Source of the DNA: Cheilinus undulatus
Taxonomy: Eukaryota > Chordata > Actinopteri > Labriformes > Labridae
Length of the DNA: 64,000 nt
Direction: 5' to 3'
NCBI RefSeq assembly: GCF_018320785.1
Contig: NC_054872.1
Span: 20,852,769-20,916,768, forward strand
Shown: piece by piece, positions 1 through 64,000 of the stretch
Numbering within the stretch: the stretch's first letter is position 1
Layout of the letters: each line of letters opens with the position of its first letter
Notes under the pieces: model-generated
What the model saw: only the letters and a program-made list of their open reading frames with translations
What the model was told of the DNA's origin: nothing
The model's database searches: none
Position numbers and translations under genes: made by a program

Positions 1-749
1 CATATCAGATAAACTGTCATGTCAGGCAAGTGTAAAGTTTATACTTAAAGTTTATACTTTTATAAGAAGCTGAGAACACCAAGTGTTTAGTTGGCAATTT
101 CATGTTCATCAATATTTGCAGCCATGTTCATTACAATAGGCACAGGAATAAGTTACACATTTACAATCTATTGGAATACAAATTCCTGCACTCTGTGATA
201 AATTGTTTTTCCACTATTACCATCATGTTCAAGAGGGTTTACTGCTACAGTGAGTTCCTGCATGTCCTGCTGGTTAAGAGGACAAAAGGAGTAGTCTGTA
301 AGAGATGTTGATGCAGAGTCAACTGTTCTTGCCTCATTCGCAGCTTCTGGATAATTGAGTAACAGAAGATGTGCATCTTGAGTGAAAAGCTGCACTGGGG
401 TTCTGTTCTGTTCAGAGGATACTGAATGATTGTTAAATGCAGCTTTAAACTCATTCAGTGTTGTATTCCTGCATAAGCTTGTATAAAGTTGGTCTGGAGA
501 TCTGCAGGACCAAAGCAACTTCAGTAAGGGTTGTTCCTGGTATCAACAAACCCTCGATGTCCTCTTTTGAAATGATGGTACTCCCCTCCTGAGGAAAAAA
601 AAAACAAAAACAAAAAAAGACAGGCTCTTTACTAACCCAGTAACATCTTTTGTCATGCAAAGAGTGTAATTATTACATAGATGCTACCTATGAAAATTCC
701 CTCCTAATACATAAATGCTTATTGGATGTATATGTGTGTATCATATTTG
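1..749 (-). pseudogene. Fragment of an integrase-like gene with a helix-turn-helix
   Basis: On the minus strand, after an acceptor (polypyrimidine then CCTCAG at about 583-600), the reading EGSTIISKEDIEGLL then TTLTEVALVLQISRPTLYKL (about 586-470) resembles the HTH that precedes integrase-like cores in many fish-specific transposon-derived genes. It ends in a stop right after LMQEYNTE. In another frame at about 168-300, NQQDMQELTVAVN resembles the segment that follows in relatives, so frame breaks exist. A decayed copy or a relic exon is likely; the rest of the core would lie beyond the left edge. Nothing else is visible to 749. Confidence 0.35.
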
Positions 750-757
750 ATCTGCAG

Positions 758-1292
758 TAGGGCTCGGTGATTGTGGCAAAAATCTAAATTGCAATTAATT
801 AAAATTTTACATCGATTACAGTTCATCAATGATTATCCCAACCCTGACTTGGTTTGTACTGTAAATATTTATATAATTTTGAAACAAATAGCTGAAAGGA
901 ACATGCAATTGCAAGTTGCTTGAAAAAGTAGAAATTAACAACTTGTATTTCTTGCTAACAAAATGAAGATTTTTTTTTTTTTTACTATTGTATTGAAAGT
1001 AGATATATATAATTTGGTTGCTTGCATAGCATAATCCATTCTGATTTTTAATGGACTGGATGGGAGAGTGTCATGTGACTACTTATTCTTCTTTTGGGTG
1101 TCTGGCAGACTACATGCCTTGCAACACCTGGCTGCATATCACATGACTACACAGCCAGTATGGTGTGTCTAGAGGGATGGTGTATTAGAAGAGGAAGAAT
1201 CACAAGGGAAAATAATTGACACAACACATTTATGTCAGTTAGAGACTCTAAATGTCAGTTTTGATCATTTTTCAATTAATTGCCCAGCGCTA
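758..1292. mobile_element. hAT-type MITE with 8-bp target duplication
   Basis: Ends TAGGGCTCGGTGA... and ...TTGCCCAGCGCTA are imperfect inverted repeats of the common fish type GGGCTGGGCGATTA. They are flanked by ATCTGCAG (750-757) and ATCTGCTG (1293-1300), a 7/8 match and the size typical of hAT. It contains no transposase reading frame. Confidence 0.65.
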
Positions 1293-1392
1293 ATCTGCTG
1301 CATTTTTTGCAGGTAGCAATAAAAGGAAAATTAAGGGTAACAAAACCTTCATCTGGCAAATATTTATTTCTACAGTTTTACTTGCCGATCTC

Positions 1393-1475
1393 AGTGCCGG
1401 GATGGTGGTGGAGAAGCTGGATGTGCTGGTGGCTACTGCTGGAGGTATCTGTGGGCCACCCTGAGATGTGGGGAC
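1393..1475 (-). other. Possible exon of the left-edge gene
   Basis: On the minus strand TCTTCTTTCAG precedes an open Pro/Ser/Thr-rich stretch (VPTSQGGPQIPPAVATSTSS...) that ends GGCAA|GTAAAAC. Both splice signals are good. The phase does not directly match the HTH exon downstream, so an intermediate exon would be needed or the piece is unrelated. Confidence 0.25.
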
Positions 1476-2303
1476 CTGAAAGAAGAGCCCATACTTTAAA
1501 TATCAGCCTGAGTGGCAAAAGACACTCAGCCTTGTCTGTCTTTGTTACTATGCCTTAATCAATCAATAACTGTGTTGTGCATGCTGATGAACACTTGTCT
1601 AAATTTTCATCCAATAGTTGAAGGTGAAGTAGTTTGATGTGACTTAACCTGGATGTTTCATTAATTTTGAATCTAATCTCACTCTGCAATGGGCAGTGGT
1701 TTACACGGATAAAGGTTTTCAGTGTTCTGCCCTCTGCAGTTAGACTCAGAGGGACCAGGTCTGGCTGTTCTGGAAAATTTCATCATTGTAATACAGGTTA
1801 TATTCCCGTAGCCACTGTGGTTGTCCTTACCTGGACAATCAGACTGTCCCCACCTGTCTCTCTCCCTGCCTGTTGCACTCTCACACATCCTCATTCCAGT
1901 TACATGTAGCTAATATTATTCAATGGTTACATTAGTGGGACTAAAACAAAACTTTTTGTTAATTTCGGGCCCTGACAGGAAGACAAAGAGAGCTAGTGAC
2001 GAAGATAAGCTAACGCACTTAGCCAGGTAAAGCTGCAGCTCAGACCTCTCTTCACCTCTATTTTTAGGAGACTACAGGCTGCAGCTAAACAGTCTTAAAT
2101 GATGCCCGTTACAATGCCCCACTACAAAACATTATCTCTCATCATGCACTCATTCATATGCTACAAAGGAAAGATTTAACTGGCGCTACAAAACGCTAGC
2201 CTATCCGCCAGCTAGCTAGGTCGCATCCGCGCCACTCACACACACAGTAAGGTTAGCTTTGGTATAAAGATGGAGAAATAAGTTAAGACTGTAACCACTT
2301 TAC

Positions 2304-2470
2304 TTCCCGTTAATGATGTTGACGATGCGGGTTGAACTACCCCTTGAAGAGCAGCCCGCACACCCGCTATCACCGCCCGTTCAATGTCCCCTATCGGGAG
2401 GGAAGCAGACATGTTTGTATCTGCTTGCCGGTCAGTGGTAGGGGCGTGGCTTTGCGCCTGTTGGAGCAAC
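2304..2470 (-). other. CpG-rich patch with possible first exon
   Basis: The stretch 2160-2480 is rich in CpG compared with its surroundings. On the minus strand an ATG at 2412 opens MSASLPIGDIERAVIAGVRA... for 36 codons and ends ACGGGAA|GTAAAG, a good donor. It could be the start of the left-edge integrase-like gene. The function of the encoded peptide is not recognised. Confidence 0.35.
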
Positions 2471-2479
2471 GTTCAAGGG

Positions 2480-3130
2480 GCGTGGAATGACATCATTTGC
2501 ATTTTTCCTAAATATTTAGCTTTACATTTAGCTTTTCTCGATATATATAGAAACTTTCTGATGGTAGTTGCAATGTCAATAACACAGCAGCCTGCAGTCA
2601 CACCTGGCTCTTAAAGGGAATGAGAGCTGACACTGCCGATTGGTCTGATTCAGTTTGACCACAGAGCACACCGATTTTTATAATTAATGGACACAGTTTA
2701 ACTTCTCTGTGCCCCAACTTTACTTGACTGGGCACCAAGTTTGTTTGCCATGTTACTTGTAAAATATATGCTCTTACATGCTCCAGTTGGAGGACCTACT
2801 CTTTAACACATCTATGTTATACATCTCAGTAATATCTTTATCCAGCTTCAGTAGTATAACAATTGTTTTTGAACCTCTTTACCCCCCCAAAAAAACCAAA
2901 AACATACAAGTATTTCTTTAACCATAAAAAATTAAGCCATTGTTACACAAGTAACTTGCATTTTGCATGAGTGAACTTTATTTGAAGCAGCAGTACATTA
3001 ACTTGGCCCCATACATTGTAGTATAATCACCAGCATTGCAAAGAACACCTCATTTAACTGTTTAACACCAACAGGAAAATTGTTACATTAATTTTAGGGT
3101 TAATTATAGTGGACACAGACCAACAGTTTT
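2480..3130. other. Intergenic, nothing recognised
   Basis: AT-rich sequence between the CpG patch and the lectin gene 3' end. Contains short C and A runs near 2883-2895. No gene, hairpin or known repeat seen. Confidence 0.5.
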
Positions 3131-3135
3131 GATAA

Positions 3136-3141
3136 TTTATT
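3136..3141 (-). terminator. Candidate polyadenylation signal of the lectin gene
   Basis: AATAAA on the minus strand, about 90 nt after the stop codon at 3231. A second AATAAA at 2983-2978 is an alternative. Choice between them cannot be made from sequence alone. Confidence 0.5.
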
Positions 3142-3230
3142 AAAGGAAAAGATGCAATAGCAGGCAAATATTAGCTTTAAAATTGCAAACTGGTGCTCAA
3201 TATTATCAAGACTAACAAACTGTTTGAGAC

Positions 3231-3872
3231 TCAGATGCAAACATATTCCTCTGAATCATTCTCAGTTTCAATCCCAGTCACTTTCACCTCACACAGACTC
3301 AGGGACTGAACTTTGTCTGGGATCACAATGTTGATGTACTGGCCTTTCATTCCATCACACAAGAAAGTTTTGGACTCCCCTGGTTCGAGTGTTGAGATCA
3401 CAGTGCATCTGAAGAATACAAGAAGATCTACCATTAGGGTACAAAAGTATCTCATTCTATGGGTTCTTATATTTTAATGTGTAGAATGGTTAATAAAGGA
3501 CAAAAAAATCTGTTCTGTAAGGTCTTCTTCTGCAATTTTATAACCAAGACAGATTGAACATTATTTTTTGTAGATTTCTGTAAAGCTACCTGGGATTAAC
3601 GTTGCCATTGTAATCAAGTGAATCTCCAATGCGAATCTCCGCACCATTGATCCTCTTGTGGCAACAATCTCTTCTGTTGGTGATGGTGACAGAGTTGATC
3701 TCATATCTCTTGCCCAGGTCTAATCTCCACCAAGGATTTTCTTCTTGTTTAGTGAGTGTACAAGAGCGCTGAGCCCACTTGCTATCACTGTTCCCATCAA
3801 TGGCCCTTTCAGGGACACCTTTCCTATGAATGGATGACTGAGTAGCGGTCCCTCCTCTAGCAATATTTGGAG
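3231..3872 (-). CDS. F-type lectin domain 14, diverged C-terminal domain (exons 3590-3872 and 3231-3408)
   Basis: Exon A is 283 bp (four codons shorter than array copies) and exon B 178 bp including stop. The join gives [18 protein letters not shown]. The loop is kept (RRDCCHKR), but the motif's His is replaced by Leu (CTLTKQ), 26 residues before the loop, so classical fucose binding is doubtful. The end, [11 protein letters not shown], supplies an extra Cys close to the terminus that array domains lack, possibly for chain linkage. The clear divergence from the array marks it as the ancestral downstream half of a smaller gene. Confidence 0.85.
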
Positions 3873-6800
3873 CTGGACAAAGATATAAAATGTCTTGTTG
3901 AGAATTGTTTGTAGAAGGCACAGAGGTATTCAAACATGAGGCACCATGAAACAGGTGATAATGTGATTGAGTCTTCACTGACATTGGATGCTTCTGTGTT
4001 CAATATTATATATACTTCAAGTTACCAGTTGAAGGAGTGTCTTGTGTTGGTTCACCAGTCACCTCCACCTCACACAGAGTCAGGAATTCTTTTCTGTCTG
4101 GAATCACAACGTTGATGTACCGTCCCACCATTCCATTACATTTGAAGGTTTTGGTCTCCCCTGGTCCCATCTTGTCAATCTTAACACATCTGCAAACATG
4201 CGGTACAGAGAAAATGCATTACTTACATGAAAAGCTTTATTTAGGTTCTCTGGAGCTGTTCACACATCAATCTCATGGCTTAATGGGGTCACTAATTCTG
4301 GCCACATGACAATTTTTCTTCTTTATGGGCACAAAAGAAGGGAAGCCTTTATTAGATTGTAATGTTTCTACTTCTCAGCTAGACATGATTCCTTCCATTG
4401 GTCCATTTCAGTTCTACCACTGGTGCTTATGTCTGTGGTGCCCACTTGCTGCAGTTTAACCTTGTGGTTTCTTTAGAAAGTAATTGATCAGGCAGAAGTT
4501 CATGGATCCACAGACCACACATGTGGCCAGAGCGTGGGATCAGATCCCAAGGCTCAGGGATCAACTGTGGTCTGTTTAGTCTGATACTTTTAAAGCAGTA
4601 CTCATACAGCAGGTTGTAGAGGTGTAAAACTTTGTTGACCTACATGGGATTGGCATTGCCATTGTCATCAAGTGAATTCCCAATGTGGATCTCCGCACCC
4701 TTGATCCTCTCGTGGCAGCAATCTCCTCTGTTGGTGATGGTGACAGTGTTGATCTTGTACTCCCTCTTGAGGTCCAATCTCCACCATGGAACATTGTCTT
4801 TTTTTGTGTGGGTACAGAGGCCCTTTGTCATGATGGTTTCCAGAATTCCATCTATAGCCCTTTCAGGACCTGCAAGTCCATGGGAAGTCTTTCTAGTGGA
4901 TGACTGAGTAGCTGTCCCTCCTCTAGCAATATTTGGAGCTGGACAAAGATATAAAATGTCTTGTTGAGAATTGTTTGTAGAAGGCACAGAGGTATTCAAA
5001 CATGAGGCACCATGAAACAGGTGATAATGTGATTGAGTCTTCACTGACATTGGATGCTTCTGTGTTCAATATTATATATACTTCAAGTTACCAGTTGAAG
5101 GAGTGTCTTGTGTTGGTTCACCAGTCACCTCCACCTCACACAGAGTCAGGAATTCTTTTCTGTCTGGAATCACAACGTTGATGTACCGTCCCACCATTCC
5201 ATTACATTTGAAGGTTTTGGTCTCCTGGTCCCATCTTGTCAATCTTAACACATCTGCAAACATGCGGTACAGAGAAAATGCATTACTTACATGAAAAGCT
5301 TTATTTAGTTTCTCTGGAGCTGTTCACACATCAATCTCATGGCTTAATGGGGTCACTAATTCTGGCCAAATGACAATTTTTCTTCTTTATGGGCACAAAA
5401 GAAGGGAAGCCTTTATTAGATTGTAATGTTTCTACTTCTCAGCCAGACATGATTCCTTCCATTGGTCCATTTCAGTTCTACCACTGGTGCTTATGTCTGT
5501 GGTGCCCACTTGCTGCAGTTTAACCTTGTGGTTTCTTTAGAAAGTAATTGATCAGGCAGAAGTTCATGGATCCACAGACCACACATGTGGCCAGAGCGTG
5601 GGATCAGATCCCAAGGCTCAGGGATCAACTGTGGTCTGTTTAGTCTGATACTTTTAAAGCAGTACTCATACAGCAGGTTGTAGAGGTGTAAAACTTTGTT
5701 GACCTACATGGGATTGGCATTGCCATTGTCATCAAGTGAATTCCCAATGTGGATCTCCGCACCCTTGATCCTCTCGTGGCAGCAATCTCCTCTGTTGGTG
5801 ATGGTGACAGTGTTGATCTTGTACTCCTCTTGAGGTCCAATCTCCACCATGGAACATTGTCTTTTTGTGTGGGTACAGAGGCCCTTTGTCATGATGGTTT
5901 CCAGAATTCCATCTATAGCCCTTTCAGGACCTGCAAGTCCATGGGAAGTCTTTCTAGTGGATGACTGAGTAGCTGTCCCTCCTCTAGCAATATTTGGAGC
6001 TGGACAAAGATATAAAATGTCTTGTTGAGAATTGTTTGTAGAAGGCACAGAGGTATTCAAACATGAGGCACCATGAAACAGGTGATAATGTGATTGAGTC
6101 TTCACTGACATTGGATGCTTCTGTGTTCAATATTATATATACTTCAAGTTACCAGTTGAAGGAGTGTCTTGTGTTGGTTCACCAGTCACCTCCACCTCAC
6201 ACAGAGTCAGGAATTCTTTTCTGTCTGGAATCACAACGTTGATGTACCGTCCCACCATTCCATTACATTTGAAGGTTTTGGTCTCCCTGGTCCCATCTTG
6301 TCAATCTTAACACATCTGCAAACATGCGGTACAGAGAAAATGCATTACTTACATGAAAAGCTTTATTTAGTTTCTCTGGAGCTGTTCACACATCAATCTC
6401 ATGGCTTAATGGGGTCACTAATTCTGGCCAAATGACAATTTTTCTTCTTTATGGGCACAAAAGAAGGGAAGCCTTTATTAGATTGTAATGTTTCTACTTC
6501 TCAGCTAGACATGATTCCTTCCATTGGTCCATTTCAGTTCTACCACTGGTGCTTATGTCTGTGGTGCCCACTTGCTGCAGTTTAACCTTGTGGTTTCTTT
6601 AGAAAGTAATTGATCAGGCAGAAGTTCATGGATCCACAGACCACACATGTGGCCAGAGCGTGGGATCAGATCCCAAGGCTCAGGGATCAACTGTGGTCTG
6701 TTTAGTCTGATACTTTTAAAGCAGTACTCATACAGCAGGTTGTAGAGGTGTAAAACTTTGTTGACCTACATGGGATTGGCATTGCCATTGTCATCAAGTG

Positions 6801-9800
6801 AATTCCCAATGTGGATCTCCGCACCCTTGATCCTCTCGTGGCAGCAATCTCCTCTGTTGGTGATGGTGACAGTGTTGATCTTGTACTCCCTCTTGAGGTC
6901 CAATCTCCACCATGGAACATTGTCTTTTTTTGTGTGGGTACAGAGGCCCTTTGTCATGATGGTTTCCAGAATTCCATCTATAGCCCTTTCAGGACCTGCA
7001 AGTCCATGGGAAGTCTTTCTAGTGGATGACTGAGTAGCTGTCCCTCCTCTAGCAATATTTGGAGCTGGACAAAGATATAAAATGTCTTGTTGAGAATTGT
7101 TTGTAGAAGGCACAGAGGTATTCAAACATGAGGCACCATGAAACAGGTGATAATGTGATTGAGTCTTCACTGACATTGGATGCTTCTGTGTTCAATATTA
7201 TATATACTTCAAGTTACCAGTTGAAGGAGTGTCTTGTGTTGGTTCACCAGTCACCTCCACCTCACACAGAGTCAGGAATTCTTTTCTGTCTGGAATCACA
7301 ACGTTGATGTACCGTCCCACCATTCCATTACATTTGAAGGTTTTGGTCTCCCCTGGTCCCATCTTGTCAATCTTAACACATCTGCAAACATGCGGTACAG
7401 AGAAAATGCATTACTTACATGAAAAGCTTTATTTAGGTTCTCTGGAGCTGTTCACACATCAATCTCATGGCTTAATGGGGTCACTAATTCTGGCCACATG
7501 ACAATTTTTCTTCTTTATGGGCACAAAAGAAGGGAAGCCTTTATTAGATTGTAATGTTTCTACTTCTCAGCCAGACATGATTCCTTCCATTGGTCCATTT
7601 CAGTTCTACCACTGGTGCTTATGTCTGTGGTGCCCACTTGCTGCAGTTTAACCTTGTGGTTTCTTTAGAAAGTAATTGATCAGGCAGAAGTTCATGGATC
7701 CACAGACCACACATGTGGCCAGAGCGTGGGATCAGATCCCAAGGCTCAGGGATCAACTGTGGTCTGTTTAGTCTGATACTTTTAAAGCAGTACTCATACA
7801 GCAGGTTGTAGAGGTGTAAAACTTTGTTGACCTACATGGGATTGGCATTGCCATTGTCATCAAGTGAATTCCCAATGTGGATCTCCGCACCCTTGATCCT
7901 CTCGTGGCAGCAATCTCCTCTGTTGGTGATGGTGACAGTGTTGATCTTGTACTCCCTCTTGAGGTCCAATCTCCACCATGGAACATTGTCTTTTTTTGTG
8001 TGGGTACAGAGGCCCTTTGTCATGATGGTTTCCAGAATTCCATCTATAGCCCTTTCAGGACCTGCAAGTCCATGGGAAGTCTTTCTAGTGGATGACTGAG
8101 TAGCTGTCCCTCCTCTAGCAATATTTGGAGCTGGACAAAGATATAAAATGTCTTGTTGAGAATTGTTTGTAGAAGGCACAGAGGTATTCAAACATGAGGC
8201 ACCATGAAACAGGTGATAATGTGATTGAGTCTTCACTGACATTGGATGCTTCTGTGTTCAATATTATATATACTTCAAGTTACCAGTTGAAGGAGTGTCT
8301 TGTGTTGGTTCACCAGTCACCTCCACCTCACACAGAGTCAGGAATTCTTTTCTGTCTGGAATCACAACGTTGATGTACCGTCCCACCATTCCATTACATT
8401 TGAAGGTTTTGGTCTCCCCTGGTCCCATCTTGTCAATCTTAACACATCTGCAAACATGCGGTACAGAGAAAATGCATTACTTACATGAAAAGCTTTATTT
8501 AGTTTCTCTGGAGCTGTTCACACATCAATCTCATGGCTTAATGGGGTCACTAATTCTGGCCAAATGACAATTTTTCTTCTTTATGGGCACAAAAGAAGGG
8601 AAGCCTTTATTAGACTGTAATGTTTCTACTTCTCAGCCAGACATGATTCCTTCCATTGGTACATTTCAGTTCTACCACTGGTGCTTATGTCTGTGGTGCC
8701 CACTTGCTGCAGTTTAACCTTGTGGTTTCTTTAGAAAGTAATTGATCAGGCAGAAGTTCATGGATCCACAGACCACACATGTGGCCAGAGCGTGGGATCA
8801 GATCCCAAGGCTCAGGGATCAACTGTGGTCTGTTTAGTCTGATACTTTTAAAGCAGTACTCATACAGCAGGTTGTAGAGGTGTAAAACTTTGTTGACCTA
8901 CATGGGATTGGCATTGCCATTGTCATCAAGTGAATTCCCAATGTGGATCTCCGCACTTGATCCTCTCGTGGCAGCAATCTCCTCTGTTGGTGATGGTGAC
9001 AGTGTTGATCTTGTACTCCCTCTTGAGGTCCAATCTCCACCATGGAACATTGTCTTTTTTTGTGTGGGTACAGAGGCCCTTTGTCATGATGGTTTCCAGA
9101 ATTCCATCTATAGCCCTTTCAGGACCTGCAAGTCCATGGGAAGTCTTTCTAGTGGATGACTGAGTAGCTGTCCCTCCTCTAGCAATATTTGGAGCTGGAC
9201 AAAGATATAAAATGTCTTGTTGAGAATTGTTTGTAGAAGGCACAGAGGTATTCAAACATGAGGCACCATGAAACAGGTGATAATGTGATTGAGTCTTCAC
9301 TGACATTGGATGCTTCTGTGTTCAATATTATATATACTTCAAGTTACCAGTTGAAGGAGTGTCTTGTGTTGGTTCACCAGTCACCTCCACCTCACACAGA
9401 GTCAGGAATTCTTTTCTGTCTGGAATCACAACGTTGATGTACCGTCCCACCATTCCATTACATTTGAAGGTTTTGGTCTCCCCTGGTCCCATCTTGTCAA
9501 TCTTAACACATCTGCAAACATGCGGTACAGAGAAAATGCATTACTTACATGAAAAGCTTTATTTAGTTTCTCTGGAGCTGTTCACACATCAATCTCATGG
9601 CTTAATGGGGTCACTAATTCTGGCCAAATGACAATTTTTCTTCTTTATGGGCACAAAAGAAGGGAAGCCTTTATTAGATTGTAATGTTTCTACTTCTCAG
9701 CCAGACATGATTCCTTCCATTGGTCCATTTCAGTTCTACCACTGGTGCTTATGTCTGTGGTGCCCACTTGCTGCAGTTTAACCTTGTGGTTTCTTTAGAA

Positions 9801-12800
9801 AGTAATTGATCAGGCAGAAGTTCATGGATCCACAGACCACACATGTGGCCAGAGCGTGGGATCAGATCCCAAGGCTCAGGGATCAACTGTGGTCTGTTTA
9901 GTCTGATACTTTTAAAGCAGTACTCATACAGCAGGTTGTAGAGGTGTAAAACTTTGTTGACCTACATGGGATTGGCATTGCCATTGTCATCAAGTGAATT
10001 CCCAATGTGGATCTCCGCACCCTTGATCCTCTCGTGGCAGCAATCTCCTCTGTTGGTGATGGTGACAGTGTTGATCTTGTACTCCTCTCTGAGGTCCAAT
10101 CTCCACCATGGAACATTGTCTTTTAGTGTGTGTACCGAGGCCCTTTGTCATGATGGTTTCCAGAATTCCATCTATAGCCCTTTCAGGACCTGCAAGTCCA
10201 TGGGAAGTCTTTCTAGTGGATGACTGAGTAGCTGTCCCTCCTCTAGCAATATTTGGAGCTGGACAAAGATATAAAATGTCTTGTTGAGAATTGTTTGTAG
10301 AAGGCACAGAGGTATTCAAACATGAGGCACCATGAAACAGGTGATAATGTGATTGAGTCTTCACTGACATTGGATGCTTCTGTGTTCAATATTATATATA
10401 CTTCAAGTTACCAGTTGAAGGAGTGTCTTGTGTTGGTTCACCAGTCACCTCCACCTCACACAGAGTCAGGAATTCTTTTCTGTCTGGAATCACAACGTTG
10501 ATGTACCGTCCCACCATTCCATTACATTTGAAGGTTTTGGTCTCCTGGTCCCATCTTGTCAATCTTAACACATCTGCAAACATGCGGTACAGAGAAAATG
10601 CATTACTTACATGAAAAGCTTTATTTAGTTTCTCTGGAGCTGTTCACACATCAATCTCATGGCTTAATGGGGTCACTAATTCTGGCCAAATGACAATTTT
10701 TCTTCTTTATGGGCACAAAAGAAGGGAAGCCTTTATTAGATTGTAATGTTTCTACTTCTCAGCCAGACATGATTCCTTCCATTGGTCCATTTCAGTTCTA
10801 CCACTGGTGCTTATGTCTGTGGTGCCCACTTGCTGCAGTTTAACCTTGTGGTTTCTTTAGAAAGTAATTGATCAGGCAGAAGTTCATGGATCCACAGACC
10901 ACACATGTGGCCAGAGCGTGGGATCAGATCCCAAGGCTCAGGGATCAACTGTGGTCTGTTTAGTCTGATACTTTTAAAGCAGTACTCATACAGCAGGTTG
11001 TAGAGGTGTAAAACTTTGTTGACCTACATGGGATTGGCATTGCCATTGTCATCAAGTGAATTCCCAATGTGGATCTCCGCACTTGATCCTCTCGTGGCAG
11101 CAATCTCCTCTGTTGGTGATGGTGACAGTGTTGATCTTGTACTCCTCTTGAGGTCCAATCTCCACCATGGAACATTGTCTTTTTTTGTGTGGGTACAGAG
11201 GCCCTTTGTCATGATGGTTTCCAGAATTCCATCTATAGCCCTTTCAGGACCTGCAAGTCCATGGGAAGTCTTTCTAGTGGATGACTGAGTAGCTGTCCCT
11301 CCTCTAGCAATATTTGGAGCTGGACAAAGATATAAAATGTCTTGTTGAGAATTGTTTGTAGAAGGCACAGAGGTATTCAAACATGAGGCACCATGAAACA
11401 GGTGATAATGTGATTGAGTCTTCACTGACATTGGATGCTTCTGTGTTCAATATTATATATACTTCAAGTTACCAGTTGAAGGAGTGTCTTGTGTTGGTTC
11501 ACCAGTCACCTCCACCTCACACAGAGTCAGGAATTCTTTTCTGTCTGGAATCACAACGTTGATGTACCGTCCCACCATTCCATTACATTTGAAGGTTTTG
11601 GTCTCCCTGGTCCCATCTTGTCAATCTTAACACATCTGCAAACATGCGGTACAGAGAAAATGCATTACTTACATGAAAAGCTTTATTTAGGTTTCTCTGG
11701 AGCTGTTCACACATCAATCTCATGGCTTAATGGGGTCACTAATTCTGGCCACATGACAATTTTTCTTCTTTATGGGCACAAAAGAAGGGAAGCCTTTATT
11801 AGATTGTAATGTTTCTACTTCTCAGCTAGACATGATTCCTTCCATTGGTCCATTTCAGTTCTACCACTGGTGCTTATGTCTGTGGTGCCCACTTGCTGCA
11901 GTTTAACCTTGTGGTTTCTTTAGAAAGTAATTGATCAGGCAGAAGTTCATGGATCCACGGACCACACATGTGGCCAGAGCGTGGGATCAGATCCCAAGGC
12001 TCAGGATCAACTGTGGTCTGTTTAGTCTGATACTTTTAAAGCAGTACTCATACAGCAGGTTGTAGAGGTGTAAAACTTTGTTGACCTACATGGGATTGGC
12101 ATTGCCATTGTCATCAAGTGAATACCCAATGTGGAAATCCGAACCCTTGATCCTCTCGAGTAAGAAAACTCCACTGTTGGTTATGGTGACAGTGTTTATA
12201 TTGTACTCCTCTTGAGGTCCCAATCTCCACCATGGAACATTGTCTTTTTGTGTGTGGTACAGAGGCCCTTTGTCATGATGGTTTCCAGAATTCCATCTAT
12301 AGCCCTTTCAGGACCTGCAAGTCCATGGGAAGTCTTTCTAGTGGATGACTGAGTAGCTGTCCCTCCTCTAGCAATATTTGGAGCTGGACAAAGATATAAA
12401 ATGTCTTGTTGAGAATTGTTTGTAGAAGGCACAGAGGTATTCAAACATGAGGCACCATGAAACAGGTGATAATGTGATTGAGTCTTCACTGACATTGGAT
12501 GCTTCTGTGTTCAATATTATATATACTTCAAGTTACCAGTTGAAGGAGTGTCTTGTGTTGGTTCACCAGTCACCTCCTCACACAGAGTCAGGAATTCTTT
12601 TCTGTCTGGAATCACAACGTTGATGTACCGTCCCACCATTCCATTACATTTGAAGGTTTTGGTCTCCCCTGGTCCCATCTTGTCAATCTTAACACATCTG
12701 CAAACATGCGGTACAGAGAAAATGCATTACTTACATGAAAAGCTTTATTTAGGTTCTCTGGAGCTGTTCACACATCAATCTCATGGCTTAATGGGGTCAC

Positions 12801-15800
12801 TAATTCTGGCCACATGACAATTTTTCTTCTTTATGGGCACAAAAGAAGGGAAGCCTTTATTAGATTGTAATGTTTCTACTTCTCAGCCAGACATGATTCC
12901 TTCCATTGGTACATTTCAGTTCTACCACTGGTGCTTATGTCTGTGGTGCCCACTTGCTGCAGTTTAACCTTGTGGTTTCTTTAGAAAGTAATTGATCAGG
13001 CAGAAGTTCATGGATCCACGGACCACACATGTGGCCAGAGCGTGGGATCAGATCCCAAGGCTCAGGATCAACTGTGGTCTGTTTAGTCTGATACTTTTAA
13101 AGCAGTACTCATACAGCAGGTTGTAGAGGTGTAAAACTTTGTTGACCTACATGGGATTGGCATTGCCATTGTCATCAAGTGAATTCCCAATGTGGATCTC
13201 CGCACCCTTGATCCTCTCGTGGCAGCAATCTCCTCTGTTGGTGATGGTGACAGTGTTGATCTTGTACTCCCTCTTGAGGCCCAATCTCCACCACGGAACA
13301 TTGTCTTTTTTTGTGTGGGTACAGAGGCCCTTTGTCATGATGGTTTCCAGAATTCCATCTATAGCCCTTTCAGGACCTGCAAGTCCATGGGAAGTCTTTC
13401 TAGTGGATGACTGAGTAGCTGTCCCTCCTCTAGCAATATTTGGAGCTGGACAAAGATATAAAATGTCTTGTTGAGAATTGTTTGTAGAAGGCACAGAGGT
13501 ATTCAAACATGAGGCACCATGAAACAGGTGATAATGTGATTGAGTCTTCACTGACATTGGATGCTTCTGTGTTCAATATTATATATACTTCAAGTTACCA
13601 GTTGAAGGAGTGTCTTGTGTTGGTTCACCAGTCACCTCCACCTCACACAGAGTCAGGAATTCTTTTCTGTCTGGAATCACAACGTTGATGTACCGTCCCA
13701 CCATTCCATTACATTTGAAGGTTTTGGTCTCCCTGGTCCCATCTTGTCAATCTTAACACATCTGCAAACATGCGGTACAGAGAAAATGCATTACTTACAT
13801 GAAAAGCTTTATTTAGTTTCTCTGGAGCTGTTCACACATCAATCTCATGGCTTAATGGGGTCACTAATTCTGGCCAAATGACAATTTTTCTTCTTTATGG
13901 GCACAAAAGAAGGGAAGCCTTTATTAGATTGTAATGTTTCTACTTCTCAGCCAGACATGATTCCTTCCATTGGTCCATTTCAGTTCTACCACTGGTGCTT
14001 ATGTCTGTGGTGCCCACTTGCTGCAGTTTAACCTTGTGGTTTCTTTAGAAAGTAATTGATCAGGCAGAAGTTCATGGATCCACAGACCACACATGTGGCC
14101 AGAGCGTGGGATCAGATCCCAAGGCTCAGGGATCAACTGTGGTCTGTTTAGTCTGATACTTTTAAAGCAGTACTCATACAGCAGGTTGTAGAGGTGTAAA
14201 ACTTTGTTGACCTACATGGGATTGGCATTGCCATTGTCATCAAGTGAATTCCCAATGTGGATCTCCGCACCCTTGATCCTCTCGTGGCAGCAATCTCCTC
14301 TGTTGGTGATGGTGACAGTGTTGATCTTGTACTCCCTCTTGAGGCCCAATCTCCACCACGGAACATTGTCTTTTTTTGTGTGGGTACAGAGGCCCTTTGT
14401 CATGATGGTTTCCAGAATTCCATCTATAGCCCTTTCAGGACCTGCAAGTCCATGGGAAGTCTTTCTAGTGGATGACTGAGTAGCTGTCCCTCCTCTAGCA
14501 ATATTTGGAGCTGGACAAAGATATAAAATGTCTTGTTGAGAATTGTTTGTAGAAGGCACAGAGGTATTCAAACATGAGGCACCATGAAACAGGTGATAAT
14601 GTGATTGAGTCTTCACTGACATTGGATGCTTCTGTGTTCAATATTATATATACTTCAAGTTACCAGTTGAAGGAGTGTCTTGTGTTGGTTCACCAGTCAC
14701 CTCCACCTCACACAGAGTCAGGAATTCTTTTCTGTCTGGAATCACAACGTTGATGTACCGTCCCACCATTCCATTACATTTGAAGGTTTTGGTCTCCCCT
14801 GGTCCCATCTTGTCAATCTTAACACATCTGCAAACATGCGGTACAGAGAAAATGCATTACTTACATGAAAAGCTTTATTTAGTTTCTCTGGAGCTGTTCA
14901 CACATCAATCTCATGGCTTAATGGGGTCACTAATTCTGGCCAAATGACAATTTTTCTTCTTTATGGGCACAAAAGAAGGAAGCCTTTATTAGATTGTAAT
15001 GTTTCTACTTCTCAGCCAGACATGATTCCTTCCATTGGTCCATTTCAGTTCTACCACTGGTGCTTATGTCTGTGGTGCCCACTTGCTGCAGTTTAACCTT
15101 GTGGTTTCTTTAGAAAGTAATTGATCAGGCAGAAGTTCATGGATCCACAGACCACACATGTGGCCAGAGCGTGGGATCAGATCCCAAGGCTCAGGGATCA
15201 ACTGTGGTCTGTTTAGTCTGATACTTTTAAAGCAGTACTCATACAGCAGGTTGTAGAGGTGTAAAACTTTGTTGACCTACATGGGATTGGCATTGCCATT
15301 GTCATCAAGTGAATTCCCAATGTGGATCTCCGCACCCTTGATCCTCTCGTGGCAGCAATCTCCTCTGTTGGTGATGGTGACAGTGTTGATCTTGTACTCC
15401 TCTTGAGGTCCCAATCTCCACCATGGAACATTGTCTTTTTTTGTGTGGGTACAGAGGCCCTTTGTCATGATGGTTTCCAGAATTCCATCTATAGCCCTTT
15501 CAGGACCTGCAAGTCCATGGGAAGTCTTTCTAGTGGATGACTGAGTAGCTGTCCCTCCTCTAGCAATATTTGGAGCTGGACAAAGATATAAAATGTCTTG
15601 TTGAGAATTGTTTGTAGAAGGCACAGAGGTATTCAAACATGAGGCACCATGAAACAGGTGATAATGTGATTGAGTCTTCACTGACATTGGATGCTTCTGT
15701 GTTCAATATTATATATACTTCAAGTTACCAGTTGAAGGAGTGTCTTGTGTTGGTTCACCAGTCACCTCCACCTCACACAGAGTCAGGAATTCTTTTCTGT

Positions 15801-18800
15801 CTGGAATCACAACGTTGATGTACCGTCCCACCATTCCATTACATTTGAAGGTTTTGGTCTCCCCTGGTCCCATCTTGTCAATCTTAACACATCTGCAAAC
15901 ATGCGGTACAGAGAAAATGCATTACTTACATGAAAAGCTTTATTTAGGTTCTCTGGAGCTGTTCACACATCAATCTCATGGCTTAATGGGGTCACTAATT
16001 CTGGCCACATGACAATTTTTCTTCTTTATGGGCACAAAAGAAGGGAAGCCTTTATTAGATTGTAATGTTTCTACTTCTCAGCTAAACATGATTCCTTCCA
16101 TTGGTACATTTCAGTTCTACCACTGGTGCTTATGTCTGTGGTGCCCACTTGCTGCAGTTTAACCTTGTGGTTTCTTTAGAAAGTAATTGATCAGGCAGAA
16201 GTTCATGGATCCACAGACCACACATGTGGCCAGAGCGTGGGATCAGATCCCAAGGCTCAGGGATCAACTGTGGTCTGTTTAGTCTGATACTTTTAAAGCA
16301 GTACTCATACAGCAGGTTGTAGAGGTGTAAAACTTTGTTGACCTACATGGGATTGGCATTGCCATTGTCATCAAGTGAATTCCCAATGTGGATCTCCGCA
16401 CCCTTGATCCTCTCGTGGCAGCAATCTCCTCTGTTGGTGATGGTGACAGTGTTGATCTTGTACTCCCTCTTGAGGTCCAATCTCCACCATGGAACATTGT
16501 CTTTTTTTGTGTGGGTACAGAGGCCCTTTGTCATGATGGTTTCCAGAATTCCATCTATAGCCCTTTCAGGACCTGCAAGTCCATGGGAAGTCTTTCTAGT
16601 GGATGACTGAGTAGCTGTCCCTCCTCTAGCAATATTTGGAGCTGGACAAAGATATAAAATGTCTTGTTGAGAATTGTTTGTAGAAGGCACAGAGGTATTC
16701 AAACATGAGGCACCATGAAACAGGTGATAATGTGATTGAGTCTTCACTGACATTGGATGCTTCTGTGTTCAATATTATATATACTTCAAGTTACCAGTTG
16801 AAGGAGTGTCTTGTGTTGGTTCACCAGTCACCTCCACCTCACACAGAGTCAGGAATTCTTTTCTGTCTGGAATCACAACGTTGATGTACCGTCCCACCAT
16901 TCCATTACATTTGAAGGTTTTGGTCTCCCCTGGTCCCATCTTGTCAATCTTAACACATCTGCAAACATGCGGTACAGAGAAAATGCATTACTTACATGAA
17001 AAGCTTTATTTAGGTTCTCTGGAGCTGTTCACACATCAATCTCATGGCTTAATGGGGTCACTAATTCTGGCCACATGACAATTTTTCTTCTTTATGGGCA
17101 CAAAAGAAGGGAAGCCTTTATTAGATTGTAATGTTTCTACTTCTCAGCTAGACATGATTCCTTCCATTGGTACATTTCAGTTCTACCACTGGTGCTTATG
17201 TCTGTGGTGCCCACTTGCTGCAGTTTAACCTTGTGGTTTCTTTAGAAAGTAATTGATCAGGCAGAAGTTCATGGATCCACGGACCACACATGTGGCCAGA
17301 GCGTGGGATCAGATCCCAAGGCTCAGGGATCAACTGTGGTCTGTTTAGTCTGATACTTTTAAAGCAGTACTCATACAGCAGGTTGTAGAGGTGTAAAACT
17401 TTGTTGACCTACATGGGATTGGCATTGCCATTGTCATCAAGTGAATTCCCAATGTGGATCTCCGCACCCTTGATCCTCTCGTGGCAGCAATCTCCTCTGT
17501 TGGTGATGGTGACAGTGTTGATCTTGTACTCCCTCTTGAGGTCCAATCTCCACCACGGAACATTGTCTTTTTTTGTGTGGGTACAGAGGCCCTTTGTCAT
17601 GATGGTTTCCAGAATTCCATCTATAGCCCTTTCAGGGCCTGCAAGTCCATGGGAAGTCTTTCTAGTGGATGACTGAGTAGCGGTCCCTCCTCTAGCAATA
17701 TTTGGAGCTGGACAAAGATATTAAATGTTTGATGAAGATGGTTTGGAAGGCATAGAGGTATTAATAATGACGTTCAGAATAATTTAACTTTCCACGTTTT
17801 AAAAGTTATAGTTTCACTATGTATGTCCTCACTACTATGCATCATCTGTTGATTATCTCATTTTTATGTTACCTAAATTCATATAAGATTCAGGGGAACT
17901 GTTTTTTTTTTTTGTTTGTTTTTTTTAATAGAAGTTTCAAATATGTTTTTATTTACACACCTTGCATTTCCCTGGACTTCTTTTCATGCATTTCACCAAT
18001 TTCTTCAGGCATCTTCTCAGGCTTTTTACCAGGCATCTTATCTGGCATTTTACCAGGCATTTTATCTGGCATTTCACCAGGCATCTTATCCGGCATTTTA
18101 CCAGGCATCTTCTCCGGCATTTTACCAGGCATCTTATCAGCCATCTTTTCCGGCATTTTAACGGGCATCTTCTCCGGCATTTTACCAGGCATCTTATCAG
18201 CCATCTTTTCCGGCATTATATCAGGCATCTTCTCCGCCATTTTACCAGGCATCTTGTCAGCCATTTTTTCCGGCATTTTATCAGGCATCTTATCTGGCAT
18301 TTTACCATGCATCTTATCTGGCATTTTACCAGGCATCTGATCAGCCATCTTTTCCGGCATTTTATCAGGCATCTTATCTGGCATTTTACCATGCATCTTA
18401 TCTGGCATTTTACCAGGCATCTGATCAGCCATCTTTTCCGGCATCTTATCAGCCATCTCATCTGTCATTTTGCCAGGCGTCTTATCTGGCATCTTCTCCG
18501 GCATTTTACCAGGCATCTTATCAGCCATCTTTTCCGGCATTATATCAGGCATCTTCTCCGGCATTTTACCAGGCATCTTGTCAGCCATTTTTTCCGGCAT
18601 TTTATCAGGCATCTTATCTGGCATTTTACCAGGCATCTTATCAGCCATCTCATCTGTCATTTTGCCAGGCGTCTTATCTGGCATCTTATCAGGCATTTTA
18701 CCAGGCATTGTACCCTGCATTGGGTCATGATTCATCGGGTCATGTTGCATCGGGCCATGTTGCTTTGAGCCATGTGGCATTGGACCATGTTTCATTTGGC

Positions 18801-18889
18801 TGAGTTTCATCGAGCCATGTTTGATTGTTCCATCACCATCAGTCAATTCAAGGACAGCCAACAATACAAAGACCACAGCAGTAGCCATT
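3231..18889 (-). CDS. Giant secreted multi-domain F-type lectin gene (29 coding exons)
   Basis: Gene model built by eye on the minus strand. The signal-peptide exon (18889-17961) ends G|GTGTGT in phase 1 and joins the first lectin exon after a TTTGTCCAG acceptor, reading ..[11 protein letters not shown]. Fourteen F-type lectin domains follow, each from exon A (acceptor TTTGTCCAG, donor CCCAT|GTAGG) and exon B (acceptor TTTGCAG, donor ACTG|GTAAC). A-to-B introns are phase 2 and about 454 bp; B-to-A introns are phase 1 and about 153 bp. The final B exon ends with TGA at 3233-3231. F-type lectins are secreted fucose-recognition proteins of fish innate immunity; intact domains here carry the family motif H-x26-R-x-D-x4-R and the adjacent Cys pair. 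Described fish members usually have one to a few domains, so fourteen is exceptional. Full-length exons would give about 2,450 residues. Several exons carry small indels (see single domains), so this assembly does not encode one uninterrupted product. Confidence 0.82.
4026..4938 (-). CDS. F-type lectin domain 13 (exons 4644-4938 and 4026-4189)
   Basis: Last copy of the homogeneous array. Both exons are full length and open, with H-x26-R-x-D-x4-R and CC present. The donor after ACTG and the 153-bp intron to the terminal domain are the same as between all other domains, so the reading continues into domain 14. Confidence 0.88.
5092..5999 (-). pseudogene. F-type lectin domain 12, indel-damaged (exons 5708-5999 and 5092-5253)
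   Basis: Exon A is 292 bp: two T lost from a T7 run and one C from CCCTCTTG. The total is in frame, but the WWRLDLK strand between the indels is scrambled. The loop RGDCCHER is read correctly afterwards, while its spacing from His becomes 25. Exon B is 162 bp (CC lost from the CCCC run), so it is frameshifted. Confidence 0.75.
6153..7064 (-). CDS. F-type lectin domain 11 (exons 6770-7064 and 6153-6315)
   Basis: Exon A is clean with an intact motif. Exon B is 163 bp because the CCCC run after GGTCT has only three Cs, shifting the frame early in the exon. The same lesion occurs in domains 4 and 6. Confidence 0.78.
7218..8130 (-). CDS. F-type lectin domain 10 (exons 7836-8130 and 7218-7381)
   Basis: Both exons are full length, open and carry the complete fucose motif and CC pair. 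The sequence equals the array consensus. Exon B reads [19 protein letters not shown] and later [14 protein letters not shown], supplying the remaining Cys residues of the fold. Confidence 0.88.
8284..9194 (-). pseudogene. F-type lectin domain 9, frameshifted (exons 8902-9194 and 8284-8447)
   Basis: Exon A is 293 bp because CC is missing in CGCACCCTTG near its 3' end. The His and the complete RGDCCHER loop are read before the shift. Only the last ~20 codons before the donor are misread, and exon B (full length) would then be out of frame. The identical CC loss is seen in domain 7. Confidence 0.78.
9348..10258 (-). pseudogene. F-type lectin domain 8, indel-damaged (exons 9966-10258 and 9348-9511)
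   Basis: Exon A is 293 bp. Changes cluster at 10083-10137 (TCCTCTCT for TCCCTCTT, TTTTAGTGTGTGTACCG for TTTTTTTGTGTGGGTACAG), shifting the frame just before the WWRLDL strand. Exon B is clean. The underlying nucleotide sequence still encodes the RGDCCHER loop in the original frame. Confidence 0.75.
10412..11319 (-). pseudogene. F-type lectin domain 7, indel-damaged (exons 11028-11319 and 10412-10573)
   Basis: Exon A is 292 bp: CGCACTTG in place of CGCACCCTTG (two bases lost), plus one base lost in the CCCTCTTG run. The total is in frame, but the stretch between the indels is read in another frame, so the RGDCC loop is lost and the reading recovers at AEIHIG. Exon B is 162 bp (CC lost from a CCCC run), which shifts the frame. 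All lesions are at short homopolymers. Confidence 0.75.
11473..12383 (-). pseudogene. F-type lectin domain 6, degenerate (exons 12090-12383 and 11473-11635)
   Basis: This is the most divergent array copy. Within 12121-12210 about a dozen substitutions cluster, while flanking sequence is nearly identical to other copies. They turn the binding loop RGDCCHER into SGVFLLER, removing the first Arg, the Asp and both Cys. Exon A is 294 bp and exon B 163 bp, so both are also out of frame. It cannot bind fucose in the family's known way, if it is made at all. Confidence 0.75.
12537..13445 (-). CDS. F-type lectin domain 5 (exons 13151-13445 and 12537-12697)
   Basis: Exon A is clean with the fucose motif and the same Asp-to-Gly change as domain 4. 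Exon B is 161 bp because one CCA/CCT repeat is missing in the codons for CEVEVTG. This is an in-frame loss of one residue in a C-terminal beta strand. The domain is therefore open throughout. Confidence 0.82.
13599..14510 (-). CDS. F-type lectin domain 4 (exons 14216-14510 and 13599-13761)
   Basis: Exon A is full length with the fucose motif intact and an Asp-to-Gly change ([11 protein letters not shown]) shared only with domain 5. Exon B is 163 bp: one C is missing from the CCCC run after GGTCT, which shifts the frame after about six codons. Either this copy is broken or the run length was miscalled. Confidence 0.78.
14664..15575 (-). CDS. F-type lectin domain 3 (exons 15281-15575 and 14664-14827)
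   Basis: Exon lengths are normal, but exon A has two compensating single-base indels around the CTCTTGAGG run, changing [11 protein letters not shown] to [11 protein letters not shown]. The binding loop RGDCCHER and the upstream His are kept at the correct spacing. Exon B is clean. The change could be real, but it sits at the same run where other copies show length errors. Confidence 0.8.
15729..16641 (-). CDS. F-type lectin domain 2 (exons 16347-16641 and 15729-15892)
   Basis: Both exons are full length and in frame (295 and 164 bp). The H-x26-R-x-D-x4-R motif and the CC pair are intact, as is the WWRLDL strand before the binding loop. The intron between the exons carries the GGTTCTC/CCACATG haplotype and a private CAGCTAAAC variant. 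This is one of the clean reference copies. Confidence 0.88.
16795..17707 (-). CDS. F-type lectin domain 1 (exons 17413-17707 and 16795-16958)
   Basis: Both exons have full length (295 and 164 bp) and are open. The fucose motif is complete: His in CTHTKK, then 26 residues, then RGDCCHER. The CC pair corresponds to the vicinal disulfide known from eel agglutinin. The short intron upstream differs from the array version. The GCGGTCCC variant near the acceptor is shared only with the terminal domain, marking this as an edge copy of the array. Confidence 0.85.
17961..18889 (-). CDS. First coding exon: signal peptide, His/Met-rich segment and KMPx repeat
   Basis: The exon begins AATGGCT directly after a long pyrimidine tract and CTACAG, so the start codon is 18888-18886 and a 5' UTR exon must lie upstream. 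The product begins [15 protein letters not shown], a hydrophobic secretion signal, then TDGDG. Next is a segment with repeated HGPM/HDPM motifs (about residues 24-55), then about 240 residues of tetrapeptides K-M-P-x with x = D, G, E or A. It contains no Cys and almost no aromatic residues, so a flexible or extended stalk is likely. The exon ends ATG CAA G|GTGTGT in phase 1, matching the lectin exon. The 12-bp periodicity leaves other frames and the opposite strand open too; those readings are shadows. The splice fit and signal peptide make me confident that this belongs to the lectin gene. Confidence 0.8.
17995..18716 (-). repeat. 12-bp coding minisatellite (KMPx tract) with higher-order copies
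   Basis: On the plus strand the unit reads approximately GGCATTTTACCA or GGCATCTTATCC. It is imperfect and keeps the coding frame over the whole tract. Longer blocks are duplicated inside it: 18297-18360 is repeated at 18381-18444 (84 bp apart), and the block near 18125-18260 recurs near 18485-18610. This implies slippage and unequal exchange at two scales. Lengths probably vary between alleles. Confidence 0.85.
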
Positions 18890-20400
18890 CTGTAGAAAAA
18901 AAAACAAAAAAACAAAAAAAAAACAGATTTTTGTCAAACATATAATGCATTTGATGTGACTTTTGCTTTCATTTTAACCCTTTGATGTGCAACATGGGTC
19001 AAAAGTGACCCAGATGAGTTTCTATTATCTATGTCTTTGGAATAAATTAATTTCATCATTCAGTCCTCCACGTATTCCTCAATTAACTTGTTTTAAATCA
19101 GCAAACATCCTTATTTGATTTTTAACTTTAGTGGTTTAACTCAAAAAGTATACTTTTTGAGTTACACCACTTTTTTCATCAACACCCCTCTAATGTGCAA
19201 CATGGGTCAAAAATGACCCGTATCCATTTCCTGTGTTATTTCATGTATATGGCTGAGAGTTTCTATGATATTTTTTTTTTAATTTTTAAAATCTGTAACT
19301 GTTCCAATTATGCAATAAATATCTTGTTTTTGTAACATACAAATCATCATTTTTATTTTCCCTTTATGAACAATCAGACCTTTTGTATTTCTACATCAAG
19401 TTTACACACATAGGTCAGAAATGACCCACACACATAAAGGTACTATGTGGGATACTGTAATGTGTTTCAGACTCTTCACAGCTCAACATAGCTGCCCTTG
19501 CACATCTGGTAGATGAAAGTGTTGTTGTTTACAATTGTTACAACCTTACCTCTGAAAAAATAAAATGACAGTTCTGAACGATAACTGTAAACAATGTTAT
19601 TAATTTTAGGTTACCTTGAGAGAGAGAGAATACATTCCTTGTGAGAGAGTGACAGTAATAACAATTAGCTAGCTAGTTAGCTAGCTTGCTGACATAATCT
19701 ATTCATTTATGTTGTATTTTATTTTATTATTTAGTTACTAACCTTTCTTGTTAGCATTGCTAGGTTGCTTATCTTATGAACACAATTACAAGGAGAATTT
19801 AACTACATGGACTGTATTTTTGCAGAGTGACTGATTAGCAGATCATAAAAATAGGAGAGGTTTTTCCTATTTAAAAAAAGGACATAAAATGTTGGAATTT
19901 TGAAAAAAAAAAATAGGAGTATCCGTCCTGTACACGTCCCCTGTTTGTAAAATTTGTTTTGATATCAAAGTCAAATGATCATGTTTCCTCTTCTAATTGA
20001 ACTATTGACATCAAACAAAAAACTGAAGAGGGCTTAAAAATCACCCTTTCCACACAAAGTGATTACAATGCAACATGTTGCTTCGATTACTTGCGACCAG
20101 GAAATGAAAATAGCACAACATGCCATCACACTGACATGATTATGGACTTTTTTGGTTTAAAGAATTCAAAAAGCTTAGCTTTCCAACTCTTTTCTCCACT
20201 GAAAAACCAAGTGATAGTTTAAGCTCAAGATAATTATATCAAAACGGTGGGAAGAATGCACACTGCTTGTTCATCAAGGAGCTAGGCAAAGAGCTTGTAA
20301 TGCCACATATGAGGAGGTGCGTGGAGGGCATGCTGTTTTTTAATAAAATGTAATATAATCAAGATATGAGAGGAAAAATTTCAACAAATTTACAAATGAG

Positions 20401-20468
20401 GGTATAAAAGATCTTCTGTATCTTTCTCTCTTTGTTTCAGGACAGAAAGATACAGAATCTTTTATACC
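20401..20468. repeat. Hairpin with 25-bp arms
   Basis: GGTATAAAAGAT(CT)TCTGT... is followed by its inverted copy ending ATCTTTTATACC, with a loop of about 17 nt. The right arm merges into a LINE 3' tail, which suggests an inversion made during reverse transcription. Confidence 0.7.
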
Positions 20469-20580
20469 TTCAGCAATAAGAATATATAATTCGTCTATTA
20501 ACAGATGAGACTCCAGACAAATGAATTTCCCTTCTGGGATTAATAAAGTTGTTATTGTATTATTGTATTATTATTGTAAA
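20444..20580 (+). mobile_element. L2/CR1-like LINE 3' end
   Basis: Contains AATTTCCCTTCTGGGATTAA then TAAAGTTGTTATTGTATTATTG, the typical end of fish L2/CR1-like elements with a short tandem tail. No coding part is attached, so it is a strongly 5'-truncated copy. Confidence 0.6.
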
Positions 20581-20754
20581 CGAAGCCAAATTTTTCATAA
20601 CTATTGATTTTTACCAATAGATATTTAACAGAAATTTTACCCATTCAGGTCAGTTTACACAACAGAAACTGAACACATACAGTAACCGTGTCAGTCTAGT
20701 CAACACCGCCCCACTGGACAGACTGCCTTATCATACTGCCTATTCAACACATGA

Positions 20755-21375
20755 GGGGCGGAGTTTTGTTAAAGGGCAGAGCCTTTGAAAAAAAAAACTC
20801 AGAGTGTGACTGGATGAATGTTCTGTCTGTCACATCTTTACAGGCCAATCAGAGCTACAAATCACGTGACATAGCTGTGACCAAGGTGCGCATGCGCAGC
20901 TACCAAGGAATAATGCAAAACATGGCAACTGCAGACATGTCAGTACACGACTTTTGTGGTTTTTGAAAAGAAAACAACTCACTGCTGTTCTTCGTTCTTC
21001 TTTTAACTCAACTCTCAACTCAACTCAACTTTATTTGTAAAGCACTTTAAAACAACTATAGCCAAAAAAAAGTGCTGTACATAAATAGACAAAATAACGC
21101 AGGGACAAAACAACTAAAAAGACGAAGAAATTTCATCAGGTTCTGATAAAACTGGCGCTTTCGCAGCACCCACGCTAATCTCTTCCTCCATAATTGCTCT
21201 GGCCTCTTGTTGCTAGTTGTTTGTGTCACGACTCTGCAGCGCCTGAAAGTACCGCCCTCAATGCTGATAGGTCCTGTCACTTTCTAACTGGGCCCAGTTC
21301 TAACGGTTCAGACGGAGGCTTTGAGAGATGGATTCACCAGTGAGAAACAAGGAATCGGGCGTATCCATCTGCTTT
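20755..21375. repeat. Dispersed repeat with RecQ-helicase-like first exon, copy 1
   Basis: Starts with AAGGGCAGAGCCTTTG and ends near GCTTTGCAAGGTTAG, both shared with copies at 39.7 and 47.2 kb. On the minus strand 21190-21121 encodes a relative of M-(A)-EDISLDAAK-PVLS. The copy is split by an unrelated insertion (about 21004-21117). Only the first exon of the helicase-like frame is present, so no enzyme can be made. Confidence 0.55.
21004..21117 (-). mobile_element. Short retroelement 3' tail nested in the repeat
   Basis: AACTCAACTTTATTTGTAAA then GCACTTTAAAACAACTAT is a fish LINE/SINE tail in reverse orientation. It interrupts the sequence TTCTTTT/GACGAAG that is continuous in the sister copies. 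Confidence 0.45.
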
Positions 21376-21436
21376 GCAAGGTTAGCAACTTGGTGTGGGA
21401 ACGACAGGGGCAGAAACACAAAATTCACGCTTACAC

Positions 21437-21444
21437 TCACACAC

Positions 21445-21485
<41 letters not shown>

Positions 21486-21498
21486 CACACACACACAG
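21437..21498. repeat. Compound microsatellite (CT)n(CA)n
   Basis: About 13 CT units followed by about 15 CA units with one CCC interruption. Confidence 0.95.
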
Positions 21499-21865
21499 TA
21501 GGCCCAGAAAGGAGGTGGACAGAGAGAAGGTACACAGGACCTACACTTTCCACACTTTTTTTGGCCCTGGGTCCACTAGACCCGAATATCCTGTATGTAA
21601 TACAAATGTGTAGAAGGGTTTAAAGTGTGTGGTCATTGAAAATTTGTTCTGAAATATGTTCCTCACAGAAAATGAGCCAAGGCCAATGAGTCTGAGTTTG
21701 AAAAAATAATTACGCATATAATTTTTCTTTTAATAAAAAATTAAAACGGGTCCCACAGACCCGAACACCATACAAGAGTTAACACCTTCAATTCTGTCAA
21801 CAACAAAGCATAACAAACACACTAACGTAACATTATGCTGAGGAGGCATGTGTATCTCCTCACTT

Positions 21866-22645
21866 CTCCTTCCAGCTCTACTTTGCTGGGTTCATGAGTG
21901 ATGCCTAGGCAACTCCATCGTGAAGTACGCAGACGATACGACAGTGGTTGGGCTTATCTCAGGGGGAGATGAATCTGCATACAGGGATGAGGTCAAAAAA
22001 TTGTCATCATGTTGCAGCATCAACAACCTGGTCCCTAACACAACTAAGACTAAAGAAATAATAGTGGACTTCAGGAGATACAGATCTGACCCTCAGCCCA
22101 TACAAATTAATGGGGACTGTGTGGAGAGGGTCTGGGACTTCAAGTTCCTGGGCCTGCACCTGAATGATGACCTAACCTGGAAAACTAACACCACAGCGCT
22201 GATCAAAAAGGCACAGCAGCGACTCCACTTCCTGAGGGTCCTGAAGAGCAACGCCCTGGCCAAGGAGCTGCTGGTGTCCTTTCACAGATGCTCCATTGAA
22301 AGTGTACTGGCATACTGCATCCCAGTGTGGTTCTCCAGCTGTACTGCTCAAGAGAAGACAGCTCTCCAGAGGGTCATCAACACAGCACAGAAAATCACAG
22401 GCTGTGCTCTCCTCTCCTTAGAGGAGCTGTTCAGGTCCCACTGCCACAGGAAGGCCCTGGGCATCACCTGTTCCAACTGCTACCCTCAGGAAGATGGTTC
22501 AGGTCAATAAGAACAAAAACTAACAGACTGAAAAACAGCACATATCCCAGAGCAGTTTCAATATTAAATGAGAAACCACTCGAGCACTAAATGGTACTGA
22601 AAAAAAAATTTGTCAATAAAAATGAATCTGATTCTGATTAAATAA
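21866..22645 (+). pseudogene. 5'-truncated LINE: reverse transcriptase C-terminal part
   Basis: Open for 196 codons from 21920: KYADDTTVVGLISGG (YADD active site at 21926-21937), then KTKEIIVDFRR, FKFLGLHLNDDLTWKTNT, AQQRLHFLRVL and LQRVINTAQKITG, the conserved end of L2/CR1/Rex-type polymerases. A frameshift occurs near 22500 (reading continues as SIRTKTNRLKNS, then ...YPRAVSILNE). The 3' end is TCTGATTCTGATT, a short tandem tail. Upstream RT and endonuclease domains are missing. Confidence 0.85.
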
Positions 22646-23209
22646 TTTTTTTTTAAAAATTAAAAAAATTCAATACTTTGTAATTAGTTATAAAAACCAT
22701 TTCAAGCTGTTAGATTGTAATGCGGTGTTAAAATCTGTCTTAATTAGATCTTGTAATGTGGAAAAAATGAGCCAAAAACTGGATTTCAGCTTTCCACTCT
22801 TGGTCCAAAATAGCTAAGCATAATAGCTTAGACCATGCTCACCACTTAGCTAGCTATTTTGCTGATTAAAATGTTGACTAAAAAGACTAAATAACTAGGC
22901 CAAATTTATAGCTTAGCCTATATCATAGTATACCTCATTTACCAATAGGGGATGAGCTTTGAATCATGGAAATAACTTCAGTGGCTAGGTAGATTGTTCT
23001 TTTTTTTGAAGCAGCCCCCCTCTTGACAAGCTTGCACAGTTGCCTTAGTCACATTGTCTGTTGACTTAAGCAAAATAAAATGGCCTAAGTCACACTCTTG
23101 ACAAAGGCCAAATACTAAAGGTGTAGAATCACACGATCTGTTAAACTGAGGATGTAGGCAATTTTACCAGAGGTGGGCAGCATCATACAGAGTTGATTCA
23201 GGCAAAAAA

Positions 23210-23244
<35 letters not shown>

Positions 23245-25140
23245 TCAAAAAATGACTTAGGCAATTATTTTAAGAAGGTGACGATGTGTCTCAATTATAC
23301 AACTGGTCCAATTTATTTATTTATTTTTTAAAGACTTTTGGTTGCAAGCTAGTTTACACCACACTTTGGCTATGCACTTAAATATATAGCAGTCTCTAAA
23401 TACCGTCTGCAATAAATCAGAGAAGTTTCGATCTTGGCCTACAAATTCCTTCCTACATAAATCAACACTGAAAATTGTTGTATGAAGATAACAATTCAAA
23501 AATGTGTGGCGCTAACCCTAACCCATTCATAAGCCAAGTTTTGATTTTGATTATTAAAGTCATTAAAATATCTTCGTGCTAGCTTTATCAAAAATGTACA
23601 CCTATCTTTAAAAACAAGTGTTTATCAAGCCTCAGTATTCTCATAAAATACCAAAGCTGGATATATACTTCTTGTTTTAGATTGCAATTAGTAACTTTAT
23701 TTCAACTAATTGCAACTAATTTCTGCAGATACCAAAATCCTGCTGATAATGTTGTGCATCCATATGCAATAGAGATATAACATTACATGGTTATTATGAC
23801 CTACAATATTACAGCTGGTACTGTTATGGTCATGTCATAATTTACTGAAAATCTTCAAAAAGTACTGATTCATAATTTCAAAACATTTCATCAAGCTTTA
23901 CATGAAAATCAGAAATCAACTGCACAGAGCACTACACACGTTTGGCTGTATAAACGTCTAATTATTAACATATTACAATTAAACATGAAAACTATCAAAT
24001 GTGCATTAACAGAGGTATTTTGTTTTAACAGGTTGTGAATTTTTAATTTCTGTACTGCTTCTTTGATGCACCATGCTAAACAAACTAATTTTCCACCAGA
24101 AAGTAAGAAAAAAATAACAAGTAAAATCTTCAATCCAAAGCTACCTATCAGTCCTCCTTCTTGAGGCTACTTTTCTGTTAATTCGTGGAAAAAAGAGAAA
24201 ATACATTTTTGACAAACATGGTTTAAACAGAGACAAACTTGATTTAAAAGGTAAAAAAGAACATGTCATTCTGTCTCTCGGGCTAAATATTCTATATTGC
24301 TAAAAAACACATCCATTCCTCACAACTGTATTACTTCCAGTTTCTTGTCAAAAATGTAGCTTTGTTTTTTTTAATATTGCAATTGACATATTTGTTTACG
24401 GCCCCAGTCTAACTGTGGATGTTTTTAAATAATTTATCAATAAACAAACCTAGGCTGGATGCTAACTGGACATTATTTGCTATCATATTGTAGCATAAGT
24501 ATCACTAACAGTTTTAATAAGTATTAAAACTTGAGCAGTATTATCATCATGGGGGAATGTAACAATTATACCATTCACCATTTCATCTATACTTTAAACA
24601 CCATCTTATATGTTATTAGAAAAAAAATCCCTGCCATGTATATTCTAATTCTTTTCATTAGGGAAATAGATGTACAATTGTATGTCTTTATGTTTAGAGG
24701 TGCAAATAGTAGAAAACAAAATAATAAAATGGATACAATAATACTTGAACAGTAAAAGTACCAGTGGCCTACCTGGAACCTCTTGAGCTCTCTGGAAGCA
24801 GCTGTGAACTGTCTGTGTGGAAGCAAGAATTTTTATACTTTTTGCAGTGCATGATTGACAAGAATTTAATTAGGGAACACCCTGGTCTAATAAATAAATA
24901 TCATAACATGTCAGAAACCTCAAATAATCATGTGTCTAAACATGCATGTTAATGGGTACACCCTGACGATCAATATTATGTTTAGCCCCTCAACCACACC
25001 TATCACTTCAAATGCAGAGGAACATTTAGCTTGTTATTCTGAGTTGGCCAACTACTGTCACATGCTGTGTGTAATGAATCTATAGAATATAGAATTTTTG
25101 AATTGAATTACTGAAATAAATCAACTTTTTTGTGATATTC
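22646..25140. other. Gene-free stretch, mostly unassigned
   Basis: AT-rich. Contains an A9/T29-type homopolymer block at 23204-23243, possibly a retroposon tail. Apart from the candidate lectin promoter at 24.77-24.84 kb, no coding or repeat signature was recognised. Confidence 0.5.
24773..24837 (-). promoter_or_regulatory. Candidate TATA promoter and non-coding first exon for the lectin gene
   Basis: On the minus strand TATAAAA (24837-24831) is followed after about 30 nt by a short stretch that ends GGTTCCAG|GTAGG, a good donor at 24773/24772. The start codon exon at 18889 needs such a 5' UTR exon. A small AG/GT-flanked segment at about 24146-24175 could be a second non-coding exon. The intron would be about 5.9 kb and contain transposon insertions. 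The assignment to this gene is inference. Confidence 0.33.
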
Positions 25141-25199
25141 TAATTTATTTAGATGCACCTTTATTTATTTATTTAACCTTTATTTAATTCTCGAAAATC

Positions 25200-28170
25200 A
25201 TTGAGGTTTCCCTCATTTACAATGATGTCGAGATACAACAGAGACACATTAAGAACAAGTTAAAAATGAGACAAGAAAGTATGATCAATGAAAACAATTA
25301 CACATTGTGGTGAAATTATTTGAGATAATCATCTTAAATTTAACAAAAGAAACTAGTGTATTAATCCTCAGATTTTGTTGTAAGTTGTTCCACATTATAG
25401 GAGCACAGTATCTGAAGGCAGATTTACCCAATTCAGAGTAAACTCTTGGGACCTGCAGCATTAAGCAGTCAGTAGAGCGAGTATTGTAATGTCCATTGTA
25501 ATGTTCAGCATAGATGTTATATATGAAGGTGTACGTCTAGTTAGGGACTTATAGATAAAAACATAGAAGTGTTTATCACATAAGTCTTTGTGCCAGAGAA
25601 GTCCAACCAACTTTAGCATACAGAATACAGTGATGAGTGTTGTAAGGATCTACAGTTATGAATCTAAGAGCGGAGTGATAAACAGAATCTAGAGGTATGA
25701 GTGTGGAAGTGGCAGCGTGTCACCATAATCAAGTACAGACAGAAAAATAGCTTCAATTAAATTTTTCCTGCATTCAGGAGGGACGTTTGATTTGTGTCTG
25801 TACAGAAACCAAGTTTCTGCCTAAGTTTACTAGTAAGAGTCTCAATATGGTGTTTAAATGTGAATGATTCATCCAGCCAAATACCAAGATATTTATATAC
25901 TGAAACCCTTTCAGAAGGCTGTTAAAATGTACATCTCTAGCTCTGGAGAAGATCATAAATTTTGTTTTACTTGTGTCAAGAACTATCTTAAGAGTAATAA
26001 AAGCATTTTGAAGACGATTAAAAGCACATTGCAGTTTCTCTACAACTAAGTGGTTGGAATCAGCAGAGCAGTGTAAAATAATACCATCAGCATAAAGGTG
26101 AAAATGACAGTCTTTTAAGGAGGAAACAACAGTATTAATATAAATAGTAAATAAAATAGGGCCCAGGACTGATCCTTGTAGGACACCTTTAGATAAAGAT
26201 AAAAATTCTGACTGAATGTTTCCAGACTTTACACACTGGCGTCTGTTAAAAAGATAGCTATAAAATCAATTATAAGAAGTAAAATCAAAGCCAATATTAA
26301 AAGTATCTGAATAAGAAGACCATGAGCGACTGTATCAAATGCTTTTGGTAAATGAATAAATAAAAACAGCAGCACAATGCCTCTTCTTATCAATGTCAGA
26401 AACAATATTATTAATTATTAAAGTAGCAGCAGAGGTGGTGTTGTGCTTAGCTCTGAATCCAGATTGATGGGGGCTTAGAATAGAATGAATAGACAGAAAT
26501 GTTTTGAGTTGTTTGTTAACTAGTGATTCCAGGGTTTTTGACAGATAGGATAGTTTTGATATTGGACGGTAATTGCTAGGGTCACTAGTATTTCCACTCT
26601 TTTATAGAGGGGTCACTTGAGCAGATTTCCAGATAGAGGGGAATACACCAGAAGATATTGATAGATTGAAAATGTGGGTAATTTGCTCATAGATGAATGG
26701 AAGCTTTAATAACAATGGGTCCAGATTATCTGCTCCTGTTAATTTCCTGGGATGGATGGATTGTAGTGCAATGGCTACCCCATAAGAAGAGAAGGGCTGT
26801 AGTGTGAACTGAGGAGTAGGGCTGTTATTGTTTTTACAAGTGTCAGTTGTAGATTCTGGTCCTGCACTATTATCATTACATAAATGACCAGTAGCAGTAA
26901 AATGTTCATTAAAAGCCATACAGATATCCATCTGATCTGATAAAACACGACTGTTACATTTGATTTGTGCCGGCAATGAATTCAAATTTTTATTTTTAAA
27001 AGAATTAACCGTTCTCCAAAACATTGCTGGATCTGATTGTAAGCGCTGGATTAATTCAAAATAAAATTTTGATTGGCTTTTCCGCACATAAGCAGTGCAC
27101 TTATTCCTAAGCTGCCTAAAGGCACACCAATCTGATGGGTCCCGAGTGTCGAGCAAGAGACCAAGCTTTATTTCTTAATTTAAAGAGATTGGACAGCTCA
27201 GGAGAAAACCATGGATTTGATCTATCTTTAATTCTTAGCTTTTTGAAAGGTACATGTTTATTAACTATTGATAGGAAACTATTGGAGAAATAATTAAATG
27301 CCATATCAACATCAATGATTTCAGAAGTGAGCCCAATGCTGCTACAGCAGAGGTCGTTTATAAAAGCTTCTTCATTAAAATTCTTAAAATTCCTTTCAAA
27401 AACCATTTTGATGTACTTTTCTGCAAATGGGTATCTCTAATACAAGCTGTTGGGCAGTGATCACTTATCCCCTGATCAAACACACCAGAGGCTACAATTT
27501 TATCAGTCCTGTTGGTCAGGATAAGATCGATCAAGGTAGATCTGAAATAGTCTTTAGGGTTGGGTCTTGAGGGGTCAGTGATAAGTTGTGAAATATTTAG
27601 ATCATTGTGTAATAACTTTAGATTTTCAGAGGCATTGGTTAACCAGTCAAGATTTAAATCACCCAGAATCATACATTCATCATGAGCATAGTGATAAAGA
27701 AGTTCCCTCAGTTTAACTAAAGAGCATGGGTCAGCAGAAGGAGGCCTATACACTCCTCCTACCACAATAGAATTGTTGTGCCCACATTGAACATTCAAGG
27801 CAATAAATTCAAAATATTTAGGTAATCTGATGACATTCAAAACAGACACATTATAATGACTTTTTACATAAATGGCAACACCTCCACCCTTACCTGCTCT
27901 GCCTATTCTAAATAAATTATAATCCTTATGCCCTTTTTCAGCCAGGTTTCTGATATCACTAAAATATCAGGGTCAGCTTCTGACACCAGTATGTTTAAGT
28001 GGTCTGGTTTTTCTTGTTTATACAAGCTTCTGATGTTCAGGTGAATTAATCCTAACCCTTTTCTTGATTTAAAAGTACTAGGATTATCACAGCAGAGAGA
28101 AGGTGATCTAGAGTTCAGCACAGGCAAGGGAGGAGGAGGCTTGAGAGAAAATGTTTTTAAATTGCCAGTT
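25200..28170 (-). pseudogene. LINE ORF2: EEP endonuclease and reverse transcriptase (broken)
   Basis: From the 5' side: GLIHLNIRSL and PDILVISETWL (28.06-27.93 kb), VYRPPSADP, MILGDLNLDWL and GISDHCPTA (27.75-27.45 kb) are the endonuclease blocks. A linker with FYFELIQRLQ and FWRTVNSFKNKN follows, then the RT: RKLTGADNLDPLLLKL, SGFRAKHNTTSAA, AVFIYLPKAFDTV, and YADG at 26094-26083 in place of YADD. Multiple stops and frameshifts interrupt the frame after about 26600. The catalytic Asp change and the breaks make it inactive. Confidence 0.8.
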
Positions 28171-28359
28171 GTAACAGTCTGTTTTGATTTTTTTTGGGGG
28201 GGGTTAGTCTTGATGAAATTATTACTGGAATGACAGTACTATTTGGAACAGGTGGTTTATGTATGAGAGAAGGTGCATTATAACAAATCAGTCATCCGCA
28301 GTGAGCCTGAGGTGACACAGAGTAACTGCACGACTGCAGTGTCAGGTCCATATTACATG

Positions 28360-29525
28360 CTAAAAGAGTTTTGCCTTTTCTATTTTATTCAAATGTCGAC
28401 CACCACGGGCAAATAAGTCCACTTTACCCCAAAAGCCACAGAAGTTGTCGAAAAATGGGATGCCATGGTTAAAACAGTATCCTTTGAGCCATACGTGTAG
28501 CTGTCGGAGACAGCTAATGATTAAGTCTCCAAAACACGGTGGCTGTATGGGGCCAGAGACAACACACTGCCTACTGCTGCCCAGCGCAGTGTCAATAAGC
28601 TTAATAAAATCGTGTTTGAGTGTCTCTGATTGCCGAGATTTTATGTCATTTCATCCGATATGTATCACAACGGATGCTGCTGCAGGGTGTTCTTCAAGCA
28701 GGTCAGGTTATAGAGTTAATGTGGCTTACCTGAGCCCCGGGGTAACAAAAGGTGGTTGCCTTCGGCACAGTAATATTCCGTACCATAGATGATCCCACAA
28801 TGAGACATGAAGAGGACGATGATTGGGGGGACCATTTGCCCAAGCTCCGCTTCGTGGCTCCACTCGTTGTTGCTCCCCGGTTAGCTTCCAAATATCTCTG
28901 TGTTGTCATCAGGGACCTGTTGCTGGACGGTCTGGCTGTAAAATTAGCCGGGAACCAAGTGCGCACTGGCTGTTCTTCGTTCTTCCATCCTGAAAGCCTG
29001 TGGTGGTGAAGAGCGGTGCGCAATGGTGTGTGGTGCCACTGACGGAGGATGGAGGTTCCCAACCAGGGGAGGAAACTCTAATTCATCTAGTATGCTGAAT
29101 CTGTTAGCCGGCGGTGGGTGTCTGGGTGACAGGGGCTTAGACCTGCGCCGTACGCCTTTGCCAACAGAGATCCAGGGCTGACTCATGGAAGGCGTGGAAC
29201 AAAGAGGAGACTTTTCCTTAATTCCCACCTGAGGCACTGGTGGAGATGGTAAGGTGGAGCCGAAAGAGCCCTTTGGCCTTGCACCCAGATCGAGCCATGG
29301 GTTGTCTGTCTGCATTTGTGCAGTGCTGTAGCAGGGAACGGTAGCGTCCAGGTTTCCAGTGCTGTCAGAGGTAGTTGGCACTGGGCCGAACATCACCAGC
29401 GACTCAATATGATCCTCCGCTTCTCGGATTTGGTGCAAAACAGAGATCCTCTCATGGAGTTCCTTAATCTCCTGACTTTGTTGTTTGCACTTCGCACAAT
29501 CAGAGGGTGAGGTAAGCAGAGGCAT
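28360..29525 (-). pseudogene. LINE ORF1: coiled coil plus SGNH hydrolase (broken)
   Basis: Starts MPLLTSPSDCAKCKQQSQEI with a short coiled coil, then a Pro/Ser-rich linker. Around 28830-28360 an SGNH fold can be followed: LIVGSSMVRN (GDS-type block, Asp changed to Ser), VVIHIG-stop-NDIKSR (the G-x-ND block with TGA where relatives have Trp), CVVSGPIQPP and ARGGRHLN (His block). It ends KAKLF-stop. The linker is also frame-broken near 28950-29060. Such esterase ORF1 proteins bind RNA particles of CR1/L2 LINEs. Confidence 0.72.
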
Positions 29526-29624
29526 GATTTCATTAAACTCAGTCTACGTAAAGTAAAATTAAACTCCAACAAGGCAAGGGGCAACTGCCTTTGAGATCAG
29601 AGACTTTAAAAGTCCATTAAAAGT

Positions 29625-29757
29625 CCCATGCGTACAAAGGGAGAACATGCAAACCCCACACAGAAAGGCCCTGACTGGGAAGCGAATCGGGGACCTTCTT
29701 GCTTTGAGGCAACAGCGCTAATCCCTGCGCTGCACTGCAGTATCTTACACCCCCTTA
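29625..29757 (-). mobile_element. tRNA-like teleost short repeat
   Basis: ATGCAAACCCCACACAGAAA, then CTTCTTGCTTTGAGGCAACA and GCGCTAATCCCTGCGCTGCA are the reversed form of a very common fish repeat that begins GCAGCG...GGTTAGCGCTGTTGCC. It lies directly at the 5' end of the LINE. Confidence 0.6.
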
Positions 29758-29759
29758 AA

Positions 29760-32250
29760 AAATATATTTTTATCTAATTAAGTTTGACAATGATGGAGGA
29801 GTTTGGGTCTTAAAAAAACAGATAATAGCTCTTGTTATTTGTTTGTTTGTTTTAAAATGAGAATTGACTTGAATCCATATTACCTTTGCTTAAAACCCAG
29901 ATCCACAAAAATCAGTGGCTGTGGACACAGGCCCTTTCTGATTAATACATTGTTTGTGCATTTATTTTGTCAATCCATGATAATATCATCACATCTGTTG
30001 TATTTTTTTCTCTGTGTTGTCTTATTTTAAAAAGCCTACAAATAAATGGTAAAAGGAGCAGGAAAGTGTTTCTGAGTATATTGTGTACGGCTGAATTTAC
30101 ACACAAATCTCAATTAAATATATTCTGTAATTTTAGATTAGATTTGTAGCTGTTCTCAACAATGACATTTGTTAAAAATAATCATGTGCTGAGTTTTTCT
30201 TTTTATTTTGCTCAGGACATTACTTTCGATACAAACTGGGTTTCATTTCTGTTATTCAAAAATGTGAAGGGGTTAAAAACATCCCCCAATCGCCATAGCA
30301 ACTGCATGAGCCTATCAACAGCTCTACTCTTTTTTTTTGGCCCCGTTCCACACCATCTCTGCTGCTTCTTCCCACCCTGTCTCACTTGTTTCATATTTAC
30401 CCTCTCATTTTTACTCCTTCCTTTCTGGAGAATTCTACCTTTTTCATTTTATGTACGGCTACCTTACCACACCAACCTTCCCTGTTTTCACCCTTTCTCT
30501 CATGTGTAATCCCTCTTTATTTTTTCTGTTTTTAAACTACTCTTCATCCTCTTTCCATCGTCTCTGGCTTTAAAGGTTCTCTCATGCTTACTAATGCTCA
30601 ACTCCCTTTTTCTTTTTCTGCCACTTTAAAATCCTGAAGTGTCCTCTGTTACATCTTTACACCCTCATCTTTTCCTTTACACACGTCTTTCCATCTATCA
30701 CATTTCTTTTCTAAACTTTCTTTGACTTATTTCCATTTAATTCTGTGGTTTATTCCAGATTCTGCATGTGTTGAATTGCATGTTTGTGACAAGCCAAATG
30801 CTGACATTAAAGGATTCTCAAAAGTAGGTCAGGCCTGCATTTCTAATGACACGGCGGTCTGCTGACCTGACCTGCCCATCTCAGGTCTGATGTAATTGTG
30901 TTAATTCGTAAATGTCTTCCTATAAATTGGTCTTTTTGTGCTGCCTGACAAATATCTTTGTATACTCTGTTGTTTAAACACCAGGTCACGTGATTCTCTT
31001 TCATAGTGAGTGTTATCTCAGCCTAATAATAATAATAGCTTCAGTTTTTCAGTGCTGCATTGACATAGTACCTTGTTAGAGAGCAGTCAAATCAAGTATA
31101 CATTATTCTGGCCACAGACTGCCTGACAGTCTGCCATAAGGGACACTCCACAGCAGCTGGCTTCTCTAAGTACTTAACCTCTTGTTAGTAGAGGGGACAG
31201 TAATAAAATGGTGTGTGATATGGTTAATGTACACACCATATGCTCCCTAGTCACAAGCTTGGCTGTCATCTGGAAACATTATTACACAGAAATGATCATC
31301 AGGAATTGATGGAGATGGATATAATGCAATATGTATGCTACACTTAATTTATGTCATGATTTGAGGGGGCTGGTGATTTTTACTTGAGTGGTTTATAAGG
31401 GAAAGGAATGATAGAAATAGCATTGTTGGGCTTGTACAGAATCTTAACTCTTATAAAGCACTTTGATGATTCATTTATTGATAACTTGCTAGTTGGGTGC
31501 ATTCAGACTGTATTAATCTGCTTTGGGGAATATCACTATAAAGGACACAAACATTTGTTTTTGTTTATAAAGTATGAGATAACCATTTTTTTTTTCACCT
31601 GTTTTGTTCACAAAAGAACACAACATAACTTGAAGAATGTTAGTATCTGGTAGTATTGCATGATTTGGATTTAAGTACAACATTTGCATTTGCAATTTTT
31701 GCAGTTACCATTTCATAAACCTAGCACAAAAACACAAAAACAAAGGAAATTTGTTTTTGAAAGGTCATTTTTTTCTTTGTTGTAACAATGCTTCTTGGCA
31801 ATAAATCTTATCCCAAAGGGAAGCCTGTTTATTTTCCTATTAAATGGTGCCACACTTGTAAGGAACATGCATTTGTGAGATGAGCAGCAGAGCTGAATAT
31901 GTGAATGAAAAATTTGCCGAATTTTCTCTGCCAATGCCTAACAGCTTATTCTGCCATTGAATCTTATTTGCTGTTTTTTGGTGGATTTGATGTGATGGTT
32001 GAGGGATTGGACGAGACATGTTGGCTATTTAATGATTTATTCACTTAACATTGTTTTTTTACAAAAACAATGTTCTGCAATGTTTTAAATGCTGAAATGT
32101 CTTTGGTGAAAAGACTCATCAGCAGCAGGATAGGATACCCCTCTATGGAGTCTAGACACTGGTGGTGGTGATGGGAGGAGAAGGATGAGTAAGAGACCAA
32201 TGAGGGCCAGATTTCTGAGGAGCTTAACCCAGACACTGATGAGATGCTTG
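29760..32250. other. Gene-free stretch
   Basis: AT-rich, with a pyrimidine-rich section at 30340-30720. Nothing with convincing coding character. No TIR, LTR or tRNA signature was found. Confidence 0.5.
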
Positions 32251-32261
32251 GAAGTAATAAA

Positions 32262-32720
32262 GATAATGATAATAACTATATTTATATAGCACTTTCAAAA
32301 ACAAGGTTTTACAAAGTGCTTTGACACACAGAAAAACAAAGCAGCAGACAAAGACAACAAAACAACAACAAGAGAACACTCAAGGGGAGAGAACCTAAAC
32401 AAGATCAAAACCCAAACTATACGTTCAGCCCAACAACAATATTACTGAGACATTATTAGAAATAAAAATCCATGGAAGTCATAAGAGCTTTGATATGTTT
32501 CACATGACATCACATGACATCACATGAGCTGAGACAACCTGAAATGTCATTAAAACAAAGACATCATAAGAACCCACGAGTACCTGGACAACACAGGAAC
32601 CCAACCACAGAACCTGAGACCAATGAGACTGAAGTTTTAAAAGGCAAGTAAAAGAGAAGCTATAAGAACTAAAACATTAAGAGAAGTAAAATTGTAAAGG
32701 AAGAATAAGTGTAAAAAAAT
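32262..32720 (-). mobile_element. Probable retroelement 3' region
   Basis: TATTTATATAGCACTTTCAA, then GGTTTTACAAAGTGCTTTGA, is a frequent fish LINE/SINE tail in reverse. The purine-rich sequence after it is unassigned. It continues into a low-complexity AGTAAGAGGTATTAAAAC section (32830-32900), where a ~30-bp unit occurs twice. Confidence 0.4.
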
Positions 32721-33114
32721 AAGTCTCAGGAGGGAAAACACTGAAATGATACAAGCATCAAGAGGGTTAAAGCTAAAACCAGTAAGAACTGCCTAAATTA
32801 AAAACTCAAGATAATGGATTTAGAAAATCAAAACAGTAAGAGGAGTAAGAGGTATTAAAACACGAATAAGAAGAGTAAAAGGTATTAAAACAAGCTAAAA
32901 AAACAGAAGTAGTAAAGAATGAATAGTAACAATAATAATAACAGTAAAACAACAAAAGTAGCAGTAATGTTAAAATAAAAGTGGAGATAAAAGGTAAAAT
33001 GATGATTGAAGGAATAGGAATGAGTAAGAGGTAGCGATGAAGGGATGCAGGATGCATGAAGGAGCTAAACCTGGACACCGATGAGATGTGATGTAAATGT
33101 AACCTGAGTGATTA

Positions 33115-33450
33115 CTAATGAATAAAAATGAAGAATAGAAATGAAACAGTCTTCCTGCTTGAATTTATGCTAAGCTTCATTTGCCACATGTCAGCCAGTG
33201 TGGTTGTGTTGGTCATTCTGGCATGAACAGCACACCCAAGACGATCCCACAAGTGTTCAAAGGGGTTGAGGTCAGGACTGCTTGCAGGCCATTCCAACCT
33301 CTCTGCTCCTCTTGCCATCTTGGAGGACAGAGTTTGGTACCAGACTGTGGAGATACGGGATTGCCATTGGTTGCTGAACCTCACCCTGATATTCCTCCTA
33401 CAATTGACAATCAGTTGCCAATCTCACACCTGATTGTCAACACCTGTTGG
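33115..33450 (-). pseudogene. Tc1-type transposase C-terminal fragment
   Basis: Minus-strand reading LEWPASSPDLNPFEHLWDRL, then HARMTNTTTLADM, is the C-terminal catalytic block of Tc1 transposases (PDLNPIEHLWD). The N-terminal DNA-binding part and first Asp are not found, and terminal repeats are not visible. A short dead fragment. Confidence 0.8.
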
Positions 33451-33529
33451 TACCACAAGCTTAAAACAAGAGTCAATACAAACAACATATAAGCTGTGTG
33501 GCATTGGCAGAGAACATTTGGATAATTTC

Positions 33530-34015
33530 TCATGGACACAACCTTCTTACTCAGCTCTGCTGCTCATCCCATAAATGCATGTTCCTTACAAATGAGGCAC
33601 CATCATGCTCCTAAGTCACTAGCTCCTAAGTCACTAGCTCGACTCTTCTCCTCTGTTGTCCCTAAATGGTGGAATGAATTACCCAACTCCATTCGATCTA
33701 CAGACTCCCTGTCTACTTTCAAGAGAAGGCTAAAGACCCAGCTCTTCAGAGAACACTTTGCACTTAGCTAGGCAATTCTCTACTGTTGTCCCCAGTAGTA
33801 GATTGAGTCTCAGCCAGACTATTCTCCACTGCTGCCCCCAGTGGTTGAATGAGTTTCCCAACTATAGTTAGCTCGCACTGTCCTGCTCTACTTCTGGGAT
33901 TTCTTTGCCCAGCTCTTTGGGAATGATCCAGCACTTGGTACTTGGTAAATAGTTGTTGTGAAGTCTAATGAATGGCGATTAGTGATCCCACATTTTCCTT
34001 GATTCATTGTTGCTG

Positions 34016-34051
<36 letters not shown>

Positions 34052-34262
34052 AACTACATAAACAACGTATATTTTAGGTACTCTGCCTTAAACTCTACAC
34101 GGCAGCACTTGCGTCCAATTGGACCTGAAGCACTTGATGGCACTTACTGATGTTGTTTCTTCTTGTCTAGATCATTGCTTGTGTTGTTCTTGCTCTCAAA
34201 TGTACGTCGCTTTGGAGAAAAGCGTCTGCTAAATGACATTGTAACATTGTATTGTAACATTT
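33530..34262 (+). mobile_element. L2-type LINE 3' end
   Basis: FSSVVPKWWNELPNSIRSTD, then STFKRRLKTQLFREHF (33637-33765), is the last conserved block of L2-like polymerases. The 3' UTR ends with CGCTTTGGAGAAAAGCGTCT GCTAAATGA, the hallmark L2 tail in fish, followed by TTGTAACATTGTAT repeats. An A30 run at 34021-34050 interrupts the UTR. Confidence 0.75.
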
Positions 34263-36720
34263 AAAAAATAAATGAACAGGCTATCCAATGGGACTGGATT
34301 TATTGGCATTTTTACAACCAAGAAATAATTTACCAAACACAAATTTCCTTTCTTTTTGTGCTAAGTTTGCATAAATTATATAATATGTATTCTTGCTTAG
34401 TTATCAAGGAAAATGTAGTGCATAATAGTTGTTTTGAAGTGTGTTATCAAAAATCAAAACATAGAAACAATAAGCAGCATAAAAACGACAAAACCTGGAG
34501 TTTTTTTTTTTTTTTTTTTTTTTTGGTTACAAAATGCTTTCTAAACAATACTATTTAAAAAGTTTTTCCACTTTTGAAAATAAAGGTATTTCTACAAAGT
34601 GCAATAGTGGCAATGTTTTAAACATAAAGGCATTTCTGCAGGCCTTTTTGTAAACCTTAAAAGTACTACTTTAGAAATTGCAGCCTTTTATGCATTCATC
34701 TAATTGCACAGCCTGGCACTGGGATTGGGATCAGATTAATCATGCAGCACTAGTGTCTGGGAAATTCAAGAAAACATAACACAATCAGACAAGACCAGAC
34801 GAGATAAATAGATAATGGTTTAAGTAAAACTGTTTTTGTCAAATATAGTTGACACTTTGGGAGAATTTGCCGTACTTACCTTGTAAAAAACACAACTTAA
34901 CTGCTGCAGATTTCTATTGTGTTGTCAATACAATCATTAAGCCTTTGATTTTTTCAAATCTTATACGACTTTTATTTGTAATAATTCTATTTGTGCTTTT
35001 GGATTTGTAAAGTGTGGGAACTTGAGTCATAGAGTATTACACCATGCTAAATCAAACAAAAGCACCAATAAACACATACAAATAAAACAAACCGAAATTG
35101 TCATAACAGGACAAAACTAATTGAATGAAACTTGATCTATGAGACTAGACAGATAAGACAAACAAGACAGTAAAAAAACTGACAGGAAAGACTGGATGGA
35201 CAAGATAATGCAGAGAGACAGAGCTTAAGGTGAAAAAGGAAAAGACAAAAGTATAATATGATAAGAAAATGGAGAAACAGGAATCATAATTTTCTATCAG
35301 TAGAAATGGGAAAAAAATGTGGACACAGTAAATGTGTGAATTCATGTGTGTGTAAAGAAACAACAGAACTTGCACAAATGCATTTAAATCCATTCATAAG
35401 TTCATATATCATTTATCCTTTAAATGTAATAATACAGCTGACAGAGGCTACCTACCATATCCAGTTTACTTTACTGAATATTAAGTCAGTGTACTTTTTT
35501 GAGCCGTTTGCATTCTGTCGTCATCTAATTTGGCATAGTTTACACTAAACACCAGTTCCATTTCTTCCAAGGAGTATTGAAGATTTGTTATCTAAAGTTC
35601 AAAGGTTATCTGTAGAGAGTGTTTTAGCTCACAGTGTGCATATTACTTTCTTTATAAATTCTAAGGGCAAGAAAACATTATTTCATGTACACAAAACTAG
35701 TTATTCTCATACACTGTAGAATAAGATGAGATGTGCTTACTTAAGAACTGGAGACACTTGTTGCCTCAGAAATAAAAGTAAGCTAAACTTGACTTTTGTG
35801 AATTCAACTAACTTGTTTATTTTCAATGTGCTGCAATTACACTAATTTACATTTCTGAGTAATAAATACTGATGCTAACTTTATTGTTTTAAGTATGCTA
35901 TACTAGTTTTAAATTCCATCCATTTTCTGTACAGCTTATCCCATTGGGGGTGGCAGGGGGGCTGAAACCTATCCCATTATTTTAATTGTTCATAATAGCC
36001 AATACTCAAATGTTATTTTAGTCTGCAGTACTTGAGCTAAATCATCTACTTTGAGTGTGCAGTACTTCGAAATCATTTTAGTGCACCGTAAACCATGAAA
36101 AGTTCATAGAACTCAAAATATAGCTGATTACATTAAAAAGATAAATAGGACTCACCAGTGCTGGATTGGGAAGTAAATTCAGCCTCAATATGTTGGGCTA
36201 GAATCAGGCCCTCACAACAGGTTGTAGACACTATTCCTTTGCCCTCTCAATACAGTGCTACCAAAACCCCCAAACTATTACATAGATCAGAGTTAAGTTG
36301 TATAAATACATCTAATGGTGTATTTTACTCAGATTTGACAGATTACCTTGTAATAGGAGGTAAGAATGGCGGACATATCCCTTACTGAAGAACACGTACA
36401 TAAAAAGCTAACAATTACTTCAAAAATCTTAGCTAGAGTGAGTAATAGTTTCAAATTAAGAATGCCTGAATGTAATAAAAATGCTCACAGTAATGAAATA
36501 CATTCAATACATTTACTGGAATAATGTCAATAAACACAAAATCTAAATTTGATTTTAAATGCTCAAATTAACAATTGATTATGCTCAGTTTTTCTTTTTC
36601 AATACATTATTCACTCTATGGTTAGTACTTTATTTTTTATTATATCAGCAGCTTTTCTTAACTTCTTACTGTGAATGCATGCAAAATAAAATACATAAAA
36701 AAAATAAAATAAGCTAAACA
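34263..36720. other. Gene-free stretch with one short known repeat
   Basis: Mostly AT-rich and unassigned, with a T22 run at 34501. At 35924-35985 CCATCCATTTTCTGTACAGC, followed by a GGGGTGGCAGGGGGGCTG block, is a fragment of a common fish repeat. No gene was found. Confidence 0.5.
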
Positions 36721-36730
36721 GGCCAACATA

Positions 36731-37303
36731 CCAAGAGGGTCTGGCTGCAGCCCTCGAGCAAACCTCTATGCTGGGGCGTTCGGCTGGAGACCTCTACGGT
36801 GGGGCGAAACCTCTTCGCTGGGGCGTGACGTACATTGCCCAAGCCTACGCTGGGCGTGCAGCGTGTTAGCTGTTGTTAGCATGACCTAGCTGCTGTTAGC
36901 ATGACTACACCGCTGTGCTTGTGACACATTAGCATAGCCCCGTATGCGGCTATATTTGGGCATGCAGCAGCACACCCCGACGCCCCAGCTTAGGGGTCTA
37001 CGCTATTAAAACCGGACTGGTTCGGTTTAGGCCTTTAAATCTGACTGGTTAGGTTTAGTTGTTTAAATCCAACTTGTTAGATTTAGGCATCAAAACCCAA
37101 CTGGTTAGATTTAGGGTCAGCCTGTCAGCAAGCAGATAGAGCTGAAATTTCATCACGGGTAATATACGTCACGCCCCAGCGTAGAGGTCCATGGCTTGGG
37201 CAATGTATGTCACGCCCCAGCGGAGAGGTTTCGCCCCACCATGGAGGTCTCCAGCCATTCCCCAGGGTAGAGGTTTGCCCGAGGGCTGCAGCCAGATGCC
37301 TCT
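36731..37303. mobile_element. Foldback DNA element with long GC-rich inverted repeats and 8-bp target duplication
   Basis: The left arm (36731-36850) and right arm (37160-37303) are inverted copies built around TCTGGCTGCAGCCCTCG, CAAACCTCTA, TGGGGCG and GCGTGACGTACATTGCCC. The flanks are identical: CCAACATA at 36723-36730 and 37304-37311. The centre holds four degenerate ~30-bp repeats with AACTGGTTAGATTTAGG (about 37010-37115). There is no coding capacity. The 8-bp duplication suits a hAT-like family. Confidence 0.75.
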
Positions 37304-37309
37304 CCAACA

Positions 37310-37778
37310 TACAGTGCTTAACAAGTTTATTAGACCACCCTAATCCTAACCAAAGTAAGGTTTATGCCACAGCTGCCCTAAATTAACAGCATTGGTAATT
37401 ACCAAAATCATTTCTTATGTCTCTGCAATGGTTAATACACCAATATGTAGAAGCTCTTTAACCCAAATGATATTTTTAATGCTGAAATATAATCATTATT
37501 GTTATCCATGAATTTTCTAATTTACTGATTTACAAAAAAACTGAGAAAAATAGTAAAGCACATTATTATTTCTTGATTAATATGTCAAATTATAGTTACT
37601 TACTTGCATTCCTGAACAGAAAAATTAGTTTTAGTGTTTGAATTTTATGCTTGATTCATTTCTGACTTCTCAGAGAAGCCCAGTGAGCTGGCTCAAATTT
37701 GGGTATAAAAAGGTGAATTCCATATTTGTCTCTGTGACAAATATGACAGGTGGTCTAATAAATTTGTTAAGCACTGTA
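37310..37778. mobile_element. Tc1/mariner-type MITE
   Basis: Terminal inverted repeats CAGTGCTTAACAA(G/A)TTT, then ATTAGACCACC, at 37312-37339 and 37749-37776 differ at one position. TA is duplicated on both sides (37310-37311, 37777-37778). The interior is AT-rich and non-coding. Confidence 0.85.
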
Positions 37779-38800
37779 TACCGCGTTCCAAATTATTGTG
37801 CAAATTGGATTTTAGTGTCATAAACATTCAGTTTTTGTTTTTCAATTAAACTCATGGATGGTTTTGTGTCTCAGGGCTCTTTGGATCACTGAAATCAATC
37901 TCAGATACCTGTGATAATTAGTTTGCCAGGTGATCCCAATTAAAGGAAAACTCCTTAAGAAGTTTTGCACGTTTTAAGCAATATGGGAAAAGGATTTCTG
38001 CGCTGCTTAAAAGCATCAACTAGTGCAATGCCTTGGACAAGGTATGAAAACATTAGACATTTCATGAAAACTTAAGCATGATCATTATACTGTGAAGAAA
38101 TTTGTGGCTGATTCAGAGCATAGACGGTTTGTGCAGATAAAGGCATAATGAGGAAGGTCTGTCAGACAAATACATCAGATTAAGAGAGCATCTTGTCTAA
38201 TGTAGGGTGGTTAGCAGATTAAGGGATGATAGTCAAATATTTTGAGTGCAATGACAAAAAATGCTTAAATTTTTTTTTAGTATTGTTTTCTTAAGACTAA
38301 AAATGAGTTTTATCAACCCAGAAACAAATAGTTGAAATAGCTGTTTTGGATTTTTAAGTAAAGATAACTCAATTTTTTTAAACACCTTTTACTGTTTGGT
38401 CTTTTAGTGCAGTACGTTCAGCTCAGTGTTTCTGAGTAAAATGGTTTTTACAGTGTGTTTTACAGAGAAATTTGCAACCAAAAGCAGAGAAATGATCCTA
38501 CATTAGACAAGAAAGGAACAGCATTCCACCTCAGACATTGCCAGACTGTTGTTGAAAAAAGTGGTGCTATGTAATGGTAGACATCACCCTGTCCCTACTT
38601 TTCTGAGCTGTGTTCCTACCAACAAATTTGAAATGAGTGAGTATTTCTCATGAAATGGAGAAAAAAGTCTCGATTTCAATATCTGATTTGTTGTTTGTGT
38701 TCTATTCTGGATAAAATATGTGTTTGTGAGATTTGCAAATCATTGCATTCTGTCATACATTTTACACAGTGCCCTAATTTCTTTGGAATTGGGTTTGTAT
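37779..38800. mobile_element. Remnants of further DNA-transposon-like repeats
   Basis: TACCGCGTTCCAAATTATTG (37779) is a recurrent DNA-transposon start in fish. Near 38720-38800, TTTGCAAATCATTGCATTCT and ACAGTGCCCTAATTTCTTTG GAATTGGG resemble the end of another common non-autonomous family. The part in between has degraded, unassigned sequence. Borders are uncertain. Confidence 0.4.
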
Positions 38801-39700
38801 GTGTTTGTCACTGAATTCATGCAAACTTTGTATCAAAGGTAGTTATCCGAGCCTCAAATGTTGCAATGTTTCTTTCCCAGAACAACCTCAGCTTTCAAAA
38901 TGATGCTATGTGCTGAAATATTTTTGCTACATTTGTGAAGACATCACATATTTGACGGAAGCAAGAGAGAAGGAGGGTGTTAAGAGGGAATCTCAGTGAA
39001 AGAACAGACTCTACACCGGCTCTCCAGGGAAGCACTCTCTGCTCAATCGCTTGCTCTTAGGTCCCCACTAATGACATCTCTAGCACCAGATTGCCTCCCC
39101 CTGCTCGAGTACTTGTTTCACTCTATTTTTCCGGAGAGCTGTTCCTAAAAAGGGGTGTTGAGCATGTGGAGGTGTGGGGGGAGGCCGTCTCTCAGACAAT
39201 CAAATGATAGGATTTTCTCTTCCAATCATTTTTGATAGCGCGTCTCTGTCTTCTGCTCTGGCTTTTGGTGCGACAAAGGGAAGAGAAAGGCTAGGGATAA
39301 AAAAAAAAAAAGCACTGAATGTGTTGTTTCAATTGGCTTCAGTTCCATGAAGATCATTCTTATTTTAGGGACCATTTTCAAGTTTTGTTTTTAATTCCTT
39401 CTTTTTACAGGCCTGAATAGCAGCACTCTCTGCCTCCTCTACCTGCATAGCAAGGGTTAACTTTAACGTGTACTTTTGTTGTGCAAGACTGCTCTACAAA
39501 CAATTTCTTTTACAAACCTTTGATAGCAAAATGTCAAAATTCTCTTTAGGTGAGCATAAACATCTTGTATCTGAAGCTTCTTTATGTCTGAAAACACTAA
39601 TGCTTTTAAATCTACCATCAACTAGCATTTTACCTTCTGCTTGTATTACTCATTTGAAACTCTAAATAAAGTTTAATTATTGCCACCTATCACTAACCTT
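38801..39700. other. Gene-free stretch, possibly single copy
   Basis: The section 38950-39290 has more balanced base composition than its surroundings. No reading frame or repeat is recognised; a regulatory role cannot be judged here. Confidence 0.4.
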
Positions 39701-39704
39701 GCAA

Positions 39705-40195
39705 AGCAGATGGACACGCCCGTTTCCGTGTTTCTCACTGGCAAATGCTTGCAAAGCTCCCATCTGAACCATTTGGGCCAAGTTAGAAATTGACAGGACC
39801 AATCAGCGACAAGGGGCAGTACTTTCAGGTGCGGCAGAGTCGTGACGTTAGCAAGCAGCAGCTAGAGGTCGGTGCAATTATGGAATTATGGCTAAAGACA
39901 TTAGCGTGGATGTTGCTAAAGCACCAGTTTTATCAGAACTTGATGACATTTCTTCGTCAAAAGAAGAACAAAGAACAGCAGTAAGTTGTTTTCTTTTCAA
40001 AAACAACAAAAGTCGTGTACTGACATGTCTACTGTTGCTATGGTTTGCATTATTCCTCGGTAGCTGCGCATGCGCACCTTGGTCGTGGCTACGTCGCATG
40101 TTTTGTTGCTCTGATTGGCCCGTAAAGATGTGACAGACAGAACGTTTGTCCAATCACACTCGAGTTTTTTTCAAAGGCTCTGCCCTTTCACACAT
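39705..40195. repeat. Dispersed repeat with RecQ-helicase-like first exon, copy 2 (reverse)
   Basis: Reverse orientation of copies 1 and 3. From 39888 on the plus strand it encodes MAKDISVDVAKAPVLSELDD, then ISSSKEEQRTA, followed by GTAAGT, a good donor exactly where RecQ-like relatives continue with the helicase motif I region. CCAAT boxes occur on both sides (for example CCAATCAGCG and CCAATCACAC), so it may be a mobilised promoter plus first exon. Confidence 0.6.
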
Positions 40196-40199
40196 GCTT

Positions 40200-41570
40200 A
40201 GTATTGAAGGTTTTCCAGATGGATGATGAAACACACCCATCTCGCGTGTCAGGTTACTATAACACCTCTTCATCACAACAAAAGATTTAAAAAATCTGAG
40301 ATAAGCAGATAAATTTCATCTCCTGATGAGCATCAATCAGGGAAATTATACTTCCTGATTTTCCAACCTGAAGAGGTGACTGCATGAATCATGGATATCT
40401 ATAAAAATAAGCGCAAACATAGGAGATTAATATGTTAAAATAGACGGTGGTGAGCCATGTTTACTATGTGTTTATGTGCAGGCTGTGCATACACTGTTAG
40501 TAGCTGACAGTACAGGATAAAGTACAACCCATGTGGCTTTGGAACAAATGCTGTCGCCATCTTTGATGACACTGAGGTCCATAACTCTACTAACAAAATG
40601 ACTCTAAGAAAAATTGTGCTATTAAACTGTATAATAAGGCCACTGTTGCTTTTCAGCTCAGATAAGTTAGTCAGCGGTTCAGCTCCTCTCTTTCTTTCTG
40701 CTATAGGGGGCCACACACTGCATGTTAATTGTGCCGAATGTCGGGCTGAACCCCCCCAGCTGTGGTTAGCAAAGACCAGATTATCACACGGTTCTTAAGA
40801 TTCTCTTGCCAGACTATCCTATACTGTGGTGCGAGTGAAATTCTGAAATTCTCCCTTTCTGACCTGATCTCTCATACCTGGAAATGAAGGTTAGTTTAAA
40901 CTTCTGAAAACTGAACAACATATTATACTGCAAATATATAGAAGGTATGTGACGTCATAAGCAGCGTGAGTCCTGCCGCTGAGTGACAGAAAGAGCAGTC
41001 TACTGATAGGAATTCATATAGTAAGTGGTGTTATTTCAGCTGAAAATTGTTGTGTATTTAATTACTCCATTTTGGTGATGTTCACTGCGGTCAGTACAGA
41101 TCATCCGCTGATTAAATCTGTTGGAAATGTCAGAAATATTTGGAGCCATAACAGTACATTAATAAAAAGACACAAGATGAAGCTGGGCTATTACAGTAGA
41201 TACAACAAGCATCAGATTGTGATGAATTATTACCTTAACCTCACTCCATTCTCCTTAAATTTCAGCAGATCAACCACAGGGATAAATAATACTAAGATGG
41301 CAAGGCATCTAATTACACCAGATCATGTTTAATAGTTCTAAAAGTCCAGTGATGTCAATTAACACAGCTGGTTTTATAGGGAAAGACCAAAAACTTCCAT
41401 AAATTTTTCTCACAGGTGAATGAAGCAGTGGTTTCTGAACTGATATGATTTCTTTTTTGGTTAAATTCTAAAGTTGTTTCTGTGATCATTTCATAAAGTG
41501 AACATAATTAGGATGCTAACAAATACAACAAAATATTAAAGTTGAAAGCTGTCCCATGTGAATTTATCAC
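40200..41570. other. Gene-free stretch
   Basis: No supported gene. Short open frames lack family features and splice contexts. Confidence 0.5.
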
Positions 41571-41573
41571 ATT

Positions 41574-41969
41574 TATGACGGCCTCCTGCCTTTTAGGGCC
41601 TACTGTTGTGTTTTGTGTGTTGTCCCTACTGGTGTCTTGTCTGTCTTACCCTGCAGGTTGGTAGGTGGGGTTTACCACACCTGGGTGGATCTGGCCATTC
41701 CACAAGGTGTATAAAGCTGGCAGTTGATCTTCACACTCTCTCTGCGCTGCTGCAGCTCTGCTTTGCCCTGCTCTGCTGCAGCGCCCCAGCACTGCGATTC
41801 CTTGTTTGCACTATGTTTGGTTTAGTTATCTTCTTTGTTAGTTTAATTGTCATTTAATTGAGTTGTTAATCCTTTAATTAATATTTGTTTGTAATAAAAT
41901 CACTTCCTTATTTTTGTAAAACCTGTATGTCGCCTCATTTTTGTCATGACTTTGAGCCAGGTCATGACA
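41574..41969 (+). mobile_element. Probable solo LTR
   Basis: About 395 bp with TATAAAG at 41710-41716, AATAAA at 41893-41898 about 180 bp later, and ends TATGACGG... / ...GTCATGACA. CATT flanks both sides (41570-41573 and 41970-41973) as a 4-bp duplication. The layout is that of an LTR; no internal retroviral-type genes are adjacent. The left end lacks the usual TG, so the border may be off by two bases. Confidence 0.5.
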
Positions 41970-42029
41970 CATTAAAGATAATATAAAGGTTTAACTGGTG
42001 TTCAAATTGAGCTAGATTAAGAAAGACAG

Positions 42030-42625
42030 GATGAGGTGGGCTACGTCTTCAAATAGGCTACATCCCAAATTTTTGCAAACAGATTTAACAGCTTCAAGTT
42101 TAAAGCTCCATCAGATTGGAATAACCTACCTCACTCACTTAGATCTATCACCTCTTTTCATATCTTTAAATCATCTCTACTTATTTACTGTCAAACATCC
42201 TGCTCTTGCTTTTGATGTTCTTTCTCTGTTGGATTCAGTCTGTCTGGACTTACTCTCCTCTTGCTCGAGCTCATGGGCCTCATATTAGATGTATTTACTG
42301 TGCTTTACCCTGTGCCTTGATGTTGAGTACACTATGTGTGTATGTACTGTATAGTAGGTATGAATATATATCTACATGCATATTGTGTAATATTGACTGG
42401 TTGGTGGGTGGCTAGGCTTGTGGGAGCATTAAGTGTGAATGGGTGTGAGTGTGTGTGTGTGTGTGTGTGTGGTGGGTGTCTTTGTGTTTAAATGTTTAAG
42501 TATTATGTTCTGGATTTAACTCTAATTATGATTTTGTATTACTGATGATTATACTTATGTTTTGTAAGGATGCCCTTGAAAATCAGATGGGGCTCAACGA
42601 GCTATCCTTGAAATAAACAATAAAC
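42030..42625 (+). mobile_element. LINE 3' end fragment
   Basis: Starts with a degraded polymerase tail (LKLHQIGITYLTHLDLSPLF, with AWNNLP-type sequence in relatives) and ends TGCCCTTGAAAATCAGATGG, then GGCTCAACGAGCTATCC, a typical CR1/L2-like UTR with an AATAAACAATAAAC tail. Confidence 0.5.
42445..42472. repeat. (GT)n microsatellite
   Basis: About 14 GT units inside the LINE 3' UTR. Confidence 0.95.
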
Positions 42626-42639
42626 AAACAATAAACTAT

Positions 42640-43935
42640 AGGGCGATCATTTTAAAGATTAGTTAAAATATAAGAAGAAGTAAACAAAACCCTAAAATAC
42701 AGAGTAACAACTTACCTAAAGCCTCATACTGACAAAACTTTAAGTGTTAATTCAGTTTCATCACTGATGAACCAGGCTGATGTGTTTAGCTGATCTGTAT
42801 TACTTGAAACGAAGTCCATTCTAAATGTCAGGAAACTTGATAGAGGACCACATATTAATGTCAAAGGTCGACTGTCTTTAGGAAATGGTACGGACCTCTG
42901 TCCAGTCTAAATATCCCTAATTTAAACAGATATCTTTTTCTTCCATTTCTATGTTTCCCATAGAGCAGACAGACGTTTTGCCACTCAGCCCGGCCGAGCA
43001 GCCGTTTCGTGCACTGGAAGTGACGTCAGTGCATACCCTCTATTAAGCAGTGGTACAAGTGCTCAGAATGAAGTGAAAGTAGCAACACCGCAGTGTAAAA
43101 ATACTCTGATACAAGTGTAAGTCTTTAATCCAATTCATTTTTTGTGCCAAACAAAATGTAAACATAAGTCCGACTGTATTTCAGAATATTCTGTTGTACT
43201 ACTAGTTTACTGATGCATTCATGTGTGTATCACTCTGATGAGGTAAAGATGAAGCTGATGTAGAATGAGACTGTGGAGAGTGAAAACAGAGGGGAATACA
43301 AACCTGGCAGTTCAGCAAAAGTAGCACAATTATTTTCTCTTTTTATTTTATTAGCAGACCACTAATACTGATTTCAACAGTCCATGAGATGTTGTTGTGA
43401 CAGAGGTTTGTGAGGTTTTTTAAATTTTCTCTATTCACTCCTTTTGTCAGTGCTGCTGCTGTTCCAATTACTCAAGTCTGGTGGCAGCAATCAGTCACCC
43501 ATCATTTGAGTTACGGTGAAATAATACAGGACAGCAAAGAAAGTCCATTAACCTGATTAAGTCAGGCAGATAAGGCTTCACGCTCAAAAATGTATTTTCT
43601 GGTATTTTTTAAAACTTTTAAATGTCATTTTCATTCCAGATGTATCGGATTGATTGAATTAAGCAAATCACCTCCTGGATCTGATAATGTCATGCAAAAC
43701 TGATTTGATTTTGCTTCTTTGATTGACTAAATGCCACTTTAGCTGTGCTAGGACTTGTCCTCACAGTACCTCCTCTACACTGCAGGCCAGCATGCATGAG
43801 GTGTTTCCAGGTTATTTTGTAATGTTTTTTTGTTTTTTTTTAAGAGGAGGATGGTGCTTAAACATTATAGCATACACCACTGGATTTCTATATTTGAAAA
43901 TGTTCAGTAGCCTAAATGTACACCACTTTATTTCC
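42640..43935. other. Gene-free stretch
   Basis: A small CpG-containing patch at 42985-43035 (CCCGGCCGAGCAGCCG and GACGTC) is the only notable feature. No gene was recognised. Confidence 0.45.
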
Positions 43936-43940
43936 ACAGG

Positions 43941-44080
43941 ATTTTATTTTATTTAAGGTTTATTTGTTAGGGACAGATACAGTAAACATAAACAACTGAG
44001 AACAGGCATTCCATGCAAGTATCATAGTACTTATAGCAAATGCTAATTTGCAACACCCATCCCTAGAAAGGCTTTTGTGA
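43941..44080 (-). mobile_element. Retroelement 3' tail in reverse
   Basis: TTATTTAAGGTTTATTTGTT, then AGGGACAGATACAGTAAACA, reads in reverse as the frequent fish LINE end CTGTCCCTAACAAATAAACC. A strongly truncated copy. Confidence 0.5.
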
Positions 44081-44884
44081 GAATAAAATGCTAAAACAGT
44101 TGATTAAAAGGGAAAAAAAGTGAACTGGGTCCAATGGAGACAGTAAAAACAGTGAACAGTGACAATGTTACAGAAAATCAAACATGAGAGCAGCTCTGTC
44201 CCACTCTTAAAGTGCAAAGATCACCTTAATTGCTATAATATTACTGAACTATTTGTATCACTTCATCCAGTGCACACAAAGTGGCAAATTAATCTTTTGA
44301 CATATCAAAGTGCTAATATTGTCATGTAAAGCTGGCTGCATCAATACCAAGAAATAAATGAGCTTTTCTAATGATAAAGCATGGGCTTTTGAGGGAAGTT
44401 TAAACTGCTTTGTCATCTCCTGGTTGGAATCACACTTTGCACAGCTGTCTAGTACAACATGGCCTCACTATCATGAAAGCTGGTTGTGAACACGGTCCAT
44501 GCTTTCCATCCTCTTTAACAAACAGCACCGTAAAAACTACTGAACAGTTTACTTTTAATGTAAAATAACATGGTATCTTTAGTCCTTTTTTAAAACAACT
44601 CTTGGGAGTTTCCCCTTGCATGCAAGCTGGATAGTTGCACTATGGAGAAGTCTGGTTTGTTCTGAAGCATAATGCAAACAGCCACCGTTCTGTTGCAATA
44701 CTGTTGACACACTAAGAGAGTTTGGATTTTTACAGGGGATTGTAGAGGAGAGACTTATCAATAATTAATTTACAGCTACAGAAAATACAAGACCTTAGTT
44801 CTGACACTAAAGCTATGCTAAATGCTTAGCAGACAACCGTTTGGTATAGCATATGAAAGCCACATCCTGATGTCATGCAGACTT

Positions 44885-45490
44885 TAACCTGGGAGCTGGA
44901 CTGATAAGAGACATTGATCATGTACAGACTCAGTGATCACCATCTGAACATAGAGACAGGTAGACACACATACACCTGGATACCTAGAGAGGACAGACTG
45001 TGTCAGCTCTGTACTCAGAATCAGGTAGAAACAGAAACACACTTCCTGCTGCACTGCAGTAAATATGAACACAACAGAAAAGAATTCAGTAATCAGCAAC
45101 AAAATGTTTGTCACTTTGATTCACTACAGGATGAACATACAATGACATACATGTTAGGAGAACACAGACTCGTCTGTATAGATGCTGCTAAATACATTCC
45201 ATCCTGCCATCGCCTGAGGGACAACCAATCAGTCTCTTCCTAACAAACATACTGAATTTTATTATTTTTTCTTTTTCTCTTTTTTTTATTCTTTATTTTC
45301 ATTTCTATTATTTTTTAGTCTTATTGTTTTATCTAATTAATCAGATTTATTTCATTATACTTGATTATTTGTAGAATTATTTATTAGGCAAATGTATATT
45401 TTATGTAAATATTTAATGCATTTTTATTTTTTTGTACACTGCTTTGGCAGTAACCCATCTGTTCATGCCAATAAAGCAAATTGAAGTTAA
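44885..45490 (+). pseudogene. Non-LTR retrotransposon C-terminal zinc-finger part and 3' end
   Basis: Open reading YRLSDHHLNIETGRHTYTWI, REDRLCQLC and ETETHFLLHCSKYE gives a Cys-x2-Cys...His-x4-Cys knuckle typical of the C-terminus of LINE polymerases that also carry an endonuclease. The 3' UTR ends CATGCCAATAAAGCAAATTG. Only the last ~110 codons remain. Confidence 0.7.
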
Positions 45491-46655
45491 AATTGAAATT
45501 AAATTGATAAAGTCTACATTAAGTTAGGCAAACAGACACAGCTGTTTGCATTTGTACATGCTACTGTATATGACATGTCAGAAATGTTATGAAGGAGCAT
45601 ACATGAAAGGTGCTTTTAAAGTTCTGCATGTGCTTCATTCCTATAGCACACTATCAAATTTGCTGCTCAGGTCAGTGGTATAGAGAAGAGACATTATACA
45701 ACAGTTTAGGCCTGTGCACATGGAGTCCTTTTTATTGTCAAAAATTGCCACATTTAAAATGAAATATGCTTACATGTTGTGTAAGGCATGTTTGCAGACT
45801 CTAAAACAATCATTTGTTATCATTATTAATAATGTGTTTTGGAGCAGTTACATTTTTTGTGTTGTTTCAGCTATGGAACATACTTTTATACGTTTATGAG
45901 GCAGTCTTGCCTCTGGCAATAGTGCAAACACACTGACTGACATGTCACAGCAGCATGCAAACAGTCAATGAGGTGTCTGGTGCAAAGGCCTTTAGTTTGA
46001 TGGATAAGAGGCATTTCATGGGTGACGGTACAGGAAAACATCACTATTAGGACACAATATGCATTGCTCTTCCTTAACCAGACCATTTGAATTCTTTTAT
46101 ATTTATGGCTAACAGTGTGTTTCTTTACCTATCAGTCTCATTCCTCTGGATCAAAAGGCTCTAATTTGACTGCTCTCGTGATAAAATAAATTTGGAGAAT
46201 GTTTGGGTTGCTTAGCAACAGTCCAGTTTCAGTGAAACTGTGGAACTACTTGTTGGTGGAGATAGAAATAATCTGTAGTTGGTTTTTACTTTTTTTCTAT
46301 CTGCTGCTTGAAAAATTGGAATATCTAACTGCTCTCAGCCTGTGGCCTTGTGCCTTTGACTGAATCACAGCAGGACTAATATTTAGTACATCAGTGTCTT
46401 TTGTGTGATATTGCTTTAAAAATACAGGGGGAAAATCATGATACACAGCAATACCTGCACATTCAAACTAACACCATCAGGGTTAATTCTGACACTGATA
46501 GTGTCACCACAGAATTGATTTGACCCTTTGGAGGATTGGTAACTTAACACTATTTAGTTGCCATCAATGACTCCTTTTGGAGTTAAAAATGGCCTCTTCT
46601 TACCAGCAGTGTCACTAAAGCTCAGCACCTTTTTGTAGTGTTAGAAATATACTCT
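45491..46655. other. Gene-free stretch
   Basis: AT-rich; nothing recognised. Confidence 0.45.
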
Positions 46656-46657
46656 CT

Positions 46658-46826
46658 GGGATGCAGGTGGCCTAGTGGTTTAAGGCGTGCCCCGTGTACG
46701 CAGTCAGCTTGGGTTTTAATCCATCCTGTGGTGCTTTCCGGCATGTCTCTCTATTGTTTCTGATTCTATCCACTTTCCTCCGCTTTCAATAAAGGCATTA
46801 AAACCCCCAAAATAAATCTTTAAAAA
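46658..46826 (+). mobile_element. tRNA-derived SINE
   Basis: A-box-like TGGCCTAGTGGTTTAAGG and B-box-like GGGTTTTAATCC start the unit. The body continues with GGCATGTCTCTCTATTG and ends CAATAAAGGCATTAAAACCC, then A-rich. The same family occurs at 63.23 kb. Confidence 0.7.
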
Positions 46827-47159
46827 GAAACATAATCTGTAACAGTATAGTTTTCAACTTCTCAAGTGTGATCCTCATATTAAAATTGTAAAGTGTAAAG
46901 ATTAATGTAATTAATTACTTTAAAAAAGGAATGTGGCTAAAATAAAGATTTTACCACACATGCTATTCAAGTTGCATAATTAAGACTGACACATTGTATT
47001 GGACACCTGTGGCAAAGTCAGGTATTTTTCAACAGGGGCCGAGCAAAGAGACTAATGCATACCTGGGACACCCTTTGATGTGTATCAGCTCAACATCCTT
47101 TTCTACGCCTTATTCAACACGCAGGAAGTTGGTAACCCGGCACGCCACTCACAGAGAGC

Positions 47160-47655
47160 GATTAGGAAAAGGCAGAGCCTTCAAAAAAAAACTCAGAGGG
47201 TGATTGGGTGAACGTTCTGTCTGTCACATCTTTATGGGCCGATCAGAGCAACACATGACGTTGTAGCCGCTGCTGAGCAGTAAACACCATAGAGAACTAC
47301 ATAACGCGAACGATAGCGACTGCAGACATGTCAGTACACAACTTTTGTTGTTTTCGAAAGGAAAACAAGTCAGTGTTGTTCTTTGTTCTTCTTTTAACGA
47401 AGAAATGTCAACAAGTTTTGATAAAACTGGCACTTTAGCAGCATCCAGGCTAATGTCTTCTGCCATAATTGCACAGCCTCTTGTTGCTGCTTGCTTACGC
47501 CACGACTCTACCGCACCAGAAAGTACTGCCCTTCAGCGCTGATTGGTCCTGTCACTTTCTAACCGGGCCCAAACGGTTCAGGCGGGAACTTTGCAAGATG
47601 AATTTGCCAATGAGAAACACAGAAACAGGCATCTGCTTTGCAAGGTTAGGAACTC
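47160..47655. repeat. Dispersed repeat with RecQ-helicase-like first exon, copy 3
   Basis: Same borders and orientation as copy 1, without the nested insertion. On the minus strand from 47466 it encodes MAEDISLDAAKVPVLSKLVD, then ISSLKEEQRTTLTC, the best-preserved version. No donor is kept at the expected place (ACACTGACTTG in place of GTAAGT). Confidence 0.6.
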
Positions 47656-47659
47656 ACTA

Positions 47660-50600
47660 AATCAGTGGATAACTTCACTCAGGGTGCATAAGGTTCTAAC
47701 ATCACAAATAAACAATTCACAAGAAACATGAGCAAATGAATCCCAGCAGTGATCCCTGTGCAACAGGCAACATCTAAACACATGTAGATACATCTAAAAC
47801 ACATCTAAAGACTTAGCAGAAAGGCGTGATGAGGCTAATTTAATGAAGTAGAGGAAAGGGAGTAGGTGGGAGACCTGCAGTTGTTTAGTACAGTAATTGT
47901 GTCATTTTGTTGTTTATTTTTCCAATGATTGGGTTTCTAGAGCTCTTAAGAAATTTTCTAGAGCTGGTTTAATGAAATCCCCCTCAAGACTTCATTAAAT
48001 TGGCTCTGCTTTTCTACATTTGGTGTTTGTATTCAGATAATGAGCAACTAGGAATAATATCTTTGAATAAAATAATGTTGCACTCAGTATTGTAACTACA
48101 TAACTTCTTGTTTTACAAGCATGCTCTGTCATAAATCTGTCAAAGATGAACCTTGTTTACTTATTTAGTTACAGTACAACAATCCTCAACTCTCTTACTG
48201 TTTTATCTATTTTCTATCTATATCTCTATCAATCTCTTTTCCTTTTCTACCTCACCACAGTCTTTCTCTTTTATTCTCTCCACCTCCATTTGTTTGTCTC
48301 CCCCTTCCACCCTCCTTCTAGCCCCTTCTACATTTTGCCCCCAAAAAGCCTACACCCATCCCTCTCTTCCCTCACACTCACAGGAGGGTCAAGTGCACGG
48401 GCTTTTGTCTCAAAACATGTGGAGGGAATTAATTGGCTCCAGCGTTTGGCTCTTTCCACCCGACTGCTTCTGTGTGGCTGTCACCTGGCTCGCGCTCCCA
48501 CTTCCATCTCTCTCTTTTTACCCCACCCTCCTCTCTTTCTCTCTCCTCATGTTCGTCCTCTTTGCTTCTTTTCACTCCTCCCATTTTTTCCTCTTTTCTG
48601 CACCTTTCTCCCTTTTCCCGTCTGCTCTCTGTGTGTCATGGCCCTGATGTAAGATCAAGCCCTCTGCTGCAGCTGAAGGACTCTCACGTTGTGTCTAATG
48701 AGGGAGGATAATGTGTGCTGTTGTAGGTGATGGACATATAAGAAGAGATCTGGGAGGGAGGAGACAGAAAATGGAAGAAAGAATAAGAATAGACAGGCAA
48801 GAGCTACAGAATGCCTTCATGGATCTATAAATGGATATAGTTTAGAGAAATGTCTAAGCTCCTTCAATAAGACATGTAACTGTTGTAGAGAAATGTTGAG
48901 GTTATAGAAATAAAGATGGCTCAAGTATGTCACTTCCTGTTGCCAATTATGGGCACAACAGCAAAACAATGGAATTTACCTTTGAATATGTAGTGGGGCA
49001 GACCTTGATCATACATGGGAAATTAGATGCTTCAGTCAAGAGTTATGCAAGCTATTGAACTGCTCGCCATTGGCAGTAAAACATGGTCCCTAGAGACTGA
49101 TTTTTTTTTTTTTTTTTTTGTCCAGAACTTATAGATATGTGTACCATTTTTCATGCCTGTGTCTCTAACCCAGTCTCCTATCTCACGCTTTGGGCCTCTG
49201 TGGGGCCCCTGCACCTAGACTTGGTCAAAACCACCGTAATGCATAAATTTCCACTTTGGGATAATTTTCTGTAAGGTTTTGTTTAGTTTTGAGGCATTTA
49301 AAAGCCCACAAATTAGCAGTTCTTCTGTCTAAATATAAAAAAGAATAACAACTGCTTGCATTTCAATAGGGTCCTCACTCCACGGTCAGTGCTCAGGCCC
49401 TGATAAAAAATTACAACAAGATGAGATGACCAATCTGGTCACCCTGTGTCTGTCCCCTCACTGTTTAAATTTTAAGCTATGGTTTAGTCACTTTTATTTT
49501 TTTAGTTTTTTTTTCTTTTTTTTTTTTAAGAAAGCAATTTCCACTTGAATTCCACCACATCCTCCTCATTTAGTCTCTTCTCTAGCCATCCACCAGCATT
49601 GTCAAACTGTCACAATTTCAAAATCTAAAGGCAAAAAAATATTTTGTAGTGAGCCCAAGCCTGATGTAAAATCATCCCATTCCACTTCCTTATCCTCTTT
49701 TATCCCCACCCATCACTCTCTCCACCCACCCGTCCTCTCCTCTCTCTGCCTCACATCCTCACACCCTAAAAATTCAGACGCATTAAAAAAAACTGCTAAT
49801 TTCATTTCCCCTCTCCCTCCCCTCTTTTTTTCTTACCCCAATTACCAGACCCCCCTCCTCACTTCTTCCTCCCTTCTCCCTCTCCCTGCACCCTCTCCTA
49901 AGGAAGACGGATAAATCAGGCTGCATATTAATTGTACTCAAAGGGGGGGACCATGTGCCTGGCGTACTCCTTGTTTCCATGACAACCGGCACGGGATCCA
50001 TAAAGATTTCAGGGGCAAATGGGGCTGGGAGAGTGGGGGTCACCCCAAAAGAGGATAAGCATAATTACAGAGAGATAGACAGGCAGCCAGAGACTGGGGA
50101 GGTCTGTGAGCAAGTGTCCCAGCCAGACTGATACTGTAAACAGTCAGCCTGGGATTTAAGTGCTAAAGCATCATTTATACCCACTAGAATTCTGTTTTTG
50201 ATTATTGCTATTTCATTAAACTTTATTTTAATCAGTCAATTAGATTCCTTTTATTCAAGATATCTGTTGTTTTTGATTTAAGTACTAGTCACTTCAAATT
50301 TAGCTTTGAGGGTGTGGCTCTTTATATTGTTTATGATTAATTTGCAGTATACGTGCATGCAAACTTGCCCATCATGCTGTTTGTTTTCCAGCAACACCAT
50401 GCTGCCCAGTAACACTACATGAATGCATCTGAAACATATGAGCTATAAGTCTTTTCTTCTTGACTTGGCATGTGTTCAGTGAAGTGAACTGGATTTTCAG
50501 CTGATTTAACACGGCATATGGCTTGATGTGAGCACTCATCCAAGGTACACTATATGTTCAAGTTTTTTTCAAAACTATATGCATATTAAACAATGCTAAT

Positions 50601-51160
50601 TGATTTGGAAGCTGCGTTTCTGAGGAAATAATTATCTGGTATCCGTCCCATCTGCTGGATTTGGAATCAGTTTGCAGTAGAAAGTCAAACTGCAGACGCA
50701 CAACGCCCCTGTTATGTTTTACAGGAGTGGCAATATGAAATAAGACAGGAACTTTATAGAACTGTTTATATTGGAAAAGAAATAGTGTATAATTATTTAA
50801 ATACTGTTTAAATGTTTACAGTTTAGTCCATTATATTTAGACACATCAAAATTACAATGTATGAGGTATGGCCATCAAAAAATTAGTCTAATGCTGTAGT
50901 ACAATTTCAATGAACATAAACATTTCTCAATGACCCCGCTGCATTCAGGCCTTCTACTGATTAGTCAGTGCAGTAGTTCTTCTTTTGTTAAAGCTTGAAC
51001 TCCACTGTTGTAGGTTTGACATGTAAGGTGGTAGTAGTGGTAGTTTAAAGGGATACTTAAACATTTTGGAAAATTCACCCTTTGCCATAATTCCTAAAGT
51101 CTTAGTAATAGGTTTGTTTCCTTTAGTTGTCGGTACAATATGCTTATTTTTCCTTTTAGC
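47660..51160. other. Gene-free stretch with low-complexity zones and possible conserved block
   Basis: Pyrimidine-rich sequence at 48200-48640 and 49680-49900 keeps several frames open by composition only. T-rich runs lie at 49100 and 49490-49530. A more complex block at 49905-50050 contains GTTTCCATGACAAC (49973-49986), an RFX X-box-like site. Confidence 0.45.
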
Positions 51161-51162
51161 CA

Positions 51163-52470
51163 GGAGTAAGGTTATTATAGGTAAGTAAAACTAACTAAAT
51201 AACTAATAACTAAAAATTAAAAAACTGTTGTGTGCTTACAAAACTAACTAAAATAGAATTTAAAAAAGAGACAAAATATCCTTAGTCCTTGACACAACCA
51301 CACTGACTTGCATCTACACCCGAGTCTGGGGAGTGTAAAACTGCCTGAATTGGTTGGTTAAATTAACATTTAAAATACTACCATTTACTTGCATTTTTGT
51401 TTGAGATGAATGGGTTCAAGTATGGTGTTGAAATGAAGAAATATGAAACAAACTAGAGTTTTTAAACTTATTTGTGGTATGTAAATCAGAGGGTCTTAAT
51501 TCACTGAGCAATAATATTTATAAACTGCAAATGAGCCCAGAAGGCAAACAAATCAGGTACAAAATAACTTGTGCTGTAAAGTGAATGATCAGGTGTGCTG
51601 TTACCCCGAGGTAGCTGAAGTTGCTGACTGATGTCCAGTGGTCTCTCTTCAGTGTAATAAATGCAGCTCGGGATGGCTGCTTCACTTTAGTTGCCTTTTT
51701 AGCTGTCATACAGTTCATAGATTCTTGTGACAGTAGTTCTCATAGGTGGTGAGAGTCATCCGAGGCGACCCGGATGATGTCTTGAAGCCCCTTGTCGTCA
51801 ACGATGTCGATGGTCTGCAGTCTTTGGCGACCCATTAGCGATCACATTAGTTAGCTTAGATGTTGTCGTTTTGGGGACAAATCCTGGTCTGCTTGACTGT
51901 GTCTGTGTAGCTTGACGTTATGGCTTGATTCTGTGTCGTTGTAAGCATCTTTTCTATCATTAGCAGCATTAACTATGGCTTGATCCCGTCTTGTTGTTAG
52001 CGTCTTTGCTAACTTTAGCAAAGATGCGCTTTGCATTGAGGTGGTACTTCAGACTTGTTGTGCTTCAGTGTAAAGACAGTTCATCATCGCTGTATGCACA
52101 TACAACTTTTGTTTCATCCAGACTTCCATTAGGCAGATTTTTAAATCGAAATTAGCCGTGAAGCAAACCTGGGTCTGTCTCCTCACTCAGTACTGCTGGC
52201 TGCGTTTGACCCGCCTTTAACCTTTTCACCCCAGGGACGTAAACGTCCACGCAGGAGGACTACAGGAGGAAGTTGTGGTCAAACTTAGTTATATGATTAA
52301 ATTGCATAAAACTAACAAACTAATAAAAACTAAACTAAAACAAAGCATTTTCGCTAAATGAAATATGGACTAAACCAACAAACCAGCAGATAAAACTAAA
52401 CTGAAACTGAACATAGAACGTGAAAGCAAAACAGAAATAAAAACTAATAAAAAATCCAAAACTATTATAC
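51163..52470. mobile_element. Possible DNA transposon with AACTAA-rich ends
   Basis: The left end GGTTATTATAGGTAAGTAAA with repeated ACTAACTAA and the right end with AACTAATAAAAAATCC, then AAAACTATTATA, resemble the two ends of a common fish repeat whose ends read GGTTATTATAGTTA. The interior (51500-52250) is non-repetitive and contains no transposase; 51890-52020 has a duplicated motif TATGGCTTGAT. Confidence 0.4.
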
Positions 52471-53110
52471 TTTTGGTCAGGAGTCAGAAGTTTAAGAACA
52501 ACTTTGGCACACACTTTTGTCATGTTCAATTTTTCATTCAAAATTGGCAAACTGTCTCTAGCAATGGAGACCATTTCTGCTATCATTTTATATTGAATTT
52601 CAATAATGTTAAACGATTTGTTCAATTAGTTGAATGTTTTCAGAAGTTTTTGTTGTGCAGTTGCACGTGAATACCCAACCTTTAATATAGAGCACTCAGT
52701 GTGACAGTGTAAAACGTAATTACAAAACACTTAATAAGGCCAGATAAACTGTCCTCCATGAAAACAGTCCATAGTAGCAAGGTTGCCAACTTTGGGTTCC
52801 TGGCTGGAGTGAGATTTTGTTCAGTATGCATATGCACACTCAATGATGGCGACGTATTTGGACTCATTTCACCATTAGGGTTTAAAAAGTACACACACAC
52901 ACAAAATAGCAACAATTTTAGAAATTAAAGGAGAAAATTATTCAGTCTGATCTCAATTTTGTGAAAGACAGTTATAATTTCAGCACTTTCAAGGACTTTA
53001 AAATTCAAGCACTTTTCATACCTAGAAAACACAACATTAAAATTCAAGCATTTTAAGGGATTACAAGCACCTGAATGAACCCTGTCTACATTCCCACAGC
53101 CATCTGTGGG

Positions 53111-53280
53111 TTAGAGTGTTTTGTCAGGAACACGGATCCTCCACTCTGCAGTAAACAGAAAAGTCGTTTCCTGTATCCTGCTCCCTCTTTCAGCCAATCA
53201 GGAGGAAGAACTCCACACATTTCTATTTACTGCAGAGCAGAGGGACTGGGAGACCCACATTAATGACCAAACACTCTAAA
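53111..53280. repeat. 170-bp imperfect inverted repeat (MITE-like)
   Basis: Left arm TTAGAGTGTTTTGTC... and CACTCTGCAGTAAACAGAAA; right arm TTCTATTTACTGCAGAGCAG and ...ACCAAACACTCTAAA. Arms of about 65 bp can pair almost completely around a CTCCCTCTTTCAGCCAATCA loop. No coding sequence. Confidence 0.7.
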
Positions 53281-54410
53281 TGGCTGATGGCTATAGGAAT
53301 ATACAACTATTTAACACTCATATTAACAAAGAAATATCACTTACTTCTGCTTTAAACTTGGAGTCATATGTGGATGCACCTGCATCCTTCCATTTTTTGA
53401 TGGGACACACTGTGACTCACTCTCTGTCTCTCTGATCTATGGAGAAGAGATATAGAAATGTAATTATCTAATTGAAGGATATGAGTGTGATAAACAACAA
53501 TTTACTGTGCTTCATTATTTGCTAGCAAACCTTGAATAAAATAGATATAGACCGCAGAGGCCATGCCCACAATGCCATAAATTTAATTGGGGAAAAAAAC
53601 TTGTTAGGTCAGCCACTTATGAAATCTTAGATAAATGGTACTGTGAGCTTAGTTTACATGCTATGGTCTCATTTCTGAAGACTGTACTTGAGTCTCATCA
53701 TCTTCATTTCCCTCTCTTCTGACGCTGTCCCTTTCCTGCTGCTTCTGTCTTCTGCTAGTGCCAGTCCCTCATCTCTTTCCCTCTCTCTCACCTTCTTAAA
53801 GTATTTCAGTTTGCTCATCTGCAGTAACACAGTTGGTAAGTCTCTTCAAAACATACATTGTGGCTACATTATCAATTGCACTGAAAAACTTACTACTACC
53901 CGAGCAAAAGAGGACGTTTGGTCACATTAACATAAGCTAGCTAATGGTTAACTGTTAGCCCGTTCAGCTATCATCCTTTGTACCTTACAGAGCATTTGTT
54001 CAAAACAAATATTATATAGTTTGTTAAGCCCTGGGTTCCGTTGTATAATTAATGACATAAGACGCCGACTAATTGCTTACCTTGGTTCGTGTGCTGGCTG
54101 CATGCAGTTGCTGCATTGACACTAAGTTGCTGCTGCACTGCGCCGCTGTTCTGAAGTAGCTGGACATCAACTCTGGCCCCACTGTGCTGTGATTGGCTAG
54201 TTATTCACAAGCTTAGGGCCATTACCTTGAGCAGCTGTCCAATCAACACGGGTATAAACATTGCCCACCAATCAGAGAGTAATTTGACAGTGCCAAAGCA
54301 TTTCATTTGATTCTAGCATGACAATAGTTTGAGTGGCGTGTGAGCGTGAGACAGGAGGTGAAAGCGTGTGTCACACGCCAGAAGCGTGAGAGTTGGCAAC
54401 CCTGTAGTAG

Positions 54411-54760
54411 CTTACAGAGCTCCATTAGCTGCGTAAGCTATGTAGCTAACAGTGTAAGCTTACGCCTTGACTGCTAAAGCTCATATTGCTAAAGCTTACT
54501 TAACAACAGAGAATGGAGCTTCATAGCTACATTAGCCAGGACGCTATGTAGAAAACATAGCTAAAGTAGCTAAAGCTAAGTTCAGAACGCAGCTATGTAA
54601 GCTATGTAGGTATGTTATCTATGTAGCTCCATGAGCTTTAGCTACATTTGCTAAAGCTTTTTTTCTAAAGTTAACTTTGCTACACTGACTTATATAATGA
54701 AGTTAATAATATAGCTAGCATAGCTGTGCTAGCTTAAAGGTAACAAAGCTAAAGCAAGGT
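54411..54760. repeat. Degenerate AGCTA/TAGCT minisatellite
   Basis: Dense occurrences of GCTATGTAGCTA, TAAAGCTA and AAGCTT in both orientations over 350 bp. AGCT is its own complement, so the tract is rich in small palindromes. Confidence 0.7.
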
Positions 54761-54764
54761 CCTG

Positions 54765-57700
54765 TTCATGTATCTTCTTCAGGTCTATACATAATTTAAT
54801 CCCAGATTATAACTGATATTTTTCTCAGTTAAATTTATGAGATGTTGCTTGGACTGTAATGTTGGCAATGTAGTTATTTAATGAATGTAACTGCTTGAAT
54901 GAATTAAAAAAAAAACATCTAAAAGTGGAAATATGTTGTACTGGAAAATTAAGCCACTTTCTTTATGAGATAAACTTTGTCTCACATGAACAGAAGAATG
55001 TGAACTTCTTCTACACCATCATGTTTGATTCAGTAGCTTTATGTTAAGCTTATGCATCCCTAGTCAGAATCTCTCTTTTATCCCAGTAATTTCTTACATC
55101 ATTGACTTCTTCTATATCTTTGGATTCACCATCATGTCTGTAGATTACAAAGCATAGACAGGTTATGAGAGATGTTTCAGGGTCTTTTTTTGCCACAAAG
55201 CTGTGCTTCAATCATTTCACATCTTGGTGTGAGATTTTACCCTATAAAACCATTTTACAAAGTCTGGAAGTGTTTGGTAGGCAGAGTGAGGATGGAAAAA
55301 GCATATTTTTCCTACTTTATTCCATGTACTCAGTCTTCCATCAAAATGGTGAGAGTTGCATTAATCCTTAAATGGCCTTTGGCTTTATATTCACAGATAA
55401 GCTCTACTGGCACACACTGGGTCTTGAACTAAATAAACTGTTCTGTATACTAAATGCTGTTCAGGACAGGTCTGCAAATCATTTATCTAACATGTCAATA
55501 CCACTCTCAGAGGAAGCTTACACACCCCTTTTTGTCCTGAGAAAGTAAAAACACAGGCAGTCAGGCATTCACTCACATACTCACACATGGACACACACAC
55601 ACAGGCGTGCACGCACTCACACAGGCATATGCATAGATCAGTGCAGAGGCTTTATGTATTATGCATGAATTTGGTTTAATTGCGTGGAGCCTATTTGCAT
55701 AACCTTTCCTAGTTTGATCAAATATGCTCATCTATATTGCAGTCCTCTGACCTTGGCTCTGGGCAGGTTAGTTCCTCTGCATGTCAGTATGTGATGTGAG
55801 TGCATGAGTACACAAGATGCTCAAGTGTACAAATATTCCATAACAGGCATTTTATGACCTCTGTTTTTGTATTATGTGTGTGTGTAGGTGGGCCTTGGCT
55901 GAACCTGTCTGATTCTTAATGGCTCCTTTTATTGGCTCTAATGCTGCTCTCTCTGTGAATGGTGCTGGCACCACAGGCATACTTAGTCCTTGTAAAAATG
56001 GAGTCCATCAAATTGTGGACTGGCTGGTTCTGAAACAGAAAGATTTGTTCAAAAATAAGTGCGTTTCAAAGGTTTCCACTGCATTCAAACAGTGTAATCA
56101 ATAATATGTAGCCATGAGGAATGGTAACAGTTCTAGGTGCTGATTGATGAATATGTCCATGCTTTCTTTTTCTCCTTTATTACAATGTGATGTATTATTA
56201 GCACATTTGTAGTTATTTGGGCATTGTTGATTTGTAATTGGTGAAAAACATTCAGTGTTGATATTAAACATGCCAGATCTCTCATCATTGGTTAGGATAC
56301 TGGGTCTTAACCTACTACCAGTAGTTACATCACATCAGACCATTGTCTGCACTAGCTTTCTCCAACAATGGTTGTGTTGTTGTACACCTGAGATGTCCTG
56401 GTTTCTGTTTGATCATGTATTTGGTTTTAGAAACCAGGATATGCCGTTTCCCTGGTTTTGTGAATCCTGGTTTTGCAACCTGGAGAATCCTGTTTTCTGA
56501 CAGCTGCAGACTACCTGTGCAGGTGCAACTTGCATTAAACTGTTCATTTAACTTCAGATGCTTTGAAATATGTTGGATGTGTAGCGGAGGGACAGCTGGT
56601 CTGATCTACCCAGAGAGAGAGAGTGACAATTAGTCTGTCTGAGCTGCAGCATTGTTGTCTCTAAATGCGTTCATATTTAGGCAGACGATGAATTGAACAG
56701 TTTAATTTTTCAGTCATAAATGATCCATGAGTTTAGTTTACTGTGGGGACAGAGAATCATGCTACAAGTTACTGGGAGTTGGAGCGCTGAGAACTAAAGA
56801 TGGATAGACAGCACTCGGTAAGCATCCTGCTACATCTGTCTTCCAGCACACTTCAAAGTAAAAATGGGATAAAGCTCCTAATCAGGATACTACAGTCCAT
56901 GTAAAATCCGTCATCGTCCTCCATACATGGATGAAACAGTCCTGCTGTTTCCTTATAATTAGTGATCATGTTAAAGGGTGACTTTTTTTATTTAACAGAA
57001 AGAGCCTCCAAAGATGTCTTTTTGTTTAGTCTTCCAGTATATTTTCTAAACATACTCACCAGACATGTATTAGACACAAGAGTTTCCAGTTTTAGGGCCA
57101 CTTGTTGAAAATCCAATTATAAAACAAAGTTTATTTGTTCCCAGATGGTTTGATAGACATTTTTGTCTACATCTTTTTGTGAATGACTGGTTCAGTCAGC
57201 ATCATTTGAAGAGAATGAGGCAGTAGCTTTAGTTGTCCTGCAAGCCTGAAAACAATGGTGCCTGGTGAAAAGATCAGAAAGGATGCAACTATTGTGGCGG
57301 TTTTGTTTGAACTGGAAAACATTTCTGTATTAGCTGAAGAGCAAAAAGCTGTATTATAAGCTTTTCTTGGAGGAAAAAAATGTTTTAGCGGCAAGAGTTT
57401 GAGTTACCACCTGAGTCAACTGATAGTAGACAAACTCCCAATGTTTACAATCAAACACTGTGTATAGGCTGTTACTCTAATGAAATATACATCCCATGTA
57501 ATGTACATGTGTCAGGTTGTCAAATTTGTCTCTACACCACCTCTACCACGCATGAGCATACTGCATCTCACATCTGCGTCATGTCAATTTTCAAGGAAGT
57601 TCACAGCTGATGTAGGAGATGTATGGAAGCAATCGTGTTTGTGTGTAGTAGGCATGTGCTCAAAAATCAATGCAACAGTATATCGTCAATGAATTTAAGT

Positions 57701-57860
57701 ATGTTAAAGTGAAAGAACCTTAAAACTATACCTCTTCTGTTATCCTCACAATAAAGACAAGCTGCTGCTTAATAGTATAGATATGTTATAACGCCTTATT
57801 TCGACTTATTTCATTGGTGGATCAATCATCAGTTTCCATACAATAGGAAAACATAAAGAC
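54765..57860. other. Gene-free stretch with one regulatory-looking block
   Basis: At 55650-55750 several homeobox/POU-like words are close together: ATGCATGAAT (55661), TTTAATTGCG, ATTTGCAT (55693-55700) and TTTGATCAAA. Elsewhere nothing is recognised; a weak CA/CTCACA repeat lies at 55560-55630. Confidence 0.45.
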
Positions 57861-57863
57861 CTA

Positions 57864-59341
57864 CCATCCCCTCCAAAAGTAGAGGAACAGTGAGGCCAAT
57901 TCCTTTATTTTTGCTGCAGACTGAAAACATCTGGGTTTGACATCAAAAGATAATTATATGATCCTATTACATTGATTATTCGAACAATAAATAGTGCTGA
58001 ATGTCTACACTCAGTTTCAGATTTGGGTTTTGCCTGTGCAGACTCAATTTACAGTTAGAGGTGCAATCAACATTAAAACCAGAGAGCTGTCTATGGGTGA
58101 AAAACAAGTGATTCTGAAGCTGAGAGGAAATGGAAAATCAATCAGAGCCATTGCACAAACATTGTCCATAACCAGTTGAACCATTTGGAAAGGCATGAAG
58201 AAGAAAGAAACCATTGTACTAAGTAACATATGACAAACGGATAAACCAAGAAAAACAGCAGCAGTTGACAACAGAAACATTGTGAGAGCTGTAAAGAAAG
58301 ACACTAAAACAACTGTTAGTGACATCAGAAACAACCTCCAGAGAGCAGGGGTGAAAGTATCACATCTGCTGTTCACAGAAGACTTCATGAACAAAAGTAC
58401 AGAGGCTACACCAGAAGATGCAAACCACTCATTAGCAAGAAGAACAGGAAGGCCAGGCTGGAATTTGCCAAAAAAAAAAAGAACAGAGACGAGCTTCAAA
58501 AAATCTGGGACAAAGTTTTATGGACTGATGAGACAAAGGTGAACCTATACCAAAGTGTTGGAAAGACTAAAGTTTGTAGAAAGAATGGATCTGCTCGTTA
58601 TCCCAAACATACAAGCTCATCTGTGAAACACAGTGGAGGTAATGTCATGGCTTGGGCTTGCATGGCTTCTTCTGGGATGGGCTCCTTAATCTTCATTGAT
58701 GATGTAACACATGATGGCAGCAGCAAAATGAACTCAGAAGTCTACAGAAACATTTTGTCTGCCAATTTAAGGAAAGATGCAACACTGACTGGGAGATCCT
58801 TTATCATGCAGCAAGATATTGACCCAAAACACACTGCCAAAACAACAAAGGAGTTCAACAGAGGCAAGAAGTGGAAGGTTTTAGAGTGGTCAAGTCAGTC
58901 TCCAGACTTAAACCCTATAAAGCATTTAACCTGCTAAAGAGGGGACTGAAGGGAGTAGCCCTCAACATAAATAACAACTAAAAGAGGCTGTAATGAAAGC
59001 CTGAAAAAGCACTGGTGATGTTAGTGGGACACAGGCTTGATGCGGTTACTGCAAGCAAAGAATTTGCAACTAGATATTAAGTCTTATTTGCTTTGATCTG
59101 TTTAAAGTCTATCTATTCCAATACTTTTCTGACCTAAGAAATGGTGTTCCATTACAAAAAAATGCTATCTGATCTGATCTGATGTGATGTATCAGATCCG
59201 AATGTAAAGACCTGGAAATAAAAGCTGAAATGTTGATCTCTTGTCTCATATTCATCTTCTGATGTCAAACCCAGATGTTTTCAGTCTACAGCAAAAATAA
59301 AGGAAATGGCCTCACTGTTCCAATACTTTTTGAGGGGAGTT
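57864..59341 (+). mobile_element. Tc1-family transposon, full length but dead
   Basis: Terminal inverted repeats of about 80 bp: left CCCCTCCAAAAGTAGAGGAA and CAGTGAGGCCAATTCCTTTA, right ending in ...TTTTTGAGGGGAGTT. TA dinucleotides border both ends. Length (about 1.48 kb) is normal for Tc1. The transposase inside is interrupted. Confidence 0.85.
58094..58937 (+). pseudogene. Tc1 transposase pseudogene
   Basis: Pieces in order: MGEKQVILKLRGNGKSIRAI (N-terminal HTH), stop and second HTH remnant (RNIVRAVKKDTKTTVSDIRN), then GGNVMAWACMASSGMGSLIF, a DIDPKHTA block with catalytic Asp, and SQSPDLNPIKHLT. TGA/TAG stops and at least one frameshift near 58490-58540 break the frame. The usual Glu of DD34E lies in PDLNPIEH; here it is changed to Lys. 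Confidence 0.85.
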
Positions 59342-59344
59342 TAC

Positions 59345-62300
59345 ATGTACACCGGTGTTTATTTGGGTAGAAATTTCCAATTTAGTTTCAGACAAAGTAT
59401 TTAGTTATAAGGTATTTACTTTGTTACATTTGAGTCTTTTTTGACCTTTAAAGTTTTTGTCTAGTTTAAGGGGATAAAAATCAAGCAAAGATTTTAGAAC
59501 AACTGTAGTCAAGAAATAGTGATTACATTTCACCCTTTACTTTTTGTCACATTTATTTTCTTTGGAGTAATTTTATGATTCAAGTAATAGAATTGATATA
59601 AATGTAAACCATTAATATTAATGAACTATGAATAATTTTATTGATTTAAAATGCACTGATAAAAATACAGATTTCCACTGTTTGCTCCTAGGGAAATATT
59701 ATATATCTATGGACTGTGATGTCCAACAGCCCAGCACTCACATTTCAAGGTCATTTAAGTCTTTTCTACAAAAATGAAACTTTATTTTTTATAAGAGTTT
59801 TATCTGTTCTTAGTCTAGTCTTCCTCACGGAACAAGGTAGTTGACTAACATATTTAGTAGACATTTTAATCAATGGATTGACACTAGTGTTAATCTAAGT
59901 TTTACTAATTACTGCAGAAATCAGATGTATCTGTGGAAAGAAAGGAGTGTATGAATGAGGTATGAATTTCTTGACTTGTCTAAAGTTTTGCAACAGAAGC
60001 AAATGTTCTGAAATTCAGAAGTATACACTTTTCTAGTAAGTTTCTAATTCATCCTGTTTGAGCGTTTGTACTTGGTGTTGCATCAAATATCCATACTTTA
60101 TACACAACTCATCCAGTGGCAACTTGTGGCCAAAAAGTACAGATTGTGAAAAATGCTTCAGCCATCAAAACAAGCCAAATAAAGTGTAAAACTTAGCTAA
60201 AGACAGCTTGCTGAGAAATAAGCCAATCTACAGTCACTAACATATGCACTTCTCAACAGTATTTTTTGTATCACTGTTGTAGTAGACATAGCTGTTTTTG
60301 TCATATATAATAATATGATATATACTTTCAGGGAATCAGATCAGTTTGCTTTAAGTTTCCACATCAGTTCTCTTAGCTTATCACCCAAATGTTAATTTGG
60401 CTTAAATAAGGGTTCATTCGTCTTTCCTCTTTTTAATAATAAAATGATGTGGTTGTTTGGATACATGTTTTAACATCTGCCAGGAAATGATAACCATGTG
60501 GGTCAACATATGCAGCCAAAGCAGTCACTCCTGGTGTAATAAAGCTGAAAGTGTTTATCACAACACTTTAGAGATGGTATTATACCTTAAAATCATCAAT
60601 ATCTTTTACCTTATTGACATCTGAGTACATGATATCAGGGCCCACCGTATCAGCCTGGCCTCTAGGTTGGAGCTGCAGCCTCAGACCTTAATTCTGAACC
60701 AAGTTTGATGGATGGGTGAGCAGACAGATGGATGGGGGGATCGATGGACCGATAAACGAATTGGCAGACAGATGGACGGATGAACAAATGGATGGTTGGA
60801 TAAGTGGATGGGTAAATGGATGGATGGATAGGCATTGTTACACATGGCTGTCTGTCTGCATTCCTGTCATGTCCAAGGCTGTTTTTTTTTTTTTTTTTTT
60901 TACCCAGCTTCTATGAATGTGTGTTTGCGTGAATGCATGTGTGCAATCCTATATAAGGAGCATATTTTGTTTTTATGTGTGTGCACATGAATATGCGTGT
61001 CAAGCAGCTGCGTTCAGAGGACAGGTTATCTTGGAGGGATGTGCCTCAGACGGAGAGTTGATATTTATTCAGAGGGGCAGATTTGATTTCTGCTTGGACC
61101 ATTTCCTTCTGTAGGCTCCATGTTGTTTAATCCTGTGAGACTCTTCTAATATGTGAGACAGCACTGGCTTTTGGCCCAGGCTGGATGCACTTACTTCAGG
61201 CGTATTTTTGGGGGGAGGAAAAGGAAAAATGTGAAAGCTTGCGTTAAAGATAGAGAAAGAGAGAATTTGATTCAGCATGTCACACTTTTAGTGGCACACT
61301 CAGAAACTGCTTTCCCAGACATGCCAACCCATCTGTGGGTATGAACTGAAGTATACTGTACCTAATAACACACCCTGTGTTTTTCTAGGTTTTTAAAGCA
61401 GATATAAAATCCTAAATGCCTCATATTTCTATCATTTTAAAGCCAAGGTTGCATGTGTTTGTGATATGTTAATGCCTTTAGAGGTTTGTTGGAATACAGA
61501 GCAGACGTACAGACATACTGTAGCTACCATAATGGCTACATGTCAATAGCAATCTAAGCTGTCCCTGGAGCCTTAAAAACCACATAAACCACAGATGGCA
61601 TAATTCAGTTTGCTTGGATGCATCATTTCATAGACTGCTAATCCACTTGTGTTGAATTAATGCTGTTGATTACATGGCTGTTTTCATTATATGCAGACGA
61701 TTGGTGACTTTACAGCAAGGCAATTTTCTATAACAATCTTACTTTATCATAATCTAGGTTTATTATTTTGTGTCTTTTTATTTAACTTGAAAACAAATCA
61801 TTTTATCTCTGTTCTGTTCCCCCTTTACCACTCCAATGTTTCAGCTGTAAATAGCAATAAGCATACTGGAGGAACGAAGTGGAAATGAGTCATTAATTAT
61901 AGGACAATGGTTTGGCCAGGGGCTGCTGAGTGCAATCTATGAATTAGGAGCTGGCCAACAGGGCCATTTGCATGATACTAGAGGACCAAATTGCGATTGC
62001 AGCAATCTATTGAGAAACAGTTGTGGGGGCGAAGCTAATGCATCTAAGTCAGGGGAAGCTAGGCACACATTCATAATAAATTATCCCTCATCTATGCAAT
62101 CACTTGAAGAAATGATTGCTCTCTTCTCTCTCATTAGCGTTTCCTCTTTTCCAGCCCATGTCTTTCTCCTCTTTTCTCCCTTTCTTTACTTCATTCTCTC
62201 TCTGTCTTTATTCACTTCCGTATGGCACAAATGCATACCATTATCCAAGTGCACTCCATTGTCTACTTTCACCTTCTCTGAGCCTGACTGTTCCCTGCTG

Positions 62301-62876
62301 CCATTTAGATGAATCTCTGTCCCTGTGCATTAAGCGAGGCAATGACAGGTGATGCATGGTAATGACATCAATTACTGGGAGATTTTTCATAGAACATCCT
62401 GCTGAAGTAAAAGCACAATCAATGTTTGTATGAATGAGGAAAAAGAGGCTTTCAAGAGCATGAATGTAAGGTTTAGTATTTATACTGGAGAGGATAAAGG
62501 CCCTTGAGAACAACAAGAGATATCCTGCCATGTTAGTCTGAAGTTTCTTCACCAAAAGAATTTTCTTTTGCATCCCTGATTTATCAGGCCAGAAGCAATA
62601 TTCCTCTTGACAGACATTACCTATTAGCAAATAATGTGGCCTGAACTGATGTCAGTAGCAGATGTTTACAATTTGTGCAGCATCAATTTGATAACAGCAT
62701 CTGCCAAACCTGACCACAGATTCAGAGAAGAGGGTTTTCATCAGACTGAATAAATGACGTGTTGGACAAACTTTGATCTGTTTTTGCACTCAAACATAAG
62801 AAAATGCTGGTATTGTGGAAATGTAACACCCATACAAGTCAGTAATTTGCCAAGTTGTTATTTTAAACATTGGTTT
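59345..62876. other. Gene-free stretch with a candidate conserved non-coding element
   Basis: At 61880-62105 the sequence is of high complexity without repeats and contains TTAATTA (61893), ATTTGCAT (61966-61973), GCTAATGCA and other homeobox/POU-like words. The rest is AT-rich and unassigned. Confidence 0.4.
60712..60833. repeat. (GATG)n-type microsatellite
   Basis: Degenerate GATG/GGAT units; followed at 60882-60900 by a T19 run. Confidence 0.9.
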
Positions 62877-63020
62877 TGAGAGGAATCTGGCTGCAGACCT
62901 CGATGGTTGGGCATTTAGGCCCATCTGTTACAGACCTCTACAATTGGGCAACCTCAACCATGGGACAGGAAGTGATGTATTAACTCCCTTGTTGTTTTTT
63001 TTCTTAGTTTGAGGTTTTAT
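62877..63020. mobile_element. Degraded relative of the 36.7-kb foldback element
   Basis: GAGAGGAATCTGGCTGCAGA, then CCTCGATGGTTGGGC and ACAGACCTCTACAATTGGGC, follows the arm sequence of the 36731-37303 element with many changes. Its second arm is not evident, so it is a half or decayed copy. Confidence 0.5.
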
Positions 63021-63227
63021 TCTGGATTTTATCCCCGTCCATCCCCCTTACCCTAACCCCAGCCTGTAGAGTTCAAGTGCCTAACCTTAACCCTTACTGG
63101 GTTTTCCTGGGATGTTAAATGAAAATTGTTCCCCCCCAGTAAATGTTCAATTTTTATTCATAAAATTCTGCTGTTGTGAAAAAAAGCCACTTCCCATATC
63201 AGAAAATATATATGTCATCCAGTATTC

Positions 63228-63392
63228 ATCATTGTGGTTCCGATGCCTACAGAGGCTACAGCCCTTAACGCACTGGTCACCGGATTGATTCCCAGTCTCT
63301 GCACAGTTTGGTACCACATTCTCTCTCCCCATATTTCCTATCTCTCTTCAGCTGTCCTAATAAAGACAAAATAAACAAAAATAATCTTGAAA
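63228..63392 (+). mobile_element. tRNA-derived SINE, second copy
   Basis: B-box-like GGATTGATTCCCA, body CTCTCTCCCCATATTTCCTA, end TCTTCAGCTGTCCTAATAAA GAC then A-rich. Same family as 46.66 kb; the A-box region is degraded. Confidence 0.6.
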
Positions 63393-63399
63393 AATAGAA

Positions 63400-64000
63400 A
63401 TAAATCAGAAAAGAACTGAGGCAGGAGTTGCATGTAAATTTTAAAAGATAGTGATGATTGTGAATATCAGGGCCAATAGGACAGGTCAGGTCGGGTATGG
63501 GGGCATATGTCAGTTCGGCACTTCGCTGCATCATCCTTGGTCCTGGTCTGCTCTGACCTCCGGATGGACATCCTCCAGGCAAGGCTAATGATGCCAATTC
63601 TGATGTTTAAAATAACAATTTGGCCGATAAAGATGCTAATTCTTTTTTTTTTTTTTTTTTCCATGAACTGTTGTTACTTGTTTGACTTTTTGTGACGCTA
63701 ACTTGTTCCTCTAGGCCAGGGACCTTTTTTTTTTCATTTTATTGTTAAACAGCAATATAATTCTAGCCTTTATGATATTAGAGGGGGGCAAATTTAACCA
63801 TAAAGATCCACAATGCAACTTTTGATTTTAACTTATTTCACCAAAAAGATACTTTTCTCTTTTCTTTTTTTATTTTTTGAAAAATAACTGCTGCCTAATT
63901 AGCCTGAAATAGACAACTACTAAGTTTTTTCAAATCAGCCTTGACCTAAATTTAATTGTTATAAACAACCCCGTCTAACTCTATATCTAATTTAAAAATA
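63400..64000. other. Gene-free end of window
   Basis: T-rich runs at 63641-63660 and 63726-63735. No gene or repeat recognised. Confidence 0.45.

Follow-up and report, generated by a model that had tools for sequence, protein, structure and literature searches.

A tandem array of near-identical lectin cassettes in the genome of the humphead wrasse, Cheilinus undulatus, probably belongs to one secreted F-type lectin (FTL) gene, in which unequal crossing-over would have amplified a symmetric cassette of ~1,066 bp into 13 copies. The gene lies on the minus strand of a 64-kb window (the whole stretch of DNA analysed here) and contains one exon encoding a signal peptide and a KMPx stalk, followed by 14 F-type lectin domains (FTLDs) of two exons each and a terminal stop codon (Table 1). 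An earlier note on this DNA had placed a signal-peptide exon, a KMPx tetrapeptide repeat and 14 two-exon FTLDs on one strand at 3231..18889; these elements are present, the repeat being in frame, and the coordinates are right.

All 14 A exons and all 14 B exons are encoded on the minus strand, and an AG acceptor precedes each of them. GT donors follow every exon A and all 13 B exons that have a donor, the fourteenth ending in the stop codon (sites were located by fixed motifs). Intact cassettes begin exon A in phase 1, carry a phase-2 internal intron and end exon B in phase 1, and are therefore symmetric. The splice-site compatibility described earlier thus holds for 14 of 14 cassettes, but the phase compatibility does not extend throughout, as seven of the 14 domains are frameshifted as assembled. 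A polypyrimidine tract and CAG acceptor stand directly before the ATG at 18888, so a non-coding 5′ exon upstream is likely. No second signal exon was found inside the array, and no further FTLD exons elsewhere within the window. With one signal exon and one terminal exon, the sequence supports a single gene, as the earlier note had claimed; several separate short genes within the array were considered and rejected.

Table 1 Features of the array gene (positions within the window) and its sister gene. A and B denote the two exons of each FTLD.
Feature	Position	Strand	Details
Coding exon, signal peptide and KMPx stalk	17961..18888	-	ATG 18888; 928 nt (309 codons + 1 nt); donor GTGTGT, phase-1 end
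15-nt minisatellite (HGPMx pentapeptides), signal-peptide end of stalk	18716..18822	-	
KMPx minisatellite in signal exon	18006..18709	-	57 units of 12 nt in 22 distinct versions; higher-order 24/60/84 nt
FTLD 1	16795..17707	-	A 17707-17413, B 16958-16795; in frame
FTLD 2	15729..16641	-	A 16641-16347, B 15892-15729; in frame
FTLD 3	14664..15575	-	A 15575-15281, B 14827-14664; net frame kept, with 11 shifted residues flanked by a single-base insertion and a single-base deletion
FTLD 4	13599..14510	-	A 14510-14216, B 13761-13599; exon B out of frame
FTLD 5	12537..13445	-	A 13445-13151, B 12697-12537; in frame, 3-nt deletion
FTLD 6	11473..12383	-	A 12383-12090, B 11635-11473; out of frame; most substituted unit
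FTLD 7	10412..11319	-	A 11319-11028, B 10573-10412; out of frame
FTLD 8	9348..10258	-	A 10258-9966, B 9511-9348; out of frame
FTLD 9	8284..9194	-	A 9194-8902, B 8447-8284; out of frame
FTLD 10	7218..8130	-	A 8130-7836, B 7381-7218; in frame
FTLD 11	6153..7064	-	A 7064-6770, B 6315-6153; out of frame
FTLD 12	5092..5999	-	A 5999-5708, B 5253-5092; out of frame
FTLD 13	4026..4938	-	A 4938-4644, B 4189-4026; in frame
FTLD 14, terminal, divergent	3231..3872	-	A 3872-3590, B 3408-3231; His52 -> Leu; stop TGA 3233-3231
AATAAA polyadenylation signal	3136..3141	-	~90 nt past stop
Sister gene LOC121514334 (P0003), C. undulatus	C8:20.8273-20.8363 Mb	same strand	~20 kb beyond 3′ end of array gene

Domains 1–13 form units of 1,061–1,066 bp, and the other 12 units are 97.8–99.8% identical to unit 2, while domain 14 is divergent from these amplified domains. 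This near-identity of 13 of the 14 units at the DNA level is not mentioned in the earlier note. As near-identical coding units in tandem, they resemble a coding VNTR of the LPA type. Array valency would grow by unequal crossing-over, as in oyster bindin or in the kringle IV-2 repeat of human LPA, although the kringle is an unrelated domain and population variation is established for LPA, whereas the array here is one assembly.

Copy number rests on that one assembly of near-identical repeats, and expansion by the assembly of a smaller true array, or of two alleles placed end to end, has to be weighed. Such an artefact is quite improbable: the near-identity of the units, a noisy consensus and an intron haplotype common to 5 of the 13 units speak for it, but nine intron haplotypes are present among the 13 units counting substitutions alone, so the array is not one unit copied by the assembler. 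At least nine distinct units are needed, or, we infer, about five per allele if alleles were merged. The window also contains no N bases. Other fish genomes, themselves assemblies, likewise have predicted arrays of 12–20 FTLDs, whose units in Sander and Eleginops are near-identical. Seven domains (1, 2, 3, 5, 10, 13 and 14) are in frame and seven (4, 6, 7, 8, 9, 11 and 12) are not, a state that the earlier note overlooked, and a literal reading meets its first stop after 894 residues, in domain 4. Indels were counted by pairwise alignment to unit 2 (27 bases deleted, 4 inserted), as a multiple alignment of the units (24 deleted, 1 inserted) hid compensated indel pairs as substitutions. Deletion events fall in G/C runs in 17 of 19 cases (17 of 247 G/C-run instances vs 1 of 468 A/T-run instances, p 1e-7), and the G/C runs hit do not differ significantly between exons and introns (14/156 vs 3/91, p 0.12); multiple-alignment counts point in the same direction (G/C vs A/T runs, p 3e-6; exon vs intron G/C runs, p 0.27). 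The same runs are deleted in many units with differing lengths, including position 778 in five units and position 175 in five.

Because most indels are deletions in short G/C runs, they suggest, but do not prove, consensus error, and the indel pattern together with the intact splice sites agrees better with consensus error in a repeat than with decay. Were the array real but decayed, the frameshifts would be genuine, the protein would end within its fourth FTLD, after the stalk and three whole domains, and the remaining tandem copies would be an untranslated tail. This reading is unlikely, even though it would account for the seven out-of-frame domains and the early stop, and for indels shared as inherited mutations between units 7 and 12 (two deletions, with zero substitutions between the units) and between units 3 and 6 (an insertion and a deletion). 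Indel events are also denser per base in exons (19) than in introns (4; p 0.0002), in line with decay. The concentration of deletions in G/C runs, with no significant difference between exons and introns per run, the recurrence of the same runs at varied lengths, the excess of deleted over inserted bases and the intact splice sites all weigh against it. If the indels are real, the array would be largely untranslated after domain 4.

The identity of the domains is borne out by the domain search that the earlier note had proposed. FTLD 1 matches solved F-type lectins (3cqo, E 8.8e-76; 1k12, E 6.5e-37), and domains 1 and 14 score above the cut-offs of Pfam PF22633 and PF00754, so the FTLD assignment is not due to chance. 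The internal intron, at the exon A/B junction, falls within the codon that precedes the Cys equivalent to AAA Cys124 in the alignment, and thus near Glu123-Cys124; a review of F-type lectins (PMC5712786) places the intron of MsaFBP32 at that FTLD position. The fucose motif H-X(24-26)-R-X-D-X4-R/K is present in the amplified domain (H52, R79, D81 and R86 in aligned domains 1, 3, 5 and 10) and is broken in domain 14 by H52L. All four aligned D1-type domains retain the triad at positions 52/79/86 (HX26RXDX4R) as well as the Cys82-Cys83 pair. The motif spacing is printed as X24 in the review (PMC5712786); the H52-R79 spacing is X26 in AAA itself and in domain 1. The amplified domains have lost the calcium-site side chains N40 and S49 and the aromatic at 45 (N40I, F45M, S49L). 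The cation motif, h2DGx with a small hydrophilic x plus Ser49 or a coordinating substitute, is absent, with AIDGI and S49L in D1-type domains and AIDGN with S49 kept in domain 14. Such cation-site replacements are frequent in F-type lectins according to the review (PMC5712786); therefore the missing motif weakens the case for canonical calcium-supported binding, not for family membership. Fucose binding by an altered site is plausible, but its canonical, calcium-supported form is not assured for the array, because of N40I, F45M and S49L in the amplified domains and H52L in domain 14.

At the other end of the predicted protein, the N-terminus is hydrophobic over 16 residues, judged by eye, and homologous to that of the sister gene, the two signal-peptide exons sharing 60.7% identity over 28 aa. 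The stalk contains no Cys and no aromatic residues. Among its 22 distinct 12-mers, 31 of 49 deviations fall at codon position 3, and 9 of 21 one-step changes are synonymous vs 16.4% expected (p 0.004, for pairs that are not independent). Given this gathering at third positions and the synonymous excess, the stalk seems to be under constraint at the protein level. That the exon belongs to an unrelated gene or is an ORF that arose by chance is unlikely, given the homologous N-terminus, the donor phase that fits FTLD exon A and the third-position variation. A genome search with the stalk exon returned one full-strength match (100%, E 2.9e-182), this locus, among 155 matches; the other matches listed, from 128 of 3,244 candidates scored, have 10–42% identity, never cover the first 30 residues and are taken as low-complexity resemblance. 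In the protein database, 17 matches (lengths ~423–1,346) were found among the 7,995 scored candidates that share most words, none with an FTLD Pfam label, and these are treated as compositional. A literature search for Met-rich stalk lectins listed nothing relevant by title and abstract, and the stalk appears new.

The sister gene, LOC121514334, is annotated as one 778-aa protein with five FTLDs. It has a homologous signal exon, the phase-1 cassette joint and two-exon FTLDs, its exons being 63–75% identical to domain 1, but it lacks a stalk and a near-identical array (its adjacent domains are 68–82% identical). This layout, annotated as a single protein, is in line with a single array gene. 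The earlier proposal of a secreted lectin with many FTLDs behind a long Met-rich stretch at its N-terminus is supported. No annotated product of the array gene was found within the length limits searched, where the highest identity among the matches listed was 70%. Elsewhere in the genome, binary-FTL exon-A matches number 11 N-type and 11 C-type at C8:46.58-46.76 Mb. Binary FTLs such as MsaFBP32 of striped bass share the family and the intra-FTLD intron position, but consist of two unlike domains rather than an array.

The earlier statement that F-type lectins of fish comprise one to a few domains is not supported: giant, unnamed FTLs are predicted in Scomber scombrus (LOC133983374, 20 FTLDs), Sander lucioperca (LOC116058018, 18), Parambassis ranga (LOC114448621, 16) and Eleginops maclovinus (LOC134875783, 12), and 14 FTLDs are predicted in Xenopus. 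The Sander and Eleginops chains are near-identical inside (18 domains, mean 97%, and 12 domains, mean 99%) and more divergent at one or both ends; in Sander, position 52 is V (17 domains) or I (one) rather than H. Unlike the wrasse gene, none carries the Met-rich stalk, which is absent from all 174 proteins checked in the F-type lectin search. The architecture sought in related species was thus found as regards the array but not the stalk, and the layout, earlier thought undescribed, has unnamed predicted precedents for its many domains, while no description of the stalk-plus-array combination was found. Giant FTL arrays are not announced among the literature matches listed. In a tree of FTLDs the domains group by species, as expected from repeated lineage-specific amplification, and several species amplify different binding-site variants.

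Tandem FTLDs are also known from oyster sperm bindin, which according to the review (PMC5712786) has 1–5 repeats, recombination in a mid-domain intron and a repeat number that can be set by alternative splicing. Since the cassettes are phase 1-1, skipping of whole cassettes would preserve the frame, and the oyster precedent points the same way; one gene could then yield shorter lectins, with the 14-domain form rare or absent, a reading we consider somewhat doubtful. A gamete-recognition protein like bindin, with repeated FTLDs on sperm or egg whose number and binding site change rapidly, appears improbable. The wrasse gene has the same kind of layout, repeated FTLDs split by a mid-domain intron, and would share with bindin a diversity driven by recombination and a repeat number that varies; the amplification of different site variants in several species would suit such a role. 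Bindin differs in being a mollusc gamete protein, and the passages of the review concerned mention no KMPx stalk. Against the gamete reading, teleost FTL roles are described there as innate immunity (PMC5712786), and fast array turnover is expected of immune lectins too. Translation of all 14 domains as one protein is unproven, and so is an agglutinin, mucus or egg-coat function, as put forward earlier for this putative lectin.

Under the favoured reading of a single secreted lectin grown by crossing-over, the symmetric two-exon cassette would have been multiplied recently and kept near-identical, with the divergent last domain closing the protein. The coding part of the signal exon would have grown ~285 residues beyond the position of the splice donor in the sister exon, by a 15-nt and then a 12-nt minisatellite giving (KMPx)n. 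The resulting flexible stalk may keep the row of identical carbohydrate-binding domains at a distance from a partner; through repetition, these domains would gain avidity for repeated glycans of the fucose type or related to it. The number of cassettes would be expected to differ from one individual to another.

Provided that the array is translated, it would be among the most multivalent F-type lectins predicted, with a spacer type absent from the other FTLs retrieved. Array genes of this kind may look broken in draft fish genomes, as consensus errors gather in near-identical copies. Tentatively, percomorph FTL genes could be regarded as coding VNTRs, in which each lineage re-amplifies one cassette with its own site variant, so that valency and specificity shift by unequal crossing-over, and in which, in the humphead wrasse, minisatellite expansion also added a new KMPx spacer to the signal exon to give a stalk-plus-array. 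That FTLDs cluster by species suggests that teleosts adjust the valency of these lectins via the number of tandem cassettes.

The minus-strand gene in the window is a real, recently amplified array of F-type lectin domains (FTLDs) behind an unusual stalk. Fourteen cassettes, each an exon A (283–295 nt) and an exon B (161–178 nt) encoding one domain, follow the stalk exon in the 3′ direction, the exon B of the last domain, D14, being taken as 3408–3231 with the stop included. All 14 carry AG and GT sites; no additional FTLD exons were found within the 64-kb window, which contains no N bases. The 13 repeat units, counted from one exon A to the next, are 1,061–1,066 bp long, and the other 12 are 97.8–99.8% identical to unit 2, with intron substitutions at seven sites defining nine haplotypes. 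D14 is divergent, yet the near-identical stretch extends into the beginning of its exon A.

Features of the array gene, its surroundings and other F-type lectin loci
Feature	Position	Strand	Detail
Signal-peptide and stalk coding exon of the array gene	928 nt, ATG at 18888	minus	donor GTGTGT, phase 1
AATAAA	3141-3136	minus	3′ of D14 stop
Open frame resembling a LINE reverse-transcriptase remnant	21902-22510	plus	by eye
Open frame resembling a LINE reverse-transcriptase remnant	25774-27174	minus	by eye
Sister F-type lectin gene LOC121514334	NC_054872.1:20827256-20836340	minus	5 divergent FTLDs and own signal exon
Inverted member of binary F-type lectin tandem	NC_054872.1:46716406-46724379	opposite to rest of tandem	

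D1 matches both FBP32 (3cqo) and Anguilla agglutinin (AAA, 1k12). When D1, D3, D5, D10 and D14 were aligned with 1k12, the D1-type domains were found to retain H52, R79, D81, C82-C83 and R86 and to carry I40, M45 and L49, while D14 retains N40 and S49 and has L at 52. An F-type lectin review (PMC5712786) describes metal-ligand replacements as frequent and places the exon division of MsaFBP32 near AAA Glu123-Cys124, a split site that the array-gene domains share.

The stalk exon encodes a hydrophobic signal peptide followed by the stalk. A polypyrimidine-CAG acceptor lies immediately 5′ of the ATG, as it does in the sister gene, and a non-coding first exon is therefore likely. Past the first 20 residues, the exon product contains no cysteine or aromatic residues and includes Met (64), Lys (58), Pro (50), Asp (29), Gly (24) and Glu (21). 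With Met recurring at every fourth position, the stalk might in addition coordinate Cu(I) or act as an oxidant scavenger. The repeat comprises 57 twelve-nt units, 22 of them distinct, and codon position 3 holds 31 of the 49 deviations among the distinct 12-mers; one-step pairs, which are not independent, are synonymous in 9/21 cases versus 16.4% expected (p = 0.004).

Judged by exon length and translation, seven of the 14 domains (D1, 2, 3, 5, 10, 13 and 14) are in frame and the other seven are not; read literally, the frame stops after 894 residues, within D4, and an intact 14-domain protein is putative. Relative to unit 2, 27 bases are deleted and 4 inserted across the other units. We consider consensus error in near-identical repeats the probable source of these frameshifts, because deletions concentrate in G/C runs (17/19 events; 17/247 G/C versus 1/468 A/T run instances, p = 1e-7); per G/C run, exons and introns show no significant difference (14/156 versus 3/91, p = 0.12). 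Real decay, to which we give clearly the smaller share of belief, would accord with the excess of indel events per base in exons over introns (19 versus 4, p = 0.0002), with one insertion and one deletion common to units 3 and 6, and with two deletions common to units 7 and 12, all of which count against consensus error.

Across the wrasse genome (1,173,462,691 bases, 46 contigs), at least 61 matches to PF22633 were recovered. The sister gene, with its five FTLDs, lies on the same strand ~16–26 kb past the low end of the window, and its annotated protein agrees with the FTLD exons deduced from the DNA there. Farther along the contig, 46.58–46.76 Mb (46575001–46775000) holds 11 N-type and 11 C-type exon-A matches, a tandem of about 11 two-domain (binary) genes. 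By eye, CSS replaces CTH around the fucose-binding His in several of its N-type domains.

Searches of 5.8 billion proteins returned 229 matches at lengths of ~340–1,081, of which the best 120 were used, and 54 at ~1,075–3,420, giving 174 sequences for comparison. At least 14 FTLD matches occur in 5/174, all predicted proteins: Scomber (20), a flatworm WSC protein (19), Sander (18), Parambassis (16) and Xenopus tropicalis (14). The domain count has unnamed precedents, themselves predictions. FTLD arrays show high identity inside and more divergent domains at one or both ends. A tree was built from 87 domains, namely those exceeding 125 residues in 12 chosen proteins of the 174 plus six of the 14 array domains, other FTL genes of these species being left out. 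In it the domains of each of 11 species formed their own clade (support at least 95/91); array and sister-gene domains made up one of these (99/95), with D14 on a long branch.

Several relatives have peculiarities of their own. The predicted Sander lucioperca protein is an amplified array of 18 near-identical FTLDs with a non-canonical site, the fucose-binding His52 being replaced by Val in 17 and Ile in one. Another wrasse, Xyrichtys novacula, has repeated EPATDAPE linkers between FTLDs, perhaps the product of a minisatellite that expanded independently at the end of exon B. In Xenopus laevis, a ~450-residue repeat on EEDPKN(A/M/T)TGG that lies between FTLDs (residues 611-1062), rich in possible N-glycosylation sites, is another repeat spacer within an FTL.

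Unlike the domain count, the unusual stalk has no precedent among the sequences searched. Among the candidates scored in the wrasse genome, only this locus matches it at full strength, it is absent from the other FTLs retrieved (the best 120 of 229, plus 54), and none of these 174 sequences, some lacking an N-terminus, reaches six Met in any 40 residues. The sister signal exon closes at CATG|GTAAAA, where the annotated protein reads ...TRGHAPNI; at the likely corresponding site the array gene reads ...KHGSM and runs on into a 15-nt, then a 12-nt repeat, the blastn alignment of the two exons being confined to the initial portion of the signal region. From this one comparison we infer that the stalk may have arisen by donor loss followed by repeat growth.

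Unequal crossing-over among near-identical cassettes would change their number and keep the frame, since the cassettes are phase 1-1. Of the systems compared, LPA kringle IV-2 is the nearest genomic counterpart and oyster bindin (PMC5712786) the nearest among FTLs. Identical lectin domains repeated on a flexible spacer would gain avidity for repeated glycans, and the protein may cross-link cells or microbes, a role that the review proposes for oligomeric fish FTLs (PMC5712786).
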